64,000 nt of DNA, taken from Actinomycetes bacterium (GTDB taxonomy: Bacteria > Actinomycetota > Actinomycetes > S36-B12). The DNA lies in assembly GCA_024641635.1 (NCBI GenBank), contig JAHECS010000015.1:1-64000 (forward strand), written 5' to 3'. Both the position numbers and the translations under genes were made by a program. Under the pieces are notes generated by a model. The model saw only the letters and a program-made list of their open reading frames with translations, searched no databases and was not told the DNA's origin. Positions 1-64,000 of the stretch are shown here, one piece after another; within the stretch, counting starts at the first letter, position 1, and the number at the start of each line of letters is the position of its first letter.

Positions 1-1
1 C

Positions 2-103
2 GGCTGCTACGCCGAGCGCGGCACCGTGCGCTTCCTCGACGCCACCTATGACGGCATGGCGTCCGCGCCGCCCCCGGACGCCACCCTCGCGTCCGACTCC
101 TGA
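2..103 (+). CDS. 3' end of an unidentified protein
   Basis: The frame is open from the window edge and encodes 33 residues before a TGA at 101-103. The visible tail has an ordinary N-terminal half followed by a Pro/Ala/Ser-rich end (MASAPPPDATLASDS). I do not recognise the family from this fragment. It converges on the beta-glucosidase gene with a 12-base gap and is probably not part of that leftward operon. Confidence 0.5.
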   Translation, partial: GCYAERGTVRFLDATYDGMASAPPPDATLASDS

Positions 104-115
104 CCGCGCGCAGCC

Positions 116-1360
116 CTAGCCTTCAGCGCCGTTCGCTCGGACGATCGCGGAGTAGACGGCGGCGCTCGGCTTGGGAGTCCGCTCGAACGTCGAGCGGTCG
201 ACGGCGACGATCCCGTAGTGCTTCGAGTACCCGAAGATCCACTCGAAGTTGTCGAGGAGCGACCAGTGCATGTACCCGATCACGGGCACGCCCTCGTCCA
301 TGACCTCCCGCAGCCCGGCGATCGCGGGCGGGATGAAGCCGACCCGCAGTGAGTCGTCCTCGTGGCACAGGCCGTGCTCCGTGACCATGATCGGGACGCC
401 GGCCTCGTCGTGGACGTAGCGCACGGCACCCGCGAGGGAGGTCGGGTCGATGGCAGAGCCCATGCTGTTCAGGGGCACGCCCGGATCGGGCTTCACCTCT
501 CCTGCACCGTCATAGGGGATGGCCTCGTAGTTCTGCACTCCGACGAAGTCGTCCTCGCGTGCCAGCCCGAGCCAACGGCCGTAGCACTCGACTCGCTTGC
601 GGTCACGCACGCTCGAGTCATCACCGACCACGCGGTCGTCCATGACCGCGATGCTCAGGCCGACGGGCAGGTCGGGACAGACCTCCTTGATGGCTGCCTT
701 CCCTGCGCGGTGGCCGGCCTCCATCCCTTCGGCGAACTCCTCGATCTCCTCCGGGAGCATGACGTTCGACAGCCGGTACCTCGGCACCCCTGCGTGCACG
801 TTGCATGCCTCGAGGGTCGCGGCCTCCAGCTCGCGCACGAACGGCGGGAGGTCCATCCAGGTCAGCATGCGGGTGATGTTCGGCTCGTTCAGCGTCACGG
901 CGAAGCCGATGCGGTCGCCGAAGCGATCGGCAACGACCCGGCAGTAACGGGCGAAGAGCGCAGGTGCGTCCGGGTCGAGCCAGCCACCACGCATGGCGAA
1001 CCAGTGCGGAGCCGTGAAGTGGTTGAAGGTGACGATGGGCGACAACCCGAGCTCGCGACAGCGGTCGACGATCCCCTCGTAGTGGCCGAGCTCGTCATCG
1101 TCGAACAGCCCCTCCTCGGGCTCCACCCGGGCCCACTCGACCGAGAAGCGATAGGCGTTCAGCCCGAGCGACGCGGCGAGGTCGACGTCCTCCTCCCACC
1201 GGTTGTACGAGTCGCACGCATCGCCGGAGACATCCATGAAGACCGTGGGCTCCACGTGCTCGGCGAACCAGGTGTCGCTGTTCGTGTTGTTGCCCTCCAC
1301 CTGGTGGCCGGCCGTGGCCGCACCCCAGAGGAAGCCGTCGGGAAATGGGTGAACCGTCAT
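116..1360 (-). CDS. GH1 family beta-glucosidase (intracellular)
   Basis: A retaining glycoside hydrolase of family 1, 414 aa. It shows the acid/base motif TLNEPN (Glu near residue 159) and the nucleophile region VTEHG (Glu near 328). The usual family motif is TENG, so His replaces the common Asn. The C-terminal WSLLDNFEW substrate-binding motif is present. There is no signal peptide, so it acts in the cytoplasm. I chose the ATG at 1360 because it overlaps the stop of the rhamnosidase gene (ATGA) and has GAGG upstream; a longer start at 1381 would lie inside that gene. It is the last gene of the leftward importer operon. The likely role is removal of glucose from an imported glycoside after rhamnose is cut off; the aglycone is inferred from context only. 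Confidence 0.9.
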   Translation of the reverse strand: MTVHPFPDGFLWGAATAGHQVEGNNTNSDTWFAEHVEPTVFMDVSGDACDSYNRWEEDVDLAASLGLNAYRFSVEWARVEPEEGLFDDDELGHYEGIVDRCRELGLSPIVTFNHFTAPHWFAMRGGWLDPDAPALFARYCRVVADRFGDRIGFAVTLNEPNITRMLTWMDLPPFVRELEAATLEACNVHAGVPRYRLSNVMLPEEIEEFAEGMEAGHRAGKAAIKEVCPDLPVGLSIAVMDDRVVGDDSSVRDRKRVECYGRWLGLAREDDFVGVQNYEAIPYDGAGEVKPDPGVPLNSMGSAIDPTSLAGAVRYVHDEAGVPIMVTEHGLCHEDDSLRVGFIPPAIAGLREVMDEGVPVIGYMHWSLLDNFEWIFGYSKHYGIVAVDRSTFERTPKPSAAVYSAIVRANGAEG

Positions 1361-3618
1361 GCGTTGACCTCCCAGGTGCATTCCGCCGGTGCCTCGACGT
1401 CGACGACGACCTCGCCGCCCTCCATGCGCCAGGACACGTCGATCCGGCCGTACGGGGATTCGTGCCAGGTCGCGGCGCTGGTCAGCCCCCCGCCCGGTCG
1501 CGGCTCGACCACGAAGGTGCGGTAGCCGGGACTCGTCGGCCGCAGACCCGCGACATGGTGGTGCATGAACGAGATGACCGCGCCCTTGGAGTAGTGGTTC
1601 AGGGAGTCATGGGGACGACCGTTCTCGTCCACCCCCTCCCACAGCTCCCAGATCGTTGTCGCGCCGGCCCTGATCATGGCCAGCCACGACGGCTGGGTGT
1701 CCTGGAGCAGCAGCTCGTAGGCCAGGTCAAGCTCGCCGTTGTCCGCCAGCACGGGCAGCAGGTAGGGCGTCGACAGGAAGCCGGTGCCCAGGTGCGTGCC
1801 GGCCTCGCGGATCAGGGTGACGAGACGGGCGACGGCGGCTGGGCGGAGCTCGTCCCGCATCAGGCCGAAGTGCAGGGCCCTGACGTAGCTGGCCTGCGTG
1901 TCGACGACCAGGGATCCGTCGTCGTTCACGCACTCCGCCCGCCAGGCCTCGAGGACGCGGTCCGCGAGCCGCTCGTACTCGTCGACCACGTCGGCGTCCT
2001 TGTTGAGGATCCGGGCGATCTCGGCCAGCTGCCGGGCCGAGCGGTACAGGTAGGCCGTGCCGTGGTTGGCCTGGTCCCCTTCGCGCAGGGACATGAAGTC
2101 GAGGGGGACGTTCGGCTCGAACCACTCTCCGAAGGCGAAGCCCGTGTCCGCGAGATAGCGCTCGTGCTCGTACGGCTCAGCGTTGCGCTGCACCCGTGAC
2201 GGATGCCGCTCGCTGGCCGCCCGGTCCGCGCAGAAGGCGACCCATCTCACCGCCGCGTCCCAGCACTGCTCGAGGGCCTCGGTGGTCCCGTAGGCCCGGT
2301 AGAGGTCGAGCGGGGCGGACACGATGACGTCCCCCCAGCCCGGGCCGCCGTTGGTGAAGGCGATGCCCCCGTCGAAGCCGCCGAGCGGCTCGGTCGGCGA
2401 GATGTTGGCGATCCGGCCATCGGCGTTCTGGTCGAGGATCACGTCGGCGAGCCACTTGCGGCTGAAGGCGTCGACGTCGTAGAGGTAGGCCGCCGTCGGG
2501 GCGTACAGCTGCCAGTCCCCCGTCCATCCGGAACGCTCGCGCGTCGGGCAGTCCGTCGGGATGTCGCAGGCATTGCCCCGGAAGCTCCACACGGCCGCGT
2601 CGTGCAGGCGGTTGAGGTCGTCATCGGAGCACGCGAACCCGCCGATCGGGCGCAGGTCGGTGTGCACCACGACTCCGCGCACATCGTCGACGGTGAGCGG
2701 TCCGGGGTGCCCCTCGATGCGCACGTACTGGAAGCCGTGCGTGGTGAACCGCGGTTCGAAGACGTCGCCCTCGAGTCCGGCCGACGTCACGATGTCACGT
2801 TGCAGGACGAGGGTCTCGGGGAGGAAGGGCACGTTGACGACGTAGTTCTCCATGGTCAGGTCACCCGTGCCGGGATCGCGCCACTCCCCATGGGTCAGCG
2901 TGAGTTCGGTGCCCTCCGGTCCGAGGTCGCTGAGCCGTACCCAGCCGTTGATGTTCTGGCCGAGGTCCACCACGTGATGCCCCGGCGCCAGCTCGACCAC
3001 GGACGCCGGCTCGATCTCCTGGATCCGTCGCACAGGTGGCGCGATGGACTCCGCCAGGACGGGGCCTCCGTTGCGGGCGACCGCCACCGGCCAGGCCGAG
3101 TCGTCGAACCCGGGTCGGTAGGCCGCGCGATCGAGCAGTCGGCGATCCTCGACCTGCCCGTCGAACAGATCGGCAGACAGGATGTGAGAGGTGCCCACCC
3201 GCCATCCGTCAGCCCCGGTCACGCCGACGTCGGAACCGTCCGCCAACGAGATCCGCAGGTCGACCATGAGGGCGACCCGGTCGCCGTAGTTGTCGACGAG
3301 CTGCCCGATCCCGACCTTGCCCCGGTACCAGCCGTCCGCCAGCAGGAAGGCCAGGGCGTTCGCGCCCTCGCGCAGCAGGGACGTGACGTCGTACTCCTGG
3401 ACCTGAACGCGCTGCAGGTACTCCGTGTAGCCCGGCGTGAGGACGTCCTCGGTGATCCGCTCGCCGTTCACGTAGCCCGAGTACAGGCCCAGCGCCGATG
3501 CCCGCAGCGTGGCGCGGAGCGGCGCGGACGGCAGGGAGATCTCACGCCGCAGCAGGTAGGCGGGGCGCTGGCCGGCTGGCGGAGTGACGTCTTCAGAGAC
3601 CTCGATCCACGCCGTCAT
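1357..3618 (-). CDS. GH78 alpha-L-rhamnosidase
   Basis: A 753-aa inverting alpha-L-rhamnosidase. Sequence shows the concanavalin-like rhamnosidase domain in the N-terminal half, then the (alpha/alpha)6 domain with the signature DIPTDCPTRERSGWTGD around the catalytic acidic residues, and a C-terminal beta domain ending in DVEAPAECTWEVNA. It is shorter than many GH78 enzymes (900-1000 aa) because the N-terminal Ig-like domain is lacking. No signal peptide, so the substrate must be imported. Start overlaps the ATPase stop by 4 nt (ATGA), and its own stop overlaps the glucosidase start, so the three are translationally coupled. Together with the glucosidase it would strip a rutinose-type rhamnosyl-glucose from a plant glycoside (inference). 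Confidence 0.9.
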   Translation of the reverse strand: MTAWIEVSEDVTPPAGQRPAYLLRREISLPSAPLRATLRASALGLYSGYVNGERITEDVLTPGYTEYLQRVQVQEYDVTSLLREGANALAFLLADGWYRGKVGIGQLVDNYGDRVALMVDLRISLADGSDVGVTGADGWRVGTSHILSADLFDGQVEDRRLLDRAAYRPGFDDSAWPVAVARNGGPVLAESIAPPVRRIQEIEPASVVELAPGHHVVDLGQNINGWVRLSDLGPEGTELTLTHGEWRDPGTGDLTMENYVVNVPFLPETLVLQRDIVTSAGLEGDVFEPRFTTHGFQYVRIEGHPGPLTVDDVRGVVVHTDLRPIGGFACSDDDLNRLHDAAVWSFRGNACDIPTDCPTRERSGWTGDWQLYAPTAAYLYDVDAFSRKWLADVILDQNADGRIANISPTEPLGGFDGGIAFTNGGPGWGDVIVSAPLDLYRAYGTTEALEQCWDAAVRWVAFCADRAASERHPSRVQRNAEPYEHERYLADTGFAFGEWFEPNVPLDFMSLREGDQANHGTAYLYRSARQLAEIARILNKDADVVDEYERLADRVLEAWRAECVNDDGSLVVDTQASYVRALHFGLMRDELRPAAVARLVTLIREAGTHLGTGFLSTPYLLPVLADNGELDLAYELLLQDTQPSWLAMIRAGATTIWELWEGVDENGRPHDSLNHYSKGAVISFMHHHVAGLRPTSPGYRTFVVEPRPGGGLTSAATWHESPYGRIDVSWRMEGGEVVVDVEAPAECTWEVNA

Positions 3619-4394
3619 GCGGAGGCGAACATGGACGGCCGCGACCCCGTGATCCAGCCGACGACGTGATCGTTCTCGGTGTCGGCCGTGGGGATGTCCG
3701 CGACCTTGCGGCCGCGGTTGAGCACGACGATGCGGTGCGACACCTCGAAGGCCAGCGGCAGGTTGTGCGTGACCAGGACGACGGCGATGCCGCGTCCGGC
3801 CATCGTCCGAATCAGCCCCTCGACGAGCCTGGTCTGCTCGTAGCCGAGCGCGGCCGTCGGCTCGTCGAGCAGCAGGATGCCATTGCTCTCACCTGTCACC
3901 CGCACGGCGGAGCGGGCGATGGCGATCACCTGGCGCTGGCCGCCGGACAGCATCTCGACCGGCCGGTGCATGGGCGCGGTGCGGACTCCCAGGAGGTCGA
4001 GCTCCCGGTCGGACTCCTCGCGCATGGCCTTGCGGTCGACGAAGCCCAGCCAGCCGAGCGGGCCCTTGCGCAGCGGCTCGCGACCGAGGTTGAGGTTCGT
4101 CGCGATGTCCTGCGCCTCGACGAGGGCCAGATCCTGGTACACCATCTGGACACCGGCGGCCGCCGCGTCGTGGGGCGAGTGGAAGTGCACCTCCCGGCCG
4201 TGCACCGCGATGTGCCCGGACGTGGGCCGATGGGCTCCGGACATGACCTTCATGAGGGTGGACTTGCCGGCCCCGTTGTCACCGAGCATGGCGACGACCT
4301 CGCCCTGCTCGACGTGGAAGTCCACGCCGTCGAGCGCCTTCACGAACCCGTAGTGGAGGTCGATGCCCGTGAGGTCGAATGCGCGCTCGCTCAT
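3615..4394 (-). CDS. Sugar ABC importer, ATP-binding subunit
   Basis: A 259-aa single-domain ATPase of the ribose/xylose (CUT2-like) type. Walker A GDNGAGKST is at about residues 38-46, the signature LSGGQRQ and Walker B ILLLDEP follow, and the H-loop lies in LVTHN. CUT2 importers usually carry a double ATPase; here there is one domain, as in FrcA/XylG-like systems. The start at 4394 has GGGAAGG upstream and leaves one base after the permease stop (TGACATG). It powers the permease and binding protein encoded just upstream. Confidence 0.9.
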   Translation of the reverse strand: MSERAFDLTGIDLHYGFVKALDGVDFHVEQGEVVAMLGDNGAGKSTLMKVMSGAHRPTSGHIAVHGREVHFHSPHDAAAAGVQMVYQDLALVEAQDIATNLNLGREPLRKGPLGWLGFVDRKAMREESDRELDLLGVRTAPMHRPVEMLSGGQRQVIAIARSAVRVTGESNGILLLDEPTAALGYEQTRLVEGLIRTMAGRGIAVVLVTHNLPLAFEVSHRIVVLNRGRKVADIPTADTENDHVVGWITGSRPSMFASA

Positions 4395-4395
4395 G

Positions 4396-5565
4396 TCAGG
4401 CCTTCCCATGGACGGACAGGTTTCCGACACTCACCAGCCGTCGGGACACGGCCTTCGTGAGCATCAGGTCGGCAAGGAGGGCGCCGATCAGCAGGACGCC
4501 CGTGGCGACCAGCGCCCAGTAGGGGTCGGCACCGGCGATGGTCAGGCCGTTGCCGATCGTCGCGAGGATGAGAGCGCCGACGAGCACCTTCGGGAGGCTG
4601 CCCCGACCGCCGGCCAGCGAGACGCCCGCCAGGGCGACCGCCGTCAGGCCCTCGAAGATGATGCCGGGGCTCGCGGCTGGGTTGGCCTCCCCGACGTATG
4701 CCGCCGTCACGATGCCGCCGAGGGCCGCCAGCAGCGAGGACAGGACGAAGCCCATCGTGCGGTAGAAGTCCGAGCTGAGACCGACCCGGCGGACGGCCTC
4801 GGCGTTGCCGCCGACCGCCATGATGCGGATGCCGCCTCGGCTCTTGGTGAAGAAGACCGTCATCACGATGAACACGGCGGCCATGACGAAGACCGGTCCG
4901 GCAACGCCGTCGAAGCCCCCGAGCTGGAAGGAGAAGTCGGGCACGAGGAACCACGGCTGCACGTCGACGGTCCACGTCTGATCGATGGCGAAGTAGGTGT
5001 CAGTGCCGATGAAGGCCAGCTTGTCGAGTCCGGGGATGGTGTATCCGCCGCCGACCACGGCAGCCAGTCCGGTGAGAACCGTCAGCGAGCCGATCGTGAC
5101 GACCAGCGGATTCAGGCCAACCAGGGTGATGCGGGCGTTGATGACACCGATGACCACCCCGATCGCCAGGCCGGCAAGGAGCGACACCCACACCGGGATG
5201 TCATGCGAGATCATCCATGCCGAGCACATGCCGACGAACGCGGCCACGCCTGGCACGGAGAGGTCAAGAGCGCCGGAGAAGACGCCCATCGCGATCGCGG
5301 CCGCGAAGATGGAGCTGATGGCGCCGGCACTCAGGATGAGCATTGCATTGCTGACGGAGAAGAAGTACGGCTGCGCCCAGATCGCGAAGAGCGCGATGAG
5401 GAACAGCCACAGGACGATGATGCCCCGGTCACGGATGAAGATCAGGCTCGAGATGGACTTCGGGAGCTTCTCGTGGACGGGCGCCTTGGCCGCTGCGGGC
5501 CCCTCGTTCGAGGGGCCCGCAGCGGCGGCAGCGTCCGCCGCTGACGAGTCAGCGGTGTCGGACAT
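4396..5565 (-). CDS. Sugar ABC importer, permease
   Basis: A 389-aa RbsC-type (BPD_transp_2) membrane protein. After an N-terminal Ala/Pro-rich cytoplasmic stretch of about 45 residues it has many hydrophobic segments and conserved loops such as LDLSVPGVAAF and AGGRGSLPKV. It pairs with the single ATPase and the binding protein in the same operon. The first codons contain a perfect 17-bp inverted repeat (see the hairpin at 5489-5526), which lies about 40 nt after the start codon and may limit read-through from the binding-protein gene. Confidence 0.9.
   Translation of the reverse strand: MSDTADSSAADAAAAAGPSNEGPAAAKAPVHEKLPKSISSLIFIRDRGIIVLWLFLIALFAIWAQPYFFSVSNAMLILSAGAISSIFAAAIAMGVFSGALDLSVPGVAAFVGMCSAWMISHDIPVWVSLLAGLAIGVVIGVINARITLVGLNPLVVTIGSLTVLTGLAAVVGGGYTIPGLDKLAFIGTDTYFAIDQTWTVDVQPWFLVPDFSFQLGGFDGVAGPVFVMAAVFIVMTVFFTKSRGGIRIMAVGGNAEAVRRVGLSSDFYRTMGFVLSSLLAALGGIVTAAYVGEANPAASPGIIFEGLTAVALAGVSLAGGRGSLPKVLVGALILATIGNGLTIAGADPYWALVATGVLLIGALLADLMLTKAVSRRLVSVGNLSVHGKA
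5489..5526 (-). terminator. 17-bp GC hairpin inside the 5' end of the permease gene
   Basis: Bases 5489-5505 pair perfectly with 5510-5526, with a 4-base loop (GTTC). On the transcribed strand it begins about 40 nt after the permease ATG and codes for an Ala/Gly/Pro stretch. There is no T-run, so if it stops RNA polymerase it does so weakly. It may instead stabilise the 3' end of the upstream binding-protein mRNA. Confidence 0.5.
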
Positions 5566-5598
5566 CAGACCTACTTCTGAAGGGGTTGAGAAGACGGA

Positions 5599-6549
5599 CT
5601 ACTTGACGATCTTCAGCGGCACGCTCATGAGCTTGCCGAACTTGCGCGGGGCCTTCAGCAGGCGACCGAGCTCGTCGAAGGTCTGCAGCAGGTCGGCCTC
5701 GAACTGCAGTGCCGCCGCGGCGTAGATGTCACCGCTCTTGACGGCCGCGAGGACCTCCTCGTTGCCACCGTTCTCGGTGAGGCACGGAAGGGACTTGCCT
5801 GCCGACTCGAAGGCGCTGATCGCGCCGAGTGCCGCCTCGTCATTGCCACCCGTGACCGCCTTGACGTTCGGGTGCGCCTGCAGCGCTGCCGCGATGTCCT
5901 TCTGCGCTGTCGGACGGTCGATGTTCTCGATCGTCTGGACGACCGTCGCGTTGGGTGCCGTCGCCTTCAGCCACTTCAGCACGGCCGCGTCCTGCTCAGC
6001 CTTGCCCGCGGTGCCGGGGCGAGGCGTGAAGACGATGACCTCTGCCTTGCCGCCGAGCTTCTGGTTGATGCACTGTCCGGCCGTGACGCCCATAGCCGCG
6101 CCGAGCTTGTTGTAGTCGATGCGAGCGAAGCTGAGGCCACGCTGCGGGCCCTTGAAGCCGTAGTCCTTCGGGACACCGTTGAGCACCAGCGGGACGCGCT
6201 TCTTCTGCGCGAGGCGGGCCACCTTCGCGTTGGCGGCGGGCTTCACCGAGATGACCCATGCGGCGTCGGCCTTGCCGGAGTTGATGACTGCGGTGAGCTG
6301 CTGGGCCTGCTTCACCGCATTGAAGTTGGGGTCGAGGATGAGGGTGTTGTAACCCTTTGCGGCGCCGACGGCCTTGACGCCCTCGGAGAGGCCCTTGAGC
6401 GCCGGGATGGCGAGCGCCAGCGGCGAGAAGGCGATCGTGTCCTTGTCGGCCGCCTGTGCGGGTGCCGCCACCATGAAGCTCGTGGTCGCGACGGCCGCTG
6501 CAGCGCCGATTGCGGCGGCCTTGCGGCCGCGGGTGAGGAATGACTTCAC
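5599..6549 (-). CDS. Sugar-type ABC substrate-binding protein (secreted, no lipobox)
   Basis: A 316-aa periplasmic-binding-protein type 1 (RbsB-like) receptor. It starts with GTG preceded by AAAGGAG. A classical signal peptide covers residues 1-33 (charged start, Ala-rich core, cleavage after AQA). There is no cysteine at the cleavage site, so it is not an obvious lipoprotein, unlike the other two binding proteins in this window. The mature part has alternating Rossmann-like segments (AWVISVKP, VTGGNDEAALGA). It is the first gene of the operon that continues into permease, ATPase, rhamnosidase and glucosidase, so the ligand is probably the rhamnosyl-glucoside or its aglycone conjugate (inference). 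Confidence 0.88.
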   Translation of the reverse strand: MKSFLTRGRKAAAIGAAAAVATTSFMVAAPAQAADKDTIAFSPLALAIPALKGLSEGVKAVGAAKGYNTLILDPNFNAVKQAQQLTAVINSGKADAAWVISVKPAANAKVARLAQKKRVPLVLNGVPKDYGFKGPQRGLSFARIDYNKLGAAMGVTAGQCINQKLGGKAEVIVFTPRPGTAGKAEQDAAVLKWLKATAPNATVVQTIENIDRPTAQKDIAAALQAHPNVKAVTGGNDEAALGAISAFESAGKSLPCLTENGGNEEVLAAVKSGDIYAAAALQFEADLLQTFDELGRLLKAPRKFGKLMSVPLKIVK

Positions 6550-6581
6550 TGAGGTGCTCCTTTGTCTGGTCGGTCGGTCGA

Positions 6582-6604
6582 ACGGTTCGTCGTGCGCGAA
6601 CCGT
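6582..6604. promoter_or_regulatory. Inverted repeat upstream of the sugar-binding-protein gene
   Basis: ACGGTTCG (6582-6589) and CGAACCGT (6597-6604) are perfect inverted 8-mers separated by 7 bases. The right arm overlaps TACGGT on the minus strand, a possible -10 element. It lies 33-55 nt before the GTG start and is a good candidate operator for the importer/glycosidase operon. The binding regulator is not identifiable here. Confidence 0.45.
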
Positions 6605-6682
6605 AAGCACGTCCTGTCGTGGGTGGTGCAGAAGTGACTATTCAGTTATGGACATTCCTCACCCGGTGGCGAGGTCGTTCAC

Positions 6683-7453
6683 TCATCCCCCCATCGCGCT
6701 CACACCGCCGTCGATGACGATGTTGGCGCCGTTGATGTAGGACGAGTCGTCTGAGGCCAGGAACGTCACCAGTGCGGCGATGTCCTCCGGCTGGCCGATC
6801 CGACGGGACGGGGTTCGGGCGATGAGGCCCGGTACCGGTCCGTCGGGATCGTCGGTGAACTGGGCCGTCTCGGGGGTGCGGACCATCCCCGGCGAGATGG
6901 CGTTGGCGCGGATGCCGACGCCCGCGCCCGCAGCCGTGGTGTGCATCGTGAACGCGACCACGCCGCCCTTGGCGGCGCCATGCGGCGCCATCGGGACGAA
7001 CTCCACGCCGCGGATGGCAGCGATCGACCCGACATTGATGATCGAGCCGCCGCCTCGGGCCACCAGGTGCGGCCAGGCGGCCCGCGTGCAGTGGAAGACG
7101 AGGTGCAGCTCGTTCTGGATGGTGAAGTACCAGTCCTCGAGGGGGATGGTGTCGATCGCGCCGTGCCGCAGCGCCGAGGCGTTGTTGTAGAGGATGTCGA
7201 AGCCGCCGAACTCGTCGACTGCGGCCTGCACCCAGGCATCCGCGCCGTCCTGGGAGGACAGGTCGACAGGGGCAAGCCCGCTCATCACACCACCCGCCTC
7301 GCGCACGAGTTGAATCGTTTCATTATTCTCCGAGATGTCAAGGTCCGCGCCGAAGACCCGAGCACCCTGTCGGGCGAACTCGAGGGCGACGGCACGACCG
7401 ATCCCGCGGCCGGTGCCGCTGATCAGTGCCGTCTTGCCGTCAAGAACGCCCAT
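6683..7453 (-). CDS. SDR-family protein with His in place of the catalytic Tyr
   Basis: A 256-aa short-chain dehydrogenase/reductase fold. The cofactor motif GTGRGIG is at residues 13-19, with LYNNAS near 88-93 and the catalytic-region Ser at about 143. Where the family has YxxxK, this protein has HGAAK (His158, Lys162), so normal SDR proton relay is questionable. The C-terminus (NIVIDGGVSAMGG) is typical. It is the last gene of the leftward operon that starts at 11172 and follows the BKACE gene by 8 nt. It could act on a keto or hydroxy intermediate, or be non-reductive; I cannot assign a substrate. Confidence 0.8.
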   Translation of the reverse strand: MGVLDGKTALISGTGRGIGRAVALEFARQGARVFGADLDISENNETIQLVREAGGVMSGLAPVDLSSQDGADAWVQAAVDEFGGFDILYNNASALRHGAIDTIPLEDWYFTIQNELHLVFHCTRAAWPHLVARGGGSIINVGSIAAIRGVEFVPMAPHGAAKGGVVAFTMHTTAAGAGVGIRANAISPGMVRTPETAQFTDDPDGPVPGLIARTPSRRIGQPEDIAALVTFLASDDSSYINGANIVIDGGVSAMGG

Positions 7454-7461
7454 GATCGCCC

Positions 7462-8277
7462 CTACCGCGCCGGCAGACTGAGGATCTGCTCGGTCTCGTC
7501 GACGGAGGCGATGGACAGGTCCATGGCCCGGGCCAGGTCTGCCGTCCTCTTCACCAGGGGCGTGTTTCCCGGGGACAGCTCCCCCTTGCGGAGGTAGAGC
7601 GTGTCCTCCAGTCCGGCTCGCGCGTTGCCGCCGAGGGCCAGGCCGATGGCCGTGAGCTCGAGGTTGGACCGCCCGATGGCGATGATCTGCCAGACGCAGT
7701 CGTCGGGCAGCCGGTCGACCATCATGACGAGATTCGCCGGCGTGGCTGAGGCGCCACCCCGGACGCCGAGCACGATGGAGAACTGCAGCGGCGTCGCCAG
7801 CAGCCCTTCCTCGTAGAGGCGGATGCACGCGTCGAGGTGTCCGGTGTCGTACACCTCGAGCTCGGGCTTCACGTCGAGCTCGCGCATGCGTGCCGCCAGG
7901 CGACGCACGCCGTCCGGTGGATTGCGGAACTCCCCAGCCCCGAAGCTCATGGTGCACGGGTTGAGCGTCGCCATCCGAGGACGCAGCTCGACGAGCTTCT
8001 CCCGCTCCTCGAAGGGCACCGACAGGCCCACGCCCGTGGAGAGCTGGATGTGGATGGGGCACCGCTCGTGGATCAGGTCCATCGTGCGGCGGGCGATCCC
8101 GAGGTCGGCCGTCGGCCGCTGCTGCTCGTCCCTGAGGTGGATGTGCGCGACCGAGGCCCCTTCGAGGTACGCCTCATAGACGGCGTTCGCGATCTCCTCA
8201 GGCGACGTCGGCAGGTCGGGGTTGTCGGCCGTCGTGGCGATGGGACCCGTCGTCGCAACGGTCAGCACGACTCCCAT
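7462..8277 (-). CDS. BKACE-family beta-keto acid cleavage enzyme; candidate triacetate acetoacetate-lyase
   Basis: A 271-aa member of the DUF849/BKACE family. These Zn enzymes condense a beta-keto acid with acetyl-CoA and release acetoacetate and a new acyl-CoA. The metal motif HIHLRD is at residues 45-50, and the C-terminal GLEDTLYL...GNTPLV segment carries the conserved Glu. The start overlaps the cupin stop (ATGA). Within an operon holding a cyclohydrolase, a 3-hydroxyacid dehydrogenase and an SDR, and opposite a CoA-transferase pair, the best-fitting role is cleavage of triacetate (3,5-dioxohexanoate) in phloroglucinol breakdown. Family assignment is firm; the substrate is inferred from gene order. 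Confidence 0.85.
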   Translation of the reverse strand: MGVVLTVATTGPIATTADNPDLPTSPEEIANAVYEAYLEGASVAHIHLRDEQQRPTADLGIARRTMDLIHERCPIHIQLSTGVGLSVPFEEREKLVELRPRMATLNPCTMSFGAGEFRNPPDGVRRLAARMRELDVKPELEVYDTGHLDACIRLYEEGLLATPLQFSIVLGVRGGASATPANLVMMVDRLPDDCVWQIIAIGRSNLELTAIGLALGGNARAGLEDTLYLRKGELSPGNTPLVKRTADLARAMDLSIASVDETEQILSLPAR

Positions 8278-8621
8278 CAGACGGCCTTCGGGTTCGCGAT
8301 CGCCACCACAAGCACGGCATCGGAGTCGGACTCGTTCACCAGCTCGCGATGGTCGCCCTTCACGAAGTGGACCGAGTCGTACTGGCCCAGGTGCTCGGTC
8401 TGCCCGTTGGCGCGCAGCACGAACTCGCCGCTCGCCACGAAGTAGATGGACTCGCCGACGATGTCGGAGGGGCCGGCGGTGGAACCCGGCGGGTAGACCG
8501 AGAGCCCCATCCAGAAACCCTCGGTCGCCCCGACCTCCATCCCCTGCAGTCGCCGAGTGTCGACGCCCGTGTGGAAGGGGGCGTCGTACGGCACGGCATC
8601 GGGACGCCTCGTGATGTGCAT
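8277..8621 (-). CDS. Small cupin protein
   Basis: A 114-aa single-domain cupin with a beta-barrel pattern (VGESIYFVASGEFVLRANG, then SVHFVKGDHRELVNESD). The usual His-rich metal motif of cupin motif 1 is not obvious. It is coupled to both neighbours: one base after the cyclase stop (TGACATG) and overlapping the BKACE start. It may be an isomerase or accessory sensor of the pathway intermediate; function unassigned. Confidence 0.75.
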   Translation of the reverse strand: MHITRRPDAVPYDAPFHTGVDTRRLQGMEVGATEGFWMGLSVYPPGSTAGPSDIVGESIYFVASGEFVLRANGQTEHLGQYDSVHFVKGDHRELVNESDSDAVLVVAIANPKAV

Positions 8622-8622
8622 G

Positions 8623-9456
8623 TCAGTTGGTGCCCGTCTCGATGCGGTAGGTGCCGGAGGGGTCGGTGATCGCCACCAGGCGGACGATGCAGCCGTCGCC
8701 GCCGCGCCAGCGCCACGGGAAGGCCGCGAACGTCACGCGCTTGCCGGTCACCTTGTCCACGTCGCCGCCCACGTTCTCGAAGCCGTAGATGCCGTGGGTG
8801 AGGATCTCGCGGTGGCAGGGCTCCCACAGGGCGAACTCGTCGGCGACCTTCTTGCCGGTCTCCGCTTCGAACTCCTCGCAGGCCCACGGCAGCAGGCCGC
8901 CCTGCTTCTCGGCCGGCCCGTGCGGTCCGATGGCCGTGGCCAGCGGATGGTCCAGGGCCTGGGTGTCGGTGCCGACCGCCTTGACGCCCTTGGACACGAA
9001 CCACTCGCCGGCCTCCTTGTAGAAGCCGGGGCTGTAGGCGTAGTACTCCGCGCTGTCGGCGTACTTGTGGTGCCATCCGGTGTTGACGATGACGATGTCG
9101 CCCGGGCGCACGGGCGTCTTCTCGGCGGCCGCCTCGAGGTGCTCGGGCATGATCTTCTCCCACTTGCCCATCGGCACGTCGAGGACGACGCCGGTTCCGA
9201 AGAAGGCGCTCAGCGGGATCTCGTCGAGCAGCGGAGTGCCCTCCACGACGTGACCGGGCGCGTCGATGTGGGTACCCGAGTGCATCACGGTGGTGATCTT
9301 CTGGGTCAGCACCCGGCTCTTGGCCATGCCGTGCAGGCGCTCGATCTTCACGTCCTCGAAGTACGGCCAGCAGGGCTGACCGAGCCCCCACGAGTGGGAC
9401 AGCTCCACGAACTCCAACTGGGACTCGGCCTCGCCGAGGGGCCACGTGTACGTCAT
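8623..9456 (-). CDS. Cyclase-family metal hydrolase; candidate dihydrophloroglucinol cyclohydrolase
   Basis: A 277-aa protein of the cyclase / kynurenine-formamidase-like hydrolase family. The metal-binding signature HSGTHIDAPGH is at residues 59-69, followed by GDIVIVNTGWHHKY. Start at 9456 is preceded by AAAGGA; a longer frame to 9735 runs through the upstream gene and is not credible. These hydrolases open cyclic amides or 1,3-diketones. In this operon a ring-opening of dihydrophloroglucinol to 3-hydroxy-5-oxohexanoate would connect the upstream SDR and the dehydrogenase to the BKACE step. The family is clear; the reaction is inferred. Confidence 0.82.
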   Translation of the reverse strand: MTYTWPLGEAESQLEFVELSHSWGLGQPCWPYFEDVKIERLHGMAKSRVLTQKITTVMHSGTHIDAPGHVVEGTPLLDEIPLSAFFGTGVVLDVPMGKWEKIMPEHLEAAAEKTPVRPGDIVIVNTGWHHKYADSAEYYAYSPGFYKEAGEWFVSKGVKAVGTDTQALDHPLATAIGPHGPAEKQGGLLPWACEEFEAETGKKVADEFALWEPCHREILTHGIYGFENVGGDVDKVTGKRVTFAAFPWRWRGGDGCIVRLVAITDPSGTYRIETGTN

Positions 9457-9484
9457 CGGTCGTTCCTTTCGGTGGGAGTGGGGG

Positions 9485-10387
9485 TCATGAGTTCTGGGGA
9501 GCGAGTTGCTCTTGGACATGGGCGGACAGTCGCGCGGCCGCGGCCTCGCGTGCACCGTCGGGCCAGGCCAGGAAGCCCCCGCCGGTCTTGGCCCCGAGCT
9601 GGCCGTTCGCCACCAGCTCGCGCAGGTAGGGGCTGGCGTGCGGTTCGCGGCAGATGCTCGGCAGCACGGCCTCGTGGATGGCAAGGGTGAGGTCGAGTCC
9701 GACGTAGTCGGCGTTCTCGATCGGGCCCATCTCACCCAGGCGCAGCCCGATGGTGTTGCGGACGACGAGGTCCACGGTCTCGGGGCCGCATACGCCGCTG
9801 GCCACCAGGTCGATGGCCTCTCGCCACAGGGCGTGCTGGAGCCGGTTGCCGACGAAGCCGGGCACGTCCTTCTCCACGCGTACCGGAAGCTTGCCGATCG
9901 CAGCCATGAAGTCGTACGTGCGCTCCATCGTCTCGTCCGACGTCCGCTCGCCCCGCACCACCTCCACGATCGGGATCAGGTCCGGCGGGTTCCAGAAGTG
10001 GGTGCCGACGCAACGCGTACCGTCGGCGACGCGCTCCGCGATGGCGGTGATCGGCAGGACCGAGGAGTTCGAGCAGATGATCGCGCGTGGATTCGCCTCG
10101 GCGACGGCCGCGAAGAGCTCCTGCTTGACGGCCAGGTCCTCGACGATCGCCTCGATGACGAGGTCGGCGGCGGCGACCCCGTCGCGCACCGAGCCGGCCC
10201 CCGTGATGGTCCCCTCCGGGGCCATCGCTCGCGCGTCGGCGAGACCACTGTCGAGGACCTCCGGGATGACCTCGACGAGGGTCACGGCCACGCCCGATCG
10301 GGCGACGAGTCCGGCCAGTCGACGACCCATGAGGCCGGCGCCGATGACAGCGACGGACTCGATGGCCTGGGGAGCGGGGCTCAGCAC
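9485..10387 (-). CDS. 3-hydroxyacyl-CoA-dehydrogenase-like NAD enzyme; candidate 3-hydroxy-5-oxohexanoate dehydrogenase
   Basis: A 300-aa protein with the N-terminal NAD-binding motif GAGLMG (residues 16-21), the catalytic His in GTHFWNPPDL (His130) and a helical C-terminal domain beginning near VPGFVGNRLQ. It has the length of a stand-alone FadB-type dehydrogenase. It starts 7 nt inside the upstream SDR gene. In this operon it would oxidise a free 3-hydroxy acid rather than a fatty acyl-CoA, producing the 3,5-dioxo acid cleaved by the BKACE enzyme (inference). Confidence 0.82.
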   Translation of the reverse strand: MLSPAPQAIESVAVIGAGLMGRRLAGLVARSGVAVTLVEVIPEVLDSGLADARAMAPEGTITGAGSVRDGVAAADLVIEAIVEDLAVKQELFAAVAEANPRAIICSNSSVLPITAIAERVADGTRCVGTHFWNPPDLIPIVEVVRGERTSDETMERTYDFMAAIGKLPVRVEKDVPGFVGNRLQHALWREAIDLVASGVCGPETVDLVVRNTIGLRLGEMGPIENADYVGLDLTLAIHEAVLPSICREPHASPYLRELVANGQLGAKTGGGFLAWPDGAREAAAARLSAHVQEQLAPQNS

Positions 10388-11172
10388 GCGGTGTAGCCGC
10401 CGTCGAGGTACAGGACCTGGCCGGTCATGAACGTGGACGCGTCACTGAGCAGGTACTGGAGCGCTCCGACGAAGTCCTCCGGCTCGGCGAAGCGCCGCAA
10501 CGGGATGCGCGCGAACATGGCCTCGCGGACCGAGCGACCCTTGTCGTCGTCCGCGTACATCCAGGCGGTGAGCTCCGACCTGAAGACCGTCGGCGCGATG
10601 ACGTTGACCCGGATCCCGGCGCCACCCCACTCCGTCGCGAGGGTCTTGCCGAGGAGGTCGACCGCCGCCTTGGACGGGCAGTAGGCCGAGTAGCCGGCGG
10701 GGTGCCCCAGCTTGCCGCGGGTGGACGAGACGAGCACGACTGAGCCGCCTTCGCCCTGGGCCAGCAGCACGCGCCCGGCCGCCTGCGCCATGAGCCAGGA
10801 GCCCTTCACGTTGGCGTCCATGACGGCCTCCCAGTCCTCGACGGACTGGTCGACGATCGGCGAAACCTTGTTCATCCCGGAGGCGACGAGCATCCCGTCC
10901 AGCCGACCGAAGGCGTCCGTCGCGGCGGAGACGATGGCTGCGGCGTCCTCCGGCGTGTCCGGCCGGTGCGGTGCGATGGCCACGTGCCCCACCAGCTCAT
11001 CGCGGCCGGCCAGGTCCTGGAGGGCAGCCACGTTGCCACCTGCCAGCGTGATGCTGGCCCCGGCCGCACCCAGCCCGAGCGCCGCCTCGCGGCCCATGGC
11101 GCCCGAGGCACCCGTGATGACGATGGACTTGCCCGCCAGGCTGAACCTCGACGTCGGATCCGGAACGCTCAT
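10381..11172 (-). CDS. SDR-family reductase; candidate phloroglucinol reductase
   Basis: A 263-aa classical SDR with cofactor motif TGASGAMG (residues 20-27), a Ser in VVLVSSTRG (about 149-150) and intact YCPSK (Tyr164, Lys168). It is the first gene of the leftward operon and starts 8 nt after a -10 element, so its mRNA is probably leaderless. Known phloroglucinol reductases are NADPH-dependent SDRs, and the four following genes match the next enzymes of that route. A 3-oxoacyl reductase role cannot be excluded from sequence alone. Confidence 0.8.
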   Translation of the reverse strand: MSVPDPTSRFSLAGKSIVITGASGAMGREAALGLGAAGASITLAGGNVAALQDLAGRDELVGHVAIAPHRPDTPEDAAAIVSAATDAFGRLDGMLVASGMNKVSPIVDQSVEDWEAVMDANVKGSWLMAQAAGRVLLAQGEGGSVVLVSSTRGKLGHPAGYSAYCPSKAAVDLLGKTLATEWGGAGIRVNVIAPTVFRSELTAWMYADDDKGRSVREAMFARIPLRRFAEPEDFVGALQYLLSDASTFMTGQVLYLDGGYTAC

Positions 11173-11180
11173 GATCGGGA

Positions 11181-11209
11181 ACCGTAGGTCGTGATTCCGA
11201 TCACGTCAA
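11181..11209 (-). promoter_or_regulatory. Promoter of the 11172-6683 operon (leaderless)
   Basis: Reading the minus strand, TTGACG (11209-11204) and TACGGT (11186-11181) are separated by exactly 17 bases. Only 8 nt separate the -10 from the ATG at 11172, which implies transcription starting at or within 1-2 nt of the start codon. Confidence 0.6.
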
Positions 11210-11212
11210 GAG

Positions 11213-11235
11213 TTTCTCCCATATTGCGGGAGAAA
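11213..11235. promoter_or_regulatory. Inverted repeat between divergent operons
   Basis: TTTCTCCC (11213-11220) and GGGAGAAA (11228-11235) form perfect 8-bp arms around a 7-base spacer. The site sits 4 bases upstream of the leftward -35 and 77 nt before the rightward CoA-transferase start, so one regulator could control both. It is a candidate operator for the phloroglucinol-type genes. Confidence 0.55.
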
Positions 11236-11311
11236 ACTCCTGTCAAACGGGATTTGCCTTCCTTTTCCCGCACTCCGGCACTACGATCCGCGGGAGCGAA
11301 TAGGAGACGGG

Positions 11312-12067
11312 ATGGACAAGGTCGTGGCGTCGGCCGCCGAGGCGGTGGCCGACGTGCCGTCGGGCGCCTCGATGGCGGTGGGCGGCTTCGGGCTGAACGG
11401 GATCCCCAGCGTGCTGATCGAGGCGCTGGTGGACATGGGCGTGGACGGCCTGGCGGTCGTGTCGAACAACTGCGGCGTGGACGACTGGGGCCTCGGCCTG
11501 CTGCTCCGCGAGCACCGGATCGCCCGGATCACCGGCTCCTACGTGGGCGAGAACAAGGAGTTCGAGCGGCAGTACCTGACCGGGGAGCTCGAGGTGGAGC
11601 TGATCCCGCAGGGCACGTTGGCCGAACGGCTGCGGGCGGGGGGCGCGGGGATACCCGCCTTCTACACCCCCGCGGGGGTCGGCACCCCCGTTGCGGACGG
11701 GGGCATGCCCCTTCGGCACGCCCCCGACGGCTCGGTGGCCCTGGCCAGTGAGCCGAAGGAGACGCGGGCGTTCGACGGACAGGAGTACGTCCTCGAGCGG
11801 GGTATCCGCACCGACTTCGCACTCGTGCGGGCCAGCGTCGGGGACCGGCACGGGAACCTGGTGTTCGAACAGGCCACCCGCAACTTCAATCCGCTCGTCG
11901 CCGCGGCGGGCCGGGTGACGATCGCGGAGGTCGAGACCCTGGTGGAGCCCGGCGAGATCAACCCCCGCGACGTGCACACCCCCGGCATCTTCGTTCAGCG
12001 GGTGGTCACGCTCACTCCGGAGCAGGTGGCGGCCAAGCGCATCGAGAGAAGGACGGTCAGGTCGTGA
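11312..12067 (+). CDS. 3-oxoacid CoA-transferase, subunit A
   Basis: A 251-aa alpha subunit of the succinyl-CoA:3-oxoacid (SCOT/PcaI/AtoD) CoA-transferase family. It has the N-terminal MAVGGFGLNGIP motif, GSYVGENKEFE and the ELIPQGTLAERLRAGGAGIP segment. The start has AGGAG upstream and a possible -10 (TACGAT, 11282-11287). It overlaps a tiny frame and precedes subunit B. It probably activates acetoacetate, the free product of the BKACE reaction on the opposite strand, to acetoacetyl-CoA; a 3-oxoadipate role is also possible because aromatic genes lie close by. Confidence 0.9.
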   Translation: MDKVVASAAEAVADVPSGASMAVGGFGLNGIPSVLIEALVDMGVDGLAVVSNNCGVDDWGLGLLLREHRIARITGSYVGENKEFERQYLTGELEVELIPQGTLAERLRAGGAGIPAFYTPAGVGTPVADGGMPLRHAPDGSVALASEPKETRAFDGQEYVLERGIRTDFALVRASVGDRHGNLVFEQATRNFNPLVAAAGRVTIAEVETLVEPGEINPRDVHTPGIFVQRVVTLTPEQVAAKRIERRTVRS

Positions 12068-12159
12068 CGGAACCGGAGTTCGGCCCCGACGACTATCGCG
12101 ACGCGATCCTGAGCACCGTCGACCCGACCGGGGAGGGCGACCATGCCGTGGACGCGTGA
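12064..12159 (+). CDS. Possible 31-aa ORF between the CoA-transferase subunits
   Basis: A GTG overlapping the subunit A stop (GTGA) opens a 31-codon frame (begins [19 protein letters not shown]) that overlaps the start of subunit B by 17 nt. Subunit genes of this family are normally adjacent, so this insert is unusual. It may be a translational-coupling leader for subunit B, a remnant, or chance. No family recognised. Confidence 0.25.
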
Positions 12160-12772
12160 GCAGCTGGCCGCCCGCGTCGGACGCGAACTGGCCGACGGCC
12201 AGTACGTCAACCTGGGCATCGGACTGCCTACCCTGATCCCCAACCACCTGCCCGAGGGCGTGCACGTCGTGCTGCAGTCCGAGAACGGGATCCTCGGCAC
12301 CGGGCCGTACCCCACCGAGGATGAGGTGGATCCGGACCTCATCAACGCCGGCAAGGAGACGGTCACCGTCCTTCCCGGCGCCTCCTTCTTCGACTCCGCC
12401 TCGAGCTTCGGCATGATCCGTGGCGGCCACATCGACGTCGCCGTCCTCGGGGCCATGCAGGTGTCCGCGACCGGCGACCTCGCCAACTGGATGATCCCCG
12501 GCAAGATGGTCAAGGGCATGGGGGGCGCCATGGATCTCGTCCACGGCGCCAAGCGCGTCATCGTCATGATGGAGCACACCGCCAAGGACGGCAGTCACAA
12601 GATCGTGCCCACGTGCACCCTCCCCCTGACCGGCCGGCACGTCGTCCACCGCATCATCACCGACCTCGCCGTCATCGACGTCACCCCCGAGGGCCTCGTC
12701 CTCGTCGAGACGGCCCCCGACGTCACCCCTGACGACGTGCGCGTTGCCACCGGCGCCGCGCTGACGACGTAG
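12143..12772 (+). CDS. 3-oxoacid CoA-transferase, subunit B
   Basis: A 209-aa beta subunit of the SCOT/PcaJ/AtoA type. The glycine-rich [15 protein letters not shown] segment and the catalytic-Glu motif [12 protein letters not shown] are present, as are [15 protein letters not shown] and the C-terminal [12 protein letters not shown] region. GGGAGGG lies just before the ATG at 12143. It works with the A subunit encoded upstream in transferring CoA between succinyl-CoA and a 3-oxoacid. Confidence 0.9.
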
Positions 12773-12800
12773 CGCCAGCCCGACCACGAAGGGACCCTTC

Positions 12801-13235
12801 ATGCGACGAACCGCTCTCGCCCTGCTCCTGGCCTCCGGGGCCGTTGCCCTGAGCGGCTGCTCGATCAGCGTCACGGCGAACGAAGGGCCGACGGACGAGG
12901 TCATGGCATCCGACGGAACGGACGTGGCCGCGTCCGAGGAGCCGGCCCCCGACGCGTCCGAGCAGGTGGAGATCGATCAGGAGATCTACGACTTCTGCGC
13001 CCTCGAGGCCGCTGGCAGCCTCGACTTCATCGCCCTCCTCGGCGACGACGCGGACATCGCCATCACGGACGGCATCCAGCAGTCGATCGATCAGCAGGAG
13101 CTCACCGGAGCCCAGGCCGAGTCCTGCACGCAGGCGTGGATCCAGACGCTGGCCGACAACGGCGTCACCTACACGGGCGGCCCTGCGGCCGGCAGTGCCG
13201 AGCCCTCCCCCGCCGCGTCACCGGCCGCGAGCTGA
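12801..13235 (+). CDS. Small lipoprotein of unknown function
   Basis: A 144-aa protein with a lipoprotein signal: a short charged start, Ala/Leu core and lipobox LSGC (Cys20). The mature part is acidic with an Ala/Ser/Pro-rich tail and two further Cys residues (FCALEA and ESCTQA) that could form a disulfide. It lies 28 nt after subunit B and is transcribed in the same direction; it converges on the dioxygenase gene with one base between stops. I do not recognise the family. Confidence 0.75.
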   Translation: MRRTALALLLASGAVALSGCSISVTANEGPTDEVMASDGTDVAASEEPAPDASEQVEIDQEIYDFCALEAAGSLDFIALLGDDADIAITDGIQQSIDQQELTGAQAESCTQAWIQTLADNGVTYTGGPAAGSAEPSPAASPAAS

Positions 13236-13236
13236 G

Positions 13237-14055
13237 CTACGCGAACTCCACCACGCCCATCCCGGTGATCCACGAGGACACCGGCTCGTAGGCGAGCACG
13301 GTCGCCGGCGTCGGAGCCGCCGCCGCGGCGACGGCCACCCAGCTGCGGATCTCGTGGGCCCCGTTGCCGGCCAGGACGATCTCGTCGTCGGTCATGTCGA
13401 GCAGCGACTCCGTCTCCCCCGCCGCGAGTCGCGCGAGGAACCACCTGTCGAACTCCTCGTCGATGTCGCCCACGCGCGGATGACCCACCCAGTGGGACAG
13501 GCCGCCCGCGCCGATCAGCGCGACGCGCTCGTCCCCGGGGAAGGAATCGATGGCGTGACGCAGCGCAACGCCCAGGTCCCATGACCGGGCGAGCGGCATG
13601 AGGGGCGGCACCGCGCAGTTCTGCACGATGGGAACGAGCCGGGTCCGATGCTGCGGGTCGAGCTCCTGGTACACCGTCATGATCCCGTGGTCCATGTCGA
13701 GACGGTGCGAGAAGGCCGGGTCGAGCCCCTCGCCCAGCAGACTCGCGGTGAGGTGCTCGCCGAGGGCGGGATTGCCCTCGACCCAGCCCTGCTCGATGCC
13801 CAGCCAGGGCTCCGCGGGGCCCATGTTGCGCTCCCCCACGCCGATGCACACCTGCGGGAACGACTCGAGGAAGAAGTTCGTGAAGTGCTCGTTCGCGAGG
13901 ATCACCGTCGTCGTGACGCGGCGTTCGGCCAGCTCGGCACGCAGGTGGGCGAGGGCGCCGAAGAATCGGTCCCGCTGCTCGACCGGCGCCGACTCCCGCG
14001 CAGACGCCATCATCGGCGCGTGCGAGGAGCACGCTGCCAGGACTAGCTCTGCCAT
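13237..14055 (-). CDS. LigB-type extradiol ring-cleavage dioxygenase, catalytic subunit
   Basis: A 272-aa class III extradiol dioxygenase beta subunit. The Fe-ligand pattern of LigB is visible: His12 (SSHAPMM), His57 (NEHFTNF) and the late Glu in GNGAHEIRSW. The catalytic-base region GGLSHWVG is present. It starts 13 nt inside the LigA-like gene, so the two are coupled. The likely substrate is protocatechuate or a related catechol acid, cleaved at the 4,5-bond. Protocatechuate would come from PobA nearby or from flavonol cleavage. The downstream ligC-type dehydrogenase is not in this window. Confidence 0.85.
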   Translation of the reverse strand: MAELVLAACSSHAPMMASARESAPVEQRDRFFGALAHLRAELAERRVTTTVILANEHFTNFFLESFPQVCIGVGERNMGPAEPWLGIEQGWVEGNPALGEHLTASLLGEGLDPAFSHRLDMDHGIMTVYQELDPQHRTRLVPIVQNCAVPPLMPLARSWDLGVALRHAIDSFPGDERVALIGAGGLSHWVGHPRVGDIDEEFDRWFLARLAAGETESLLDMTDDEIVLAGNGAHEIRSWVAVAAAAAPTPATVLAYEPVSSWITGMGVVEFA

Positions 14056-14318
14056 CGTCCCCTCCTGTCCTCGGCAACCGCGAAGGGCTGCAGGATCTCC
14101 CGGTAGGCGTCACGCGAGTAGCCGACCTGCCGGCAGTACCGGTTGAGGAGCACGCCGTGCAGCCCGAGCTCGTAGAAGGCGGCGACGTCGCGCTGGTCGA
14201 ACGCGGCCCGCTCCGCCGGGGTCAGGTCATAGGTCGACACGTCGAAGAGGTCGACCCGGCCCCGTTCGTTGGCCCGGATGAAGTCGTAGACACACCGGTG
14301 CATGTCGTACCAGGTCAT
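14043..14318 (-). CDS. LigA-type extradiol dioxygenase small subunit
   Basis: A 91-aa alpha subunit of the LigAB family. Matching features are a short N-terminal helix (DMHRCVYDFIR), YDLTPAERAAFDQRD and the motif YELGLHGVLLNRYCRQVG. The ATG at 14318 overlaps the amidohydrolase stop (ATGA) and has GAGGAGG upstream. The protein caps the active site of the LigB subunit encoded next. It is shorter than Sphingomonad LigA (about 139 aa) but matches the minimal domain. Confidence 0.82.
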   Translation of the reverse strand: MTWYDMHRCVYDFIRANERGRVDLFDVSTYDLTPAERAAFDQRDVAAFYELGLHGVLLNRYCRQVGYSRDAYREILQPFAVAEDRRGRWQS

Positions 14319-15331
14319 CCATCCTCCTCGAGTCGCAGCCCGAGCAACGTGGCGGCGGTGGTCTGCTGAACCCGTGCAGCGTCGGCCGCGTCGAGGCCGA
14401 GGCTGGCAACGGTACCGAGCGGATCGCGGTCGGCGAGCTCGAAGGGGAAGTCGGTCCCCACGACGAGTCGCTCGGCGCCGACATCCTCGGCGAGGTGGCG
14501 GAGGATCTCCGGGGAGAACACCGCGGTGTCGTAGTAGAGGTCCGCCACGTACCCGCTCGGCGGCCGAGGCGTCGAGTGCGCGACCTCCTTGCGATCCCAC
14601 CCGAGGTCGAGGCGCCCGCGCAGCCACGGCAGGCAGCCGCCCCCGTGCGCCAGGCACAGCGGGAACGGATGACGCTCACGCACGCCAGCGAAGACCAGCC
14701 GGGTGACCGCGATGGCCGTCTCCATCGGGTAGCCCAGCAGCTGCGGGAGGTAGTAGTCGGACATGCGCGACAGGTCCGGGACCCCGCTCGGGTGCAGGAA
14801 GGTGAACGCGCGACGCTCGTGGAGGAGGGACCACAGCGGTTCGTTCACCACGTCGTCCAGCTCCCGGCCGGCACCACGGGTACCGATCGCGACCCCTCTC
14901 ATGCCCTCGTCGAGGCACCGTGCCGCCTCGTCCGCGGCCCCCGGCGTGCCCACCGGAACGGACGCCAGGGCGACCAGCCGCTCAGGGGCACCGGCGACGT
15001 AGGCGGCGAGCTCCTCGTTGCCGCGGCGTACGACCTGCTCCGCGAGATCGGCGTCGGCGGAGGTGGAGCACAGCAGGAACGGCGGCAGCGACACGGCGTG
15101 ATGCGTGACGCCGGCCCCGTCCATCTCCGTCAGACGCACGTCGACGTCCCACTGCGATCGCGCGAGGGGCAGGGGTGCGCCGGGAGCCACTCCGCTCACC
15201 TGCGAGTCGAGCCGGACGATGCCGCTCGCGGCGCTGGGGTCCACACCGGACAGGTCCGCGAGACCCTGCTGCTCGAGCCAGCGAAGCAGGGGCATCGGCA
15301 TCGCGTGGGCGTGGATGTCGATGACGGCCAT
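14315..15331 (-). CDS. Amidohydrolase of the ACMSD/LigJ type
   Basis: A 338-aa metal-dependent amidohydrolase. The N-terminal metal pair is DIHAH (about residues 4-8), with FLHPSG, LAHGGG and the metal-associated Asp in GTDFPFEL following in order. Members are decarboxylases (ACMSD, gamma-resorcylate decarboxylase) or the 4-oxalomesaconate hydratase LigJ, which has nearly the same length. Its coupling to LigA and LigB favours a protocatechuate 4,5-cleavage role such as LigJ, but decarboxylation of an aromatic acid is equally possible from sequence. Confidence 0.82.
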   Translation of the reverse strand: MAVIDIHAHAMPMPLLRWLEQQGLADLSGVDPSAASGIVRLDSQVSGVAPGAPLPLARSQWDVDVRLTEMDGAGVTHHAVSLPPFLLCSTSADADLAEQVVRRGNEELAAYVAGAPERLVALASVPVGTPGAADEAARCLDEGMRGVAIGTRGAGRELDDVVNEPLWSLLHERRAFTFLHPSGVPDLSRMSDYYLPQLLGYPMETAIAVTRLVFAGVRERHPFPLCLAHGGGCLPWLRGRLDLGWDRKEVAHSTPRPPSGYVADLYYDTAVFSPEILRHLAEDVGAERLVVGTDFPFELADRDPLGTVASLGLDAADAARVQQTTAATLLGLRLEEDG

Positions 15332-15340
15332 AGCTTCCGG

Positions 15341-15369
15341 AGTCTAGGCAGCGCGCGGGCCGGTGAGCA
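15341..15369 (-). promoter_or_regulatory. Possible promoter of the amidohydrolase-ligAB operon
   Basis: On the minus strand TGCTCA (15369-15364) and TAGACT (15346-15341) are 17 bases apart, and the -10 ends 9 nt before the ATG at 15331. The -35 is weak, consistent with an activator such as the divergent IclR protein. Confidence 0.35.
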
Positions 15370-15400
15370 GGGCACACTTCTACCCAGTGGAAGGAGTCGC

Positions 15401-16180
15401 ATGGGTACTGCACGCCCTGGTCCGAGCGTCACGTCGCGGGCGCTCGCGATCCTCGGCGCCATCGACGAGCGCCATCCTCGACAGACGCTCAGCGAGCTGT
15501 CCGAGAGGGCCGGCCTGCCCCTGTCGACCACGCACCGCCTCGTGGCCGAACTCGTCGCGTGGGGAGCTCTCGAGCGCGACGCCGACGGGCGCTATGTCGT
15601 CGGGCGCCGGCTCTGGCAGCTCGGCACCCTGGCCCCCGTCCATCGCGGCCTCCGCGAGATCGCCGTGGCGCCGATGCAGGATCTCTACGCCGTCACGCAT
15701 GAGAACGTCCACCTCGCCGTCCGCTCTGACGTCGCCGCCCTGTACGTGGAGCGGATCTACGGCGCCTCCTCCGTCGCACTGGTCAGCAGGCCGGGGGCCA
15801 AGCTGCCGCTGCACGCCACCGGCGTCGGCAAGGTCCTCCTTGCGCACGCACCGACGGACGTCATCGACCGGGTCTTGTCGAACCTCACCTCCGTGACCCG
15901 GTACACGATCACCGAGTCCGGGCGGATGGCACGCGAGCTGGCCGCCATCCGCCGCCTCGGCTACGCGGGGACGTCCGAGGAGATGACGCTCGGCACGTGC
16001 TCCGTCGCCGTCCCGATCCGGGACGACGCAGGCGAGGTGGTCGCCTCGCTCGGCCTCGTCACTCGCACGGTGAGGCGCGACCTGGCCAAGTTCGTGCCGG
16101 CCCTGAACGTGGCCGCCGCGGCGATCACCCGTGGCCTTCGGGAGGAGGCGGCTGCCGACGCCTTCCGGTCAACGGAATAG
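15401..16180 (+). CDS. IclR-family transcriptional regulator
   Basis: A 259-aa IclR protein. The winged helix-turn-helix covers about residues 10-70 (LSELSERAGLPLSTTHRLV), and the effector-binding domain follows, with LPLHATGVGKVLLAHA and the C-terminal GTCSVAVPIRDDAGEVVASLGL. AAGGAG precedes the ATG by 5 nt. It is divergent from the amidohydrolase-ligAB operon and upstream of pobA. IclR proteins (PcaR, PobR) commonly sense protocatechuate or 4-hydroxybenzoate, so it probably controls both flanking units (inference). Confidence 0.9.
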   Translation: MGTARPGPSVTSRALAILGAIDERHPRQTLSELSERAGLPLSTTHRLVAELVAWGALERDADGRYVVGRRLWQLGTLAPVHRGLREIAVAPMQDLYAVTHENVHLAVRSDVAALYVERIYGASSVALVSRPGAKLPLHATGVGKVLLAHAPTDVIDRVLSNLTSVTRYTITESGRMARELAAIRRLGYAGTSEEMTLGTCSVAVPIRDDAGEVVASLGLVTRTVRRDLAKFVPALNVAAAAITRGLREEAAADAFRSTE

Positions 16181-16220
16181 CCCGCTGGTCGCGGCACCGG
16201 TCGCCCACCACGATCGGCGC

Positions 16221-17399
16221 ATGCGCACCCGGGTAGGCATCATCGGAGCAGGGCCGGCGGGCCTGCTGCTGTCGCAGCTGCTCTCCCACCACGGCATCGA
16301 CTCCGTCATCATCGAGACCCGGTCGCAGGAGTACGTCGAGGCACGGATCCGCGCCGGAGTGATCGAGCACGGGGCGGTGCAGACCCTCACGGAGGCCGGG
16401 GTCGCCGACCGGCTGCACCGGGAGGGCATGCGGCACGACGGCATCTACCTCCAGTGGCCCGGCGAGCGGCACCACCTCGACTTCCCCGACCTCTGCGGCC
16501 AGTCCGTGTGGGTGTACGGGCAGACCGAGCTCACCAAGGACCTGTTCCGGATCCGGCTCGAGGCAGGACAGCCCATCCACTTCGAGGTGTCGGATGTCTC
16601 GATCATCGATCCGCTGGCCGAACGACCAGGCATCGCGTTCACGGATGCCGACGGGACGCCCCAGCTCCTCGAGTGCGACGCGGTAGCCGGCTGCGACGGG
16701 TTCCACGGGGTCAGCCGCGACACCATCCCCGAGTCCGTCCGCACCGTGTGGCAGCGCATCTACCCGTATTCGTGGCTCGGCATCCTCGCGGAGGTCGCGC
16801 CGTCCACTGACGAGCTGATCTACGCGTGGCATCCGGAGGGCTTCGCCCTCCACAGCATGCGATCGCACAGCATCAGCCGGCTCTACGTGCAGGTCGCTCC
16901 GGACGACGTGATCGAGAACTGGCCAGACGACCGGATCTGGGAGGCGCTCGCGACCCGGATGGCTCTCGACGGCTGGACGCTCGACTCCGGGCCAACCCTG
17001 GAGAAGGGCATCACGCCGATGCGGAGCTTCGTCAGCGCCCCGATGCGCTACGGGAACCTCTTCCTCGCCGGCGACGCCGCGCATATCGTCCCCCCCACCG
17101 GGGCGAAGGGCCTGAACCTGGCCATCGCCGACGTCACCCGGCTGAGCGACGCCCTCGTGCGCCGCTTCACCGAGGGCAGGGAGGACCTGGTCGACGCGTA
17201 CTCCGACGCCGCCCTGCAGCGGGTGTGGCGCTCGACGCACTTCTCGTGGTGGATGACCAGCATGCTTCATGCGGACGATCCGGCCGACGCCAACGCCGCC
17301 TTCCTCCGGCAGATGCAGCTCTCGCAGCTCCGCTACGTCACCTCCTCCCGCGCCGCCAGCACGACCCTGGCGGAGAACTACACCGGCTTCAGCGGGTGA
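16221..17399 (+). CDS. pobA: 4-hydroxybenzoate 3-monooxygenase
   Basis: A 392-aa flavoprotein that converts 4-hydroxybenzoate to protocatechuate with NAD(P)H and O2. FAD motifs are GAGPAG (residues 9-14) and GDAAHIVPPTGAKGLNLA. Aligned by eye to the Pseudomonas enzyme, the active-site set is complete: Tyr201 in LIYA, Ser212/Arg214 in HSMRS, Arg220 and Tyr222 in SRLYVQV, and Tyr385 in LAENYTG. Arg44 of the NADPH site is present. No clear ribosome-binding site precedes the ATG; the gene follows the IclR gene by 40 nt and overlaps the next gene by 4 nt. Confidence 0.93.
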   Translation: MRTRVGIIGAGPAGLLLSQLLSHHGIDSVIIETRSQEYVEARIRAGVIEHGAVQTLTEAGVADRLHREGMRHDGIYLQWPGERHHLDFPDLCGQSVWVYGQTELTKDLFRIRLEAGQPIHFEVSDVSIIDPLAERPGIAFTDADGTPQLLECDAVAGCDGFHGVSRDTIPESVRTVWQRIYPYSWLGILAEVAPSTDELIYAWHPEGFALHSMRSHSISRLYVQVAPDDVIENWPDDRIWEALATRMALDGWTLDSGPTLEKGITPMRSFVSAPMRYGNLFLAGDAAHIVPPTGAKGLNLAIADVTRLSDALVRRFTEGREDLVDAYSDAALQRVWRSTHFSWWMTSMLHADDPADANAAFLRQMQLSQLRYVTSSRAASTTLAENYTGFSG

Positions 17400-18346
17400 G
17401 GCCCTTCCGCTTCGGGGTCCTGACGGGCGCCGGCTCTCCAGACGACCTGCGCTCGATCGCGACCGAGGCGGAGGCGCGGGGCTACTCCACACTGGCTCTC
17501 TCGGACCACCTGGACCTCTCCGGAGCGCATGTCGCGCGCCTGTCGTGGCTGCCCGCACTCGCGTACGCGGCGGCGTGCACGTCCACCCTGCGGCTGACCA
17601 CGATGGTGGCGAACCAGGATCTGCGGCACCCGGCCGTCCTGGCCCGTGAGGTCGTCTCGCTGGACATCCTCGCCGGCGGCAGGGTCGAGCTCGGCCTCGG
17701 TGCCGGGTGGAATCCCGTGGAGTACCGATGGGCAGGACTGTCACTGGATCCACCGAAGCAGCGGATCGCGAGGCTCGCCGAGTACGTCTCGGTCGTCCGG
17801 GGCCTTGTCGAGCCGGACCGCGAGGACGCATTCGACTTCGCCGGGGAGCACTTCGTCATCTCCGCAATGCCGCGCGTTCCCGCTTCACCCCAGCGCCCCC
17901 TGCCGATCATGCTCGGCGGGAGCCAGCCCACGATGCTGGCCCTGGCCGCGAGCCGGGCCGACATCGTCAACATCCTCACCCTTCGGGAGACGGGCAGCAC
18001 CGACGACGTGCTCGCCCCGAGGATTCGCTGGATCCGTGACGCCGCCAACGTCGCGGGACGCGACCCGGAGGTCGGCATGTCGGTCGTGCTCGTCGCCGCC
18101 GACGCCGACGATCCCGCCGATGCCGTGCGAGAGGCACTTCCGCGGAGTCCGTTCGCCAGGCACGTCGCCGCATCGCAGTCGGTCGAGGCCATCAGCAAGG
18201 CCCCGCACGTCCTCGCGGGCAGCACCGGGCTGATCGAGGCCGAGCTGCGCCGACGGCGCGAGGTCTGGGGCGTGAGCTACTACATCATCCCCGCGGAGTC
18301 GATGTCGGACTTCCAGCCCGTCCTCGATGCCCTGTCCGGAGCGTGA
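17396..18346 (+). CDS. LLM-class, probably F420-dependent oxidoreductase
   Basis: A 316-aa luciferase-like (beta/alpha)8 flavin or F420 oxidoreductase. It opens with RPFRFGVLTGAG and has SDHLDLSG, LRLTTMVANQDLRHPAVLAREV and GRVELGLGAGW, as in the MSMEG_2516-like group of F420 enzymes. The GTG at 17396 overlaps the pobA stop (GTGA). Its substrate is unknown; co-transcription with pobA suggests an aromatic or flavonoid intermediate. Confidence 0.85.
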   Translation: MRPFRFGVLTGAGSPDDLRSIATEAEARGYSTLALSDHLDLSGAHVARLSWLPALAYAAACTSTLRLTTMVANQDLRHPAVLAREVVSLDILAGGRVELGLGAGWNPVEYRWAGLSLDPPKQRIARLAEYVSVVRGLVEPDREDAFDFAGEHFVISAMPRVPASPQRPLPIMLGGSQPTMLALAASRADIVNILTLRETGSTDDVLAPRIRWIRDAANVAGRDPEVGMSVVLVAADADDPADAVREALPRSPFARHVAASQSVEAISKAPHVLAGSTGLIEAELRRRREVWGVSYYIIPAESMSDFQPVLDALSGA

Positions 18347-18353
18347 CGTGAAC

Positions 18354-18887
18354 TCACGCCATGGGCACGAAGATGCCGTCGCCGTCCCACGCCCGAGCAT
18401 GGGCCGCCAGGCGATCGTGCATGCCGCGCATGAAGTCGGAGTCGCGGTGCACCTCGATGGGATGGTCGAACAGCCGGCCGCCGGTCAGCCATTCGACGGA
18501 CACGGGTCCGGTCTCCGCGCTGTTGATGAACGTGCAACCGGCCTCGGCGAGGCGCTCCCGCTCGGCGCCCAGGTCGGGTGCGAGCCACGACACGTGGCTG
18601 ACTGCACCGGGGCGAATGCCGTACGCCGCGGCCAGCGCGTCGTCGATCTCGTGCACCTGGCCCAGCTCGACCACGATCGGCCCCCAGGCCGCGAAGGCGG
18701 CCGAGTGGTCGAACACGACGGCCTCTCCCGGATCGCGCCCCGCCATCACGAACGTCCGGAACGAGATGTGCGGTGCGTGCGCGAACGGGCCCACCCCGAG
18801 GTCACGGTGGGCGCGCCACGCGGCTTCCTCCAGGTCGTCGACCCAGTAGCCGATGTGGTGAAGCGGACGCGCGGGGACCGACGGCAT
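18354..18887 (-). CDS. VOC (glyoxalase/dioxygenase fold) protein
   Basis: A 177-aa vicinal-oxygen-chelate protein of the Glyoxalase_4 type. The first half-module starts LHHIGYWVDDLEEAA and the second is AVSHVSWLAPDLGAERERL. Metal ligands are plausibly His10/11, a late His and Glu, but the exact set is not clear. Its ATG lies 6 nt after TACGAT on the minus strand, suggesting a leaderless transcript. It diverges from the quercetinase-like operon. It could be a lyase, isomerase or dioxygenase of the aromatic pathway. Confidence 0.75.
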   Translation of the reverse strand: MPSVPARPLHHIGYWVDDLEEAAWRAHRDLGVGPFAHAPHISFRTFVMAGRDPGEAVVFDHSAAFAAWGPIVVELGQVHEIDDALAAAYGIRPGAVSHVSWLAPDLGAERERLAEAGCTFINSAETGPVSVEWLTGGRLFDHPIEVHRDSDFMRGMHDRLAAHARAWDGDGIFVPMA

Positions 18888-18928
18888 AGCAGGATCGTAG
18901 AGATGACCACGAGATCACGGAGGTTGGC

Positions 18929-19462
18929 ATGACATTCAGCGAGGCAACGTGGCAGGGAGTCCTGCCCGGCAAGCCCGAGCCGTTCTTCCTCGACGCCGGG
19001 GACGGTGAGCGCTCGGTGGTCTTCGATCAGCTCTTCACGGTGCTGCTCTCGGCGGACGAGACGCAGGGGCAGTTCGGCTGCTTCACGATGGAGGCGCACA
19101 AGGGCCAGACGATCGTCGCCCACACCCATGCCGACGTGCATGAGACGTTCTACGTCATCGAGGGGACGGTCAAGCTCTTCCTCGAGGACCACGAGGGGAA
19201 CCAGCTCTCCCGCATCCTCAACCCCGGTGACTTCGGCTACGTGCCCGCGACGTACCTGCACGCGTTCCGCGCCGAGGGCGACTACAACAAGGTCTTCGGT
19301 GTCTCGACTGGCGGGTTCGAGCGGTTCTTCCACGCGCTGGGCACGATGACGGACGACAGAGGAGCCCCAGCGGAGCCGTTCATCCCGTCGCGGGAGCAGA
19401 TGGGCGAGGCGTTCGGCCGGTACAGCAACATCCCCAAGCTCGACCAGCAGTGGCAGGAGTAG
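18929..19462 (+). CDS. Quercetin 2,3-dioxygenase-like monocupin
   Basis: A 177-aa single-domain cupin. Cupin motif 1 is complete (GQTIVAHTHADVHETFYVIEG: His65, His67, Glu72), and motif 2 has PGDFGYVP...LHAF with His111. This gives the 3-His/1-Glu metal site of quercetinases. The length and the flanking blocks (GKPEPFF, FDQLFTVLL, FERFFHALG) resemble the roughly 186-aa monocupin quercetinases of actinobacteria. GGAGG precedes the ATG. The reaction would split the flavonol C-ring to CO and a depside. It heads an operon with an amidohydrolase and an alpha/beta hydrolase that could process the depside. Other flavonol-type or unrelated substrates cannot be excluded. Confidence 0.78.
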   Translation: MTFSEATWQGVLPGKPEPFFLDAGDGERSVVFDQLFTVLLSADETQGQFGCFTMEAHKGQTIVAHTHADVHETFYVIEGTVKLFLEDHEGNQLSRILNPGDFGYVPATYLHAFRAEGDYNKVFGVSTGGFERFFHALGTMTDDRGAPAEPFIPSREQMGEAFGRYSNIPKLDQQWQE

Positions 19463-20418
19463 CCGGACGCCCGGCCGGGGACGGCTGGGTCGACGTCCAC
19501 GCGCACTTCACCACTCCGGAGTACGTGGCGGCCGCCGACGCGGCCGGCTACGGAAGCCCGGACGGGATGCGGGGCTATCCGGCCTGGTCGGCCGCCGAGC
19601 ACCTTCGACTCCTCGATGACAACGGCATCGACACGGCGGTCCTGTCGATGTCGTCGCCTGGGGTGCACTTCGGCGACGACACGGCCGCACGGGTGCTGGC
19701 CCGCGAGGTGAACCACGTCGCGGCGGCGGCGATGACCGACCACCCGGACCGCTTCGCGTTCTTCGCCGCGTTGCCCCTTCCGGACGTGGAGTCGTCCGTG
19801 GCAGAGCTGATCTTCGCCATGGACGAGCTCGGCGCCTCGGGCGCGGTCGTCGAGACCAACGCGCACGGCCTGTACCTCGGCGACGGCCGGATGGACCCCG
19901 TCTACGCCGCGCTCGACGAGCGGCAGGGCATCCTGTTCATCCATCCGACCTCCCCTGCCTGCCACGAGGCGACGTCGCTGGGGCGTCCGAGACCCATGAT
20001 CGAGTTCCTCTTCGACACCGCTCGCGCCGTCACCGATCTCGTGCTCGCGGGGGTTCCTCGCCGCTTCCCCAGGATGCCGATCATCGTTCCCCATGCGGGT
20101 GGCGTGCTGCCGATGGTCGCCGACCGGATCCAGGGCTTCATGTCCATCTTCGGCGACCCCGAGGCTCCGCGGCCCGACGTCCACGGGGACCTCGCGCGGA
20201 TGTACTACGACCTCGCGGGCGACCCCTTCCCGCGGTTGGTGCCCGCACTCCTCACCCTCACCGACCGCGGGCACGTGCTCTACGGGACCGACTACTGCTG
20301 GACCCCGGCCCCCGGCGTGGCTCGCCGTCTCGAGCTCATCGAGGCCGACTCCCCCGACTGGCGGGCGAGCACGACCCGTGCCGCGCGCTCCCTGCTGGAC
20401 GACGTGAGACGAGGCTGA
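19450..20418 (+). CDS. ACMSD-type amidohydrolase/decarboxylase
   Basis: A 322-aa metal-dependent amidohydrolase with VDVHAH (His17, His19), FIHPTS, VPHAGG and the conserved Asp in YGTDYCW. This is the pattern of ACMSD and gamma-resorcylate decarboxylase. The GTG start lies 13 nt inside the cupin gene, and no other start precedes the metal motif. Sitting between a quercetinase-like cupin and an esterase-like hydrolase, a decarboxylase for 2,4,6-trihydroxybenzoate (yielding phloroglucinol) is an attractive inference. A different 2,6-dihydroxybenzoate-like acid is possible. Confidence 0.83.
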   Translation: MAGVAGRPAGDGWVDVHAHFTTPEYVAAADAAGYGSPDGMRGYPAWSAAEHLRLLDDNGIDTAVLSMSSPGVHFGDDTAARVLAREVNHVAAAAMTDHPDRFAFFAALPLPDVESSVAELIFAMDELGASGAVVETNAHGLYLGDGRMDPVYAALDERQGILFIHPTSPACHEATSLGRPRPMIEFLFDTARAVTDLVLAGVPRRFPRMPIIVPHAGGVLPMVADRIQGFMSIFGDPEAPRPDVHGDLARMYYDLAGDPFPRLVPALLTLTDRGHVLYGTDYCWTPAPGVARRLELIEADSPDWRASTTRAARSLLDDVRRG

Positions 20419-20419
20419 G

Positions 20420-21313
20420 ATGGCCCTGGAGATCCCGATCCCGCCACCGCAGTGGGTGCGCCCGCTGCCGCCCGCGGCCATCGCCGACGGCATGCGGTCG
20501 TATCGGGACGTCGAGTACTGGCACGAGCCGGGATTCCGTCCGCTCTCCCTTGACATCCACCTGCCCGTCGACGTCGCGGGGCCACGGCCCCTCATCCTGT
20601 TCATCCATGGAGGCGCGTGGCTCTTCGGCACGAGGACGGTGTTCAGCCCGGTCTACCTGGGCGTGGCCGAGCCGTTCGCCGAGATGGTCGCCGCCGGTTT
20701 CGCTGTCGTCTCAGTCGACTACCGGCTCTCGGCAGAGGCCACGTGGCCGGCGCCCCTGCACGACGTCGCCGCCGCCTTCCGCTACGTGGTGGCCCGTTCC
20801 GACGAGCTGGGCGTCGACGTCACGAGGACTGCCGCCTGGGGGGAGTCCGCCGGCGGCCATCTCGCCATGATGCTGGCCTTCCGTCAGGGCGATCGGGAGG
20901 CCATCGGGTCGGACGGGCCGCCGGTGGACCTCCCCCCGATCGCCGCCCTCGTCGACTGGTACGGGGTCGCGGACATCCGCGTGCCCATGCCGGGGTTCCC
21001 GCTCGAAGGCCCCTCCCCCGAGTCCCTCCTGATCGGCGGCGAGGATCCCGCCACCCACCCCCTGGGGCGGGACGCGTCTCCCATCGCGCACGTCGGCCGC
21101 CTGCCGGCGGCGCTGATCATGCACGGCACCGCGGACTCGCTCGTGCCGTGCGACGGCTCGCGCCGGATGGCAGCGGCTCTCGAGCGGACCGGCACGCCGG
21201 TGACGGCCCAGTGGTTCGACGGAGCCGAGCACGGCTGGCTTGGTGACGTCGACGTGATGCAGCGCGCCCTCGCGGGCACGATCGACTGGCTCGTGGAGAC
21301 GCTCAGGCCGTAG
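20420..21313 (+). CDS. Alpha/beta hydrolase (HSL/GDSAG-type esterase)
   Basis: A 297-aa serine hydrolase. The oxyanion motif HGGAW is at residues 63-67, the nucleophile elbow GESAGG has Ser143, and the Asp (HGTADSLV) and His (AEHGWL) of the triad follow. It has no signal peptide. It begins one base after the amidohydrolase stop. The natural role in this operon would be hydrolysis of the ester (depside) released by flavonol cleavage, giving protocatechuate and trihydroxybenzoate. Its 3' end overlaps the convergent MFS gene by 11 nt. Confidence 0.85.
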   Translation: MALEIPIPPPQWVRPLPPAAIADGMRSYRDVEYWHEPGFRPLSLDIHLPVDVAGPRPLILFIHGGAWLFGTRTVFSPVYLGVAEPFAEMVAAGFAVVSVDYRLSAEATWPAPLHDVAAAFRYVVARSDELGVDVTRTAAWGESAGGHLAMMLAFRQGDREAIGSDGPPVDLPPIAALVDWYGVADIRVPMPGFPLEGPSPESLLIGGEDPATHPLGRDASPIAHVGRLPAALIMHGTADSLVPCDGSRRMAAALERTGTPVTAQWFDGAEHGWLGDVDVMQRALAGTIDWLVETLRP

Positions 21314-22520
21314 GGCGCGCCGGTGCCATGAATCGGTGCGCGAGCAGGCCGGCGGCCGTGAAGGCCACCATGAGAACGCCCATCGCCGCCCCACCGACAC
21401 TGCCGAGGGGGGCGAGGAGGCCACCCACGAGGAAGCCCGAGATGCCGAGCAGTGCGGACGCCGATCCCGCTCGCGCCGGGGCCGCCTCGAAGCCGAGTGC
21501 GGTCCCGTTGGCGAAGGCGAGAGTGATCGGGCCAATCGACAGGAAGAGGCCGACGAGGATCATCGGCAGGGAGTGCGCCAGGAGCGCCGTCAGGGTGATG
21601 ACCGAGCCGATGAAGGTGAGCACCTGCCCGGTCCACAGAAGACGCACCGGGCCGAAGCGCCGGACGAGCCTTCGACCGATGAGGGCCATCGTGAAGATGC
21701 CCAGGGAGTTGAGGGCGAAGACTCCGCCGTACGCCGTGGGCGAGAGGCCGTAGCCATCCTCGAGGACGAAGGAGGACGAGCCGATGTAGGCGAAGAGCAT
21801 GCCCCCTGTGCACGCGAGGATGACGACATAGGCCATGAACGGACGATGCCTCACCAGGATGCCCAGATCCCCCAACGCGCTGCGCAGGCCCTTCTCACCC
21901 CGGTGCTCGACCGGCAGGGTCTCCGGAACCTTGACGTACGCGATCGCCAGAATGCCGACGCCCAGGCCGGCGAGGACGAGGAACACCCCCCGCCAGTCGA
22001 GGAACAGCGCGAGGACGCCGCCGATGATGGGCGAGACCACGGGAGCCACACCGGTGATCGCCCCCAGCAGGGCATAGCCGCGGGCGAGCTCCAGGGCATG
22101 CAGGGCATCCGCGACCATCGCCCGCGCGACGACGAACGCGAGAGCCGCAGCCACGCCCGCGGCGAACCGGATGACGATGAGGGCGCCGATCGACGGCGCG
22201 ACAGCGCTCAGTGCCGTCATGACGATGAACGAGGCAAGCCCGAGCAGCAGGACCGGACGCCGACCGCGCTGGTCGCTGACCGGGCCACCGAAGATCTGAC
22301 CCACGGCGAGTCCGACGAGGACGGCGGTCACCGTCGCAGCAGCGGCCGCGTTCGACGTCGAGAAGGTCGTGGCCACCTGGGGCAGCAGCGGCAGGTAGAC
22401 GTCCGTCGACAGTGGCCCGAGGGCGACGAAGAGGGCTGCCAGGGGGACGATGCGCGGCCCGATGGGCGTGCGCCCGACGATGGCCACGGTTGACCGTATT
22501 CGACGTTCGACGCCTCTCAC
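21303..22520 (-). CDS. MFS efflux transporter, Bcr/CflA type
   Basis: A 405-aa membrane protein with about 12 hydrophobic segments. The family motifs LGPLSTDVYLPLLPQV near the N-terminus and GGPVSDQRGRRPVLL in loop 2-3 mark the Bcr/CflA drug-resistance group. The GTG at 22520 is the longest start; another GTG at 22487 is possible. It may export a toxic phenolic or pathway intermediate. It is separated from the YCII gene by 43 nt and could be the last gene of the region 2 operon. Confidence 0.85.
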   Translation of the reverse strand: MRGVERRIRSTVAIVGRTPIGPRIVPLAALFVALGPLSTDVYLPLLPQVATTFSTSNAAAAATVTAVLVGLAVGQIFGGPVSDQRGRRPVLLLGLASFIVMTALSAVAPSIGALIVIRFAAGVAAALAFVVARAMVADALHALELARGYALLGAITGVAPVVSPIIGGVLALFLDWRGVFLVLAGLGVGILAIAYVKVPETLPVEHRGEKGLRSALGDLGILVRHRPFMAYVVILACTGGMLFAYIGSSSFVLEDGYGLSPTAYGGVFALNSLGIFTMALIGRRLVRRFGPVRLLWTGQVLTFIGSVITLTALLAHSLPMILVGLFLSIGPITLAFANGTALGFEAAPARAGSASALLGISGFLVGGLLAPLGSVGGAAMGVLMVAFTAAGLLAHRFMAPARPTA

Positions 22521-22563
22521 CCCTGCCCGTTCCGCTCACCGGAACCGGTGAGTGTGTGTCACG

Positions 22564-22881
22564 TCACGGAGGCGACATGAACGCGTCGAACAGGGCGCTG
22601 CTCCACGGCGAGTGGGTGGGTGTCACCTCGATGATGGAGTAGCTCGCCACTCCTCCGACCGCGAACGGGTCGCCGGAGACGAACTCCTCCGCGGCGGCAC
22701 GGCTGGGAGCGCGGAAACCGAGCACACCGCCGACGGGCGGGTCCTGCCGACCGGTGAACAGCATGACCCCGTCGTCATACGCCTTCTTGGTCCACGCACG
22801 ATGCTCGACGAGGTTGTCGAGGACGTCCTCAGCCGAGACGAGGTACTCGGAGATCGCCACGAAGAACGGCCCTTCCGTCAT
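22564..22881 (-). CDS. YCII-domain protein
   Basis: A 105-aa ferredoxin-like protein. It shows the YCII/muconolactone-isomerase-like pattern: LVSAEDVLDNLVEHRAWTKK, GVMLFTGR, GVLGFRAPSRAAAEEF and SGDPFAVGGVASYSI, including the conserved Asp-Pro-Phe. Its start overlaps the stop of the reductase gene (ATGA). Such proteins can isomerise or dehalogenate small cyclic compounds; the substrate is unknown. Confidence 0.78.
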   Translation of the reverse strand: MTEGPFFVAISEYLVSAEDVLDNLVEHRAWTKKAYDDGVMLFTGRQDPPVGGVLGFRAPSRAAAEEFVSGDPFAVGGVASYSIIEVTPTHSPWSSALFDAFMSPP

Positions 22882-23969
22882 CTTCCGCTCCCTGCGACTG
22901 TCGCCGGCTGGCCGGCGAACCTCGGTTCGGGCTCGGCGACACGCTCTGCCGCCTCGAGCAGGAGGTCGAGGTTGGCCGGTCCCGGCTCGAGATCACCCCG
23001 CTCGATCCGGTGCGCGAGGCCGACCACGGCGGAGTTCACCGGAGCCGGGCGCCCCAGGGCGCCAAGGGTGCTGACCACCAGGCCGTTGATGTCGTCGACC
23101 TCGCTGTGCCGACCCTTGTTCCAGTCCTGCAGGATCGTCGTCGTCGTGTGCGGGAGGACGAAGCCGGCCAGCAGCGTGTCGAGCAGCTGCTCCACCAGCC
23201 GGTCCTCCCGGTCCAGATCTGCCGCGCGCAGCCCGAAGATCGGGAGCACGGGCAGGCCCTGCTCCCGACCGGCATCGAGCGCCTCCTGCCCGGACCGGAT
23301 CATCAGGTCCCGCATCACGGGATCGGCGGCCGCCTCGACCATCGCACGGCCGACGATCGCGGTCGTGACGAGCGTCGTGCAGTTGCTGACCAGCTTCATC
23401 CACTTCGCCGCCCGGATGTCCGTCACGATCTGGCAGGCACCCGAGTGGGTCAGCAGCTCGGCGATCTCCGCCTCGCGGTCGCGCGCCGCCGCGTTCGGGG
23501 CTCCCACGGCGAACCAGGACCTGTCCGGCGGCGAGTGCCGCTCGACGACGCCGGGCTGGTACATCGTCGACGAGATCTCGATGACGGCGCCCATCGAGCG
23601 GCGCAGTCCCATCACGTCGATGACGGCCTCCGTGGTCATGCCGTTCTGGACGGCGGCCACGACGCCGTCGTCCGTGACGTATGGCTCGATGAGCTGGCAC
23701 GCCCAGCGGGTGTCGTACGCCTTCATCAGCATGAGGACGACGTCGAACCGCTCACGCAGAGTGGCCACCTCGCACAGGTTGAGAACGCGGACCGGAGTCA
23801 CCTGGGTCTCGTGCGGCATCTCCACGCGCACGCCCTCGCGACGCATGACCTCGACATGCTCGGGCCACTGCTCGATCAGCGTGACGTCGACCCCGGCGCG
23901 CGTGAGGTCCGCGCCGATCGACGCTCCGTTGGCGCCGGCACCGAGAACTGCGACGCGACGGTCGGACAT
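22878..23969 (-). CDS. Ketopantoate-reductase-family (PanE/ApbA-like) dehydrogenase
   Basis: A 363-aa NAD(P)-dependent reductase with the N-terminal LGAGANGASIGADL motif (GxGxxG), a conserved Lys/Asn region (KWMKLVSNCTTLVTTA) and the C-terminal helical domain ending in ADRSLLEA-type helices. It is longer than true PanE (about 300 aa). Its setting in a catabolic operon argues for oxidation or reduction of a hydroxy/keto acid of that pathway rather than pantothenate synthesis. Confidence 0.82.
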   Translation of the reverse strand: MSDRRVAVLGAGANGASIGADLTRAGVDVTLIEQWPEHVEVMRREGVRVEMPHETQVTPVRVLNLCEVATLRERFDVVLMLMKAYDTRWACQLIEPYVTDDGVVAAVQNGMTTEAVIDVMGLRRSMGAVIEISSTMYQPGVVERHSPPDRSWFAVGAPNAAARDREAEIAELLTHSGACQIVTDIRAAKWMKLVSNCTTLVTTAIVGRAMVEAAADPVMRDLMIRSGQEALDAGREQGLPVLPIFGLRAADLDREDRLVEQLLDTLLAGFVLPHTTTTILQDWNKGRHSEVDDINGLVVSTLGALGRPAPVNSAVVGLAHRIERGDLEPGPANLDLLLEAAERVAEPEPRFAGQPATVAGSGR

Positions 23970-23972
23970 CGG

Positions 23973-25193
23973 CTAGGACTCCGTCGCGGAGACCTGGCGG
24001 AACAGCTCGTCGCGCACGTACTCGAGCTCACGCACCACGTACTCGGTGATGTCACCCGTCTTGAGGTGCTCGGGCAGCACATCCCAGGTGTAGGTCTCGA
24101 TCTCGAGATGGGTCGACAGCGGCGTGCGGGCGTGGAACGCCAGCGCGTCGTCGATGCCTCCGCGCGTGGTGGTGAACGGGCCGAGCTCATCGAGGAAGAC
24201 CGGCACATGGAAGTGCGTGCGCCAGGAGCGCGGACCCGGGTCCGCCTCGTAGGCGGCGATCGCGTCCTCGAGATTCAGGTACCGGGTGATGGTGCCGTCA
24301 CGCAGCTCCGTGGTCTGGCTCAGGTAGATCGTCCCGGTGTAGCGCTTCAGCTCGGCGACGATCTCGTCGCTGACCTCGGGGACGTTGAGGGCGGCCGCCT
24401 CCTGCAGCTTGTAGATCGGGATGGCTGCGTCGACGAGAAGCTGCAGGTCCTCGGTGATGTTCTCGAACGCCACGGACTGGTGGCAGATGTCGAAGACGAC
24501 GCCGAGGTAGCGGCGCATCGCCTGGAAGACCTCTGCCAGCGGCTGCCCGCTGAGCTCAGCGACCCGCAGCGCCGCCTTGGTGGTGTAGACGTGATCGTTG
24601 AAGTACTCGACCGTCTCGGCGATCGTCTCGAGGTAGCAGTAGGGCTCGGGCTCGAGGGCGAGCTTCACGCGGCGACCGGTCTCCTGCTCGAGGTTGAGCA
24701 GGAAGGCGACGACGCGTAGCAGGTTGTCGGTGAAGCTCTCGACGTAGGCGTCGTCCGACACGTTGGGCCGGAAGGCCAGTGGCGCGGTCTGGATCGTCGG
24801 CTCGATCTCCGGACCCGTGATCTCGGTGAGGATGCGCGCCACGTTCATCGTGTACTGCGTCCGGGCATCCGTCGACCAGTCCGGCTCATACACCTGCTCC
24901 TTCACCCTCTCGCCCTTGAACGGGCCGAAGGGGAAGGCGTTGACCGTGTAGACGTACAGGTCGTTCGAGTCGAGGAACTCCTTGACCCAGGCCCGCTCCC
25001 CGGCATCCGAGATGAGCCGCTCGGCCGACGCGTTGGAGATCCTCAGCGATACGCCCATGGGGGCATCCGGGCAGAACCGCGCCTTGACCTCGGGCACGTA
25101 CGTCTCGAGGCTGGCCCGCATCTCGTCCCAGGTGTCGCCGGGGTGCACGAGGGTCGAGTACGTGAGGTGTCCGTAGCCGTTGCCGAGGTCCAT
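23973..25193 (-). CDS. EboE-like TIM-barrel protein (xylose-isomerase-like)
   Basis: A 406-aa protein that resembles the EboE metabolite-traffic family. The N-terminus HLTYSTLVHPGDTWDEM and the segments MGVSLRISNASAERL, LYVYTVNAFPFGPFKGERVK and EPDWSTDARTQYTMN follow the EboE pattern. Acidic residues expected in a TIM-barrel metal site are present (LEPEPYCYLET). EboE normally occurs with EboA-F genes; none of those are here. It lies between a ketopantoate-reductase-like gene and an E1 beta gene, so an aldose/cyclitol-type isomerase or lyase activity is possible. The function is unknown. Confidence 0.75.
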   Translation of the reverse strand: MDLGNGYGHLTYSTLVHPGDTWDEMRASLETYVPEVKARFCPDAPMGVSLRISNASAERLISDAGERAWVKEFLDSNDLYVYTVNAFPFGPFKGERVKEQVYEPDWSTDARTQYTMNVARILTEITGPEIEPTIQTAPLAFRPNVSDDAYVESFTDNLLRVVAFLLNLEQETGRRVKLALEPEPYCYLETIAETVEYFNDHVYTTKAALRVAELSGQPLAEVFQAMRRYLGVVFDICHQSVAFENITEDLQLLVDAAIPIYKLQEAAALNVPEVSDEIVAELKRYTGTIYLSQTTELRDGTITRYLNLEDAIAAYEADPGPRSWRTHFHVPVFLDELGPFTTTRGGIDDALAFHARTPLSTHLEIETYTWDVLPEHLKTGDITEYVVRELEYVRDELFRQVSATES

Positions 25194-25227
25194 CGGTCGT
25201 GCCCTTCTCGTCGGAGGTGCGCAGGGG

Positions 25228-26208
25228 TCAGCTGGTAGCCATGCGGACGGCCGTCTCGACCGTCAACGCGACTGAGGGGAGCAGTTCGTTCTCCAGGTGG
25301 GTGGCGAACGCGAGCGGAACGGACGCCGCGGCGATCCGCTTGACCGGCGCATCGAGGTCGTAGAAGCCCTCGTCGGCCACGATCGAGGCCAGGGTGCCGC
25401 CCCAGCCGCCCTGGAAGGGGTTCTCCTCCACGATGAGGATTCGGCTGGTCTTCGAGACGCTCGACAGGACCGTTGCCGCGTCGAGGGGCACGAGCGTGCG
25501 CAGGTCGATGACCTCGGCGGAGATCCCCTGCTGGGCGAGGAGCTCGGCCGCCTCGAGCACGATGGGCATGGACCAGGCCAGCCCCACGAGCGTGATCTCG
25601 CTGCCCGTGCGGACGACGTTGGCCTGGCCGAGCGGGATCACGTGGCCCGCGGGCGCGGGCTCCCCCTTCGTGGCGAACAGCGCCTTGTGCTCGAAGAACA
25701 GGACCGGGTCGTCGCTGCGGATGGCGCTCGCCATCAGCCCCACCACGTCGGACGGCGTCGAGGGTGCCGCGATCACCAGGCCGGGCACGGACAGCGCCCA
25801 GTTCTCGACCGCCTGCGAGTGCTGGGCGCCGAACCCCAGACCGCCGCCGTTCGCCGTGCGCACGACCATCGGCACCTTCACCTGCCCGCCGGTCATATAC
25901 CGGACCTTGGGCATCTCGTTGGCGATGAAGTCCCAGCAGCAGGCGAGGAAGTCGGAGAACATGATCTCCGCCACCGGCCTCATGCCGGTCATCGCCGCAC
26001 CCATCGCCGCGCCGACGATCGCCTGCTCGCTGATGGGCGTGTCCCAGATGCGCGTCGGGCCGAACTCCTCGAAGAGGCCCTGCGTCGACTTGAACACGCC
26101 CCCCGCGGCCCCGATGTCCTCGCCGAGGCACACCACCGACGGGTCCAGGCGCATCTCGCGCGCGATCCCGTCGGCGATCGCCTCGCGATAGGTGATCAGG
26201 TCCGCCAT
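25228..26208 (-). CDS. 2-oxoacid/acetoin dehydrogenase E1 beta subunit
   Basis: A 326-aa transketolase-like beta subunit (AcoB/PdhB/BkdB type). It has CLGEDIGAAGGVFKST, PISEQAIVGAAMGAA, a pyrimidine-binding region and the C-terminal VIDLRTLVPLD domain. I used the ATG at 26208, which lies 13 nt inside the E1 alpha gene and has a G-rich ribosome-binding site. Together with E1 alpha it would form the ThDP-dependent E1 that decarboxylates a 2-oxoacid or cleaves acetoin. No E2 or E3 gene is nearby. Confidence 0.88.
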   Translation of the reverse strand: MADLITYREAIADGIAREMRLDPSVVCLGEDIGAAGGVFKSTQGLFEEFGPTRIWDTPISEQAIVGAAMGAAMTGMRPVAEIMFSDFLACCWDFIANEMPKVRYMTGGQVKVPMVVRTANGGGLGFGAQHSQAVENWALSVPGLVIAAPSTPSDVVGLMASAIRSDDPVLFFEHKALFATKGEPAPAGHVIPLGQANVVRTGSEITLVGLAWSMPIVLEAAELLAQQGISAEVIDLRTLVPLDAATVLSSVSKTSRILIVEENPFQGGWGGTLASIVADEGFYDLDAPVKRIAAASVPLAFATHLENELLPSVALTVETAVRMATS

Positions 26209-27191
26209 TGCGAGCCCCCATCCGCCCACACGTCCGTGAAGGCCTCGGCCGGGTCGCTCAGGGGTGCGGCCTTGGCCGCCTCGATCGCGGCCAGCACCGC
26301 ATGCTGCGCCCGCTGCTCGATCTCGCCGATCTCGTCCTCGCCCACCCCTGCAGCCGCCAGGTGCTCCCTCAGCACCTTCACCGGATCACGCATGAGCCAC
26401 TGCTCGAGCTCGCCCTCGGGTCGGTACTTCGCCGGGTCCGTGCGCGAGTGCCCGTAGTGCCGGTAGGTCAGGCACTCGATGATGCTCGGCCCCTCGCCGG
26501 CTCTCGCCTTCGCGGCGGCCTTCGCAACCTCGTCGCGGACGACGACGACGTCGTTGCCGTCGATGACGATCCGGGGCAGCGAATAGGCACCCGCGCGATC
26601 GGCTGCCGGATGCTCGACGGCCGTCACGGAGCTGATCGGCGTGTACTCCATGTAGAGGTTGTTCTCGCACACGAAGATGACGGGCAGCCTCCAGACGGCA
26701 GCCAGATTGATGGCCTCGTGGAACGCCCCGATGTTCGTCGCACCGTCGCCGAAGAACGCCACGGACACCTGGCCGGACTGCCGCAGGACCGACGACCACG
26801 CGGATCCGACGGCCATCGGCAGGTGCGAGCCGATGATCGCGTAGGAGCCCATCATGTTGCCGGGCGCATACGTCATGTGCATCGAGCCGCCCTTGCCCTG
26901 CGACGAGCCGGTCTGCTTGCTCATCAGCTCGCCGAGGCACGCCTCGGCCGAGAGGCCACGGGCCATCGCGTGGTGGTGACCGCGGTACGTCGCCCACACG
27001 TAGTCGTCGGGCTCCAGCGCCGCGCTGGCACCGACGGCCACCGCCTCGTGTCCCGCGGCCAGATGGGTGGTGCCCTTGACCAGACCGCTCATGAACAGGT
27101 CGAACGCCGCCTTCTCGGTACCCCGGATGACGAGCATCTGCTCGTACCACCCACTCAGGGACTCCGGCGAGGCGACGGCCGACCCGGCCAT
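26196..27191 (-). CDS. 2-oxoacid/acetoin dehydrogenase E1 alpha subunit
   Basis: A 331-aa ThDP-binding subunit. The ThDP motif starts GDGATNIGAFHEAIN and continues to the asparagine pair in CENNLY. The phosphorylation-loop-like YRHYGHSRTDPAKYR and the N-terminal THLAAGHEAVAVG are also conserved. Closest by pattern to AcoA and actinobacterial PdhA. It follows the M24 gene by one base (TGACATG). A butanediol-dehydrogenase-like gene in the same operon fits an acyloin or diketone substrate (inference). Confidence 0.88.
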   Translation of the reverse strand: MAGSAVASPESLSGWYEQMLVIRGTEKAAFDLFMSGLVKGTTHLAAGHEAVAVGASAALEPDDYVWATYRGHHHAMARGLSAEACLGELMSKQTGSSQGKGGSMHMTYAPGNMMGSYAIIGSHLPMAVGSAWSSVLRQSGQVSVAFFGDGATNIGAFHEAINLAAVWRLPVIFVCENNLYMEYTPISSVTAVEHPAADRAGAYSLPRIVIDGNDVVVVRDEVAKAAAKARAGEGPSIIECLTYRHYGHSRTDPAKYRPEGELEQWLMRDPVKVLREHLAAAGVGEDEIGEIEQRAQHAVLAAIEAAKAAPLSDPAEAFTDVWADGGSQWRT

Positions 27192-27192
27192 G

Positions 27193-28605
27193 TCAGGAAC
27201 CCGTGCGCGCGGATTCGGCTTCGACGTGGGTCGCCGTGTTGCGGTGGGACTGGCTGTCGCGAATCGTGTTGAGCGGGCTGCCGGCTGCGTAGTAGCGCTT
27301 GCCGGCCACGAGGAGCTCCTCTGCGGGGAACTTCGTGATGACCTCGGCGCCGTCCTTGCGGACGACGACCTCCTCCTCGATCCGGGCAGCGCCCCAGCCG
27401 TCCTTCGCCGGCCAGTACGTCTCGAGGGCGAACACCATGCCCTCCTCCAGGATCTCGGGGGCGTCGAACGAGGTCAGCCGGCTGAAGATAGGCCGCTCCC
27501 AGATGCTCAACCCGACCCCGTGCCCGTACTGCAGGGCGAACGCCGCTTCCTCGTTGGCGAAGCCGAACTCCTCCGCCTTGGGCCACAGCTGCACGATGTC
27601 CGCCGTGGACACGCCCGGCTTGACGGCCTCGATCGCCACATCCATGTACTCGCGGCAGATCTTGTACGCGTCCACCTGCGCCGGGGAGGCCGAGCCGACC
27701 GCGAACGTGCGGTAGTAGCAGGTCCGGTATCCGTTGTAGGAGTGCAGGATGTCGAAGAACGCCGGGTCACCGGGTCGCACGATGCGATCGGAGAACACGT
27801 GCGGGTGCGGGCTGCAGCGCTCGCCCGAGATCGCGTTGACGCCCTCCACATGCTCGCTGCCGAGGTCGTAGAGGGTCTTGGCGACCAGGCCGACGGCCTC
27901 GTTCTCGCGAACACCCGGCCGCAGGAACTCGTACAGGTTCTCGTACGCCGCATCGACCATAGACGCACTGTGCGTGAGCAGGCCGATCTCGTCCGGCGTC
28001 TTGATCCGGCGCGCCTCCAGGAAGACCTGCTGGCCGTCGACCACCTTCAGGCCGAGCTGCTGCATCGCGAACAGCACCGGCATCTCGACGATGTCCACGC
28101 CGATCGGCTCGTTCGTGAGACCTCGCTCGGCGAGGACCTCGTACACCTTCTTGGCGACATCCTCCGCCCGCTTGGCCCCCGCCCCGATCGTGCCTCGCAG
28201 CGTCGAGATCCCCGCCCTGGCGCCGCCACCCACGTGCTCCGGGGCGACCGCACCGTGATGCCGCTCATGGCCGTTCAGGCCGGCATCCGTGTGCGAGGCC
28301 GCGTAGTCCGCGTCGAGCCACGTCGTCTGGAGCTGATGGTGCCTCGCCGCCGAGCCGAAGTCCCACAGCACCGGCGCCCCGCCCCGCGGCAGCACCGCGA
28401 ACCGGATCATCTTGTCCATCGCCCACGTGCCGATGTGCGTCCCCGTCATGTACCGGATGTTGTTGAAGTCGAAGGTGAGCACCGACCCCAGCTCCGACAT
28501 CGCCAACGCGTCGTTGAGCCGCGCCAGTCGCTGCTCCCGAAGCCGGACCATGTCGAGCCGGTTCTCCCAGTCGACATTCATGCTTCCGTACGTGGGCGAC
28601 ACCAT
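27193..28605 (-). CDS. M24-family (creatinase/DddP-like) protein lacking a metal-ligand Asp
   Basis: A 470-aa pita-bread-fold protein, N-domain to about residue 195 and catalytic domain after. It shares long blocks with the 49083 gene (NIRYMTGTHIGTW, GERCSPHPHVFSDR). Of the five M24 metal ligands the first Asp (FFDILHSYNGY), His (GHGVGLSIWE) and two Glu (FALETYW, ARIEEEVVV) are visible. The second Asp is replaced in TCYYRTF, as in metal-independent creatinase. AGGAGG precedes the ATG. A C-N, C-O or C-S bond hydrolysis or lyase reaction on a small molecule is more likely than peptidase activity. Confidence 0.82.
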   Translation of the reverse strand: MVSPTYGSMNVDWENRLDMVRLREQRLARLNDALAMSELGSVLTFDFNNIRYMTGTHIGTWAMDKMIRFAVLPRGGAPVLWDFGSAARHHQLQTTWLDADYAASHTDAGLNGHERHHGAVAPEHVGGGARAGISTLRGTIGAGAKRAEDVAKKVYEVLAERGLTNEPIGVDIVEMPVLFAMQQLGLKVVDGQQVFLEARRIKTPDEIGLLTHSASMVDAAYENLYEFLRPGVRENEAVGLVAKTLYDLGSEHVEGVNAISGERCSPHPHVFSDRIVRPGDPAFFDILHSYNGYRTCYYRTFAVGSASPAQVDAYKICREYMDVAIEAVKPGVSTADIVQLWPKAEEFGFANEEAAFALQYGHGVGLSIWERPIFSRLTSFDAPEILEEGMVFALETYWPAKDGWGAARIEEEVVVRKDGAEVITKFPAEELLVAGKRYYAAGSPLNTIRDSQSHRNTATHVEAESARTGS

Positions 28606-28623
28606 GAGTTCCTCCTGAGGACG

Positions 28624-28640
28624 ACAGACGCCTCGTCTGT
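28624..28640. repeat. Inverted repeat in the leader of the 27193-28605 gene
   Basis: ACAGACG (28624-28630) and CGTCTGT (28634-28640) are perfect 7-base arms around a 3-base loop, 19-35 nt upstream of the ATG and just before its AGGAGG. It could be a small hairpin affecting translation or an operator half-site pair. Confidence 0.3.
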
Positions 28641-28681
28641 TCCGTGTGGCTGGTCAGTTGTGGTTGCGTGCTGGTGGTTCG

Positions 28682-29242
28682 TCAGGCGACGGTGAAGGGG
28701 AAGTCCGCCTTGGCCCTGATGTCATCGATGGAGGGACGGGACGCCATGTACTCGGCCGTCGCCGCGTCTCGGTCCTCCTTGTTGTAGTAGGCGATCTCGA
28801 CGAGCTCGAGCGCCAGGCCGTCCGGGTCGCTGAAATAGCACCAGCGCCAGCCCGAGAGCGGACCCTCGTCCACCACGTTGATGTCCGAGTAGAACTGGAC
28901 GCCCTTGGCCTCGAGCTCGGCCTTCTTGGCGACCACGTCCTCGACCCGGAAGCACACATGGGCAGCGCCGCGGTGGTTGTTCGGCACCGGTCCGCCGTCG
29001 TGGGTCGGCTGGACGTCGTACTCGATCAGTTCCATCTGGGACTTCTCGCCCACCCAGAAGCAGACCTGGCGAAGGCGCGCGTTCGGCACGCCCACGCCCT
29101 TCTCCAGGGCCGGTCCCTCGAACCACGGGGTGGGCTCGTTCGCGAACGGCAGTCCCAGGATGTCGTGGTAGAAGTAGATCGAACGGTCCAGGTCGCTGAC
29201 GATGAGGCCGGCGTGGTGGATCTGCTTGAGGTCGTTGTCCAT
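28682..29242 (-). CDS. VOC-family protein
   Basis: A 186-aa glyoxalase/extradiol-dioxygenase-fold protein. The first module begins IHHAGLIVSDLDRSIYFYHD and the second GAAHVCFRVEDVVAKKAEL, with FSDPDGLALELVEI near the end. His9, the internal His of AAHVCF and the late Glu form a credible metal site. It lies between the alcohol dehydrogenase and M24 genes of the region 2 operon. Reaction unknown; ring-cleavage, lyase and isomerase roles are all known in this family. Confidence 0.8.
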   Translation of the reverse strand: MDNDLKQIHHAGLIVSDLDRSIYFYHDILGLPFANEPTPWFEGPALEKGVGVPNARLRQVCFWVGEKSQMELIEYDVQPTHDGGPVPNNHRGAAHVCFRVEDVVAKKAELEAKGVQFYSDINVVDEGPLSGWRWCYFSDPDGLALELVEIAYYNKEDRDAATAEYMASRPSIDDIRAKADFPFTVA

Positions 29243-29268
29243 CAGAGTCTCCCTTGTGCGGCGATCGG

Positions 29269-30330
29269 CTACTTCGAGCTGACCAGGATCTTCAGCTGGT
29301 CCCCCCGTGGATCGACCAGGACGTCGAAGCCCTTGGCCACGACATCGGCCAGCGGGATCTGGGAGGTGACGGCCTTGGCCACCGGGTACTTCCCCGCCGC
29401 GACGAGCCGGATGACCCGGGGCCAGTCGGTGAGGTTGTAGCACCAGCTCCCATAGATCGCGATCTCCCGGTTCGCGACCTCCATCATGTCCACGGTCGCG
29501 GGCTTGGTGTGCAGCCCGGTCTGCACGACCTTCCCCCGACCACGCGTGCTGGAGATGGCCGTCGTCAGGCCCGGCGTCGTTCCCGAGCACTCGACGGCCA
29601 GGTCCACTCCGATACCGCCGGTCAGGTCGGCGATCAGGTCGGAGAAGCCGTCCTGCGTCGGGTCGACCACCGGGCCGATGTCCATCGCCCTGGCCAGCTC
29701 GGCCCGATTGGGGTTCGGCTCGGCGATGACGACGGTTGCCGCGCCGATGGCGTTGGCGTACATGGCCGAGAGCACGCCGATCGGCCCGGCACCGGTCACC
29801 AGGACGATGTCACCACCGGTCACACCCGCCCAGTCGACGCCGTAGGCAGCCACGGTCGCCGGCTCGATGAGGGCCCCCTCGAGGTCCGACACGCTGTCCG
29901 GAAGCACGGCGCACTGCGACTCCTTGACGACCGCGTAGTTCGCCAGCGCACCCGTCTCAGCGCTCAGTCCGGTGCAGGCCATTGTCAGGCACAGGTGCCC
30001 GTTGCCGCGACGGCAGTGGTAGCAGCGCCCACAGGTGATGAGCGGGCAGATGGAGACACGATCCCCCACCTTGACGTCGCGGACGTCGGAGCCGATCTCG
30101 GTCACGGTCGCCGAGAACTCGTGGCCGAGCGTCTGCGGCAGCGTCACTCCGGTGAGCGGATGGGGCGAGCTGGGCGTGACGATCGGACCGACCAGGTACT
30201 CGTGCAGGTCCGTCCCACAGATGCCGCAGTAGTGCACCTCGACGAGCACATCATCGGGAGCCTTGACCTCCGGGACCGGCACATCCTCGATCCGGATGTC
30301 CTTCGCTGCGTAGAAGCGGGCGGCCAGCAT
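29269..30330 (-). CDS. Zn-dependent medium-chain alcohol dehydrogenase (butanediol-dehydrogenase-like)
   Basis: A 353-aa MDR-family dehydrogenase. Catalytic zinc ligands are in GICGTDLHEY and GHEFSATV. The structural zinc lobe CGRCYHCRRGNGHLC has four Cys. The cofactor motif is TGAGPIGVLSA, followed by VVIAEPN, which suggests NAD. Similar to (R,R)-butanediol and sorbitol dehydrogenases. It follows the fused ABC transporter gene by 22 nt, so it probably oxidises the imported polyol or alcohol first. Confidence 0.87.
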   Translation of the reverse strand: MLAARFYAAKDIRIEDVPVPEVKAPDDVLVEVHYCGICGTDLHEYLVGPIVTPSSPHPLTGVTLPQTLGHEFSATVTEIGSDVRDVKVGDRVSICPLITCGRCYHCRRGNGHLCLTMACTGLSAETGALANYAVVKESQCAVLPDSVSDLEGALIEPATVAAYGVDWAGVTGGDIVLVTGAGPIGVLSAMYANAIGAATVVIAEPNPNRAELARAMDIGPVVDPTQDGFSDLIADLTGGIGVDLAVECSGTTPGLTTAISSTRGRGKVVQTGLHTKPATVDMMEVANREIAIYGSWCYNLTDWPRVIRLVAAGKYPVAKAVTSQIPLADVVAKGFDVLVDPRGDQLKILVSSK

Positions 30331-30352
30331 GAGCGTTCCTCTCGTAGTTCCG

Positions 30353-32893
30353 CTAGACGGTGGCGCGCTGACGGCGCACCTGGCTGTAGACGAGGGCGGC
30401 CACGACGATCAGGGCCCCCTGGAAGAAGTAGACCCACGCCTGCTCGAGGCCGAGGAAGGTCGTCGCGTTGAGGACCTGGATGATCAGTCCGGCGCCGAGC
30501 AGGGTTCCGATGAACGTGCCCCGGCCGCCGAGGAGGCTGGTCCCGCCGAGCACGACGGCCGTGATCGACGTCAGGGTGAAGTTCGCCCCCTGCGACGGGT
30601 CGCCGATCCCGATCTGGCCCATGAGCAGGATGCCTCCGATGAAGACGCACAGCGACACGGAGATGTAGGCGAGCATGACGGTGCGGTTGACGCGCACGCC
30701 GACCCGGCGCGCCGCCTCCTCGTTGGAGCCCACCGCACGGAGGGTGATGCCCCAGCGGGTGTACCGCAGCGCGAACTCGAGCGCGAAGGTGAAGGCGACG
30801 AGGATGATGAAGACCACCGGGAACGGCCCCACCTTCGCCTTGATGATGCCCGTGACCGAGGAGTTGATGATCCCCTCGGGACCGTCACGCAGCACGAAGC
30901 TCAGGCCCTGGAGTGCGATGTAGACGGCGAGTGTCGCAGCGACAGGGGTGAACTTCCCGAACCTGATGAGGAAGCCGTTGATCGCTCCGGTGATGACCGC
31001 GGCGATCAGCATGAGGATGAACCCGAACAGGATCTGCCCCATAGGGCTCTCGTTGCCGATGAAGAACGAGGCGACGACGACGAGGAACCCGGCCAGCGGG
31101 CCGACAGACAGGTCGATCCCGCCCGTCATGAGCGCGATGGTCTGACCCAGGGCGATGAACCCCAGGGCCGCGACCAGCCCCTGGATGGACGTGATGTTGA
31201 AAGCGGTGAAGTAGCGGTCGTTCTGGCTGAAGACATACGCCCCCAGCGCGACCATGACGATGGCCAGGATGAGGACCGGGGAGTAGTCGCCCTGGAGGAA
31301 CCGGCGGACCCGGCTCGACCGCGCCTGACGCTGGGCCGTGCGCTGCTCGGTGTGGGCCGTGGCACTGACTGCCGCCGAGACGATCCGCTGCTCCGTGACC
31401 TCGTCTCCGGCGAGCTCCTGCACGACCCGGCCCCGGGACATGACGATCACGCGGTCGCACAGCCCCTCGAGCTCCTTGGCGTCCGACGAGTTGACGACGA
31501 CCGGGGTACCGGCCTCGGCGATCTCGCGGAGGATCCGGTAGATCTCCGCGCGCGCGCCGACGTCCACGCCCTGGGTCGGCTCGTCCGCGACCACGATCGT
31601 CGGCTCGGAGAGCAGCGCCCGGGCCATGACCACCTTCTGCTGGTTGCCGCCGGAGAGCGAGGCGACGTTGGCGTCCATGTTGGGCGCCTTCACGTCGAGC
31701 TCGGTGAGCTCGTGGCCGATGGACCCCACCTCCTCGCGCGTGCTGACGAACAGCCCCCTGGTGAACCTCTTGAGGGACCCCACGGCCGCGTTCTCGCGCA
31801 CCGACAGGGTCATCATGAGTCCCTCGCGGTGACGGTCCGCCGGCATGTAGGCGGCACGGGCGCGGAGGTCGCGCCCCGTGTGCTCCTCGCCGTGGATCTC
31901 GATGGACCCGTCGAAGCGGGACAGCCCGGCGAGTGCCCCCATGAGGTCGCTCTGGCCGTTGCCCACGACACCGGCCACGCCGACGATCTCGCCCGTCTGG
32001 GCGCTGACCGAGATGTCGGAGAAGCCCTTGCCGCTGAGCCCGGAGACCGACAGGTACGTTCCGGTCGTCTCGACAGACACATGCTTGGGCGGGAACGTCG
32101 ACTCGAGCTGCCGGCCGACGATCCAGGAGAGCAGCTCGTCGTCGGTCACGTCCTGCACGTCGGACGTGCCGCGGTACTTCCCGTCGCGGAGCACGGTCAC
32201 CCGCTGCGCGATGACACGGATCTCGGCGAGCCGATGGGTGATGTACACGATCGCCGTGCCAGCCGCGGCTGCCGCTCGCACGCGCTCGAAGAGCAGGTCC
32301 ACCGACGCCTGGCCGAGGGGGGCGGTGGGCTCGTCCAGGATGAGCACCTTCGGCTTCATCACCAGCGCCTTGGCCAGTTCGAGCAGGTGCTTCTGCGCAA
32401 CGCTCAGGCCACCCACGCGATCCTCGAGGTGCGCCGTCGATCCGACGTCGTCGAGCATGGCCTGCATGGCCTCGCGACGGGACCCCTGGCCCGCGAGGAA
32501 CTCAGCGGGGACGGCCAGCCTGATGTTCTCGGCGACCGTGAGGTCCTCGAGCACGGCCGGATGCTGGTGGACGATCGCGATGCCGAGGGTGGTCGCCAGG
32601 GACGGCGTCAGGGTCTCCAGCACCTCGCCGGCGACGGTGATGCTGCCGGTGTCCGGACGGGTCGTGCCGGAGGCGACGTTCATGAGGGTGGACTTGCCCG
32701 CGCCGTTCTCGCCGAGGAGCGCGTGGACCTCGCCGGGCCGCACGTCGAACGACACGTCCTGAAGGGCGGCAACGCCGGAGTAGTACTTCGAGATGCCCGA
32801 CAGGACCATCGTCGCTTCGGTCTCCACCATCGTGGCGGTGTTCTCGGTCACCAGTTCACCCGTTCCTTGGCGCTTCTCGGCGAGGGAGGTCAT
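30353..32893 (-). CDS. ABC importer fusion: two ATPase domains plus permease
   Basis: An 846-aa single polypeptide combining a complete RbsA/MglA-type double ATPase with an RbsC-type permease. NBD1 covers about residues 30-255 with Walker A GENGAGKST (61-69), signature LSVAQ and Walker B LILDEP. NBD2 covers about 275-500 with the degenerate Walker A GVVGNGQSDL typical of the family, signature LSGGNQQK and ADEPTQGVDVG. A linker (about 505-530) leads to a hydrophobic permease domain with GGIDLSVGPLAG and GGRGTFIG. These parts are normally separate genes. The frame is uninterrupted. Partners are the binding protein and a second permease upstream. Confidence 0.9.
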   Translation of the reverse strand: MTSLAEKRQGTGELVTENTATMVETEATMVLSGISKYYSGVAALQDVSFDVRPGEVHALLGENGAGKSTLMNVASGTTRPDTGSITVAGEVLETLTPSLATTLGIAIVHQHPAVLEDLTVAENIRLAVPAEFLAGQGSRREAMQAMLDDVGSTAHLEDRVGGLSVAQKHLLELAKALVMKPKVLILDEPTAPLGQASVDLLFERVRAAAAAGTAIVYITHRLAEIRVIAQRVTVLRDGKYRGTSDVQDVTDDELLSWIVGRQLESTFPPKHVSVETTGTYLSVSGLSGKGFSDISVSAQTGEIVGVAGVVGNGQSDLMGALAGLSRFDGSIEIHGEEHTGRDLRARAAYMPADRHREGLMMTLSVRENAAVGSLKRFTRGLFVSTREEVGSIGHELTELDVKAPNMDANVASLSGGNQQKVVMARALLSEPTIVVADEPTQGVDVGARAEIYRILREIAEAGTPVVVNSSDAKELEGLCDRVIVMSRGRVVQELAGDEVTEQRIVSAAVSATAHTEQRTAQRQARSSRVRRFLQGDYSPVLILAIVMVALGAYVFSQNDRYFTAFNITSIQGLVAALGFIALGQTIALMTGGIDLSVGPLAGFLVVVASFFIGNESPMGQILFGFILMLIAAVITGAINGFLIRFGKFTPVAATLAVYIALQGLSFVLRDGPEGIINSSVTGIIKAKVGPFPVVFIILVAFTFALEFALRYTRWGITLRAVGSNEEAARRVGVRVNRTVMLAYISVSLCVFIGGILLMGQIGIGDPSQGANFTLTSITAVVLGGTSLLGGRGTFIGTLLGAGLIIQVLNATTFLGLEQAWVYFFQGALIVVAALVYSQVRRQRATV

Positions 32894-32903
32894 TCACACC
32901 GGG

Positions 32904-32942
32904 CGGTGGGTGGCCGCGGATCGAGTCCACGACCACCCACCG
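32904..32942 (-). terminator. GC hairpin between binding protein and fused ABC gene
   Basis: CGGTGGGTGG (32904-32913) pairs with CCACCCACCG (32933-32942) across a 19-base loop, filling the 58-nt gap between the binding-protein stop and the next start. No T-run follows. It may reduce read-through or protect the binding-protein mRNA. Confidence 0.45.
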
Positions 32943-32951
32943 GTCCGATGG

Positions 32952-34115
32952 CTACTTCATCAATGCAGCCTGATCATCACCGGACAGCTGCGCGGAGAGG
33001 TACACGTCTCCGGGCAGGTCGTCGCGGCACTGGACCGGCATGGCCGGATCCAGGCTGTCCTCGAACAGCTGGTGCTGGTGGGCCGCAACCGCCGGCACCT
33101 CGCCACCCGTGGCAACGGCGATGGCGTAGTCCATCGCGGTGCGAGCGTGGTCGTTGCCGGTCTGGACGGTCATCATCGGGAAGCCGTTGCCAGCCGCCTC
33201 CTGCTCCTGCCAGAAGCAACCGAGGACGTTGCCGTCCGAGGTCGCCAGCGCCGGGATCGGCTTGCCGGCCTTGGTGAACTCCGGCAGTGCACCCACGAGG
33301 GACGGGCCGAAGTCGGACGCGATGCCGTCGATCTGCGGGTACTTGGCGATGGCCGCCGTCAGCACCTGCTGGCTGAGCGCCGGATCCCAGTTGGTGACCT
33401 CGAAGGGCTCCTCGCCGATGAAGGTGAACTTGCCGTCGGCGCCGAGCTCCTCACGCAGCTGCGTGGCCATGTCGGTGCCCTGGCTGTTGCCCTTCGGGCC
33501 GCTCAGCACGAGGATGTTGCCGCCCTCGGGAAGGGCCTTCTTGAGCCACTCGGCGTAGTTGTGCCCGTCGTTCTTGGCATCGAGTGCGACGTACTTCGTG
33601 TAGTCGACGCCGTCCGCACCGCCCGGGAACACGCGGTAGGGCACGGTCACGACACCGGCGTCGAAGGCCTCCTTCAGCGTGGGCAGGATCGCCTCGCTGG
33701 CATCGGGGAAGACGACGAGGGCGTTGACGCCCTTGGCCACCATGCCCTGGATGTCAGAGATGGACTTCTGCAGGTCGCCCTGGCCGTCCGTGTAGATGAG
33801 CTCCTTGACGCTGGGGCACAGAGCGGCCTCCTGGCGGCCGGACTCGGTGGTGACCAGACGCCAGCTGTTGCCGCCGAAGCCGTCGGCGAAGCCCAGGGTG
33901 ATCTCGTTGGGTCCGCACCATGACGGCACGTCGCCAGCGGCCTCCGTGGTCCCCTCGGACTCTGCCGGCATGGCCGACTCTTCGGGTGCCGCGGACTCGG
34001 CCGCCGCCTCCGACGTGGACTCGCTGCTCGACGACGAACCGCCGCAGGCGGTGAGTGCAAGAGCAGCAACTCCAACAGTTGCAACCAAGATGACGCGATT
34101 ACGCGAGCGTGTCAT
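32952..34115 (-). CDS. Sugar-type ABC substrate-binding lipoprotein
   Basis: A 387-aa RbsB-like receptor anchored as a lipoprotein: lipobox LTAC with Cys24, followed by a Ser/Glu/Ala-rich linker to about residue 60. The mature domain begins near ITLGFADGFGGNSWR and has the type-1 periplasmic-binding pattern (DIQGMVAKGVNALVVFPDAS, DGIASDFGPSLVGAL). It belongs with the permease upstream and the ATPase-permease fusion downstream. The ligand is unknown; the neighbouring dehydrogenases suggest a polyol or glycoside-derived compound. Confidence 0.88.
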   Translation of the reverse strand: MTRSRNRVILVATVGVAALALTACGGSSSSSESTSEAAAESAAPEESAMPAESEGTTEAAGDVPSWCGPNEITLGFADGFGGNSWRLVTTESGRQEAALCPSVKELIYTDGQGDLQKSISDIQGMVAKGVNALVVFPDASEAILPTLKEAFDAGVVTVPYRVFPGGADGVDYTKYVALDAKNDGHNYAEWLKKALPEGGNILVLSGPKGNSQGTDMATQLREELGADGKFTFIGEEPFEVTNWDPALSQQVLTAAIAKYPQIDGIASDFGPSLVGALPEFTKAGKPIPALATSDGNVLGCFWQEQEAAGNGFPMMTVQTGNDHARTAMDYAIAVATGGEVPAVAAHQHQLFEDSLDPAMPVQCRDDLPGDVYLSAQLSGDDQAALMK

Positions 34116-34225
34116 CCGTTCTTCCCTTCTTGTTGGGGCGGCACTTGCGCCGCGGACTTCCCGATGAGATCACCGGAAACTCATGGTGTTGTCTGCCGGC
34201 CGCGGGTGCGGTCGACGTTGGGTGA

Positions 34226-35251
34226 CTAGGGACTGGAACCGGCTGGGACGGCTCGGCGAGCGCCGAACAGCCGCTCCCGGATCGCCTTCCAGTCGACGGT
34301 GTAGAGCGCGACGCCGATCGCAAGGGCGAAGGCCTCGACCAACGTGCGGGCGGCGAACGACACGCCCAGCGCCAGCACGAAGGAGTCCAGCTGTGACAGG
34401 AAGAGCGCAGCGAGCGCGGTGGCCACGGGGAAGCCGCGACCGCCGAGCAGCGAGGTCCCGCCCAGCACGACCGCCGCGACCGAGGGCAGCAGGTAGGAGT
34501 CGCCCTGGTAGGCGGTCGGCTTGTTGAGGATGCCGGCCAGGAGCATTCCCGCGAGCCAGTACAGGACCATCGCCCAGACGTAGGCGCCCGTGCGGTGTCG
34601 GCGCACGCGGAGGCCGGCAGCCCACGCGGCCACCGGGTTGGCGCCCACCGCCTCGAACCGACGGCCCGAGACCGTGCGCTTGACCGCGACGGCGACGATG
34701 GCGGTCGCCGCGACCGCGAAGAAGACCGCGTTGGGGATGCCGAAGGTGAGGCCGGCGGTGATCTTCGCCAGCAGGTCCGTGGTCTGCCGGGGAATGCCAC
34801 CCGAGAGCCACAGGACGACCCCGTAGAGCAGGGCGTTCATGCCGAGGGTGGCGATGATCGGGTTCAGGCCGAGCCGGCCGATGACGAATCCGTTGATCGA
34901 CCCCGCGATGAGCACGGCGACGAGGGCCACGAGGCCGGCGTACAGCAGGCGGCTGTCGTCACCGGCCGCCTCATGGGTGGCGACCACCACGGTGAGCGAG
35001 ATGGCGCCGGGCACCGAGAGGTCGATGCCGCCCTGCTGCACCACGAGGGTCTGCCCGAGCGCCGCGATCGCCAGGACCGAGGCGAACGGAAGCATGCCGA
35101 GCAGGGGTCCCTTGGTCACGCTGGACGGGGCGAGGATGGCGCTGAGGGCGAACAGGCCGACGACGGCCACCGTGACGGTGATCATGCCGCGCGGCACGCG
35201 GTCCCAGAACGAGGCCCGCTCTGCGACCTTCGACGTCGTCGCCTCCGCCAT
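34226..35251 (-). CDS. Sugar-type ABC importer, permease
   Basis: A 341-aa RbsC-type permease with repeated hydrophobic helices and the motifs QQGGIDLSVPGAISL and LGGTSLLGGRGFPVAT. It is the promoter-proximal gene of the region 2 operon, 110 nt upstream of the binding-protein gene. With the permease domain of the fusion protein it would form a heterodimeric channel, so the fusion need not homodimerise (inference). Confidence 0.88.
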   Translation of the reverse strand: MAEATTSKVAERASFWDRVPRGMITVTVAVVGLFALSAILAPSSVTKGPLLGMLPFASVLAIAALGQTLVVQQGGIDLSVPGAISLTVVVATHEAAGDDSRLLYAGLVALVAVLIAGSINGFVIGRLGLNPIIATLGMNALLYGVVLWLSGGIPRQTTDLLAKITAGLTFGIPNAVFFAVAATAIVAVAVKRTVSGRRFEAVGANPVAAWAAGLRVRRHRTGAYVWAMVLYWLAGMLLAGILNKPTAYQGDSYLLPSVAAVVLGGTSLLGGRGFPVATALAALFLSQLDSFVLALGVSFAARTLVEAFALAIGVALYTVDWKAIRERLFGARRAVPAGSSP

Positions 35252-35311
35252 CTCGCCTCCCGCACCTGTCCGCTGCTGCTGAACTTCGCCCCGCGCAGAT
35301 CGTTTAGCGGG

Positions 35312-35340
35312 ACTTTACATACCCCGCTCGCTGTTCACAA
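35312..35340 (-). promoter_or_regulatory. Promoter of the region 2 importer operon
   Basis: On the minus strand TTGTGA (35340-35335) and TAAAGT (35317-35312) are spaced by 17 bases, about 60 nt before the permease ATG. The inverted pair AGCGGG (35306-35311) and CCCGCT (35323-35328) flanks the -10. Confidence 0.5.
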
Positions 35341-35350
35341 TTGATTCACA
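35334..35350. promoter_or_regulatory. Direct repeat TTCACA overlapping the -35
   Basis: TTCACA occurs at 35334-35339 and 35345-35350, an 11-bp period that places both copies on the same face of the helix. The first copy overlaps the -35 of the importer promoter, so a regulator binding here would act directly on it. Confidence 0.4.
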
Positions 35351-35385
35351 TAACGGGTTGATAAAGAAAGCCGTGTGCGCCCCCG

Positions 35386-36978
35386 CTAGACAACCGGGTC
35401 GGACGGGCCCGCCGGAGCCTCGTCGTGACCGATGGCCACCCGACGTCGCAGCTCCGACTTCTGGACCTTGCCCGTCGCGGACTTCGGCAGCTCGGTGACG
35501 ATCACGGCCCGGGGGGCCTTGAAGTGCGCCAGCCTGCCCCGCACGTGCTCGATGAGGTCGACCTCCGAGACGGTCGCCCCGGGGGCCAGGGTCACGAAGG
35601 CGACGGGCACCTCGCCCCAGCGATCATCGGGCCGGGCGACCACGGCGGCCTCGACCACCCCGGGGTGCGACGCGAGGGCGTGCTCGACCTCGACCGACGA
35701 GATGTTCTCGCCCCCGCTGATGATGATGTCCTTGGCCCGGTCCCGGATCTCGACGTAGCCGTCCGGGTGCATGACCGCCAGGTCGCCCGTATGCAGGCCC
35801 TCCGGGCGCAGTACCTCCTTCGTCCCGGCCTCGTCGTCGAGGTACCCGGCCATGACGGTCGCCGACCGCACGACCAGCTCTCCCATCGACACCCCGTCGG
35901 CGGGGACATCGACTCCTCGCGGGTCCAGCACCCGGACGCTCTCGACGACTGGTGTCGGCACCCCCTGCCGGGACATCAGCCGAGCGCGCTCCTCGAACGG
36001 CAGTCGCTCCCATTCGGGCAGGGGGACGCACACGAGGGACGGGCCGTAGGTCTCTGTCATCCCGTAGAGGTGGACGACGGACATGCCGACCCGCTCCGCC
36101 CGCGTGATGATGGTGGGAGATGGGGGGGCGCCGCCGACCGCGACCCGAACGGGCGGGTCGAGCCGGATCGCGGACTCGTCCGCCTGGGTGATCAGTGCGT
36201 TCAGGACGACGGGAGCACCGCACAGGTGGGTGACCGCGTGGTCCGCGATCAGCTGAAGAGCGAGCGTGGGCTCGGGGCGGGGCAGGCAGACATGCCGGGC
36301 GCCCCGAGCCGTGACCCCCCACACGAGGCACCAGCCGTTGCAGTGGAACATCGGCAGCGTCCAGAGATGGACCGAGCCTGCCTGGATGTCGAAGCTCGCC
36401 GTCGAGCCCAACGCATTGAGGAAGGCACCCCGGTGCGTGTAGACGACACCCTTCGGCCGTCCGGTCGTGCCGCTCGTGTAGTTGATCGCGACGACATCGT
36501 GCTCGCTGCTCGGGTCGCGCATTCCTCCGCTCGGGGGCGCCGATGCGAGCCAGCCCTCGTACTCGTCCCCGATGACGACGACGCGCTCGAGCTGAGGGCG
36601 GTCCGCGATGACCCCCGCCACGACGTCCATGAGCCCCGGATCGACGATCAGCATGCGCGCCCGCGAATGGTCGAGGATGTAGGCGTACTCGTCCGGTCCC
36701 AGTCGGGTGTTGAGTGCCACGAGGGCGGCGCCGCTCCCCGGCACGCCGAAGTGCGCCTCGAGCATCGGCAGTCCGTTCGGGGCAAGGACGGCGACCCTGT
36801 CCCCGGGGCCGATGCCCTCTGCGCGCAGAGCGTCCGCCAGCCGATCCGAGCGGCGCCCGAGCTCGGCGTAGGTCACCTGGCCGTATGCGTCGTCCCAGAC
36901 GCCGATCACGTCGGCCCGGGTCGCCGCCGCCCGACGGAGGAACCCGAGCGGTGAGAGCACGACCCCCTCAGCGGTCAC
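35386..36978 (-). CDS. AMP-dependent acyl-CoA synthetase
   Basis: A 530-aa ANL-superfamily ligase that activates a carboxylic acid to its CoA thioester via an acyl-AMP. The P-loop motif is YTSGTTGRPKGVVYTHR (A3), the A5 motif is LYGMTETYGPSLVC, A7/A8 is HTGDLAVMHPDGYVEIRDR and the catalytic Lys is in SATGKVQKSEL near the C-terminus. It resembles medium-chain or fatty-acyl ligases rather than benzoate ligases. It ends the leftward operon of two alcohol dehydrogenases and a hydrolase, which suggests alcohol-to-acid-to-CoA channelling. Confidence 0.88.
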   Translation of the reverse strand: MTAEGVVLSPLGFLRRAAATRADVIGVWDDAYGQVTYAELGRRSDRLADALRAEGIGPGDRVAVLAPNGLPMLEAHFGVPGSGAALVALNTRLGPDEYAYILDHSRARMLIVDPGLMDVVAGVIADRPQLERVVVIGDEYEGWLASAPPSGGMRDPSSEHDVVAINYTSGTTGRPKGVVYTHRGAFLNALGSTASFDIQAGSVHLWTLPMFHCNGWCLVWGVTARGARHVCLPRPEPTLALQLIADHAVTHLCGAPVVLNALITQADESAIRLDPPVRVAVGGAPPSPTIITRAERVGMSVVHLYGMTETYGPSLVCVPLPEWERLPFEERARLMSRQGVPTPVVESVRVLDPRGVDVPADGVSMGELVVRSATVMAGYLDDEAGTKEVLRPEGLHTGDLAVMHPDGYVEIRDRAKDIIISGGENISSVEVEHALASHPGVVEAAVVARPDDRWGEVPVAFVTLAPGATVSEVDLIEHVRGRLAHFKAPRAVIVTELPKSATGKVQKSELRRRVAIGHDEAPAGPSDPVV

Positions 36979-36982
36979 GGCG

Positions 36983-37906
36983 CTACGCGAGCAGGTGGTC
37001 GGCGAACCAGGCAGTGGCCGCGCGTGCGGCCACCTGGAGCTTGGTCTGGTCGCTGTACAACGTCATGTGCGTGGTGTGCGGGAGGACGTGGAGGCTCTTC
37101 TTCGTGGTCGGCAGGGTGTTGAATGCCGCGATCTCGAGGTCCCACAACGTGAGGTCATCGCCCTCGGCAACGATCATCAGCGTCGGGGTGTCGTAGACGC
37201 GCCGGGCGAACGGGATGATGTCGTAGTTGAGCAGGAGGTCGACGCTCTCGACCGTGCTGCTGTTCTCGTACAGCGGCGCCTCGGACTCCTTGAGGGCCTT
37301 GAAGGTGTGGAACGTCTCCGGGAACGGCCACGTCGACAGATCCTTCTCCGGCTCGGCCGTGGCGTGCGGAATGTGAAGGCGGGCGTTCGCGTCGGTGAAC
37401 CGGCGCTCGCGGTCCTCGAGAATGGTCGCCCAGAGGCGCCGGTATCCCATGGTCCCGTGCACCCGACGCATGTTCTCGTAGCCGTCGACGACCGGGATCT
37501 GGCTGACGATGACCTTGATGCGCGGGTCGATCGCCGCCAGCACGATGACGTGGCCCCCGGAGTACGAGATGCCCCACGCGCCGATGCGATCGGCGTCCAC
37601 GTCGTCCACGGTGGTGAGGAAGCTGACCGCGTTCTGGTAGTCGCGGATCTGCATCCACGGATCCAGGTGCTGGCGCGGCTCCCCCTCCGATACGCCCAGG
37701 TTTCGGTAGTCGAACACGAGCGCTGCGATCCCGCGCTCGGCGAAGGCCTCGGCGTAGTAGGGCATCACCAGCTCGCGCACGTAGCACCATCCGCCGGCCA
37801 GGACGACCGCCGGATGTGGCCCGTCTCCCTCCGGCGAGTAGAGCCAGCCACGGATCGTGGTGCCCTCGCTGACGAACTCGACGTCACGTCGCTCCACGGC
37901 CGTCAC
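36983..37906 (-). CDS. Alpha/beta hydrolase (dienelactone-hydrolase/peptidase S15-like)
   Basis: A 307-aa serine hydrolase. The nucleophile motif GISYSGG follows DADRIGAW, a late Asp lies in VAEGDDLTLWD, and His is in LPHTTHMTLY. It starts with a beta-strand domain (VEFVSEGTTIRGWLYSPEG) typical of this group. It lies 4 nt upstream of the acyl-CoA synthetase start and would supply that enzyme with an acid by ester or C-C bond hydrolysis (inference). Confidence 0.82.
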   Translation of the reverse strand: MTAVERRDVEFVSEGTTIRGWLYSPEGDGPHPAVVLAGGWCYVRELVMPYYAEAFAERGIAALVFDYRNLGVSEGEPRQHLDPWMQIRDYQNAVSFLTTVDDVDADRIGAWGISYSGGHVIVLAAIDPRIKVIVSQIPVVDGYENMRRVHGTMGYRRLWATILEDRERRFTDANARLHIPHATAEPEKDLSTWPFPETFHTFKALKESEAPLYENSSTVESVDLLLNYDIIPFARRVYDTPTLMIVAEGDDLTLWDLEIAAFNTLPTTKKSLHVLPHTTHMTLYSDQTKLQVAARAATAWFADHLLA

Positions 37907-37939
37907 TCCCTCAACTCGATGCGGAGGTGCACCCTGCGG

Positions 37940-38992
37940 TCACAAGCGACGTGGGTCCACCAGGATCTTGCCGTGCGCAGAGCCCCCGACAAGAGGCTCG
38001 AAGCCCTTCTCGACGACCTCGGCGAGCGTGATGGCGTGCGCCGGGAGGATCTCGGAGAGGTGCACCCGATCGAGCAGCGCGAGGGCCTCGGGGATGTCGG
38101 TGCCGCAGACATGGGCGACGGTCGTCTGCACATTGATCTCCCGCAGCACGATGTCGGCCAGGTTCAGCGGCTGCGGCGTCTTGTTCAGGCCGACCAGGAC
38201 GACGTTGCCGCCCATCTTGACGATGCCGAAGGCCCGCTCGGCACCGCCGAGCACCCCGGAGGTCTCGAAGACGACATCGACCCCACCGGGGAAGACGTCC
38301 TTGAGCTGGTCGACCGTGATGTCGGCCGGGATGAGACGAGTGTCCGTAGCACCCAGCATCCGGGCGACCTCAAGGCGCCCGGCATCGATGTCGACGGCGA
38401 TGACCGGGCCGTCGTGCGACTGCAGGGCCGAGCAGATGAACGACCCGATCGCGCCCACGCCCAGCAGCACCACCGTGTCTCCGGGAGCCAGGTCCGCTCG
38501 ACGAACGCTGTGGATGCCTACCGCAAGCGGCTGTGCGAGGCCGGCATCGAGGTCGGCACACGAGTCGGGGACGCTGAGGCAGATCGACGACGGGGCCGCC
38601 GCGAACTCCGCGAGCCCGCCGTGGGTGCTCAGTCCCAGCGTGTAGTAGTGAGCGCACAGGTTGGTCCGGCCGGCCCGGCACCAGGCGCAGTCGCCGCAGG
38701 ACACGCCCGCGCCGCATGCGACGCGCTCGCCGATCCTGTGCCGCACGTTCGCTCCCGCGTCGACGACCGTTCCGATGAACTCGTGCCCCAGGATCGTGGG
38801 CCCGACATGACCGCTGTTCGGATGGGGCTTCTCCAGGGGCACCATCATCGGTCCCTTGGAGTACTCCGTGGCGTCGGTTCCGCACAGTCCGTTGTAGATG
38901 ACCTTGACGACGACGTCGTCCGCGCCGAACTCGGGGTCCGGGCGATCCTCGACCCGAAGGTCGTGCGGTGCGTAGAGGACTCCGGCCTTCAT
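37940..38992 (-). CDS. Zn-dependent medium-chain alcohol dehydrogenase
   Basis: A 350-aa MDR dehydrogenase with catalytic-zinc motifs GLCGTDATEY and GHEFIGTVVDAG, a full structural lobe (CGDCAWCRAGRTNLC) and cofactor motif LGVGAIGSFI followed by AVDIDAGR (acidic residue favouring NAD). I used the ATG at 38992, one base after the stop of the preceding gene (TGACATG); a longer frame extends into that gene. It resembles butanediol/threonine-type enzymes. Substrate unknown. Confidence 0.86.
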   Translation of the reverse strand: MKAGVLYAPHDLRVEDRPDPEFGADDVVVKVIYNGLCGTDATEYSKGPMMVPLEKPHPNSGHVGPTILGHEFIGTVVDAGANVRHRIGERVACGAGVSCGDCAWCRAGRTNLCAHYYTLGLSTHGGLAEFAAAPSSICLSVPDSCADLDAGLAQPLAVGIHSVRRADLAPGDTVVLLGVGAIGSFICSALQSHDGPVIAVDIDAGRLEVARMLGATDTRLIPADITVDQLKDVFPGGVDVVFETSGVLGGAERAFGIVKMGGNVVLVGLNKTPQPLNLADIVLREINVQTTVAHVCGTDIPEALALLDRVHLSEILPAHAITLAEVVEKGFEPLVGGSAHGKILVDPRRL

Positions 38993-38993
38993 G

Positions 38994-39971
38994 TCAGGCC
39001 GCGTCCGAGGTGTAGTGCACCTTGACCTGGCTCTTGTCCTCGAGCACGGTCTGGATGGCCTGGTCGGCGTCGGCGAGCGGGAAGGTCCTCGTGACGAGAG
39101 GGGACAGGTCGATGCCGGTCCTGGCGAGGAAGGCGATGGTCTGCGGCCACACTCCCGGGGAGCCGATGATGCCGCGCGCCTGAAGCTCCTTGGACTGGAA
39201 CAGTCCCAGCTTCGCCGGAGCACTCCCGCCCACGTCGATGCCGATGTAGACGATCCGGGCCCGGAAGCCGGCCACCTCGAGGGCGGACGCCATGGCAGTC
39301 GGCTTGCCGCTCGCCTCGAACACCACGCTGGCGCCCTTGCCGCCGGTCAGCTCCTGGACCTCGTCGAGGAAGGTGTCGGACGTGGGGTCGACGGCGACAT
39401 CCGCTCCGAGTCGCTGGGCGATGGCGACCCGATCCGCCGACGGCTCGGCAACGATGACGCGCGTGCCCTTCGCGGCCGCCGCCGCGACGACGCCCAGGCC
39501 GATGGGGCCGGCACCGAGGACGACGGCCGTGTCGCTGCCATCGAGGTTGTCCGCTCGCACGGTCGCGTAGTAGCCGCAGCTGAACGGCTCGACGAGCGCC
39601 CCCTGGGTCCAGCTCACGTTGTCCGGGATCTTGTGCAGCCAGTCGGCCTTGGCGACGAAGAACTCCGCTCCCGCTCCGCTGATGCTGAAGCCGAAGTGCT
39701 CGACGCCGATGACGCACTCGCCGACCACCCGGTCGCCGGGCTTGAGCGTCGTCACCTTCGAGCCGACCTCCATGACCTCCGCCGACCACTCATGGCCGGG
39801 GATGATCGGGTAGCCGAAGGGGATGATGTACCGGCCCTCGAGCAGCTCGATGTCCGAATGGCAGATCCCGACGGCACGGCTGGCGAGGAGGACCTCGTCA
39901 TCCGCGATCCCCGGAACGGCGAGGTCGTTGACGGCGTATTCGCCGGGAGCGGTGAACTGCAGGGCCTTCAT
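38994..39971 (-). CDS. MDR alcohol dehydrogenase lacking the structural zinc lobe
   Basis: A 325-aa medium-chain dehydrogenase. The catalytic-zinc motifs GICHSDIELL and PGHEWSAEV are intact and the cofactor site is LGAGPIGLGV with VAEPSADR. The four-cysteine structural lobe expected after GDRVVGE is absent (GDRVVGECVIGVEHFGF...), so it binds at most one zinc. It is the first gene of the operon, under a clear promoter at 40015-40043. It probably acts on the same compound as the following dehydrogenase. Confidence 0.84.
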   Translation of the reverse strand: MKALQFTAPGEYAVNDLAVPGIADDEVLLASRAVGICHSDIELLEGRYIIPFGYPIIPGHEWSAEVMEVGSKVTTLKPGDRVVGECVIGVEHFGFSISGAGAEFFVAKADWLHKIPDNVSWTQGALVEPFSCGYYATVRADNLDGSDTAVVLGAGPIGLGVVAAAAAKGTRVIVAEPSADRVAIAQRLGADVAVDPTSDTFLDEVQELTGGKGASVVFEASGKPTAMASALEVAGFRARIVYIGIDVGGSAPAKLGLFQSKELQARGIIGSPGVWPQTIAFLARTGIDLSPLVTRTFPLADADQAIQTVLEDKSQVKVHYTSDAA

Positions 39972-40014
39972 GGACGTCCCCTCTGAGCGACAGGTGTTCA
40001 GCGATGCTTGTCGT

Positions 40015-40043
40015 ACTCTAGGTAGACACGTACCGACTGTCCA
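40015..40043 (-). promoter_or_regulatory. Promoter of the alcohol dehydrogenase operon
   Basis: On the minus strand TGGACA (40043-40038) and TAGAGT (40020-40015) are separated by 17 bases, with transcription expected about 37 nt before the ATG at 39971. The 7-mers TGTTCAG (39995-40001) and CTGAACA (40050-40056) flank the promoter as an inverted pair. Confidence 0.6.
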
Positions 40044-40069
40044 CTGCTACTGAACAATTGGGGGCGGTG

Positions 40070-40813
40070 TCAGTCCGCCTGCTCGATGGGGCGCGCGTAG
40101 TGATGAACCACCCAGATCCCCCGGGCCGGGACCGTGCCCGGGTTGGTCAGCAGGTGCGGCACGGCGGGGTCGAGGGACATCGACTCCCCGGGGTTGAGCG
40201 TGTAGGTGTCGAAGCCGAAGGTGATCTCCAGCGTCCCGCTCAGCAGGTAGCCGTACTCGCGGCCCTCGTGGCGCAGCATCCGCCCGTCGTTCGTGGAGCT
40301 GGCCCCGGGCGGGTAGATGATCTCCATGAAGTCGAGGTTCCGGTCGCTGTTGGACGCCAGCTGCTCCCAGATGACTCCGGAGTCCATCACCAGCCGAGGA
40401 CGGTCGTCCGTCCGGACGACCGAGATCCTCGTGGCAGTCGCCGCCGACGGCCACGCTTCAGCGGGGGAGCTGAAGTCCGACCTGTTGATCGCCCCCTGGA
40501 CAGGCCCTGGTGCGGAGTCGGACGCCGCCCGGGCGACCGGCGGTGGTGGTGTCACCGGTGCCGCCTCCTGGGCGAACAGCTCGTCGATGGAAACCCCGAG
40601 GAGCTGCGCCATCGAGTACAGCGTCGCGACGGAGGGCTGCGACTTGCCGTTCTCCATCTGGGAGACGAAGGAGGGCGAGACGCCGAGCTGGCGGGCCACC
40701 TCGCGCAGCGACATCCCCGAACCCATGCGAACGTCCTTCAACCGGGCACCGAGGTTGCCCACGGCCGCTGCTGACGGTCCGTCGGTGCTGCGTGCCGCGA
40801 CAACGTCGGTCAT
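40070..40813 (-). CDS. XRE-cupin transcriptional regulator
   Basis: A 247-aa regulator with an XRE helix-turn-helix at about residues 22-78 (LREVARQLGVSPSFVSQMENGKSQPSVATLY), a Pro/Ala linker, and a C-terminal cupin sensor (about 170-240; HEGREYGYLLSGTLEITFG). Such proteins bind a small-molecule effector in the cupin and repress catabolic operons. It lies directly upstream of the alcohol dehydrogenase operon, reading in the same direction with its own leader, and may control it and itself (see repeats at 40830-40852). Confidence 0.88.
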   Translation of the reverse strand: MTDVVAARSTDGPSAAAVGNLGARLKDVRMGSGMSLREVARQLGVSPSFVSQMENGKSQPSVATLYSMAQLLGVSIDELFAQEAAPVTPPPPVARAASDSAPGPVQGAINRSDFSSPAEAWPSAATATRISVVRTDDRPRLVMDSGVIWEQLASNSDRNLDFMEIIYPPGASSTNDGRMLRHEGREYGYLLSGTLEITFGFDTYTLNPGESMSLDPAVPHLLTNPGTVPARGIWVVHHYARPIEQAD

Positions 40814-40829
40814 CGACCGGTCTCCCCTC

Positions 40830-40852
40830 TGTTCGACGAAGCGTAGTGTTCG
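40830..40852. repeat. Direct repeat TGTTCG upstream of the XRE-cupin gene
   Basis: TGTTCG occurs at 40830-40835 and 40847-40852 (17-base period), overlapping the probable promoter of the XRE-cupin gene. A related TGTTCAG/CTGAACA pair flanks the promoter of the next operon, so these are candidate half-sites for this regulator. Confidence 0.35.
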
Positions 40853-40893
40853 GACGTCCTACTCCTGCCAGCGGCGCGCGGCCGCGGGCACCG

Positions 40894-41679
40894 CTAGATC
40901 AGCACCATCCCACCATCGATCATGATCACCTGACCCGTGAGGTAGTCGGAGTCCGAGGAGGCGAGGTAGAGGGCCGTGCCCACCAGCTCCTCCGGCTGCG
41001 CCGCGTGGCCACGCAGGATGCCCGCCGAGAAGTCCGCCATCGCCTGTCCTGGCGCAGCCGTGTCGCCGATGCCCATGAGGTCCTCGTCCAGCCTGTCCCA
41101 CAGGGGGGTGGCCACCACGCCCGGAGCGAACGCGTTGCAGGTGATGTTGTGCTCGGCCAGGGCGCGCGCGGCCGCCTGGGTGAGCCCGTTGACCGCGAAC
41201 TTGCTGGCCGAGTAGGGCGCGAAACTGGGGTACCCCTGCCGTCCCGCGATCGACGACGTGTTCACGATCTTCCCCCCGCCAGTGGGGATCATCCGGCGGG
41301 CGCCCTCCTGGATGCCGACGAGCACACCGAAGGCATTGACGTCCATGACGCGGTGCCAGTTCTCGTCGGTGATGTCGAGCAGGTGCATCGGTACGTTCAT
41401 GCCGGCGTTGTTGAACAGCACGTCGAGTCGGCCCACCTCGGAGACGAAGGCGTCGAAGGCGTCGACGATCTGGTCGCGCTTGCTGACGTCCGCAGTCAGG
41501 GCGACGGCGCGATACCCCTCCTGCGTGATCTCGCCGACCACTGCCTCCGCGGCGGAGAGATCCAGGTCGAGGACCCCGATCGTGGCGCCCTCGCGGGCCA
41601 GGCCGACGGCGAACGCACGGCCCATGCCGCTGCCGGACCCGGTGATGATGATGGCCTTGCCGTCCACCCTGCCCGCCAT
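40894..41679 (-). CDS. SDR-family oxidoreductase
   Basis: A 261-aa classical SDR: TGSGSGMG cofactor motif, NNAGMNVP, Ser in VNTSSIAGRQG and YSASK catalytic pair, with the typical QVIMIDGG end. I set the start at 41679 because AGGAG lies 6 nt upstream; a TTG two codons earlier is less likely. It follows another SDR gene by 42 nt. Substrate unknown; the neighbouring cupin and reductase genes suggest a ring alcohol or ketone. Confidence 0.85.
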   Translation of the reverse strand: MAGRVDGKAIIITGSGSGMGRAFAVGLAREGATIGVLDLDLSAAEAVVGEITQEGYRAVALTADVSKRDQIVDAFDAFVSEVGRLDVLFNNAGMNVPMHLLDITDENWHRVMDVNAFGVLVGIQEGARRMIPTGGGKIVNTSSIAGRQGYPSFAPYSASKFAVNGLTQAAARALAEHNITCNAFAPGVVATPLWDRLDEDLMGIGDTAAPGQAMADFSAGILRGHAAQPEELVGTALYLASSDSDYLTGQVIMIDGGMVLI

Positions 41680-41721
41680 GCCCAACTCCTCTCGTCTGCC
41701 CTGGTTGCCTGCCGTCCGTGC

Positions 41722-42519
41722 CTAGGTCAGGGCGCGGACCGTCCCGCCGTCCACGCCGAGTGCCACGCCGGTGATGAAGGACGCGGCTGGCGACGCCAGG
41801 AACACCACGGCCTGTGCGACCTCGTCGGGGAGCCCGAACCGTCCGAGCGGGATGCCGCGGTCCTCGACGAGGGCGGCCACCGCCTCCTCCCCCTTCTTGT
41901 CGTAGGCCTCCTCGATCGTCTCCAGGAAGCCGCCGGGCTTCCACCAGAAGGGCGTCCAGATGGGGCCAGGGCACACCGCGTTGACCCGGATCCCCGGGCC
42001 GTACGCGAGGGCGAGCGACTTGGAGACGCTGAGCATGGCCGCCTTGCTGGCGGCGTAGTCGACGATGACGGGCTCGGGCTGCCGGGCAAGGTCGGAGGCG
42101 ACGTTGACGACGGCCCCGCCCTCGCCGGCCGCCATGAGCGGCAGGAGCACCCGCGTCGTGCGGACCATGGCGAAGAAGTTGAGCTCGAGGGTGCGGTGCC
42201 ACTGCTCGTCGTCGATCTCCTCGAAGCCGAGAAGCCGACCCGACCCCACGTTGTTGATCAGGATGTCGGGTGCTCCGCCGAGGCGCGCGACTCCGGCGTT
42301 CGCAGCCGACTGGCACCCGTCAAGCGTCGACAGGTCGGCCCGGTGCGTCGCCACGGTCGTGAGGGACTCGTCCGCGACGTAGGCGTCGAGGGCCTCGATG
42401 TCATGGTCGACCGCGAATACCCGACACCCCTCGGCCGCCAGGCGTCGGACGATGTCGCGACCGATGCCGGTCGCGGCCCCGGTCACATAGGCGTTCTTGC
42501 CCGCCAGCCCGAGATCCAC
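41722..42519 (-). CDS. SDR-family oxidoreductase
   Basis: A 265-aa SDR with TGAATGIG, the NNVG variant of the NNAG motif (ILINNVGSGR), Ser in VNVASDLARQ and an intact YAASK pair. It begins with GTG after GGGAGG. It shares only the general family pattern with the neighbouring SDR, so the two probably act on different steps. Confidence 0.85.
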   Translation of the reverse strand: MDLGLAGKNAYVTGAATGIGRDIVRRLAAEGCRVFAVDHDIEALDAYVADESLTTVATHRADLSTLDGCQSAANAGVARLGGAPDILINNVGSGRLLGFEEIDDEQWHRTLELNFFAMVRTTRVLLPLMAAGEGGAVVNVASDLARQPEPVIVDYAASKAAMLSVSKSLALAYGPGIRVNAVCPGPIWTPFWWKPGGFLETIEEAYDKKGEEAVAALVEDRGIPLGRFGLPDEVAQAVVFLASPAASFITGVALGVDGGTVRALT

Positions 42520-42559
42520 CTTGCCTCCCTCGCTCGATCCAGCCGTCGGTGACGGCGTC

Positions 42560-42952
42560 CTACGACCAGTCGTCGAGCTCGGCCACGCTGTACGACTCCC
42601 CCGGCTTCATGAAGCTGACCGCGAAGGCGAAGCAGCGGACGCCCTCGGCTCCGGCCCGCAGCGAGTGCACCTCGTCCGGCCGGATGTGCACCATCTCGCC
42701 GGGCACCATCTCGTGGGTGCCGTCACCGACCCGCATGGTCCCGCCACCCGTGAGCACGTAGTAGAACTCGTGCGAGTTGTGGCGATGCGGCTCGATGGAC
42801 ACCCCGGGCTCGAGCTGGAACTCGTTGACGAACTCCAGGTACGAGCCCTCGGTCTCCTCGCGCAGCGACTCCTTCGCGTACATGAACCAGCTGGTCACCG
42901 TGCCGTGGTGCTCGGAGATGGGCTCGATGTTCGTGTCGAGGATCGTGACCAT
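42560..42952 (-). CDS. Cupin-domain protein
   Basis: A 130-aa single cupin with a full motif 1: GVSIEPHRHNSHEFYYVLTG (His-x-His, then Glu) and motif 2 GEMVHIRPDEVHSL with the third His. It therefore should bind a metal. It may be a dioxygenase, isomerase or sensor in the pathway encoded by the adjacent SDR and PRISE-type genes. Confidence 0.8.
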   Translation of the reverse strand: MVTILDTNIEPISEHHGTVTSWFMYAKESLREETEGSYLEFVNEFQLEPGVSIEPHRHNSHEFYYVLTGGGTMRVGDGTHEMVPGEMVHIRPDEVHSLRAGAEGVRCFAFAVSFMKPGESYSVAELDDWS

Positions 42953-42993
42953 GGTCTGTGCCTTCCGGGATGGGCGGTGGGTGCCGCGGTCGG

Positions 42994-44073
42994 TCAGGGG
43001 ATGATGCGCTCGCGGCGCAGGCGGTCGAAGAGGGCAGCGAACGAGTCCAGCGTCACGCTGGCCTCCATGAAGCCGTGCTTGCGGCTGCGCGCCATGTCGG
43101 TGAAGCACTCCATCGGGCGGTTGAGATCGGCGTCCGAGTGCCACCAGGAGGCGACGCGGCTGAGATCGGCCTCGGCGAGGCCCTCGCGCGCGGCGAGATC
43201 GGCCCACGCGTCCTCCATGCCCGCCATCTGCTGCTCGAGCGGGCGCGGGGCGGTGTCGTAGCCCTCGGGTTCGACCCCGAGCAGCTCGGCGATGCGCGGC
43301 CACATCCACCGCCACCGGAAGACGTCCCCGTTGGCCGTGTTGTACGCCTGGCTGGGCAGCCCCTCGGTGTCGGAGGCCCAGACCATCTGGCGCGCCAGCA
43401 GGTCCGCATCGGTCATGTCGGTGACGCCGTTCCACTGTGCCTCGCTGCCCGGGAAGATGAACGGCATCCCGAGGTCCTTGCACAGGGCCGACTGGGCGGC
43501 GAGCGTCATCCCCATGTTCATCGCGTTGCCGACCGCGTAGCCGATGACCGTGTGCGAGCGATGCACGCTCCAGCTGAAGCCGTGCTGCTCCGCCGACGCC
43601 CACATCTCGTCCTCTTGGGCGTAGTAGAAGTTGGGAAGGTCCAGCCGCGGCTCCTCCTCGTGGAACGGGGTGTCCCGGGTCGCGCCCTGGGCGTACGCCT
43701 CGAACGGCCCCAGGTAGTGCTTGAGCCCGGTCATGAGCGCCACGTGGCGCAGGTTGCCGGTGGGCGCGACCTGGGCGAGGACGTCGCGGACCATGCCGCT
43801 GTTCACCGCGATGTTCTCCGCCTCGGTGGGCATGCGCATCCACACGGTGAAGAACACGTGCGTCGGCGTGAGCCCCCCGAGGGCGGACCGGACGGCCTCC
43901 TGGTCGGTCAGGTCCACCATGAGGGACTCGACTCCCGGGGTCGGGGCCGGAGATCGGCGGGAGACGCCGGTGACCGACCACCCCTGGCCGACCAGCTCCT
44001 CGCACAGCGCCTGGCCGGCGATTCCGGTGGATCCGACGACGAGCGCGTGCCGCTCGCGAGACTCCGATGACAT
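42994..44073 (-). CDS. PRISE-type SDR (progesterone 5-beta-reductase/iridoid synthase-like)
   Basis: A 359-aa extended SDR. The cofactor motif is GSTGIAGQ, and the family-specific blocks VALMTGLKHYLGPFEAY and PNFYYAQEDEMW match the plant 5-beta-reductase/iridoid synthase group, where the Tyr of NFYY and the Lys of TGLKHY are catalytic. Such enzymes reduce activated C=C bonds of enones. A promoter with 17-base spacing lies just upstream. The bacterial substrate is unknown; a cyclic enone intermediate is plausible. Confidence 0.82.
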   Translation of the reverse strand: MSSESRERHALVVGSTGIAGQALCEELVGQGWSVTGVSRRSPAPTPGVESLMVDLTDQEAVRSALGGLTPTHVFFTVWMRMPTEAENIAVNSGMVRDVLAQVAPTGNLRHVALMTGLKHYLGPFEAYAQGATRDTPFHEEEPRLDLPNFYYAQEDEMWASAEQHGFSWSVHRSHTVIGYAVGNAMNMGMTLAAQSALCKDLGMPFIFPGSEAQWNGVTDMTDADLLARQMVWASDTEGLPSQAYNTANGDVFRWRWMWPRIAELLGVEPEGYDTAPRPLEQQMAGMEDAWADLAAREGLAEADLSRVASWWHSDADLNRPMECFTDMARSRKHGFMEASVTLDSFAALFDRLRRERIIP

Positions 44074-44109
44074 GCGTGGGCTCCTGTTCCGTTTGCTGGT
44101 GCTGGACGG

Positions 44110-44138
44110 ATGCTAAGGGCCACTGAGCAGCATGTAAA
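44110..44138 (-). promoter_or_regulatory. Promoter of the PRISE-type reductase gene
   Basis: On the minus strand TTTACA (44138-44133) and TAGCAT (44115-44110) are separated by 17 bases. The -35 region lies within a few bases of the stop codon of the upstream isomerase gene. Confidence 0.55.
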
Positions 44139-44141
44139 GCA

Positions 44142-45071
44142 TTACTTCACGATTGGCGCTCCATTGGAATCCCGCCACGCGAGGTGCAGCTGCTCTCTCG
44201 TGCCCTTCACGAGCTCCTCGAGTGCCTCGTCCACAGGCCGTCGCCGGTACTCCTCGCTGAGGATCTCCGTCCCCCACGGCTGCCGCCATCCCGCACGCAT
44301 GAGCGCGGCCGCGAAGTCCACTGTCCGGAACTCGCCCTGGCCCGGGATGAGCCGCCGCAGGACCGTGTCGTCGTAGGGATCGCCGACCGCCTCCTGCCGG
44401 CCGTCGTCGATCTCGACGGCCAGGACCCGCTCGATCGGCACGGTCTCGAGACTGACCGGGTCGAGCCCCGACCGCTCGATGTGCCATTCATCGATCACGA
44501 GGCCCCCTGCCTCGTGGTCGGCCGCCTCGGCGATCTCGAGGGCGAGGTCGAGGGTGGCGACGTTGGCGAAGGGCATGAACTCCAGTGCCACGGCCGTTCC
44601 GTGGCGCGCCGCGTCGACGCTCAGCGCGTGGAACTGCTCTGCCCACATGCCGATATCCGGAGGCGACGTGTCGTCAAGGTCGGGGGCCACCTTGATGTGG
44701 TGCGCGCCGAGCACCTCGGCCGCCGTCAGCAGGAAGGCCCTGGCCCGGTCCGACTCGGCCCGTTCCGGCCCCGACGTCCACCACCTGGTCAGGAACTCCA
44801 GTTCGACGTAGGCCAGCCCGTGATCGTCGAGCATGCTCCGCAGATCGGCGAGCGAGTGGTCCAGGAGGAACGGGTGGAGATCGTGATCGAGGATCCCGAA
44901 GCCGACGAACCCCGCACGCGCGGCCGCCTCGATGCGCGTGCGCATCGGCACCGGACTGCGATGCCGTCCGGGCAGGGGGACCGCATCCCCCGCGGTCGCC
45001 CAGCAGGTGGCCAGCAGGGGCAGCTCGGGCTCGCCAGGCGCCGCTGGCTCAGCGTCGATGCGGTCAGGCAT
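44142..45071 (-). CDS. Sugar phosphate isomerase/epimerase-like TIM barrel (AP_endonuc_2)
   Basis: A 309-aa xylose-isomerase-like TIM-barrel protein. Conserved positions include ARAGFVGFGILDHD, GLAYVELEFL, GAHHIKVAPD, ALEFMPFANV (metal Glu), IDEWHIERSG (Asp/His) and a late Glu in WGTEILSEEY. These residues form a divalent-metal site. Enzymes of this fold isomerise sugars or dehydrate inositol- or shikimate-type rings. The protein is unlike EboE in sequence but has the same fold. Substrate unknown. Confidence 0.8.
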   Translation of the reverse strand: MPDRIDAEPAAPGEPELPLLATCWATAGDAVPLPGRHRSPVPMRTRIEAAARAGFVGFGILDHDLHPFLLDHSLADLRSMLDDHGLAYVELEFLTRWWTSGPERAESDRARAFLLTAAEVLGAHHIKVAPDLDDTSPPDIGMWAEQFHALSVDAARHGTAVALEFMPFANVATLDLALEIAEAADHEAGGLVIDEWHIERSGLDPVSLETVPIERVLAVEIDDGRQEAVGDPYDDTVLRRLIPGQGEFRTVDFAAALMRAGWRQPWGTEILSEEYRRRPVDEALEELVKGTREQLHLAWRDSNGAPIVK

Positions 45072-45116
45072 GCGGACAGCGTGTCATGCCTGACTTAACG
45101 CTGGCCACGAAACGGG

Positions 45117-45962
45117 TCAGGACCTCTCCGCCGCCTCGACCACGTTCGTGATGAGCATGGCCCGGGTCATCGGCCCGACTCCCCCCGGCATCGGCGCCAC
45201 GAACCCGGCCACCTCGCGCACGTCCGGTGCCACGTCCCCGACGAGCCCGGCCTCCGTGCGGGTGATGCCGACGTCGAGCACGGCCACTCCCGGCCGCACG
45301 AGGTCTGCCGTGACCAGATGCGGCACACCAGCCGCCGCGACGATGATGTCCGCCGCGCGCAGATGGGCGGCGAGGTCCTTCGTGCCGGTATGGCACAGCG
45401 TCACTGTCGCGTTCTCCGACTTGCGGGTGAGGAGCAGGCCGAGCGGCCGCCCCACGGTCACGCCGCGGCCCACGACGACCACCTCTGCGCCGTTGATCTC
45501 CACCCCGTAGCGACGCAGGAGCTCGACGATGCCGCGCGGGGTGCAGGGCAGCGGGGCCGGCTCGCCGAGGACCAGCCGGCCGAGGTTGGTGGGGTGCAGG
45601 CCGTCGGCATCCTTCGCCGGGTCCATGAGCCCGAGGACGCGGTTCGCGTCGAGGTGCTTGGGCAGGGGCAGCTGGACGATGTAGCCGGTGACGGCAGGAT
45701 CGGCGTTCAGCCGGTGGATCTCCTCCTCGAGCTCGGCCTGGGTCGTCTCTGCGGGCAGGTCCACCCGGATGGAGGCGATGCCGACCTCTGCGCAGTCCTT
45801 GTGCTTCCCGCCCACGTATGCCTGGCTGCCCGGGTCGTCCCCCACGAGGACGGTCCCGAGTCCGGGGGTGATCCCGCGTTCGCGCAGCGCGGTCACCCGC
45901 TCGCGCAGCTCGGCCTTGATGCTCGCCGCCGTCGCCTTGCCGTCCAGGGTCACCGCTGTCAT
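45117..45962 (-). CDS. folD: Bifunctional methylenetetrahydrofolate dehydrogenase/cyclohydrolase
   Basis: A 281-aa FolD. Substrate-site Tyr/Lys are in [14 protein letters not shown], the family signatures [14 protein letters not shown] and [15 protein letters not shown] are intact, and the NADP-binding core has [16 protein letters not shown]. The ATG at 45962 gives the usual family length. It interconverts methylene-, methenyl- and formyl-tetrahydrofolate. It is unclear whether this is the housekeeping copy or serves one-carbon units from demethylation of methoxylated aromatics; no demethylase gene is in the window. Confidence 0.92.
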
Positions 45963-45996
45963 GCGCCGGATTCTCGCAGCATCGATCGCAGAGTCA

Positions 45997-46006
45997 CCCA
46001 CGTGGG
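45997..46006. promoter_or_regulatory. Palindrome CCCACGTGGG upstream of folD
   Basis: A perfect 10-bp palindrome 35-44 nt before the folD ATG, itself framed by GTCA and GTCAC. It may be an operator; the downstream GAGAAT, 7 nt before the ATG, could be a -10 for a leaderless mRNA. Confidence 0.3.
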
Positions 46007-46038
46007 CGTCACCCGACGCGGAAGTTCGGTGCCGGCCG

Positions 46039-46734
46039 TCAGGCGAAGGAGATGGTGAGCTCGGGAAGGCCGTCGAGGCGGTAGGCGCAACCGTCACCGG
46101 GCACGACCGGGCGGGGCGCGATGATCGACCCGAGCAGCACGACGTCGCCGGCCCGCATGGGCCGACCGAGGAGGGGTGCCTGCCGGGCAGCCCGGGCGAG
46201 CACCGCCGGCAGACGGCCGGTCAGCGGCACGGAGTCGGTCACCTCGATGAGCTCGTCACCGTGACGGAACTGCGCCGCGAGGGCACCGGCGCGCTCGAGG
46301 GTGAGGCTCGGGTCCGCACGGCCCAGCACGTAGCCCCGATGGAAGATGTTGCCCGCGAGGATCCGCTCGCTGTCCTCGGGCCGGTGGTCGACGTCGGCGA
46401 CCTCGAGCGCGGGCCCGACGGCCGCGACGTAGCCGGGGATGTCGGCGTCGACCACGTCGGCCGGAATCTCCCTCGCGATCCAGCAGGCGATCTCCGCCTC
46501 GATGACGGCGCCTGTCCACCCGGCGATCGGGACCTCCGAGCCGTCGGCCAGCTCCCCCGAATCCAGCAGGTGCCCGATGATCGGCCCCGAGAGGCCGAGG
46601 AGCTGGAGTCCGGATACCGACCCGAAGCCCACCTTCCAGCCGACGTGAGCGGCTCCTGCCCGGGTGGCGGCGTCCAGCAGGTGCCGCTGTTGGGCGAGCC
46701 CCCGGACGACCTCGGGCTCGAGGGCATCAGTCAT
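46039..46734 (-). CDS. 2-hydroxypenta-2,4-dienoate hydratase/4-oxalocrotonate decarboxylase-like (FAH fold)
   Basis: A 231-aa protein of the MhpD/XylJ-type hydratase-decarboxylase family. Matching segments are [10 protein letters not shown] near the N-terminus, the acidic metal-binding [24 protein letters not shown], and the C-terminal GDVVLLGSI region. Start at 46734, 8 nt inside the cupin gene. In meta-cleavage pathways these enzymes hydrate or decarboxylate 2-oxo-4-enoate intermediates. It is the last gene of the operon that starts at 48872 under a LacI-like operator. Confidence 0.83.
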
Positions 46735-47143
46735 GTCGGTGCGCAACCTCGTAGCCGGCGTCCTCGAGCGACCCCGCGCCGCTCCATCCCCAGACGAGGA
46801 CCACGTCCTCCTCGCCGGTGTTCCGGAAGCCGTGCCAGTGGCCGCGCGGAGTGAAGACGACGTCGCCCTTGCCCGCCGGCTTCTCGCCGTCGTCGTCGGT
46901 GTACATGACACCCTGGCCCGCGAGCACGATCCAGAACTCCTCGCAGTGGAAGTGCCGGTGCCGGTCGTGCATGGCGCCTGGCGGCAGCACCGTCCACCCG
47001 AGCAGGAAGTCGTCCGATCCCGCGGTCGCCTTGTCGACGAGGAACTGGACCTGCATGTCGACCCATCCCTCGTCGCGACGCAGCCCCTGCACGACGGGCA
47101 CGTCCGCGAGGTTGGTGACGAACGGGGCATCCTCGGGGCTCAT
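46727..47143 (-). CDS. Cupin-domain protein
   Basis: A 138-aa cupin with motif 1 MHDRHRHFHCEEFWIVLAGQG (a His-rich metal site) and motif 2 GDVVFTPRGHWHGF. The start overlaps the dehydrogenase stop by one base (TGATG) and the 3' end overlaps the hydratase. It probably acts on, or binds, the same aromatic-derived intermediate. Confidence 0.8.
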   Translation of the reverse strand: MSPEDAPFVTNLADVPVVQGLRRDEGWVDMQVQFLVDKATAGSDDFLLGWTVLPPGAMHDRHRHFHCEEFWIVLAGQGVMYTDDDGEKPAGKGDVVFTPRGHWHGFRNTGEEDVVLVWGWSGAGSLEDAGYEVAHRHD

Positions 47144-48027
47144 CAGGACAGTCCTCCCATGCGGCGGTAGGCCTCGTGCGCGATCACGAAGTCGTTGCTG
47201 TCGATGCCCATGCCGCGACAGGTGTTCATCAGCTCGTTGGCAGACGACGCCAGCGGTACCGGCATGCCGAGCAGTCGACCCTGCTCCAGCACCAGCGTCA
47301 TGTCCTTCTGCTGCAGGGTGACGTCGGCCAGGGGCTTCTCCGGCATGTTGCCCTCCAGCACGAAGGGGCCGCGGTAGCCCAGCACGGGCGAGGCCGCCAC
47401 GCTGTTGAGGATGGCCTCGACCACCGCCTCGCGCTCCACACCGCCCTTCTCGGCGAGGGCGACCGCCTCGCCGAAGGCGATGACCTCGACCATGAGCAGC
47501 AGGTTGATCGACAGCTTCGTCTGCACTGCCAGGCCCGGACCGCCGATGTAGGAGACCTTCGGGCCGATGTCCAGCAGCAGGGGCCGAATCCGTTCGTAGG
47601 CTCCGTGGTCACCCCCGACCATCACCGATGCCTGTCCGTTGCGCACCGTGACCGGACTCCCTGAGAGCGGGGCGTCGAGCATGACCCGGTCGGCCGCCGC
47701 GAAGGCCGCATTGACCTCGCGACTGGCGATCGGGGACACCGTGCTCATGTCCGCGTACACGGCGCTGTCGGGGAGGCCGGCCAGCACGCCGTCCTCGCCG
47801 AGGGCGACCGCGCGCACCGCCGCCGCATCGGTGACGATGGACAGGACGAGGTCCGCCCCGGAGCTGGCCTCGGCCGGAGTGGCCGCGACGTGCATGCCCT
47901 GGGCGACGAGCTCATCGGCCTTGCCCGGTGTCCGGTTCCAGCCGGTGACCTCGTGCCCGGCCTCGAGCAGGCGCGGCACGATCACCTGTCCCATGTCGCC
48001 GAGACCGATGAAGCCGATGCGTGCCAT
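47143..48027 (-). CDS. 3-hydroxyisobutyrate-dehydrogenase-family oxidoreductase
   Basis: A 294-aa beta-hydroxyacid dehydrogenase with the N-terminal GFIGLGDMGQVI cofactor motif, substrate motif DAPLSGSPVTVRNGQASVMVGG and the catalytic Lys in QTKLSINLLL. Length matches the family. GGGAGG precedes the ATG. Substrate is a hydroxy acid of the LacI-operator regulon pathway; a second family member lies at 55781-56713. Confidence 0.85.
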   Translation of the reverse strand: MARIGFIGLGDMGQVIVPRLLEAGHEVTGWNRTPGKADELVAQGMHVAATPAEASSGADLVLSIVTDAAAVRAVALGEDGVLAGLPDSAVYADMSTVSPIASREVNAAFAAADRVMLDAPLSGSPVTVRNGQASVMVGGDHGAYERIRPLLLDIGPKVSYIGGPGLAVQTKLSINLLLMVEVIAFGEAVALAEKGGVEREAVVEAILNSVAASPVLGYRGPFVLEGNMPEKPLADVTLQQKDMTLVLEQGRLLGMPVPLASSANELMNTCRGMGIDSNDFVIAHEAYRRMGGLS

Positions 48028-48062
48028 GAGCCCTCCCGAGCCGTCGTGGAATGGTGCCTGTG

Positions 48063-48872
48063 TCAGACGTCGCCCTGCCCGTGCACGTGGTACGCCAGGA
48101 CGCGGGCGGCCGGGCGCCCCTTGACGTCGACGGCTGTCGGGTTCCACCCGCACACGTTGGCGCCGGGCACCCACACGGTGCGGTTCTGGCCGGGAACGAA
48201 GAACTCGACGAACACGAAGTCCTCATCGGAACGGTTGGCGAACCAGTGCACCTCGTTCTCGAGGTTGTACAGGAGGTCGCCTGCGCGCAGCTCCACCTCC
48301 TCGCCCTCCAGCACGGCGACACCGACCCCCGCGAGGACGTACTGGAAGTGCTCGGCGCCCTCGTGATGGTGCGCGGCCCCAGCCGCCCCGGGTGGGTAGA
48401 CGATCATCTCGCCCTTCACGGCCTCCGTTCCCCAGAGCCCCGTGCTCGCGAGGTAGATGCGCCGACGAGAGTCATGCTCGGACTCGAGCACCGGCTCGGT
48501 GCTCCAGTCGACGCGGCGGGCCAGCCCGTCCCGTACCCCAGCGTCGTACTCGGCCGCACGCGGCACCCGGGCCACGACGACCTGCGCGTGCTCCTCGGCC
48601 GCCAGCGTCGCCCGCCGCCCACCCGCGACCATTCCCACCCAGTCGGCGTCGGTCGGCTCGCCGTCGACGGACAGGCGGCCGGACAGCACCTGGTACCAGG
48701 CCAGCTCGTCGGCGTCGGTGGCGACAGCGATCGCGGCGCCCGGCTCGAGGCGCACCAGCTCGAGGGAGAGCCGGTCGTCCGGGAGTCGGCCCGGGGAGAT
48801 GACCCACTCCCGCGAGACTCCGTCTATCCCGGGCGCGGGCACCCGGTCCTCACGGCGCACGATGAACGGCAT
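48063..48872 (-). CDS. Bicupin protein
   Basis: A 269-aa two-domain cupin. The N-terminal domain (about residues 20-110) lacks an obvious His-x-His set, while the C-terminal one has AAHHHEGAEHFQYVLAG and GDLLYNLENEVHWF, a full metal motif. It resembles ureidoglycine aminohydrolase- or gentisate-dioxygenase-like bicupins in layout. It is the first gene of a four-gene operon, with a promoter and a palindromic operator upstream. Reaction unknown. Confidence 0.8.
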   Translation of the reverse strand: MPFIVRREDRVPAPGIDGVSREWVISPGRLPDDRLSLELVRLEPGAAIAVATDADELAWYQVLSGRLSVDGEPTDADWVGMVAGGRRATLAAEEHAQVVVARVPRAAEYDAGVRDGLARRVDWSTEPVLESEHDSRRRIYLASTGLWGTEAVKGEMIVYPPGAAGAAHHHEGAEHFQYVLAGVGVAVLEGEEVELRAGDLLYNLENEVHWFANRSDEDFVFVEFFVPGQNRTVWVPGANVCGWNPTAVDVKGRPAARVLAYHVHGQGDV

Positions 48873-48899
48873 CCGGAATCGCCTCCTGTCTGTCCGCTC

Positions 48900-48929
48900 A
48901 GGCTAGGACACGGGGCGTGGCCGTTGCAA
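48900..48929 (-). promoter_or_regulatory. Promoter of the bicupin operon
   Basis: On the minus strand TTGCAA (48929-48924) and TAGCCT (48905-48900) are spaced by 18 bases. The -35 overlaps the GCAATCGATTGC operator, so a bound repressor would block it. Confidence 0.5.
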
Positions 48930-48937
48930 TCGATTGC
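48926..48937. promoter_or_regulatory. LacI-like operator copy 1
   Basis: Perfect palindrome GCAATCGATTGC with a central CG, as in LacI-family operators. It overlaps the -35 of the bicupin operon in the divergent region to the M24 gene. Confidence 0.7.
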
Positions 48938-49006
48938 TGAACATCCGTCGGATCGGCGAACGCCTGAGTACGTGGCCCGACGTGATGCATGAGACACCCC
49001 CCTGTC

Positions 49007-49036
49007 TTGACACGGGCCGCGAGGGGAGGGTCAAAT
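49007..49036 (+). promoter_or_regulatory. Promoter of the 49083 M24 gene
   Basis: A consensus -35 TTGACA (49007-49012), an 18-base spacer and TCAAAT (49031-49036). Transcription would start near 49043, just before operator copy 2. Confidence 0.6.
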
Positions 49037-49048
49037 GGGCACGGAACA

Positions 49049-49060
49049 ACAATCGATTGC
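49049..49060. promoter_or_regulatory. LacI-like operator copy 2
   Basis: ACAATCGATTGC, the palindrome with one mismatched outer base, 13-18 nt downstream of the predicted transcription start of the M24 gene, a position where a repressor blocks elongation. Confidence 0.65.
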
Positions 49061-49082
49061 ATCGCCCCTCGTGGAGGTTCCC

Positions 49083-50348
49083 ATGTCGGTTCGCCCAGCT
49101 GCCGAGTTCGCCCAGACGTCGATCCCGGCACCGGGAATCGTCGGAGTGGACTGGGAGGAGCGGGTCGACTTCACCCGGCTCCGTGACTACCGGACCTCCC
49201 GGGCGAAGCAGGCACTGGCGGCGAGCGATCTCGGTGCGGTGCTGGTGTTCGAGTCCTCGAACATCCGTTACCTGACCGCGACGCACATCGGCACCTGGGG
49301 CTACAACAAGACGGAGCGCTGGGCGCTGCTCACCCGCACGGGCGAGCCGTGGGTGTGGGACTTCGGGTCGGCGGCCAAGAACCACCGCATGTACTCTCCC
49401 TGGCTGCTGCCGGAGCAGTCCAACGGCGGCAACACCGGCCTGCAGGGAGCCATCTCGCCCATGTCCGGGCTGCCCCGCGGCGCGGCGCAGGAGATCGCCG
49501 CGATCCTGCGCGAGGAGGGTGTCGCCGACATGCCTCTCGGCGTGGACGTCGTCGAGATGCCCATGCTGCGCGAGCTCGAGGCCGCCGGCATCGATGTGCG
49601 TGACGGCCAGCAGGTCATGCTCGACGCCCGTCAGATCAAGAACCGCGACGAGATCCTGCTGCTGAGCCAGGCCGCCGCGATGGTGGACGGCGTGTACCAG
49701 GACATCTTCGAGTTCCTCAAGCCCGGCGTACGCGAGAACGACGTCGTGGCCCTGGCCACCCATCGCCTGATCGAGATGGGGTCGGAGCAGGTCGAGGCCA
49801 TCAACTCGATCGCGGGCGAACGCTGCAGCCCGCACCCCCACGTGTTCTCCGACCGCTACATCCGTCCCGGCGACCAGGCGTACTTCGACATCATCCACGC
49901 CTTCAACGGCTATCGGACCTGCTACTACCGGACCTTCGCCGTCGGTCGGGCCACGCAGGCCCACCGGGACGCGTACACGAAGGCCCGCGAGCTCATCGAC
50001 AGCGCGATCGCGCTGGTCAAGCCGGGCACGAGCACTGCCGACATCGCCAAGCTCTGGCCCAAGGCCGAGGACTTCGGCTTCAGCTCCGAGATGGAGGCCT
50101 TCGGCCTGCAGTTCGGCCACGGTCTCGGCCTCGGTCTCCACGAGCGTCCGGTCATCAGCCGGCTGAACTCACTCGACAACCCGGTCGAGATCCAGGAGGG
50201 CATGGTCTTCGCCCTCGAGACCTACTGGCCGGCGGACGACGGCCACTCGGCCGCCCGCATCGAGGAGGAGCTCGTCGTCACCGCCGACGGAGCCGAGCTG
50301 CTCACGCTGTTCCCCGCCGAGGAGCTGGTGGTCACCAACCCGTACTAG
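49083..50348 (+). CDS. M24-family (creatinase/DddP-like) protein, paralogue of the 27193 gene
   Basis: A 421-aa pita-bread protein. It shares NIRYLTATHIGTW, GERCSPHPHVFSDR and FNGYRTCYYRTFAVG with its paralogue. The M24 His (GHGLGLGLHE) and Glu residues (FALETYW, ARIEEELVV) are present, but the second metal Asp is missing (TCYYRTF). The ATG at 49083 has GGAGG upstream; a longer start at 49035 would run through the operator and leader. Promoter and operator place it in the LacI-type regulon. Probably a small-molecule hydrolase or lyase rather than a peptidase. Confidence 0.83.
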   Translation: MSVRPAAEFAQTSIPAPGIVGVDWEERVDFTRLRDYRTSRAKQALAASDLGAVLVFESSNIRYLTATHIGTWGYNKTERWALLTRTGEPWVWDFGSAAKNHRMYSPWLLPEQSNGGNTGLQGAISPMSGLPRGAAQEIAAILREEGVADMPLGVDVVEMPMLRELEAAGIDVRDGQQVMLDARQIKNRDEILLLSQAAAMVDGVYQDIFEFLKPGVRENDVVALATHRLIEMGSEQVEAINSIAGERCSPHPHVFSDRYIRPGDQAYFDIIHAFNGYRTCYYRTFAVGRATQAHRDAYTKARELIDSAIALVKPGTSTADIAKLWPKAEDFGFSSEMEAFGLQFGHGLGLGLHERPVISRLNSLDNPVEIQEGMVFALETYWPADDGHSAARIEEELVVTADGAELLTLFPAEELVVTNPY

Positions 50349-50358
50349 GAGCTGCCGT

Positions 50359-50386
50359 CCGGTGCCTCGTCAGCTCGAGGCACCGG
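50359..50386. terminator. Bidirectional hairpin terminator between convergent genes
   Basis: CCGGTGCCTCG (50359-50369) and CGAGGCACCGG (50376-50386) form a perfect 11-bp stem with a 6-base loop. It lies 11 nt after the M24 stop and contains the stop codon of the AhpD-like gene on the other strand, so it can serve both. No T-run. Confidence 0.65.
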
Positions 50387-51005
50387 CCCAGTAGTCGTCG
50401 CGCTGCTTCGACTGCACGAGCTCGTCCTCGCTCTCGAAACCGGGTGCCATCGCCGCCGCCGTGCCGGCGAGGTACTGGTGATGCTCGATGCCGAGCAGGC
50501 GGATCCAGCTCTGCTGGCCGAAGGTGAGCCCGATGAAGCAGCCCAGCTCCACCATCTGCTCCTCGGTGAAGTGCTCGCGGAGCTTCGCCCACATGAGGTC
50601 CTCGTCGACGCTGGCCGGCCCCCACGCAATGGCCTGCGCGTAGCGGAGAGCCGCCTTCTGCTCGTCCGTGTAGACGTCGGAGGCCTCGAAGTTCAGCAGG
50701 TCGTCGTACTGCATCTCCTGCAGGCCGGACGCGGTGGCGGTCTCGGACCGCTGGTTGCCGCAGAACTCGCAGGTGACCGTCCTGGAGATGTAGACCCGGC
50801 ACAGCTCCTTGAGGCTGTGGTCCATGACGCCCTCCCGGAAGATCTTCTGCCAGGAGTCGGCGAAGAACCAGAAGGAGCGCTCGGAGTGCGCCCTGATGGC
50901 CGACGACTCGGGACGCGGCGTGCCGTGCTCCGCGCACCGCACCAGCTCCGCCTGCATGCGCTCGTCGACGTCGTCGAAGGGCACGTAGCTGATGCGCTGG
51001 GGCAT
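50370..51005 (-). CDS. AhpD/carboxymuconolactone-decarboxylase-like protein
   Basis: A 211-aa all-helical protein of the AhpD/CMD superfamily. The CxxC redox motif is CEFC (in TVTCEFCGNQRS), followed by the conserved acidic and His region (LLGIEHHQYLAG). AGGAG precedes the ATG. It shares a divergent promoter region and operator copy 3 with the molybdenum hydroxylase genes. It may be a peroxidase-like protector or a decarboxylase for a lactone intermediate. Confidence 0.82.
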   Translation of the reverse strand: MPQRISYVPFDDVDERMQAELVRCAEHGTPRPESSAIRAHSERSFWFFADSWQKIFREGVMDHSLKELCRVYISRTVTCEFCGNQRSETATASGLQEMQYDDLLNFEASDVYTDEQKAALRYAQAIAWGPASVDEDLMWAKLREHFTEEQMVELGCFIGLTFGQQSWIRLLGIEHHQYLAGTAAAMAPGFESEDELVQSKQRDDYWAGASS

Positions 51006-51052
51006 GGGATCTCCTCGGCTGAAGGGGCGGAACCGGCTAGGGTTAGCATTCT

Positions 51053-51064
51053 GCAATCGATTGC
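51053..51064. promoter_or_regulatory. LacI-like operator copy 3
   Basis: Perfect palindrome GCAATCGATTGC in the 79-nt gap between the divergent AhpD-like gene and the molybdenum hydroxylase operon, 21 nt before the GTG start of the latter. Confidence 0.7.
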
Positions 51065-51084
51065 GGCACGAGGCAAGGGGTCCG

Positions 51085-51561
51085 GTGGAGACGAGCCACA
51101 CCCTGGACGTGAACGGCGTCCAGCACGACGTGACCTGCGACCCCCAGACCCCGCTGCTGTGGGTCCTGCGCGACAGCCTGGGGCTGACCGGAACGCGGTT
51201 CGGATGCGGCGCCGGCAGCTGCGGGGCCTGCACGGTGCTCCTCGACGGGGCACCGGTCCACTCCTGCGACACCCCGATGTGGTCCGCCGATGGACACGCG
51301 GTGACCACGATCGAGCACCTCGGCAGGCCGGAGCCGCACCCGGTCCAACGGGCCCTCATCGAGCATCAGGCGGGGCAGTGCGGGTACTGCCTGTCGGGTA
51401 TCACCGTCCGCGCGTCAGTACTGGTGGACGAGGCCCACAGCAGCGGCAGGACGCTGACCGACGCGGAGGTGCGAGAGGCGCTCGACGGGCACCTGTGCCG
51501 CTGCGGCGCCCACAACCGCATCGTCGCGGCCGTCATCGACGCGAGCGCAGGGCAGGCCTGA
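51085..51561 (+). CDS. Molybdenum hydroxylase, 2Fe-2S subunit
   Basis: A 158-aa small subunit with two 2Fe-2S clusters. The plant-ferredoxin-type ligands are CGAGSCGACTVLL plus an upstream-loop Cys (HSCDTPM), and the second cluster uses GQCGYCLSG and HLCRCGAH. The GTG start at 51085 follows AAGGGG. It transfers electrons from the large subunit, encoded with an ATGA-type overlap. There is no FAD-binding medium subunit gene, as in the isoquinoline-oxidoreductase/nicotinate-dehydrogenase type, so a cytochrome or other carrier is expected as acceptor. Confidence 0.9.
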   Translation: METSHTLDVNGVQHDVTCDPQTPLLWVLRDSLGLTGTRFGCGAGSCGACTVLLDGAPVHSCDTPMWSADGHAVTTIEHLGRPEPHPVQRALIEHQAGQCGYCLSGITVRASVLVDEAHSSGRTLTDAEVREALDGHLCRCGAHNRIVAAVIDASAGQA

Positions 51562-53666
51562 TGGCGACGCCCTCCATCGAGGCGAATCCGCTCATCTCGC
51601 AGTGGATCGACATCTCCGCGACCGGAGTCGTCCGCGCCCGCACGGGCAAGTCGGAGCTCGGGCAGGGCATCGCGACGGCGCTCGCGCAGATCGTGGCGGA
51701 TGCCCTGGGGGTCGACGTGTCCCGCGTGCAGATGCAGGCCCCGGGCACCGGGAGCGGGCCAGACGAGGGCTTCACCGCGGGGAGCCTGAGCGTCCAGCAC
51801 TCGGGCTCCGCACTCGACGCGGCCGGCCGCGCAGCCAGGAACCTGTTCGAGGTCGAGGCATGCCGGGCCATGGGTGTCGACGAGGTGCGTCTCGACGACG
51901 GATGGTTCATCGCGGGAGAACGACGCACCTCCTACTGGGAGCTCGCCTCCAGCGTCGGCCTCGACGTCGCATTCGACGCCGGGGCCGGTGGGAACGTCGG
52001 CTCTCGGGCCATCGGCACGAGCCTGCCTCGGCGCGACCTGGTGGACAAGGTGCTCGGCGCTCCACGTTTCCTGCACGACCTCCGACTGCCGGGGATGCTC
52101 TTCGGACGCGTCCTTCGCCCTCCGTACCGCGGCGCCCAGCTCGGGTCGCTCGAGCCGGGGGCCGTCGCGGCCCTGCCGGGGGTCGAGGCAGTGGTCGTGG
52201 ACGGCAGTTTCGTCGGCGTGGTCGCCGATACCGAGATCCACGCACGCGAGGCCCTCGAGGCGGCGCGGGTCAACGCCACCTGGACCGGTGCGGCGCCCGG
52301 AGTGACGACCGCCGACGTCCGCACGTTCCTCACCGAGGCGGCTGCCGAGTCCACCCCGCTCGCCACGCGCGACGAGGACGCGTCGCTCGCGGACACGGTC
52401 GGTCAGGCCAGGCTGAGCGCGCGCTACTCCCGCCCGTTCCTGGCGCACGGGTCGATCGGTCCGTCGGTGGCAGCGGCGCTCCACGACGATGCGGGCCTGC
52501 GGGTGTGGACCCACACCCAGGGGGTCTATCCCCTGCGCAAGGACATCGCCCGCGCACTCGACGTACCGGTGGACGCCGTCAGCGTGGAGCACGTCGAGGG
52601 AGCCGGCTGCTACGGGCACAACGGGGCTGACGATGTCGCCTACGACGCGGCCCTGCTGGCCTTCGCCGTCCCCGGTCGACCCGTGCACGTCACCTGGTCG
52701 CGTGAGGACGAGCTCGGCTGGGCGCCCTTCGGGCCGGCGATGGTGGTCGACATCGAATCAACGTGCGACGGCGACGGGACCATCACCTCGTGGACCTGGA
52801 ACGGGTTCGGCAACGGCCACTCGTCACGGCCGAGCACGCTGCGGACACCCTCCCTGCTCGCATTCGCCAGCCAGTCGGCCGGCCACGCCATCCCGCCCTC
52901 GAATGACCCCCCGATGACGGCTGGTCAGGGGACCGGCCGCAACGCCATCCCCGGCTACGAGGTCGGTGCCGTCACCGCCGTGGCACACCGGCTCACCGAG
53001 ATGCCGATCCGCGCTTCGGCGCTGCGCTCGCTCGGCGCCCACCTGAACGTGTTCGCGATCGAGCAGCACATGGACGACCTGGCTCAGCACGCAGGCGCTG
53101 ACCCCCTCGAGTACCGACTCCGCCACCTCGTCGACCCGCGCGGCCGGGCGGTCCTGGAGCGGGTGGCCGAGATGTGCGACTGGCCGACCCGGCCGACCGG
53201 CGACGCCGCCGGCCGCGGCCTGGGATTCGCCCGCTACAAGGGCACCGGTGCCTGGTGCGCGGTGGTCGTCGACGTCGAGGCGGAGGAACGGATCCGCATG
53301 CAACGGATGTGGATCGCGGTCGACGTCGGCCGGGTGGTGAATCCGGACGGCGTGGTCAACCAGATCGAGGGTGGCGCGATCCAGTCGGCGAGCTGGACGC
53401 TTCTCGAGCAGGTGCGGTTCGCGGACGGGCGCGTCGTCAGCGACACCTGGGAGGAGTACCCGATCCTCACCTTCAACGACGTGCCGCCCATCGAGGTGAG
53501 CCTGCTCGACCGTCCGGACCAGCCCTGGCTGGGCGCCGGGGAGGCCTCCATGGGGCCCACCGCGGCCGCCCTTGGGAATGCCCTCATGGACGCGACCGGC
53601 ATCCGCGTGCGGGCCCTCCCGCTGACACCCGAGAGCATCATCGCCGCGATGGAGTTGCAGGCCTGA
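51561..53666 (+). CDS. Molybdenum hydroxylase, molybdopterin-binding subunit (IorB/NicB-like)
   Basis: A 701-aa catalytic subunit of the xanthine-dehydrogenase superfamily. The N-terminal block SATGVVRARTGKSELGQGI is typical of IorB/NicB-type enzymes. The catalytic Glu is in LGAGEASMGPTAAALGNA near the C-terminus. The domain order matches two-subunit hydroxylases that insert a hydroxyl group from water next to a ring nitrogen or at an aldehyde carbon. Clustered with a CrtI-like oxidase, a DHPON-hydrolase-like enzyme and a Liv-type importer, an N-heteroaromatic substrate is likely but not proven. Confidence 0.88.
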   Translation: MATPSIEANPLISQWIDISATGVVRARTGKSELGQGIATALAQIVADALGVDVSRVQMQAPGTGSGPDEGFTAGSLSVQHSGSALDAAGRAARNLFEVEACRAMGVDEVRLDDGWFIAGERRTSYWELASSVGLDVAFDAGAGGNVGSRAIGTSLPRRDLVDKVLGAPRFLHDLRLPGMLFGRVLRPPYRGAQLGSLEPGAVAALPGVEAVVVDGSFVGVVADTEIHAREALEAARVNATWTGAAPGVTTADVRTFLTEAAAESTPLATRDEDASLADTVGQARLSARYSRPFLAHGSIGPSVAAALHDDAGLRVWTHTQGVYPLRKDIARALDVPVDAVSVEHVEGAGCYGHNGADDVAYDAALLAFAVPGRPVHVTWSREDELGWAPFGPAMVVDIESTCDGDGTITSWTWNGFGNGHSSRPSTLRTPSLLAFASQSAGHAIPPSNDPPMTAGQGTGRNAIPGYEVGAVTAVAHRLTEMPIRASALRSLGAHLNVFAIEQHMDDLAQHAGADPLEYRLRHLVDPRGRAVLERVAEMCDWPTRPTGDAAGRGLGFARYKGTGAWCAVVVDVEAEERIRMQRMWIAVDVGRVVNPDGVVNQIEGGAIQSASWTLLEQVRFADGRVVSDTWEEYPILTFNDVPPIEVSLLDRPDQPWLGAGEASMGPTAAALGNALMDATGIRVRALPLTPESIIAAMELQA

Positions 53667-53707
53667 CCCAGTCGCACGAAACCGGCTGCCTGCAGGGCCG
53701 TCGTCCC

Positions 53708-53713
53708 TACAAT
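53708..53713 (+). promoter_or_regulatory. -10 element of a leaderless promoter
   Basis: TACAAT ends 7 nt before the ATG at 53721, the spacing for transcription starting at the start codon. A weak CTGCCT (53686-53691) lies 16 bases upstream. The -10 is inside operator copy 4. Confidence 0.55.
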
Positions 53714-53720
53714 CGATTGC
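53709..53720. promoter_or_regulatory. LacI-like operator copy 4
   Basis: ACAATCGATTGC directly abuts the ATG of the FAD oxidoreductase gene and overlaps its -10 element, so a bound repressor would occlude the promoter and transcription start together. Confidence 0.7.
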
Positions 53721-55289
53721 ATGACCGTTGAGACTGCCGACGTCGTCGTGGCCGGCGCCGGACACAATGCCCTGATCGCCGCCGCCTACCTCGCGCGTGC
53801 GGGCAAGAGCGTCCTCGTCGTCGACGCGCGGCCCATCCCCGGCGGCGGCGTCGCCACCGAGGAGTACCTGCCCGGCTTCTTCATGGACAGCTGCTCCACC
53901 GGCCACACGATCATCCAGGCCAATCCGGTCATCAAGGACGACAGCCTCGGCCTGGTCAAGGACCATGGGCTCGCCTACGTGGACCCGGACCCGGTCGCCC
54001 GCGTCGCGTTCCCCGACGGCGAGCAGATCGGCATGCACCTCGACCCGCAGGCCACGTATGACGAGTTCGCACGATTCAGCTCGAGGGATGCCGACCGCTA
54101 CGTGGAGTTCCTGGCCGACTGGGAACGGGCGAAGGTCGCGTTCGGCAGGGCCAACAACACGCCCATCGGCTGGGGCCCGTCCCTCGACCAGCTCCTGGAC
54201 GAGCTGCCCAACGGCGGCACCTGGCGCAGGCGGCGGGCACTGAGCGCATGGGACGTCATCCGACACGAGTTCACCGAGGAGCACGTCCAGGCGTTCCTGT
54301 TCTGGGAGGCCTGCCAGACCTTCGGCTCCGTCGACCTGCCCGGATCCGGCGTGATGCCCTACTCGATCATGGGCGGACGCCAGAAGCGCAGCTGGACCAT
54401 CCCCCTGGGCGGCTCAGGTCGGCTGACCGACGCGCTCGTGTCCGTGATCGAGGGCCACGGCGGACGCATCGTGTGCGGCACCAAGGTGTCGCAGCTGCTG
54501 CTCGACGGTGGGCGCTGCGTCGGCGTGGAGTCGACGGATGGTCGCCAGTTCGTCGGCACCGAGGCGGTCCTGTCCACCATCCACGTCAAGCACCTCGTCG
54601 ACATGGCACCCGCCGAGGCGTGGGGCGAGGACTTCACCTACGGCGTCGAGACCTACGACATCGGCATCCCCCTCTTCGCCGCCTTCCTCGTCATGAACGA
54701 GGTGCCCACCTTCCGCGGACTGCGACCGGAGGACACCGCGGTGAGCAGCGGCCTCGCACTGTGGCCGCAGGACGCCATCGAGCAGGTCAGGGCCATCCGC
54801 GACCGGAAGCCAGTGACCGGGTCCGCCTGGACCCTCGTCGCGACGCCGAGCCTCGTCGACCCCTCACGCGCCCCCGAGGGCAAGCACACCGTGAAGATCC
54901 TCGTGCCGTGCTCGCATGTCCCGCCCTACGGCGCTGCGAGCTGGGACGACGCGAAGGAGCAGCATGCCGACGCCATCGTCGACTACGTCCGCACGGCCAT
55001 CCCGAACATCGACGACTCGACGGTCGAGGCCCGCATCGTCAAGAGCCCGCTCGATATCGAGCGCGGGAACCCGCACATGATCAACGGCTGCGCCCACGGC
55101 GGCGACAAGGGAGTGCCGTTCAGCGGCCCGCTGCGCCCGGTGCCGGGATGGGCCAGCCACGCCATGCCGATCCCCGGCCTCTACCAGACCGGCGGGACCA
55201 CGCATCCCGGTGGATCGATCACCGGATCCCCGGGACGCAACGCAGCCATGGTCATGATGCGCGACCTCGGGCTCGACTTCCCGGGCTGA
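53721..55289 (+). CDS. CrtI/PYROXD2-like FAD-dependent oxidoreductase
   Basis: A 522-aa flavoprotein of the phytoene-desaturase superfamily. The FAD motif is VVAGAGHNALIAAAYLARAG with the Glu/Asp of VVVDARPIPGG, and the C-terminal segment LYQTGGTTHPGGSITGSPGRNAA closes the FAD domain. It is not part of a carotenoid cluster. The start codon is fixed by the adjacent -10 and operator. It probably oxidises an amine, alcohol or C-C bond in the substrate of the LacI-type regulon. It converges on the OsmC gene. Confidence 0.87.
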   Translation: MTVETADVVVAGAGHNALIAAAYLARAGKSVLVVDARPIPGGGVATEEYLPGFFMDSCSTGHTIIQANPVIKDDSLGLVKDHGLAYVDPDPVARVAFPDGEQIGMHLDPQATYDEFARFSSRDADRYVEFLADWERAKVAFGRANNTPIGWGPSLDQLLDELPNGGTWRRRRALSAWDVIRHEFTEEHVQAFLFWEACQTFGSVDLPGSGVMPYSIMGGRQKRSWTIPLGGSGRLTDALVSVIEGHGGRIVCGTKVSQLLLDGGRCVGVESTDGRQFVGTEAVLSTIHVKHLVDMAPAEAWGEDFTYGVETYDIGIPLFAAFLVMNEVPTFRGLRPEDTAVSSGLALWPQDAIEQVRAIRDRKPVTGSAWTLVATPSLVDPSRAPEGKHTVKILVPCSHVPPYGAASWDDAKEQHADAIVDYVRTAIPNIDDSTVEARIVKSPLDIERGNPHMINGCAHGGDKGVPFSGPLRPVPGWASHAMPIPGLYQTGGTTHPGGSITGSPGRNAAMVMMRDLGLDFPG

Positions 55290-55295
55290 CCACGA

Positions 55296-55784
55296 TCAGG
55301 AGGGGGGCGCGACCGCCCACCGGACGTCGAGCCGAACGCCGGCGTCCTTCATGAGGTTCATGACCGGGCAGCGGGCCTCGACCTCCTCCACGAGGCGGTC
55401 CAGCGACTCCTGCGACTCGTGCGTCACCACGGTGGCGCTGAGTCGCACGGTCTGGAAGTGCGGTCGCACGGAGCGATCGCCACTGCGTCCGCGGATGTCG
55501 ATCGTGCAGGCAGCCTCGAAGTCGATGCGCTCGTAGTCGAACTCGAACTCCGACGCCGTCCGTCGGAACGTCACGGACTCGCACCCGCACAGGGCTCCGA
55601 GCACCGACTGCAGCGGCGTCGGGCCCGAGCCCCCGCCCCCCGCCGCCACCGGTTCGTCGGTCACCTGCACGCCCGCCTCGGCATAGTCCATGACGGTCCG
55701 CATGGTGGCGCCCGTCGTCGATGCGGAGACCAGACGGCGTCGGATGAACTCGCCGGTTGGCTCGGTCACGGCTGCAGCTGTCAC
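55296..55784 (-). CDS. OsmC-family protein
   Basis: A 162-aa OsmC/Ohr-fold protein. Two conserved Cys are in GCESVTF and ARCPVMNLM, the thiol pair used for peroxide reduction. The GTG start overlaps the dehydrogenase stop (GTGA). It probably removes organic hydroperoxides or peroxide formed by the oxidases of this cluster; a hydrolase-associated OsmC role is also known. Confidence 0.83.
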   Translation of the reverse strand: MTAAAVTEPTGEFIRRRLVSASTTGATMRTVMDYAEAGVQVTDEPVAAGGGGSGPTPLQSVLGALCGCESVTFRRTASEFEFDYERIDFEAACTIDIRGRSGDRSVRPHFQTVRLSATVVTHESQESLDRLVEEVEARCPVMNLMKDAGVRLDVRWAVAPPS

Positions 55785-56713
55785 TCCGGGTCCAGCCCGT
55801 CCGAGACGTCCGCGTTCTCGCTGGCGAGCTCGACCCCCGCGTTGGCGGCGGCGATGAGCAGCATGGTCGCGAAGTCGTCCTTCGCGTAGCCGTGCCCGAT
55901 GGTCGACTCGATGATGTCGCGGGTCAGGTTGGTGATCGGCATCGGCACCTCCCGCTTGCGTGCCTCCGTGAGCCCGAGATCGAAGTCCTTGCGCAGCAGC
56001 ACGGGAGTGAAGGTCGGGTGGAAGTCGAGGTTCACCAGCGCCGGAGTCTTGTAGTTGCTGAAGAGCGACCCCATGACGCTGTTGTTGATGAAGTCCATGG
56101 TCGCCTCGCGACTGACCCCGCTCTTCTCGCCGAGCACGAGGATCTCGGCCAGTGCCTGCGTGTAGATGCCCAGGAGGAGGTTGTGGTAGATCTTCACGAG
56201 GCGGGCTGACTCCCCCTCGCCCACGTACGTCACCGATCGGCCGAGGGACTTGATCATCGGCTCGACCAGGGTGAACGTGTCCTGGTCGCCGCTGCACACG
56301 ACGCTCAGCTTCCCCGCGGCGACGACCTTGCCGTTGCCGCTGACGGGTGCCGCGAAGAACCGCGTGCCCCGAGCCTCCGCCGCCTCGCGGACCTTCTGGC
56401 TCGTCTCCACGCTCACCGTCGAGCAGTCGACGACGACGCCCGGGACCTGCTCCCCCGTCAGGAGGCCGGTGTCCGGGTCGAGCATGACCTGCTCGAGGTC
56501 GCCCGACGTGCTCACCATGCTGAACACGACGTCGCGGGAGGCGAGTTCCCTGATCGTGCCACCCACGGAGGCCCCGGCGTCGGCAACCGGCTGCGCCTTG
56601 GACGCCGTGCGGTTCCACACGGTGACGTCGTAGCCCGACTTCACCAGTCGCGTCGCCAGGGGTGCACCCATGTTGCCCAGGCCGATCCAGCCGATCGTGC
56701 TCGTGTCACTCAT
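55781..56713 (-). CDS. 3-hydroxyisobutyrate-dehydrogenase-family oxidoreductase
   Basis: A 310-aa beta-hydroxyacid dehydrogenase with WIGLGNMGAPLATRL, FAAPVSGNGKVVAAG and the catalytic Lys in RLVKIYHNLLLG. It is distinct from the paralogue at 47143. It follows the hydrolase gene by 29 nt in the long leftward operon that begins with the Liv binding protein. Confidence 0.85.
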   Translation of the reverse strand: MSDTSTIGWIGLGNMGAPLATRLVKSGYDVTVWNRTASKAQPVADAGASVGGTIRELASRDVVFSMVSTSGDLEQVMLDPDTGLLTGEQVPGVVVDCSTVSVETSQKVREAAEARGTRFFAAPVSGNGKVVAAGKLSVVCSGDQDTFTLVEPMIKSLGRSVTYVGEGESARLVKIYHNLLLGIYTQALAEILVLGEKSGVSREATMDFINNSVMGSLFSNYKTPALVNLDFHPTFTPVLLRKDFDLGLTEARKREVPMPITNLTRDIIESTIGHGYAKDDFATMLLIAAANAGVELASENADVSDGLDPE

Positions 56714-56742
56714 CGTCTTCCTCCGTTGTTCCTCGTGCCAGG

Positions 56743-57816
56743 TCAGGACAGGTGGTGCGCCAGCCAGTCAGCCGTCTTGTTGCGATGCTTCGCCGCGACG
56801 TTCATGCAGCCGTGGTTCCCGTCAGGAAGCATGAGCAGGTAGCCCCCGGTCTCGTCGGCGAGGCGCTGCGCGCCGCCCGGCGGGATGAGGCGGTCGCGCG
56901 CACCGAAGACGATCATCAGCGGGCAGCGGATCCCGGCGGTGCGACCCTCCAGGGACAGGGCACGGCCGTACTCGCGGGCCGCCTCCTGCGAGGGCTGATG
57001 CGCCCGGAACGTGAAGGTTCGTCGGGTCAGCTCCGGGAGCCCGTCCCACACGCTGGCCCAGTCGTAGGGGCCGGCCAGCGCGGCGCAGGCCTTGATCCGA
57101 GGCTCACCTGAGGCCATCCGGGGGGCGTAGTAGCCACCGAGCGAGACGCCCCACACGCCGATCCGGTCGGCATCGAGGTCGGGCCGGGTCTCGATCCAGT
57201 CGATGACGACGTGCCCGACCTCCTCCCAGTCTCCGATGATCGGGAGGTCGTACTCCGACTCGCCCTGTCCGGGTCCATCGAGGGCCAGGGTCGCCATGCC
57301 CCGGTCGAGGAACAGCTGCTCGGTGCTGCGCAGCTCCTCCTTGGTCGAGTCCAGCCCGCTCAGCATGATGACGACGGGGGGGCGCTCCACGCCGCGGGGC
57401 TTGCGCAGGATCGCCGGCATCGAGACGCCGCGGAAGTCAACGGTGATCCGCTCACCGGGCGGATCGAGGTAGGGCAGCGCATCGGTCAGGCAGGCGACCG
57501 CCATCTCGTGCGCCCTGCGCATGGTGTCCGGATGGTCGACGAACACGAACTTTGCGAAGTGGTAGTAGACCGCCGCGGTGGACAGGTGGTTCCCTGCCGA
57601 CCGGAGTCGCTCCTCGACGAGTGCCTCACGGCCGAGAGCCTCGTGCACGCTGCCGGCCTCGATCCACGCGTCGGCCCAGGTGGACCACTCCCGAACCGAG
57701 GCCGTGACGGACATGAAGTCCGACACGGCGACCCCGTTGGTCGTGAAGCGCGGCGCCCAGTGCGCGATCGCCTCGCGGACAAGGACGTCCTGCTCCGCAG
57801 CCCCGTCCGCGCTCAT
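56743..57816 (-). CDS. Alpha/beta hydrolase, 2,6-dihydroxypseudooxynicotine-hydrolase-like
   Basis: A 357-aa hydrolase with a helical N-terminal domain (about residues 1-120, including TAAVYYHFAKFVFV) followed by a catalytic alpha/beta domain. The nucleophile motif is GVSLGGYYAPR, with Asp in FGARDRLI and His in DGNHGCMN. This two-part layout is that of 2,6-dihydroxypseudooxynicotine hydrolase, which cleaves a C-C bond beside a carbonyl. The start overlaps the M24-like stop. With a molybdenum hydroxylase in the regulon, the pathway resembles nicotine or related heterocycle breakdown by analogy only. Confidence 0.82.
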   Translation of the reverse strand: MSADGAAEQDVLVREAIAHWAPRFTTNGVAVSDFMSVTASVREWSTWADAWIEAGSVHEALGREALVEERLRSAGNHLSTAAVYYHFAKFVFVDHPDTMRRAHEMAVACLTDALPYLDPPGERITVDFRGVSMPAILRKPRGVERPPVVIMLSGLDSTKEELRSTEQLFLDRGMATLALDGPGQGESEYDLPIIGDWEEVGHVVIDWIETRPDLDADRIGVWGVSLGGYYAPRMASGEPRIKACAALAGPYDWASVWDGLPELTRRTFTFRAHQPSQEAAREYGRALSLEGRTAGIRCPLMIVFGARDRLIPPGGAQRLADETGGYLLMLPDGNHGCMNVAAKHRNKTADWLAHHLS

Positions 57817-58937
57817 ACCGTCACCAGCCCCTCCGACAGATGGTGGATGTCCTCGAACCCGTCGGTCGTCACCAGCACCATCTCCCCGGTCTGGACCCCG
57901 GCTGAGTGGTCCAGGCTCGTGACGTTCGGCTGCACGACGATGGCCATGCCGGATTCGAGGTCGAGATCGGGATCGTGGGCAGGCACGCGCGACCTCGTCG
58001 TGCCGATCGGCGGCAGGTAGCCCATCCCCAGGCCGTGGAAGAGGTCATCGGTCGACGTGTACCCCGCGTCCTCGACGCCGCTCGATGCGTCCACGAGCGT
58101 GCGCGACGGGACGCCGGCTCGGATCGCGGCGCGCACGGCCGCCCGGGTCCTCATCGCGACGTCGTGCATCCGGCGGTACTCGTCGGAGGGCTCGCCGAGC
58201 GTCACCGTGCGCAGCACCTGCCCGGGATACTCCGCGACGACGGCCGCGCTCAGCTCGAAGGTGACGACCGAGCCGGTCCTCAGCGTCCGACCCTCGGGCA
58301 CCTGGCTCGGCACGTCGCGGTCGGGGCGCGACATGTCGGTCACGCAGATGTAGCAGATGTGGTCGCGGGCTCCGAGCCTCGTGTAGGCGCCTCGAGCGGC
58401 GGCGAGCAGGTCCCAGTCGCTCGCTCCGGGCTCGCAGGCATCGATCAGGGCGGTGCCCCCAGCGTCGCTCGCACGCGCCCCGAGCCGAAGCGCCTCCTGC
58501 TCCTCGGCCGACTTCACCAGGCGCAGACGTGCATGGTCCGCGTCGATGGCCACCAGCTCGACCCCCGAGGACGCGGCCCTCGCCCTGACACCAGGGGGGA
58601 CGTTGCCCAGGGTCGCGATCCTCGTGTCACCGGCGAGCAGCGCCCCGGGAGTTCCGGCGTCGACGTCGCGCACGTCGGCCTCGATCGCCGTCCGGCGGGC
58701 GCTTGGCACGTGATTGTGGAACTGAACCCACAGCGTGCTGTCGGACGGGCTCAGCCGGTAGTACGCCATCCGCGTCACGGGCCAGCCGGTGAGGTACGTG
58801 ACGCCGACGCCGCTGCGGTTCTCGCCGAAGGCGACGACGGACTGCGCACCATGGGCGTCCGCAAGGGCGAGCGTGGCGGCACGGCGACGTGCGAACTCCA
58901 GCACGGAGAACTCGAAGGCCAGGATGCGGTCGGGCAT
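57813..58937 (-). CDS. Degenerate M24-family (creatinase-fold) protein
   Basis: A 374-aa protein with the M24 two-domain layout (N-domain with GVGVTYLTGWPVTR; C-domain with DLFHGLGMGYLPPIG). Canonical metal ligands are mostly lost: the first Asp pair is replaced in FELSAAVVAEYPGQVLRT, and a Glu is replaced in GMAIVVQPNV. The His (HGLGMG) and a late Glu (VQTGEMVLV) remain. It is clearly different from the two paralogues at 27193 and 49083. One base separates it from the livF stop (TGACATG). Likely a metal-independent hydrolase of unknown substrate. Confidence 0.75.
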   Translation of the reverse strand: MPDRILAFEFSVLEFARRRAATLALADAHGAQSVVAFGENRSGVGVTYLTGWPVTRMAYYRLSPSDSTLWVQFHNHVPSARRTAIEADVRDVDAGTPGALLAGDTRIATLGNVPPGVRARAASSGVELVAIDADHARLRLVKSAEEQEALRLGARASDAGGTALIDACEPGASDWDLLAAARGAYTRLGARDHICYICVTDMSRPDRDVPSQVPEGRTLRTGSVVTFELSAAVVAEYPGQVLRTVTLGEPSDEYRRMHDVAMRTRAAVRAAIRAGVPSRTLVDASSGVEDAGYTSTDDLFHGLGMGYLPPIGTTRSRVPAHDPDLDLESGMAIVVQPNVTSLDHSAGVQTGEMVLVTTDGFEDIHHLSEGLVTV

Positions 58938-58938
58938 G

Positions 58939-59670
58939 TCAGCTACCAGCGACCTTGCCCAGGTACATGGACGCGACCTCCGGGTTGTCCGCGATCCCCT
59001 TCGCATCGCCCGTGAGCCGAACCTGGCCGCCTTCCATCACGACGCCGTGCGTGGCGAGGTTCATGCCGAGCCGGACGTTCTGCTCGACGAGGAGCACCGT
59101 CCGCCCTTCGGCCGCCATCCCACGGATCACCTCGGCGACCTTGGCCACCGACTTCGGGTCCAGGCCCAGCGACGGCTCGTCCATGAGCACGATGCTCGGG
59201 TCCAGCATGAGCGCCCGACCGATCTCCACCATCCGGCGCTGACCGCCGGAGAGGTTGCCGGCATGGTCGCCCGCCCGCTCCTTCACGATCGGCACGAGCT
59301 CCTGGACCATCTCGAGGCGCTCGTGCAGGAGCGCACGATTCCGCCTGATGACATAGCCGCCCATGAGGATGTTCTCGTGCACGGTCATCTCGGGGAAGAG
59401 TGCCCGGCTCTGCGGGACCTGCGCGATCCCCAGGCCGAGGATCTCCGCGGGCGACCGACCGCTCAGCTCGGTGCCGTTGAGGAGCACCGAGCCGCTGGCC
59501 GGCTTCAGCAGGCCGCTGATCACGCGCAGCACGGTGCTCTTGCCCGCGCCGTTCGGCCCGACGATGCAGGTGATGGTTCCCGCCTCGAGCTCCAGCGACA
59601 GTCCCTGCAGCACGAGACCGCCGCCGTACCCGGCCTGCACGTCCGTGAGGTTCATGACCACGTCAGGCAT
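58939..59670 (-). CDS. livF: Liv-type ABC importer ATPase
   Basis: A 243-aa ATPase of the branched-chain amino acid transporter (HAAT) family. Walker A is GPNGAGKST, the signature is LSGGQRRMVEIGRALM and Walker B is IVLMDEPSLGLDP. The C-terminal VEQNVRLGMNLA is typical of LivF. It overlaps the LivM-LivG fusion gene by 8 nt. Actinobacterial transporters of this family often import aromatic or amide compounds. Confidence 0.9.
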   Translation of the reverse strand: MPDVVMNLTDVQAGYGGGLVLQGLSLELEAGTITCIVGPNGAGKSTVLRVISGLLKPASGSVLLNGTELSGRSPAEILGLGIAQVPQSRALFPEMTVHENILMGGYVIRRNRALLHERLEMVQELVPIVKERAGDHAGNLSGGQRRMVEIGRALMLDPSIVLMDEPSLGLDPKSVAKVAEVIRGMAAEGRTVLLVEQNVRLGMNLATHGVVMEGGQVRLTGDAKGIADNPEVASMYLGKVAGS

Positions 59671-61483
59671 TGGGCACCTCCAGCATGTGGTCCGGACCGA
59701 GGTAGGCCTCGATCACGCGCGGATCGTTGCGGATCTCCTGCGGCGTGCCCGAGACGAGGATCTGGCCGCCCGCGAGCACGTTGACCGTGTCGCACAGCCC
59801 CAGCACCAGCGGGATGTTGTGCTCCACGATGAGGACGGTGGTGCCCGCCTCGTTGAGCTTGCGGATCACGGCGGCGAGCTTGTCGATGAGAGTCGGGTTG
59901 ATCCCGCTGGCCGGTTCGTCGAGCAGGATGATGCTCGGCCGGAGCATGAGCACCTGCGCGAGTTCGACGAGCTTCTGCTGTCCGAAGCTGAGCGCCGCCG
60001 TGTTCTGCTTCTCGAACTCCTGCAGCCCCATGAAGGTGAGCACCTCGCGGGCGCGTTCCACCTCCTCGCCGCTGTACCGGCCCGCGACCATCTGCCCCGC
60101 GCTCGTGCGGTCCAGGGGCGCGACGAGGTTGTCCAGCACGGTCATCGACTTGAACAGGCGGGTGATCTGGAAGGTCCTGCCCAGACCGTCGTGCGCCCGC
60201 GTCCAGACCTTCTCCCCGGTGATGTCCCGGCCGTCCAGCAGCACTCGGCCGGAGGTCGGGCTGAACGTTCCCGTCATGCAGTTGAAGAGGGTGGTCTTGC
60301 CGGACCCGTTCGGCCCGATGAGACCGGTGATGCTTCCTCTCTGGACGGTGAGGCTGACGCCGTCGACGGCGTTCACCCCGCCGAAGGTCTTCACCAGGTC
60401 GCGCACCTCGAGGATCGCATCGCCCGACCCGGACCGGTGCTGGGACCGGGCGGCGATGACCGACGTGTCAACCTCGCTGGACGAGTCCGCGATGGCGGTC
60501 TGGTCGATGAACTTGACCGCGGCCCCGCGCGACCGCCGACGGGCCGCGACCGCACTGAGCGTGGGGAGGAGCCCGGCGGGCAGGAACATGACGGTGAGGA
60601 TCAGGACGATGCCCATGATGAGGACGCGGGCGCTGATCCCTCCGGACGCGTTGGTCGCCATCTCGTTGGCGATCGCCACGACGAAGCCGCCGATGACCGG
60701 CCCCCACAGCGTGCCCCGCCCACCGATGAGGGCCGCCAGCACGAGGTAGACGCTGGTCAGGATGGCGAAGGCGCCGAGCGGGTTCACGAACGACAGGTAC
60801 TGCCCGTACACCGCGCCGGCAGCACCGAAGGGGATGGCGCTGAGGGCGTAGGCCGTGACCTTGTAGACCGTGGTGTTGATGCCGATGGAGCCGGCCTTGC
60901 CCTCGTCGTTGCGGATCGCCACGAGGCCGGCGCCGAGGCGGGAGCTCATGACGAAGGCGCTGAGCGTGACGGTCAGCACGAGGATCGCCAGGAAGATGTA
61001 GTAGTACGGCAGGTTGCCGAACTCCGCGGCCCACGAGGGCGCCTGGACGATGATCCCCTCGGAGCCACCGGTCAGCTGCTTGAGGTTCGCGGCGAGCAGC
61101 TGGAAGGAGAGCAGCACTGCGATGGTGATGATGACGAATGCGTGGCTGCGCGTGCGAAGGACGATGGCGCCGATCCCGATCGCGACGATGGCCGCCATCG
61201 CGGCTCCCAGCGGAGCGAGGTACATCGGGTCGACGCCCCAGGCCTTGCCGAGGATCGCGCCGGTGTACATGCCGATGCCGAGGTAGACGCTGTGCCCGAG
61301 TGAGACGTAGCCCGCGAGTCCGCTGATCAGGTTCCAGCCCGACGCCATGATCGCGAACAGGAAGCACAGGATGAGCACCGACTGCTGGTACTTGGTGTCA
61401 GAGGCCGCCAGCGGGTAGACGAGCAGGATCACCAGCAGGATGACCGGGACGAACAGCTGGGGTCTGCGGATCATCGACGTCAT
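59663..61483 (-). CDS. Liv-type importer: LivM permease fused to LivG ATPase
   Basis: A 606-aa polypeptide. The N-terminal part (about residues 1-320) is a LivM-type permease with many hydrophobic segments and GLAGYVSLGHSVYLGIGMY and GGRGTLWGPVIGGF. A linker of about 30 residues leads to a LivG-type ATPase (about 355-606) with Walker A GPNGSGKTT, LSFGQQKLVELAQVL and DEPASGINP. These are separate genes in the model Liv system. The start overlaps the livH stop (ATGA). The frame is continuous, so it is a real fusion. Confidence 0.9.
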   Translation of the reverse strand: MTSMIRRPQLFVPVILLVILLVYPLAASDTKYQQSVLILCFLFAIMASGWNLISGLAGYVSLGHSVYLGIGMYTGAILGKAWGVDPMYLAPLGAAMAAIVAIGIGAIVLRTRSHAFVIITIAVLLSFQLLAANLKQLTGGSEGIIVQAPSWAAEFGNLPYYYIFLAILVLTVTLSAFVMSSRLGAGLVAIRNDEGKAGSIGINTTVYKVTAYALSAIPFGAAGAVYGQYLSFVNPLGAFAILTSVYLVLAALIGGRGTLWGPVIGGFVVAIANEMATNASGGISARVLIMGIVLILTVMFLPAGLLPTLSAVAARRRSRGAAVKFIDQTAIADSSSEVDTSVIAARSQHRSGSGDAILEVRDLVKTFGGVNAVDGVSLTVQRGSITGLIGPNGSGKTTLFNCMTGTFSPTSGRVLLDGRDITGEKVWTRAHDGLGRTFQITRLFKSMTVLDNLVAPLDRTSAGQMVAGRYSGEEVERAREVLTFMGLQEFEKQNTAALSFGQQKLVELAQVLMLRPSIILLDEPASGINPTLIDKLAAVIRKLNEAGTTVLIVEHNIPLVLGLCDTVNVLAGGQILVSGTPQEIRNDPRVIEAYLGPDHMLEVPNA

Positions 61484-62352
61484 GCGACGTCCTCCCGCGT
61501 GCGGGTGCCCATGATTCCCTGGGGGCGGAACAGCAGGATGAGCAGGATCGTCCCGTAGAAGAACAGCGACGACCACTGCGGCAGGTACGTGTTCGCGAAG
61601 GCCTCGCTGATGCCGAGGATCATGCTGCCGATGACCGCGCCGGGGATGCTCCCGAACCCGCCGAGGACGACGACGCCGAGGAGTCGCGCGATCCAGTCGT
61701 ACTGGGTGGCCGGGTAGATCGGGTACATGATCGCCAGCAGGACGCCACCCACGCCGGCGGTGGCCGCCCCGATGCCGAAGGCGAACGCGGAGGTCTTCAC
61801 GTGCGAGATGCCCACGAGGGCCGCGCCGTCCGGGTTCTGCGCTGAGGCACGCAGTGCGCGCCCGGCCCAAGACAGCCGAAGGTAGGCGTACATGAGGCCG
61901 AGGACCGACATCCCGATGACGCCCGAGATGAGCTGGGGCATCGGGAGAACGAGGTCACCGATCGTGAAGGACGAGGTGAAGTAGGGAGGAGTCACGGACT
62001 TGAACTTGTTGCCGAAGACGAGATTGAGGATGCCCTCCATCGTCAGCGCGACGCCGAACATGAGAAGCACCGTCATGCCCGGCCCCTGTGGCGCGACCCT
62101 CCTGACCATCCCTCGGTAGATGAGCCACCCCAGGCCGAACATCAGGAGGGCCATCACCGGGATGAGCAGCAGGGGCTCGACGCCGAACAGATCCCAGATC
62201 TGCCAGGTGAACAGGGCGCTGAAGACGAGGAAGGCACCCTGGGCGACATTGACGACGTCCAGAACGCCGAAGATCAGCGTGACGCCCGAAGCCAGGAGTG
62301 CGTACACCCCACCGAGCAGGATGCCGTAGGCCAGCACTTGCACGATTTGCAC
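61480..62352 (-). CDS. livH: Liv-type importer permease
   Basis: A 290-aa membrane protein of the LivH family. The N-terminus GILLGGVYALLASGVTLIFGVLDVVN and the loop GGFGSIPGAVIGSMILG are signature regions. It pairs with the LivM domain of the next gene. A strong hairpin lies between it and the binding-protein gene. Confidence 0.9.
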   Translation of the reverse strand: MQIVQVLAYGILLGGVYALLASGVTLIFGVLDVVNVAQGAFLVFSALFTWQIWDLFGVEPLLLIPVMALLMFGLGWLIYRGMVRRVAPQGPGMTVLLMFGVALTMEGILNLVFGNKFKSVTPPYFTSSFTIGDLVLPMPQLISGVIGMSVLGLMYAYLRLSWAGRALRASAQNPDGAALVGISHVKTSAFAFGIGAATAGVGGVLLAIMYPIYPATQYDWIARLLGVVVLGGFGSIPGAVIGSMILGISEAFANTYLPQWSSLFFYGTILLILLFRPQGIMGTRTREDVA

Positions 62353-62428
62353 TGAAGGAGACCTCTCACGCGGCTGTGATCACGAATGAGCAAGGTGACG
62401 AAGGGCGGGGAAGGGGGCCCCACCATGC

Positions 62429-62472
62429 CGACTGGTCCGTGCGGGGGACGAAGCCCCCGCACGGACCAGTCG
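62429..62472 (-). terminator. 19-bp hairpin between binding-protein gene and livH
   Basis: Bases 62429-62447 pair perfectly with 62454-62472 around the loop ACGAAG, in the 126-nt gap after the binding-protein stop. No T-run on either strand. It is probably an attenuating hairpin that lets binding protein be made in excess of membrane components. Confidence 0.6.
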
Positions 62473-62478
62473 CGCGTC

Positions 62479-63798
62479 CTACTGCCAGGCCGGCTTCGGC
62501 ATGACGAGGGCGTCGGTCGTGGCCGCCGCAGCGGGAGCCACGATCTGGGTCTCGCCGCTCTGCCACTGGCCGAGCAGGAAGTCGCCCTGCGGACGACCGT
62601 TGGCATCCCAGGACAGATCGCCGAGGATCGTCGTCACGGGATTGGCGTGCAGCCAGTCCTTCATCGCGACGTTGTCGACGGTTCCGCACTGCTCGCTCGT
62701 GCCCTCGACGGCCGCGGCGAGGACCTCGGCTGCTGCGTAGGCATCCGCCGCGTCCTCGGCCGGGACGCCCTCACCGTTCTGGGCGTTGTACGTGGCCAGG
62801 AACTCCGCGTTGCCCGGGGTGGGCGCCTTCTCGCTCCACGAGACGGCGTAGAAGATGCCCTCCTCGTTCCCGGTTCCGATGCCGTCGGTGAACTGGGCGC
62901 CGTTGCTGGGAGCAGAGGTCTGGAACATGATGTTCGGGCTGTAGCCCACCTGCACCAGGCTCTTCACCAGGCTGACGCCGTCCTCGAACACCGCGCCCTG
63001 GGCGATCAGGTCCGGCTTGGCATCAGCGATCTTGCTGGCGAACGGCTGCAGGTTCGTCGTCTCCGGCGGGTAGACCTCGGAGTACACGGTCTCGACACCC
63101 ATGGCCTCGAGCTGCGACTGCATCGACTCGATGACGGGGGCCGCGAACGGGTCGTCCTGGGTGACGAAGGCGGCCGTCTTCGGCTTCTGGTCGTCCGGAA
63201 GTCCGGCGATCATCTCGACGAAGGGGTTCGCCTGGTTCGGCGCCGTCGCCTGCTGGGCGAAGAAGTAGTACGTCGGGTTGGCCTCGAAGATCTTCGGCGA
63301 GCCGCCGGCCGGGGCCACCAGCACCATCTGGTTGTTCTCGGCCACGGTGGAGGCCGGGAAGTTCAGCAGGGACGAGAACGTGCCGAGCAGGAGGTCGACC
63401 TTCTCGTTGCTGATCAGGTTGTTGTAGTCCGTGACGACCTGCTCCTGGCTGCTCGCATCATCGAGGATGACGAGCTCGACCTGCCGGCCGATGAGTCCGC
63501 CGGCCGCATTGATGTTCTCGGCCCAGGCGTCGTAGCCCTTCTTGGCCTCGCCACCCGGCTGCGAGAAGTCACCGGTGAGCGGCAGAGAGATGCCGATCCG
63601 CAGCGGCGCTGCACAGTCGCCGCCGCCAGCGTCACCGGACGCTGCCGCAGACGACGCGGGAGCCGCGGCCTCCGACGTCGCCTCGCTGCTGTCGCTCGAT
63701 CCCCCGCACGCGCTGAGCACGAGGCCAGCGACGGCGAGCGAGGAGACGAGTGCACCGGCTCGAATTCGTCGGCTGGGCCGACCCAAGGCTTGATTCAT
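62479..63798 (-). CDS. Liv-type ABC substrate-binding lipoprotein
   Basis: A 439-aa periplasmic-binding protein of the leucine/isoleucine/valine (Peripla_BP_6) type. The lipobox is LSAC (Cys32), followed by a Ser/Ala linker. The mature part begins APLRIGISLPLTGDFSQPGG and has GGLIGRQVELVILDDASS, the typical opening of the family. Its promoter region holds operator copy 5. It is the first gene of the 63.8-55.3 kb leftward operon. The ligand is unknown; co-regulated enzymes suggest an aromatic or N-heterocyclic compound. Confidence 0.9.
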   Translation of the reverse strand: MNQALGRPSRRIRAGALVSSLAVAGLVLSACGGSSDSSEATSEAAAPASSAAASGDAGGGDCAAPLRIGISLPLTGDFSQPGGEAKKGYDAWAENINAAGGLIGRQVELVILDDASSQEQVVTDYNNLISNEKVDLLLGTFSSLLNFPASTVAENNQMVLVAPAGGSPKIFEANPTYYFFAQQATAPNQANPFVEMIAGLPDDQKPKTAAFVTQDDPFAAPVIESMQSQLEAMGVETVYSEVYPPETTNLQPFASKIADAKPDLIAQGAVFEDGVSLVKSLVQVGYSPNIMFQTSAPSNGAQFTDGIGTGNEEGIFYAVSWSEKAPTPGNAEFLATYNAQNGEGVPAEDAADAYAAAEVLAAAVEGTSEQCGTVDNVAMKDWLHANPVTTILGDLSWDANGRPQGDFLLGQWQSGETQIVAPAAAATTDALVMPKPAWQ

Positions 63799-63816
63799 GC
63801 GTAACCTCCAGTTAGC

Positions 63817-63828
63817 GCAATCGATTGC
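63817..63828. promoter_or_regulatory. LacI-like operator copy 5
   Basis: Perfect palindrome GCAATCGATTGC, 19 nt upstream of the binding-protein ATG and just downstream of the predicted transcription start. Confidence 0.7.
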
Positions 63829-63837
63829 AATAACCGG

Positions 63838-63866
63838 ACCTTGGACGCTCCCCCGGTCGTTGTCAA
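63838..63866 (-). promoter_or_regulatory. Possible promoter of the Liv operon
   Basis: On the minus strand a consensus TTGACA (63866-63861) is followed after 17 bases by CAAGGT (63843-63838), a weak -10. Transcription would begin near 63831, directly before operator copy 5. Confidence 0.4.
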
Positions 63867-63955
63867 CAACTTCCGCAGATTTGTTGCATATTTGACACCT
63901 GAGAGGGGTGCGGGATGCTTGCCCCCTGCGCCTCGCCCCCGTACCGTCACCGCGT

Positions 63956-63998
63956 GGCCATGCTCACGATTGCAGTGGGGCCATGCTCACGAATGCAG
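63956..63998. repeat. Tandem 20-base direct repeat at the window edge
   Basis: GGCCATGCTCACGATTGCAG (63956-63975) and GGCCATGCTCACGAATGCAG (63979-63998) differ at one base and repeat with a 23-base period. No gene lies between 63799 and 64000; apart from the promoter and operator this repeat is the only structure seen. Repeated terminal motifs of this kind occur at the ends of some insertion sequences (for example IS21-like elements), but the element itself would be outside the window. Confidence 0.45.
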
Positions 63999-64000
63999 AA

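Follow-up and report, generated by a model that had tools for sequence, protein, structure and literature searches.

A QueD-like cupin operon beside phloroglucinol genes suggests a clustered route for flavonol degradation in an actinobacterium

Three adjacent genes for a cupin, an amidohydrolase and an alpha/beta hydrolase raise the question of whether an actinobacterium opens the C-ring of plant flavonols and passes the product on to the phloroglucinol genes encoded on the same stretch of DNA. The window, by which we mean the whole stretch of 64,000 nucleotides that was analysed, represents contig 56 of a genome of 3.06 Mb and 97% completeness. Based on the gene identities, the active-site residues and the repeated linkage of these genes in unrelated genomes, we consider it likely (probability of about 0.78) that the operon would serve flavonol C-ring opening and would feed a phloroglucinol pathway. 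An ORF search in the window recovered all three plus-strand ORFs as the adjacent or overlapping genes that an earlier note on this DNA had described, whereby the cupin and amidohydrolase ORFs share a 13-bp overlap and 1 bp separates the amidohydrolase from the esterase ORF. The G+C content of the window is 69%, and the codon-position pattern of the three ORFs, with G+C fractions of 0.93, 0.90, and 0.92 at position 3 and of 0.40, 0.51, and 0.53 at position 2, is that of real genes. Together with a GGAGG sequence upstream of the cupin ATG at 18929, this pattern, the overlap and the short gap are consistent with a single transcription unit and translational coupling. The region between the PobA gene and the cupin gene (17318-18887) encodes a luciferase-like monooxygenase, which scores just under the cut-off of the F420 family TIGR03621, and a glyoxalase-fold protein, both on the opposite strand. 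Further features are listed in Table 1.

Table 1. Genes of the window in and around the proposed route of flavonol glycoside degradation.
Feature	Position	Strand	Basis
GH1 beta-glucosidase family	116..1381	-	PF00232 4e-65
GH78 alpha-L-rhamnosidase	1357..3618	-	PF17389 3e-94
ABC ATPase	3615..4430	-	PF00005
ABC permease	4396..5565	-	PF02653
Sugar-type periplasmic binding protein	5599..6549	-	PF13407
Second short-chain dehydrogenase	6683..7462	-	Profile search
Triacetate acetoacetate-lyase (TAL) homologue, BKACE family	7462..8277	-	Ile at amino-binding Glu position of Kce
Small cupin without H-x-H	8277..8621	-	Kept in actinobacterial phloroglucinol operons
Dihydrophloroglucinol cyclohydrolase (DPGC) homologue	8623..9456	-	PF04199 5e-37, cyclase family; 78-97% homologues in syntenic operons
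3-Hydroxy-5-oxohexanoate dehydrogenase (TfD) homologue	9485..10387	-	3HCDH family
Phloroglucinol reductase (PGR) homologue	10381..11172	-	5g4k E 6e-48; syntenic in G459, G776 and relatives
CoA transferase subunit A	11312..12067	+	PF01144
CoA transferase subunit B	12143..12772	+	PF01144
LigB-family class III extradiol dioxygenase	13237..14055	-	PF02900 1e-33
ACMSD-like decarboxylase, candidate for B-ring extradiol route	14315..15331	-	2wm1 E 6e-40
IclR-family regulator, PcaR/PobR type	15401..16180	+	TIGR02431 3e-40, under its cut-off
PobA, 4-hydroxybenzoate 3-monooxygenase (kaempferol B ring)	16221..17399	+	PRK08243 559.9 bits (cut-off 351)
Monocupin quercetinase (flavonol 2,4-dioxygenase), QueD-like, putative	18929..19462	+	5fli E 1.6e-41; HxH(x4)E...H kept
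Amidohydrolase, proposed 2,4,6-trihydroxybenzoate decarboxylase	19450..20418	+	Amidohydro_2; adjoins quercetinase in 12 genomes
Alpha/beta hydrolase (BD-FAE/HSL type), proposed depsidase	20420..21313	+	Family profiles, GESAGG nucleophile motif
Bcr/CflA-type MFS transporter, convergent with esterase gene	21303..22520	-	Homologue adjoins quercetinase in G459

The cupin was recognized by the Cupin_2 profile (1.5e-10), and its closest solved relative, as the best match among all solved chains, is QueD of Streptomyces sp. FLA (5fli, E 1.6e-41), with 42% identity over 164 aa in a full-length alignment. Both proteins (QueD: PDB 5fli, 5flj) have monocupin size and the metal ligands H-x-H(x4)E plus a distal H, all four of which are intact in the window cupin. 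Further quercetin 2,3-dioxygenases, among them two-domain bacterial ones, come next after QueD; oxalate decarboxylases score far weaker, and no pirins occur among the solved relatives at E-values up to 1. This bears out the full 3-His/1-Glu site and quercetinase layout that the earlier note had read from the sequence, and instead of the pirin or sensor cupins that it had named as the opposing outcome, QueD stands at the top. Homologues nearer than QueD are enzymes from Amycolatopsis and Geodermatophilaceae (46-52% over the full length) and, as the closest relatives, two Streptomyces-like proteins (62% in genome G757 and 61% in G520). The source genome shares its class with the Streptomyces-like genus that bears near-identical QueD genes. 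Altogether, these data support the prediction that the window cupin is a QueD-type, flavonol-cleaving and CO-releasing quercetinase.

The alpha/beta hydrolase matches the BD-FAE profile (2.7e-44) as well as Abhydrolase_3 and carries a GESAGG nucleophile motif at residue 141, in agreement with the HSL-type esterase that had been proposed. A five-sequence model (pLDDT 75) matches the carbohydrate and lipase-type esterases 6nkf and 6xyc, whereby profiles and model define the class of the enzyme and not its substrate. An esterase gene lies beside the quercetinase gene in all seven Amycolatopsis, Geodermatophilus, and Blastococcus loci and, with 1.5 kb flanks, in at least 16 of 29 Streptomyces-like loci, and both genes are also adjacent in an annotated Streptomyces plasmid locus. 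Adjacency to the esterase is thus the most general feature of quercetinase loci, which suits a depside esterase, and it is this linkage in other genomes that supports such a role for the window hydrolase.

For the 6.7-12.8 kb region, the earlier note had proposed one phloroglucinol operon. Its content proved correct, but the genes form two units. One lies on the minus strand and extends from 11172 to lower coordinates; the other, divergent from it, is the CoA-transferase pair (11312-12772). The structure 5g4k, whose PDB title reads only short-chain dehydrogenase, we take to be a phloroglucinol reductase. The PGR, DPGC, TfD, and TAL families are all present and contiguous in the window. In Clostridium scatologenes, where this set has been proved as the phloroglucinol pathway, the same four enzyme families are likewise contiguous and accompanied by a CoA transferase (PMC10470551). 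The window cluster differs in that it is actinobacterial and has an additional small cupin gene between those for DPGC and TAL. An alignment with 2y7d revealed that the amino-binding glutamate of Kce is lost in the window TAL, which has Ile at this position, whereas the Clostridium TAL has Trp. Each of the eight other actinobacterial phloroglucinol clusters that we inspected has a homologue of the small cupin (8277-8621), with 44-81% identity, and the word "cupin" is missing from the main text of the pathway paper (PMC10470551). Furthermore, DPGC is 96-97% identical across genera of the window's family, whereas the neighbouring 3HCDH protein reaches 64-80%, an unusually large difference for neighbours in the same operon (L093-L096). 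The two clusters also differ in their entry, which in C. scatologenes consists of flavone reductase, chalcone isomerase, and phloretin hydrolase, whereas the window cluster is linked to an O2-dependent quercetinase. Mycobacterium clusters include a phloretin hydrolase according to Zhou et al. (PMC10470551). As an alternative entry into the window pathway this enzyme was discarded, its family being absent among the window proteins in a Pfam scan that covered all but the last 11 kb.

The genes for PobA and a PcaR/PobR-like IclR regulator are located between the phloroglucinol and the quercetinase modules. Protocatechuate 3,4-cleavage was considered and turned down for the source genome, in which no pcaGH pair was found and the only Dioxygenase_C gene reads as a single-gene intradiol type. 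Since the pcaGH pair is missing, an extradiol route is preferred, and the LigB dioxygenase and the ACMSD-like gene product (13237-15331) may serve the B-ring instead of pcaGH, possibly in a protocatechuate 2,3-cleavage of the PraA/PraH type.

From 11172 down to 116, the phloroglucinol, ABC transporter, GH78, and GH1 genes all run in the same direction. In other genomes, GH1 genes occur near the quercetinase gene in Blastococcus and Geodermatophilus, and a GH78 gene does so in G534. As the transporter and glycosidase genes continue the phloroglucinol run and similar linkage exists elsewhere, rutin-type rhamnoglucosides would be the likely natural source of the flavonols. A second sugar-catabolic group, consisting of genes for SDRs, an FAA hydrolase, a xylose-isomerase-like protein, and an HTH-cupin regulator, lies at 40070-48872 and might metabolise rhamnose or other sugars freed from glycosides.

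The linkage between flavonol cleavage and the phloroglucinol pathway, which had been proposed from gene order in the window, is backed independently by other genomes. In G459, the order is amidohydrolase-quercetinase-MFS, with 2.1 kb from the quercetinase to a PGR-TfD-DPGC-cupin-TAL run; an esterase homologue is absent from the 40 kb of this locus. Such co-location of quercetinase and amidohydrolase genes with a phloroglucinol operon is rare. DPGC homologues (78-79%) were found in only 2 of 344 Streptomyces-like genomes, both of which also have a quercetinase (chance 0.023). In G776, quercetinase and esterase genes are located on a different contig from the phloroglucinol operon. No quercetinase was found in 58 relatives from the genus, family, and order of the source organism, and among 396 genomes drawn from the phylum two others have one. 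Several relatives hold the phloroglucinol operon without a quercetinase, and from this distribution it looks as if the quercetinase module had been acquired onto an existing phloroglucinol pathway.

The weak point of the route is the amidohydrolase. It belongs to Amidohydro_2 (PF04909, 1e-24), and its closest solved structure, 2f6k (1e-45), is without assigned function, followed by 5-carboxyvanillate decarboxylase, gamma-resorcylate decarboxylase, and ACMSD. With these decarboxylases (cog2159) it shares the fold family by sequence, and both the profile and the H(5), H(6), and D(8) positions of the ACMSD/LigW/IDCase decarboxylase branch of Amidohydro_2 are found in it, the latter as H165, H215, and D281. 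Together with H17 and H19, these residues are invariant in 31 homologues. The metal motif is an ACMSD-like H-x-H (VDVHAHF at residue 14), whereas gamma-resorcylate decarboxylases have E-x-H. The protein is therefore a member of a broad H-x-H family without a characterised close member and lies outside the gamma-resorcylate family proper; of its earlier description as ACMSD/gamma-resorcylate-type, the Amidohydro_2 branch and the ACMSD-like motif stand and the second family name does not. A single-sequence AlphaFold model (pLDDT 38) was left out of the evidence. In a tree, the window amidohydrolase sits on a long branch apart from the groups with good support, and it does not group confidently with the quercetinase-linked Streptomyces clade, although a placement in this clade was not rejected either (p-AU 0.074).

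Of 45 close copies of the amidohydrolase gene in the 344 Streptomyces-like genomes, 12 lie within ~0.7 kb of a quercetinase gene, and the two genes co-occur in 17 genomes compared to 6.5 expected, an excess that is driven in large part by the adjacency itself. The order quercetinase-amidohydrolase-esterase is present at loci L029 and L060, whereby the L029 cupin is 98.2% identical to QueD. However, most Streptomyces-like quercetinase loci, as well as those of Geodermatophilaceae and Amycolatopsis, have no amidohydrolase gene beside the quercetinase gene, so that flavonol cleavage does not depend on this enzyme. The subfamily also occurs without a quercetinase, including in two relatives from the window's own family, and because other copies adjoin unrelated genes, the substrate could not be told from the family alone. 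It could be that the amidohydrolase acts on the B-ring acid or some other acid or helps in depside hydrolysis, and that 2,4,6-trihydroxybenzoate is decarboxylated spontaneously or by another enzyme. The many non-quercetinase contexts of this broad subfamily, the functionally unassigned 2f6k, and the many quercetinase loci without an amidohydrolase would agree with this. Nevertheless, we regard it as doubtful, since the amidohydrolase is absent from quercetinase clusters that have their own B-ring genes (G757, G520, and G392) and present where a phloroglucinol operon is near (the window and G459), and since its metal and catalytic positions match the decarboxylase branch. Moreover, the phloroglucinol genes of G776 lack a homologue of the amidohydrolase and run instead with an MFS gene and another amidohydrolase gene, whose product has gamma-resorcylate decarboxylase as best solved match (1.4e-76). 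The case for a step in which a resorcylate-type acid is decarboxylated to phloroglucinol draws most strongly on this exchange, with two different decarboxylase-family genes in one and the same position. Thus, the "resorcylate-type decarboxylase" of the earlier note holds by analogy with G776, though not as family membership, and from its linkage the window amidohydrolase would quite probably be a 2,4,6-trihydroxybenzoate decarboxylase.

It might also be that the cupin and the esterase destroy toxic flavonols, and that the amidohydrolase and the phloroglucinol operon are chance neighbours or act on other substrates. QueD has been described in a review as mainly detoxifying rather than catabolic (PMC7663748), and cupin-esterase pairs stand alone in several plasmid and chromosome loci, e.g., L051. 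Such a function appears unlikely for the window, since a phloroglucinol operon is linked in G459 as well, since GH78, GH1, and ABC importer genes are co-directional with the window phloroglucinol genes, and since the closest relatives of the cupin lie inside a pca/pob cluster. In the latter, the gene order is pcaH-pcaB-pcaL-pobA-LysR-cupin-esterase-MFS (G757 and G520; L087 2-9014 and L088 870-10195), encoding the protocatechuate 3,4-dioxygenase beta subunit, a carboxymuconate cycloisomerase, a fused hydrolase/decarboxylase, PobA, and a LysR regulator besides the cupin, esterase, and MFS proteins. G392 has the order cupin-esterase-VanA-VanB-MFS, with VanA and VanB as Rieske oxygenase and reductase. 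In Amycolatopsis (L005, 5017-8317), the cupin-esterase pair is followed by genes for an intradiol dioxygenase, an FAA hydrolase, and an FAD hydroxylase. Across the Amycolatopsis and Geodermatophilaceae clusters (L005 and L008-L011), cupin-esterase is accompanied by genes of one or another of these three kinds or by a DUF3500 gene, and the Blastococcus locus contains an FAD hydroxylase and a DUF3500 protein. These neighbours suggest an oxidative treatment of the A-ring half in Amycolatopsis and Geodermatophilaceae and a reductive one in the window. That the cupin cleaves a related 3-hydroxylated compound, e.g., a flavonol-like substrate or a quinolone, in place of plant flavonols would fit its modest identity to QueD but is very unlikely, given that all ligands are kept, that no other cupin function scores near, and that the neighbours fit flavonol glycosides and B-ring acids.

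The reading that we prefer, flavonol C-ring cleavage through to phloroglucinol, had been suggested before and is largely supported by the QueD likeness and the linkage in other genomes. Rutin-type glycosides would be imported by the ABC transporter and deglycosylated by the GH78 and GH1 enzymes. In a first step, the metal-dependent monocupin would convert quercetin or kaempferol with O2 to CO and a depside, which the alpha/beta hydrolase would then split into 2,4,6-trihydroxybenzoate and protocatechuate (4-hydroxybenzoate from kaempferol). The amidohydrolase would convert 2,4,6-trihydroxybenzoate to phloroglucinol as the third step. Subsequently, PGR would reduce phloroglucinol, DPGC would open the ring, TfD would oxidise the product, and TAL would cleave triacetate to acetoacetate units, with participation of the CoA transferase. 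The B-ring acid would be processed via PobA and probably then by the LigB/ACMSD-like pair, so that both flavonol halves would enter central metabolism. All substrates in the source organism are predictions, that of the third step most of all.

Quercetinases of bacteria were first described two decades ago, and the fungal rutin pathway consists of rutinase, quercetinase, and depside esterase. The chemistry of deglycosylation, CO-releasing cleavage, and depside hydrolysis would follow the same order in the window, whereby the window route differs in being bacterial and clustered and in extending to phloroglucinol ring cleavage. Flavonoid catabolic clusters of soil bacteria are also represented by the isoflavone cluster ifc of Variovorax (PMC11069340) and by fde of Herbaspirillum; these start with flavonoid hydroxylation, whereas the window route would start with cupin C-ring cleavage. 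In the full text of open-licence literature, a scope in which absence is weak evidence, we found no paper that joins bacterial quercetinase, depside hydrolysis, trihydroxybenzoate decarboxylation, and phloroglucinol cleavage, nor one that assigns enzymes to the further conversion of the 2,4,6-trihydroxybenzoate half. Hence, the parts are all of known kinds, and the joined aerobic-reductive route appears to be undescribed.

Such a route would join two separately known pathways to one complete bacterial route for a common plant pigment, and the cluster provides a candidate for each step between a rutin-type glycoside and acetoacetate. On this view, aerobic bacteria would channel flavonol carbon through phloroglucinol with the same reductive enzymes that have been described from anaerobes, and one particular gene is put forward for a decarboxylase that is still unassigned. 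The view of QueD as a detoxification enzyme only is likewise called into question. We lean towards the view that actinobacteria have a clustered, complete route in which a quercetinase and the reductive phloroglucinol pathway are connected by a dedicated 2,4,6-trihydroxybenzoate decarboxylase, which would be a new activity for the H-x-H subfamily, and that QueD-type enzymes may be catabolic and not merely detoxifying.

Follow-up and report, generated by a model that had tools for sequence, protein, structure and literature searches.

Architecture of the fused gene

Does a single open frame of a marine actinobacterium encode a genuine fusion of a tandem ATPase with a permease, and does the resulting chain work with a second, separately encoded permease in a fixed ratio? 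The question is raised by the window, i.e., the whole stretch of 64,000 nucleotides analysed here, for which an earlier note had described a double ATPase and a permease joined in one 846-aa chain of a sugar importer, complemented by another permease gene of the same operon. Re-reading of the frame reproduced the coordinates, length, start and stop given there: the frame is intact, 846 codons long, begins with ATG and contains no stop other than the terminal TAG (Table 1). A Pfam scan detected two ABC_tran domains followed by BPD_transp_2 (residues 567–832), which bears out the described double ATPase and permease in one chain. The separate permease gene proved to be real as well, its product also matching a permease domain.

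The genes of the partner permease and the binding protein are located upstream of the fusion and read in the same direction, with the binding-protein gene placed between the two others. PF02653 was detected in both permeases and the best match of the partner was the ribose permease model. The assignment to the CUT2 type held, as the system combines a tandem ATPase related to RbsA, AraG and XylG, RbsC-class permeases with the BPD_transp_2 domain and a Peripla_BP_4 binding protein; the one departure is that ATPase and permease are not separate polypeptides, a trait which is usual for CUT2 systems and not strictly defining. The best NCBIfam matches of the tandem ATPase were AraG, AlsA, RbsA, XylG and LsrA (380–395 bits), and all named CUT2 equivalogs (RbsA, AraG, XylG, LsrA and YtfR) stayed below their curated cut-offs, e.g., 394.8 versus 689 bits for AraG.

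Table 1. Coordinates of the fused gene, its domains, neighbouring genes and related permease–amidohydrolase fusions. Positions refer to the window unless a locus is given.
Feature	Coordinates	Strand	Remarks
Ketopantoate-reductase family protein	22878–23969	-	same kind annotated near fused loci L075 and L076
EboE-type TIM barrel	23973–25193	-	NF035939, 392.8 bits vs cut-off 250
E1 dehydrogenase beta subunit (TPP)	25228–26229	-	
E1 dehydrogenase alpha subunit (TPP)	26196–27191	-	
M24 family protein, creatinase/DddP-like	27193–28605	-	below family cut-offs
VOC/glyoxalase family protein	28682–29248	-	
Zn-dependent alcohol dehydrogenase	29269–30330	-	adjoins the fusion
Fused ABC protein (ATPase domain 1, ATPase domain 2, linker, membrane domain)	30353–32893	-	846 aa, single frame
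Fused membrane domain (BPD_transp_2)	30353–31273	-	EAA-type loop VGSNEEAARRVG
Variable linker	31274–31357	-	about residues 513–540
ATPase domain 2	31379–32056	-	about residues 280–505
ATPase domain 1	32129–32818	-	about residues 26–255
Periplasmic-type substrate-binding protein	32952–34115	-	Peripla_BP_4, PF13407
Partner permease	34226–35251	-	341 aa; EAA-type loop VGANPVAAWAAG; PF02653 match
Acyl-CoA synthetase family protein	35386–36978	-	
Alpha/beta hydrolase	36983–37906	-	
Zn-dependent alcohol dehydrogenase	37940–38989	-	
Zn-dependent alcohol dehydrogenase	38994–39971	-	conserved near many fused loci
XRE-cupin regulator	40070–40813	-	candidate regulator of the cluster
SDR oxidoreductase	40894–41685	-	conserved in the closest clusters
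Permease–amidohydrolase fusions	L124:5330–7780; L126:5326–7827; L128:672–3299 (minus)		N-ethylammeline chlorohydrolase/deaminase kind; beside split ATPase

Distribution of the fusion

The search for this domain order in other genomes, suggested in the earlier note, revealed it in one frame at 33 further loci, belonging to Actinomycetota genomes, a 'Marinovum' MAG and Alphaproteobacterial or Rhodococcus plasmids. Among relatives, one-frame homologues with no internal stop were present in 9 of 99 genomes at 11 places (own genome included, E ≤ 1e-150). Within the order, the same architecture was found in 11 of 166 genomes, again including the own one (E ≤ 1e-130), and a class-level search of 394 genomes at the same threshold gave 10 genomes with a match, nine of them, own included, in one frame and the tenth split by a stop. 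In the phylum search (396 genomes, E ≤ 1e-100), 36 genomes had a match and, among the 43 places listed, four covered the full query without a stop (own genome, G436, G471 and G223), the rest being split or ATPase only. A scan of genome contigs gave four of five loci in one frame and an ATPase fragment as the fifth. Plasmids contributed 19 single-piece, full-length matches (H1–H19) among the 40 listed, with 38–59% identity and hosts such as rhizobia, Loktanella, Thioclava, Aminobacter and Rhodococcus; 11 of the 19 were fetched. In public plasmid records, the fusion proteins carry the annotation 'ATP-binding cassette domain-containing protein'.

The comparison set comprised 34 fused loci, window included, after the removal of repeats (L089 of L041, L090 of L044 and L109 of L042) and of loci present a second time in shorter form, their wider-flanked versions having been fetched later (L031–L040, L046, L047, L064 and L080–L088). 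L045, an ATPase fragment, was left out of the analysis. A place in the own genome with one TGA (C81, L002) was rejected, since it holds an ordinary ATPase gene with a permease gene of its own downstream of it. The closest loci, L041–L044, encode proteins 66–82% identical to the window fusion. One of them, L043, lies on a contig binned as Marinovum (Roseobacteraceae) and combines a fusion of 66% identity with an Actinomycetota gene order, pointing to lateral transfer or a mis-binned contig.

Partner permease and proposed composition of the complex

Exactly one lone CUT2-type permease was found at each of the 34 fused loci, the count in the 33 loci other than the window being made within 3 kb on the same strand; it was located upstream of the fusion in 26 loci and downstream in 8. 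At least one binding-protein gene was present within 6 kb of each of the 33 other fusions, and the window likewise has one. In the permease tree, 33 partner permeases formed one clade and 33 fused permeases formed another together with five split ones. The distance matrices of fused and partner permeases from 33 systems were correlated with r of 0.93, a value reached in 0 of 2000 permutations, although shared operon inheritance without direct contact also yields such correlated distances. An equal correlation (0.93; 0 of 2000 permutations) was obtained for the ATPases and partner permeases. Since the two permeases within one system are only 22–29% identical, they are not interchangeable copies, and the EAA-type coupling loop is kept in both of them.

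A fixed 1:1 heterodimer of permeases is in agreement with the constant presence of a lone, co-diverging partner (34/34 loci; r 0.93 in 33 systems), which also supports the idea of a transporter of fixed stoichiometry put forward in the earlier note. Due to the lone permease at every locus, the co-divergence and the coupling loops in both permeases, the simplest complex would consist of one fusion and one partner. It is thus quite probable, judging from the sequences, that the locus encodes an importer of the CUT2 type in which an RbsA-like tandem ATPase and an RbsC-like permease form one polypeptide, which pairs 1:1 and obligately with the partner permease. Each complex would then have two ATPase domains and a pair of unlike membrane domains, and would receive its substrate from the binding protein whose gene lies between those of the fusion and the partner; the tethering would fix which permease sits with the ATPases.

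Single-permease CUT2 systems usually have homodimeric permeases, E. coli Rbs with its one permease gene being an example, and the fusion could likewise form a homodimer with four ATPase and two membrane domains, leaving the separate permease to serve another ATPase. Such an arrangement is improbable, however, for a permease that accompanies all 34 fusions, has a clade to itself and diverges in step with the fusion.

The junction between ATPase and permease

Like the homodimer, a second departure from the 1:1 pairing of fusion and partner concerns the fate of the chain, and it was considered together with the properties of the junction. In the 33 other fused loci, the ATPase and permease profile matches are spaced by 26–41 residues. 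Between the window and L041, 8 of the 20 linker residues at positions 513–532 are kept. A linker so variable and poorly conserved might be the place where a precursor is cut to give an ordinary importer with separate subunits, but fusions usually have variable linkers and no conserved cleavage motif was found in the five-row alignment, so only a slight chance is left to this explanation. AlphaFold2 modelling based on five sequences (the window protein and L041–L044) gave a mean pLDDT of 52.6, with values below 50 for residues 513–846, a quality insufficient for reading the geometry of the tether from the model. The production of a separate permease from an internal start was judged unlikely: the sole in-frame start codon in the region of residues 501–560 is Met547, located inside the first membrane segment, with no obvious ribosome site upstream.

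Split ATPase and permease genes adjoin in ordinary CUT2 operons, and the loss of a stop codon between two such genes through an assembly or sequencing error, the objection raised in the earlier note, is a negligible prospect that is excluded by the relatives with the same fusion (33 other loci of similar spacing) and disagrees with the GC3 of 0.86–1.00 across the entire frame, even through the junction. The fused architecture is genuine, of old origin and common to these loci.

ATP-site motifs

ATPase domain 1 contains a canonical Walker A with Lys67 (GENGAGKST), a Walker B with Glu188 (DEPT) and the H-loop His, together with a degenerate signature (LSVAQ). In domain 2, the signature LSGGNQQK is intact, the Walker A Lys is replaced by Gln314 (GNGQ) and the H-loop His by Ser. 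The Walker A Lys, Walker B Glu and H-loop His of domain 1 were each kept in 33 of 33 fused rows, as was the LSGG of domain 2 with its signature Ser and Gly, and Ser occupied the H-loop position of domain 2 in 31 of them. From this motif pattern, the composite ATP site to which domain 1 contributes Walker A, Walker B and the H-loop His, and domain 2 the signature, is predicted to be capable of hydrolysis and the other one to be degenerate. A canonical and a degenerate site were recognized by the same motifs in E. coli RbsA, much as in the fusion. The Lys to Gln change in Walker A2 was present in all 38 clade members (33 fused and five nested split rows), and Arg was found at this position in 26 of the 31 other split rows; by this alignment, Gln at Walker A2 is a mark of the main fusion clade.

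Evolutionary history

The first tree was built for 70 systems, 34 fused and 36 split, three of the latter from E. coli. It placed 33 of the 34 fused rows in one supported group, which also contained five split rows (L065–L068 and L070). A more careful tree was restricted to 40 of the 70 systems: most of the split rows from outside the group were omitted, along with two of the nested ones and four fused rows that were near-duplicates; split rows were again located inside the fused group, and a clade composed of fused rows only was rejected (p-AU 0.005). We lean towards the reading that, within the main clade, the fusion had either two or more origins or a single one followed by fission in the L065–L068/L070 group, in which case the split rows of this group would not just retain the ancestral state of the outgroup; either course is compatible with the 1:1 importer. 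In favour of it are the nesting of split rows and the rejected fused-only clade, as well as L101, a further, separate fusion. On the other hand, the trees were flagged for long branches and for uneven composition, and the split group was named after the first tree had been seen. The fusion of L101 (2747–5230, plus strand) has a Lys-rich linker and is accompanied by one lone permease and a binding protein.

Gene neighbourhood and putative substrate

The fusion in the window is surrounded by genes for Zn-alcohol dehydrogenases, a TPP-dependent E1 pair and M24, VOC and EboE-type proteins, and not by genes for sugar kinases. Loci L041–L044 keep the order of permease, binding protein, fusion, alcohol dehydrogenase, VOC, M24 and EboE-type protein, and several of these kinds recur at more distant fused loci too. 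Matches of the binding protein to sugar-type binding proteins and structures were weak (best 4.9e-12). The 'sugar' assumed in the earlier note is unproven as the substrate, since the surrounding genes give no pointer to a plain sugar; they weakly suggest a polyol, cyclitol-like or aromatic-related carbon source, which the neighbouring dehydrogenases would oxidise.

The clusters of Rhizobium, Sinorhizobium and Loktanella add a 2,3-butanediol dehydrogenase, a Gfo/Idh/MocA protein, an intradiol dioxygenase (its Loktanella counterpart being annotated simply 'dioxygenase') and a maleylacetate reductase. Other fused loci adjoin genes for nitrile hydratase and amidase, or P450 genes. Because the Rhodococcus and rhizobial clusters carry different enzymes, the fused lineage is unlikely to share a single substrate, and its members probably import different ones. 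A literature search on hydroxyquinol-type clusters yielded nothing that bears on the substrate.

Two further observations concern the window. The EboE-type TIM barrel stands inside an apparent catabolic operon, and an alpha-L-rhamnosidase is encoded at 1357–3618 (minus strand), beside ABC genes at 3615–5565.

A related split group with a permease–amidohydrolase fusion

A related group of split systems shows the gene order partner permease, binding protein, ATPase and permease (L124, L126, L127 and L128; in L125 and L129 the contig cuts off one end of the locus). The ATPase and permease frames share a 4-nt overlap in L124 and L126. Here, the permease equivalent to the fused one continues into a C-terminal amidohydrolase, with PF01979 detected in all three proteins scanned (L124, L126 and L128) and NF006056 above its cut-off in both of those scanned with it. 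Homologues of M24 are located near L124, L126, L127 and L128, and E1-type homologues near L124, L126 and L127, so the pathway of this group seems to be related to that of the fused loci.

A tentative and rather doubtful extension is that the lineage uses its permease as a fusion hub. In most members, the degenerate ATPase half would be tied to one fixed permease, and the pump would be locked in an asymmetric form, with only a single ATP site and a single defined pairing of permeases at work; in the related group, the same permease, carrying a cytoplasmic amidohydrolase, would couple entry directly to the first hydrolytic step. The permease–amidohydrolase form makes such coupling of transport and metabolism testable. 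Elsewhere, at G000:C65:101185–103386, three BPD_transp_2 matches were noticed in frames of 771 aa, perhaps a permease–permease fusion.

Relation to known transporters

CUT2 ATPases and permeases are normally separate, as the earlier note had it; this holds for Rbs, Ytf and Lsr of E. coli and for the majority of rows from the phylum search. RbsABC, YtfQRT-YjfF and LsrACDB of E. coli resemble the fusion system in having a tandem ATPase, RbsC-type permeases, a binding protein and a canonical plus a degenerate site, and Ytf and Lsr further resemble it in encoding two unlike permeases; all three differ from it in the separate ATPase and permease genes and in Arg instead of Gln at Walker A2. The Paraburkholderia plasmid locus L118 encodes a split ATPase and two permeases, a set equivalent to the fusion and its partner, among enzymes of the same kinds as in the fused Rhizobium, Sinorhizobium and Loktanella clusters, but its ATPase and permease genes overlap without being fused, whereas in the window they form one frame.

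No description of a CUT2 ATPase–permease fusion was found in the open-access literature searched. The ingredients are already known, and the architecture amounts to a variant within a familiar class of transporters. As searches of solved structures gave no chain similar in sequence to E. coli RbsC (phmmer) or to the profile of the partner permease clade at E up to 0.1, structural work on CUT2 importers could conveniently turn to a single-chain ATPase–permease whose partner is defined; such a structure would also reveal how ATPase halves and permeases are matched. With the partner permease of the window as the phmmer query and E up to 1, only three weak eIF2B chains were matched.

ABCG half-transporters resemble the fusion in having the ATPase before the membrane domain in one chain, but they belong to an exporter-type family and have one ATPase per chain. 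Siderophore importers of the Yersinia type have one ATPase per chain too and represent an ABC family different from that of the CUT2 fusion. Like the fusion, the latter are importers with permease and ATPase in one chain, and they are described as such in a passage of a cheese Arthrobacter genome paper (PMC2991359). The window itself contains another chain of this sort, a LivM-LivG type frame at 59663–61870 (minus strand, start position provisional). It resembles the fusion in combining a BPD_transp_2 permease and an ATPase in one open frame and differs from it in that the permease comes first and is followed by a single ATPase domain (ABC_tran with BCA_ABC_TP_C), as in an importer of the branched-chain amino acid type.
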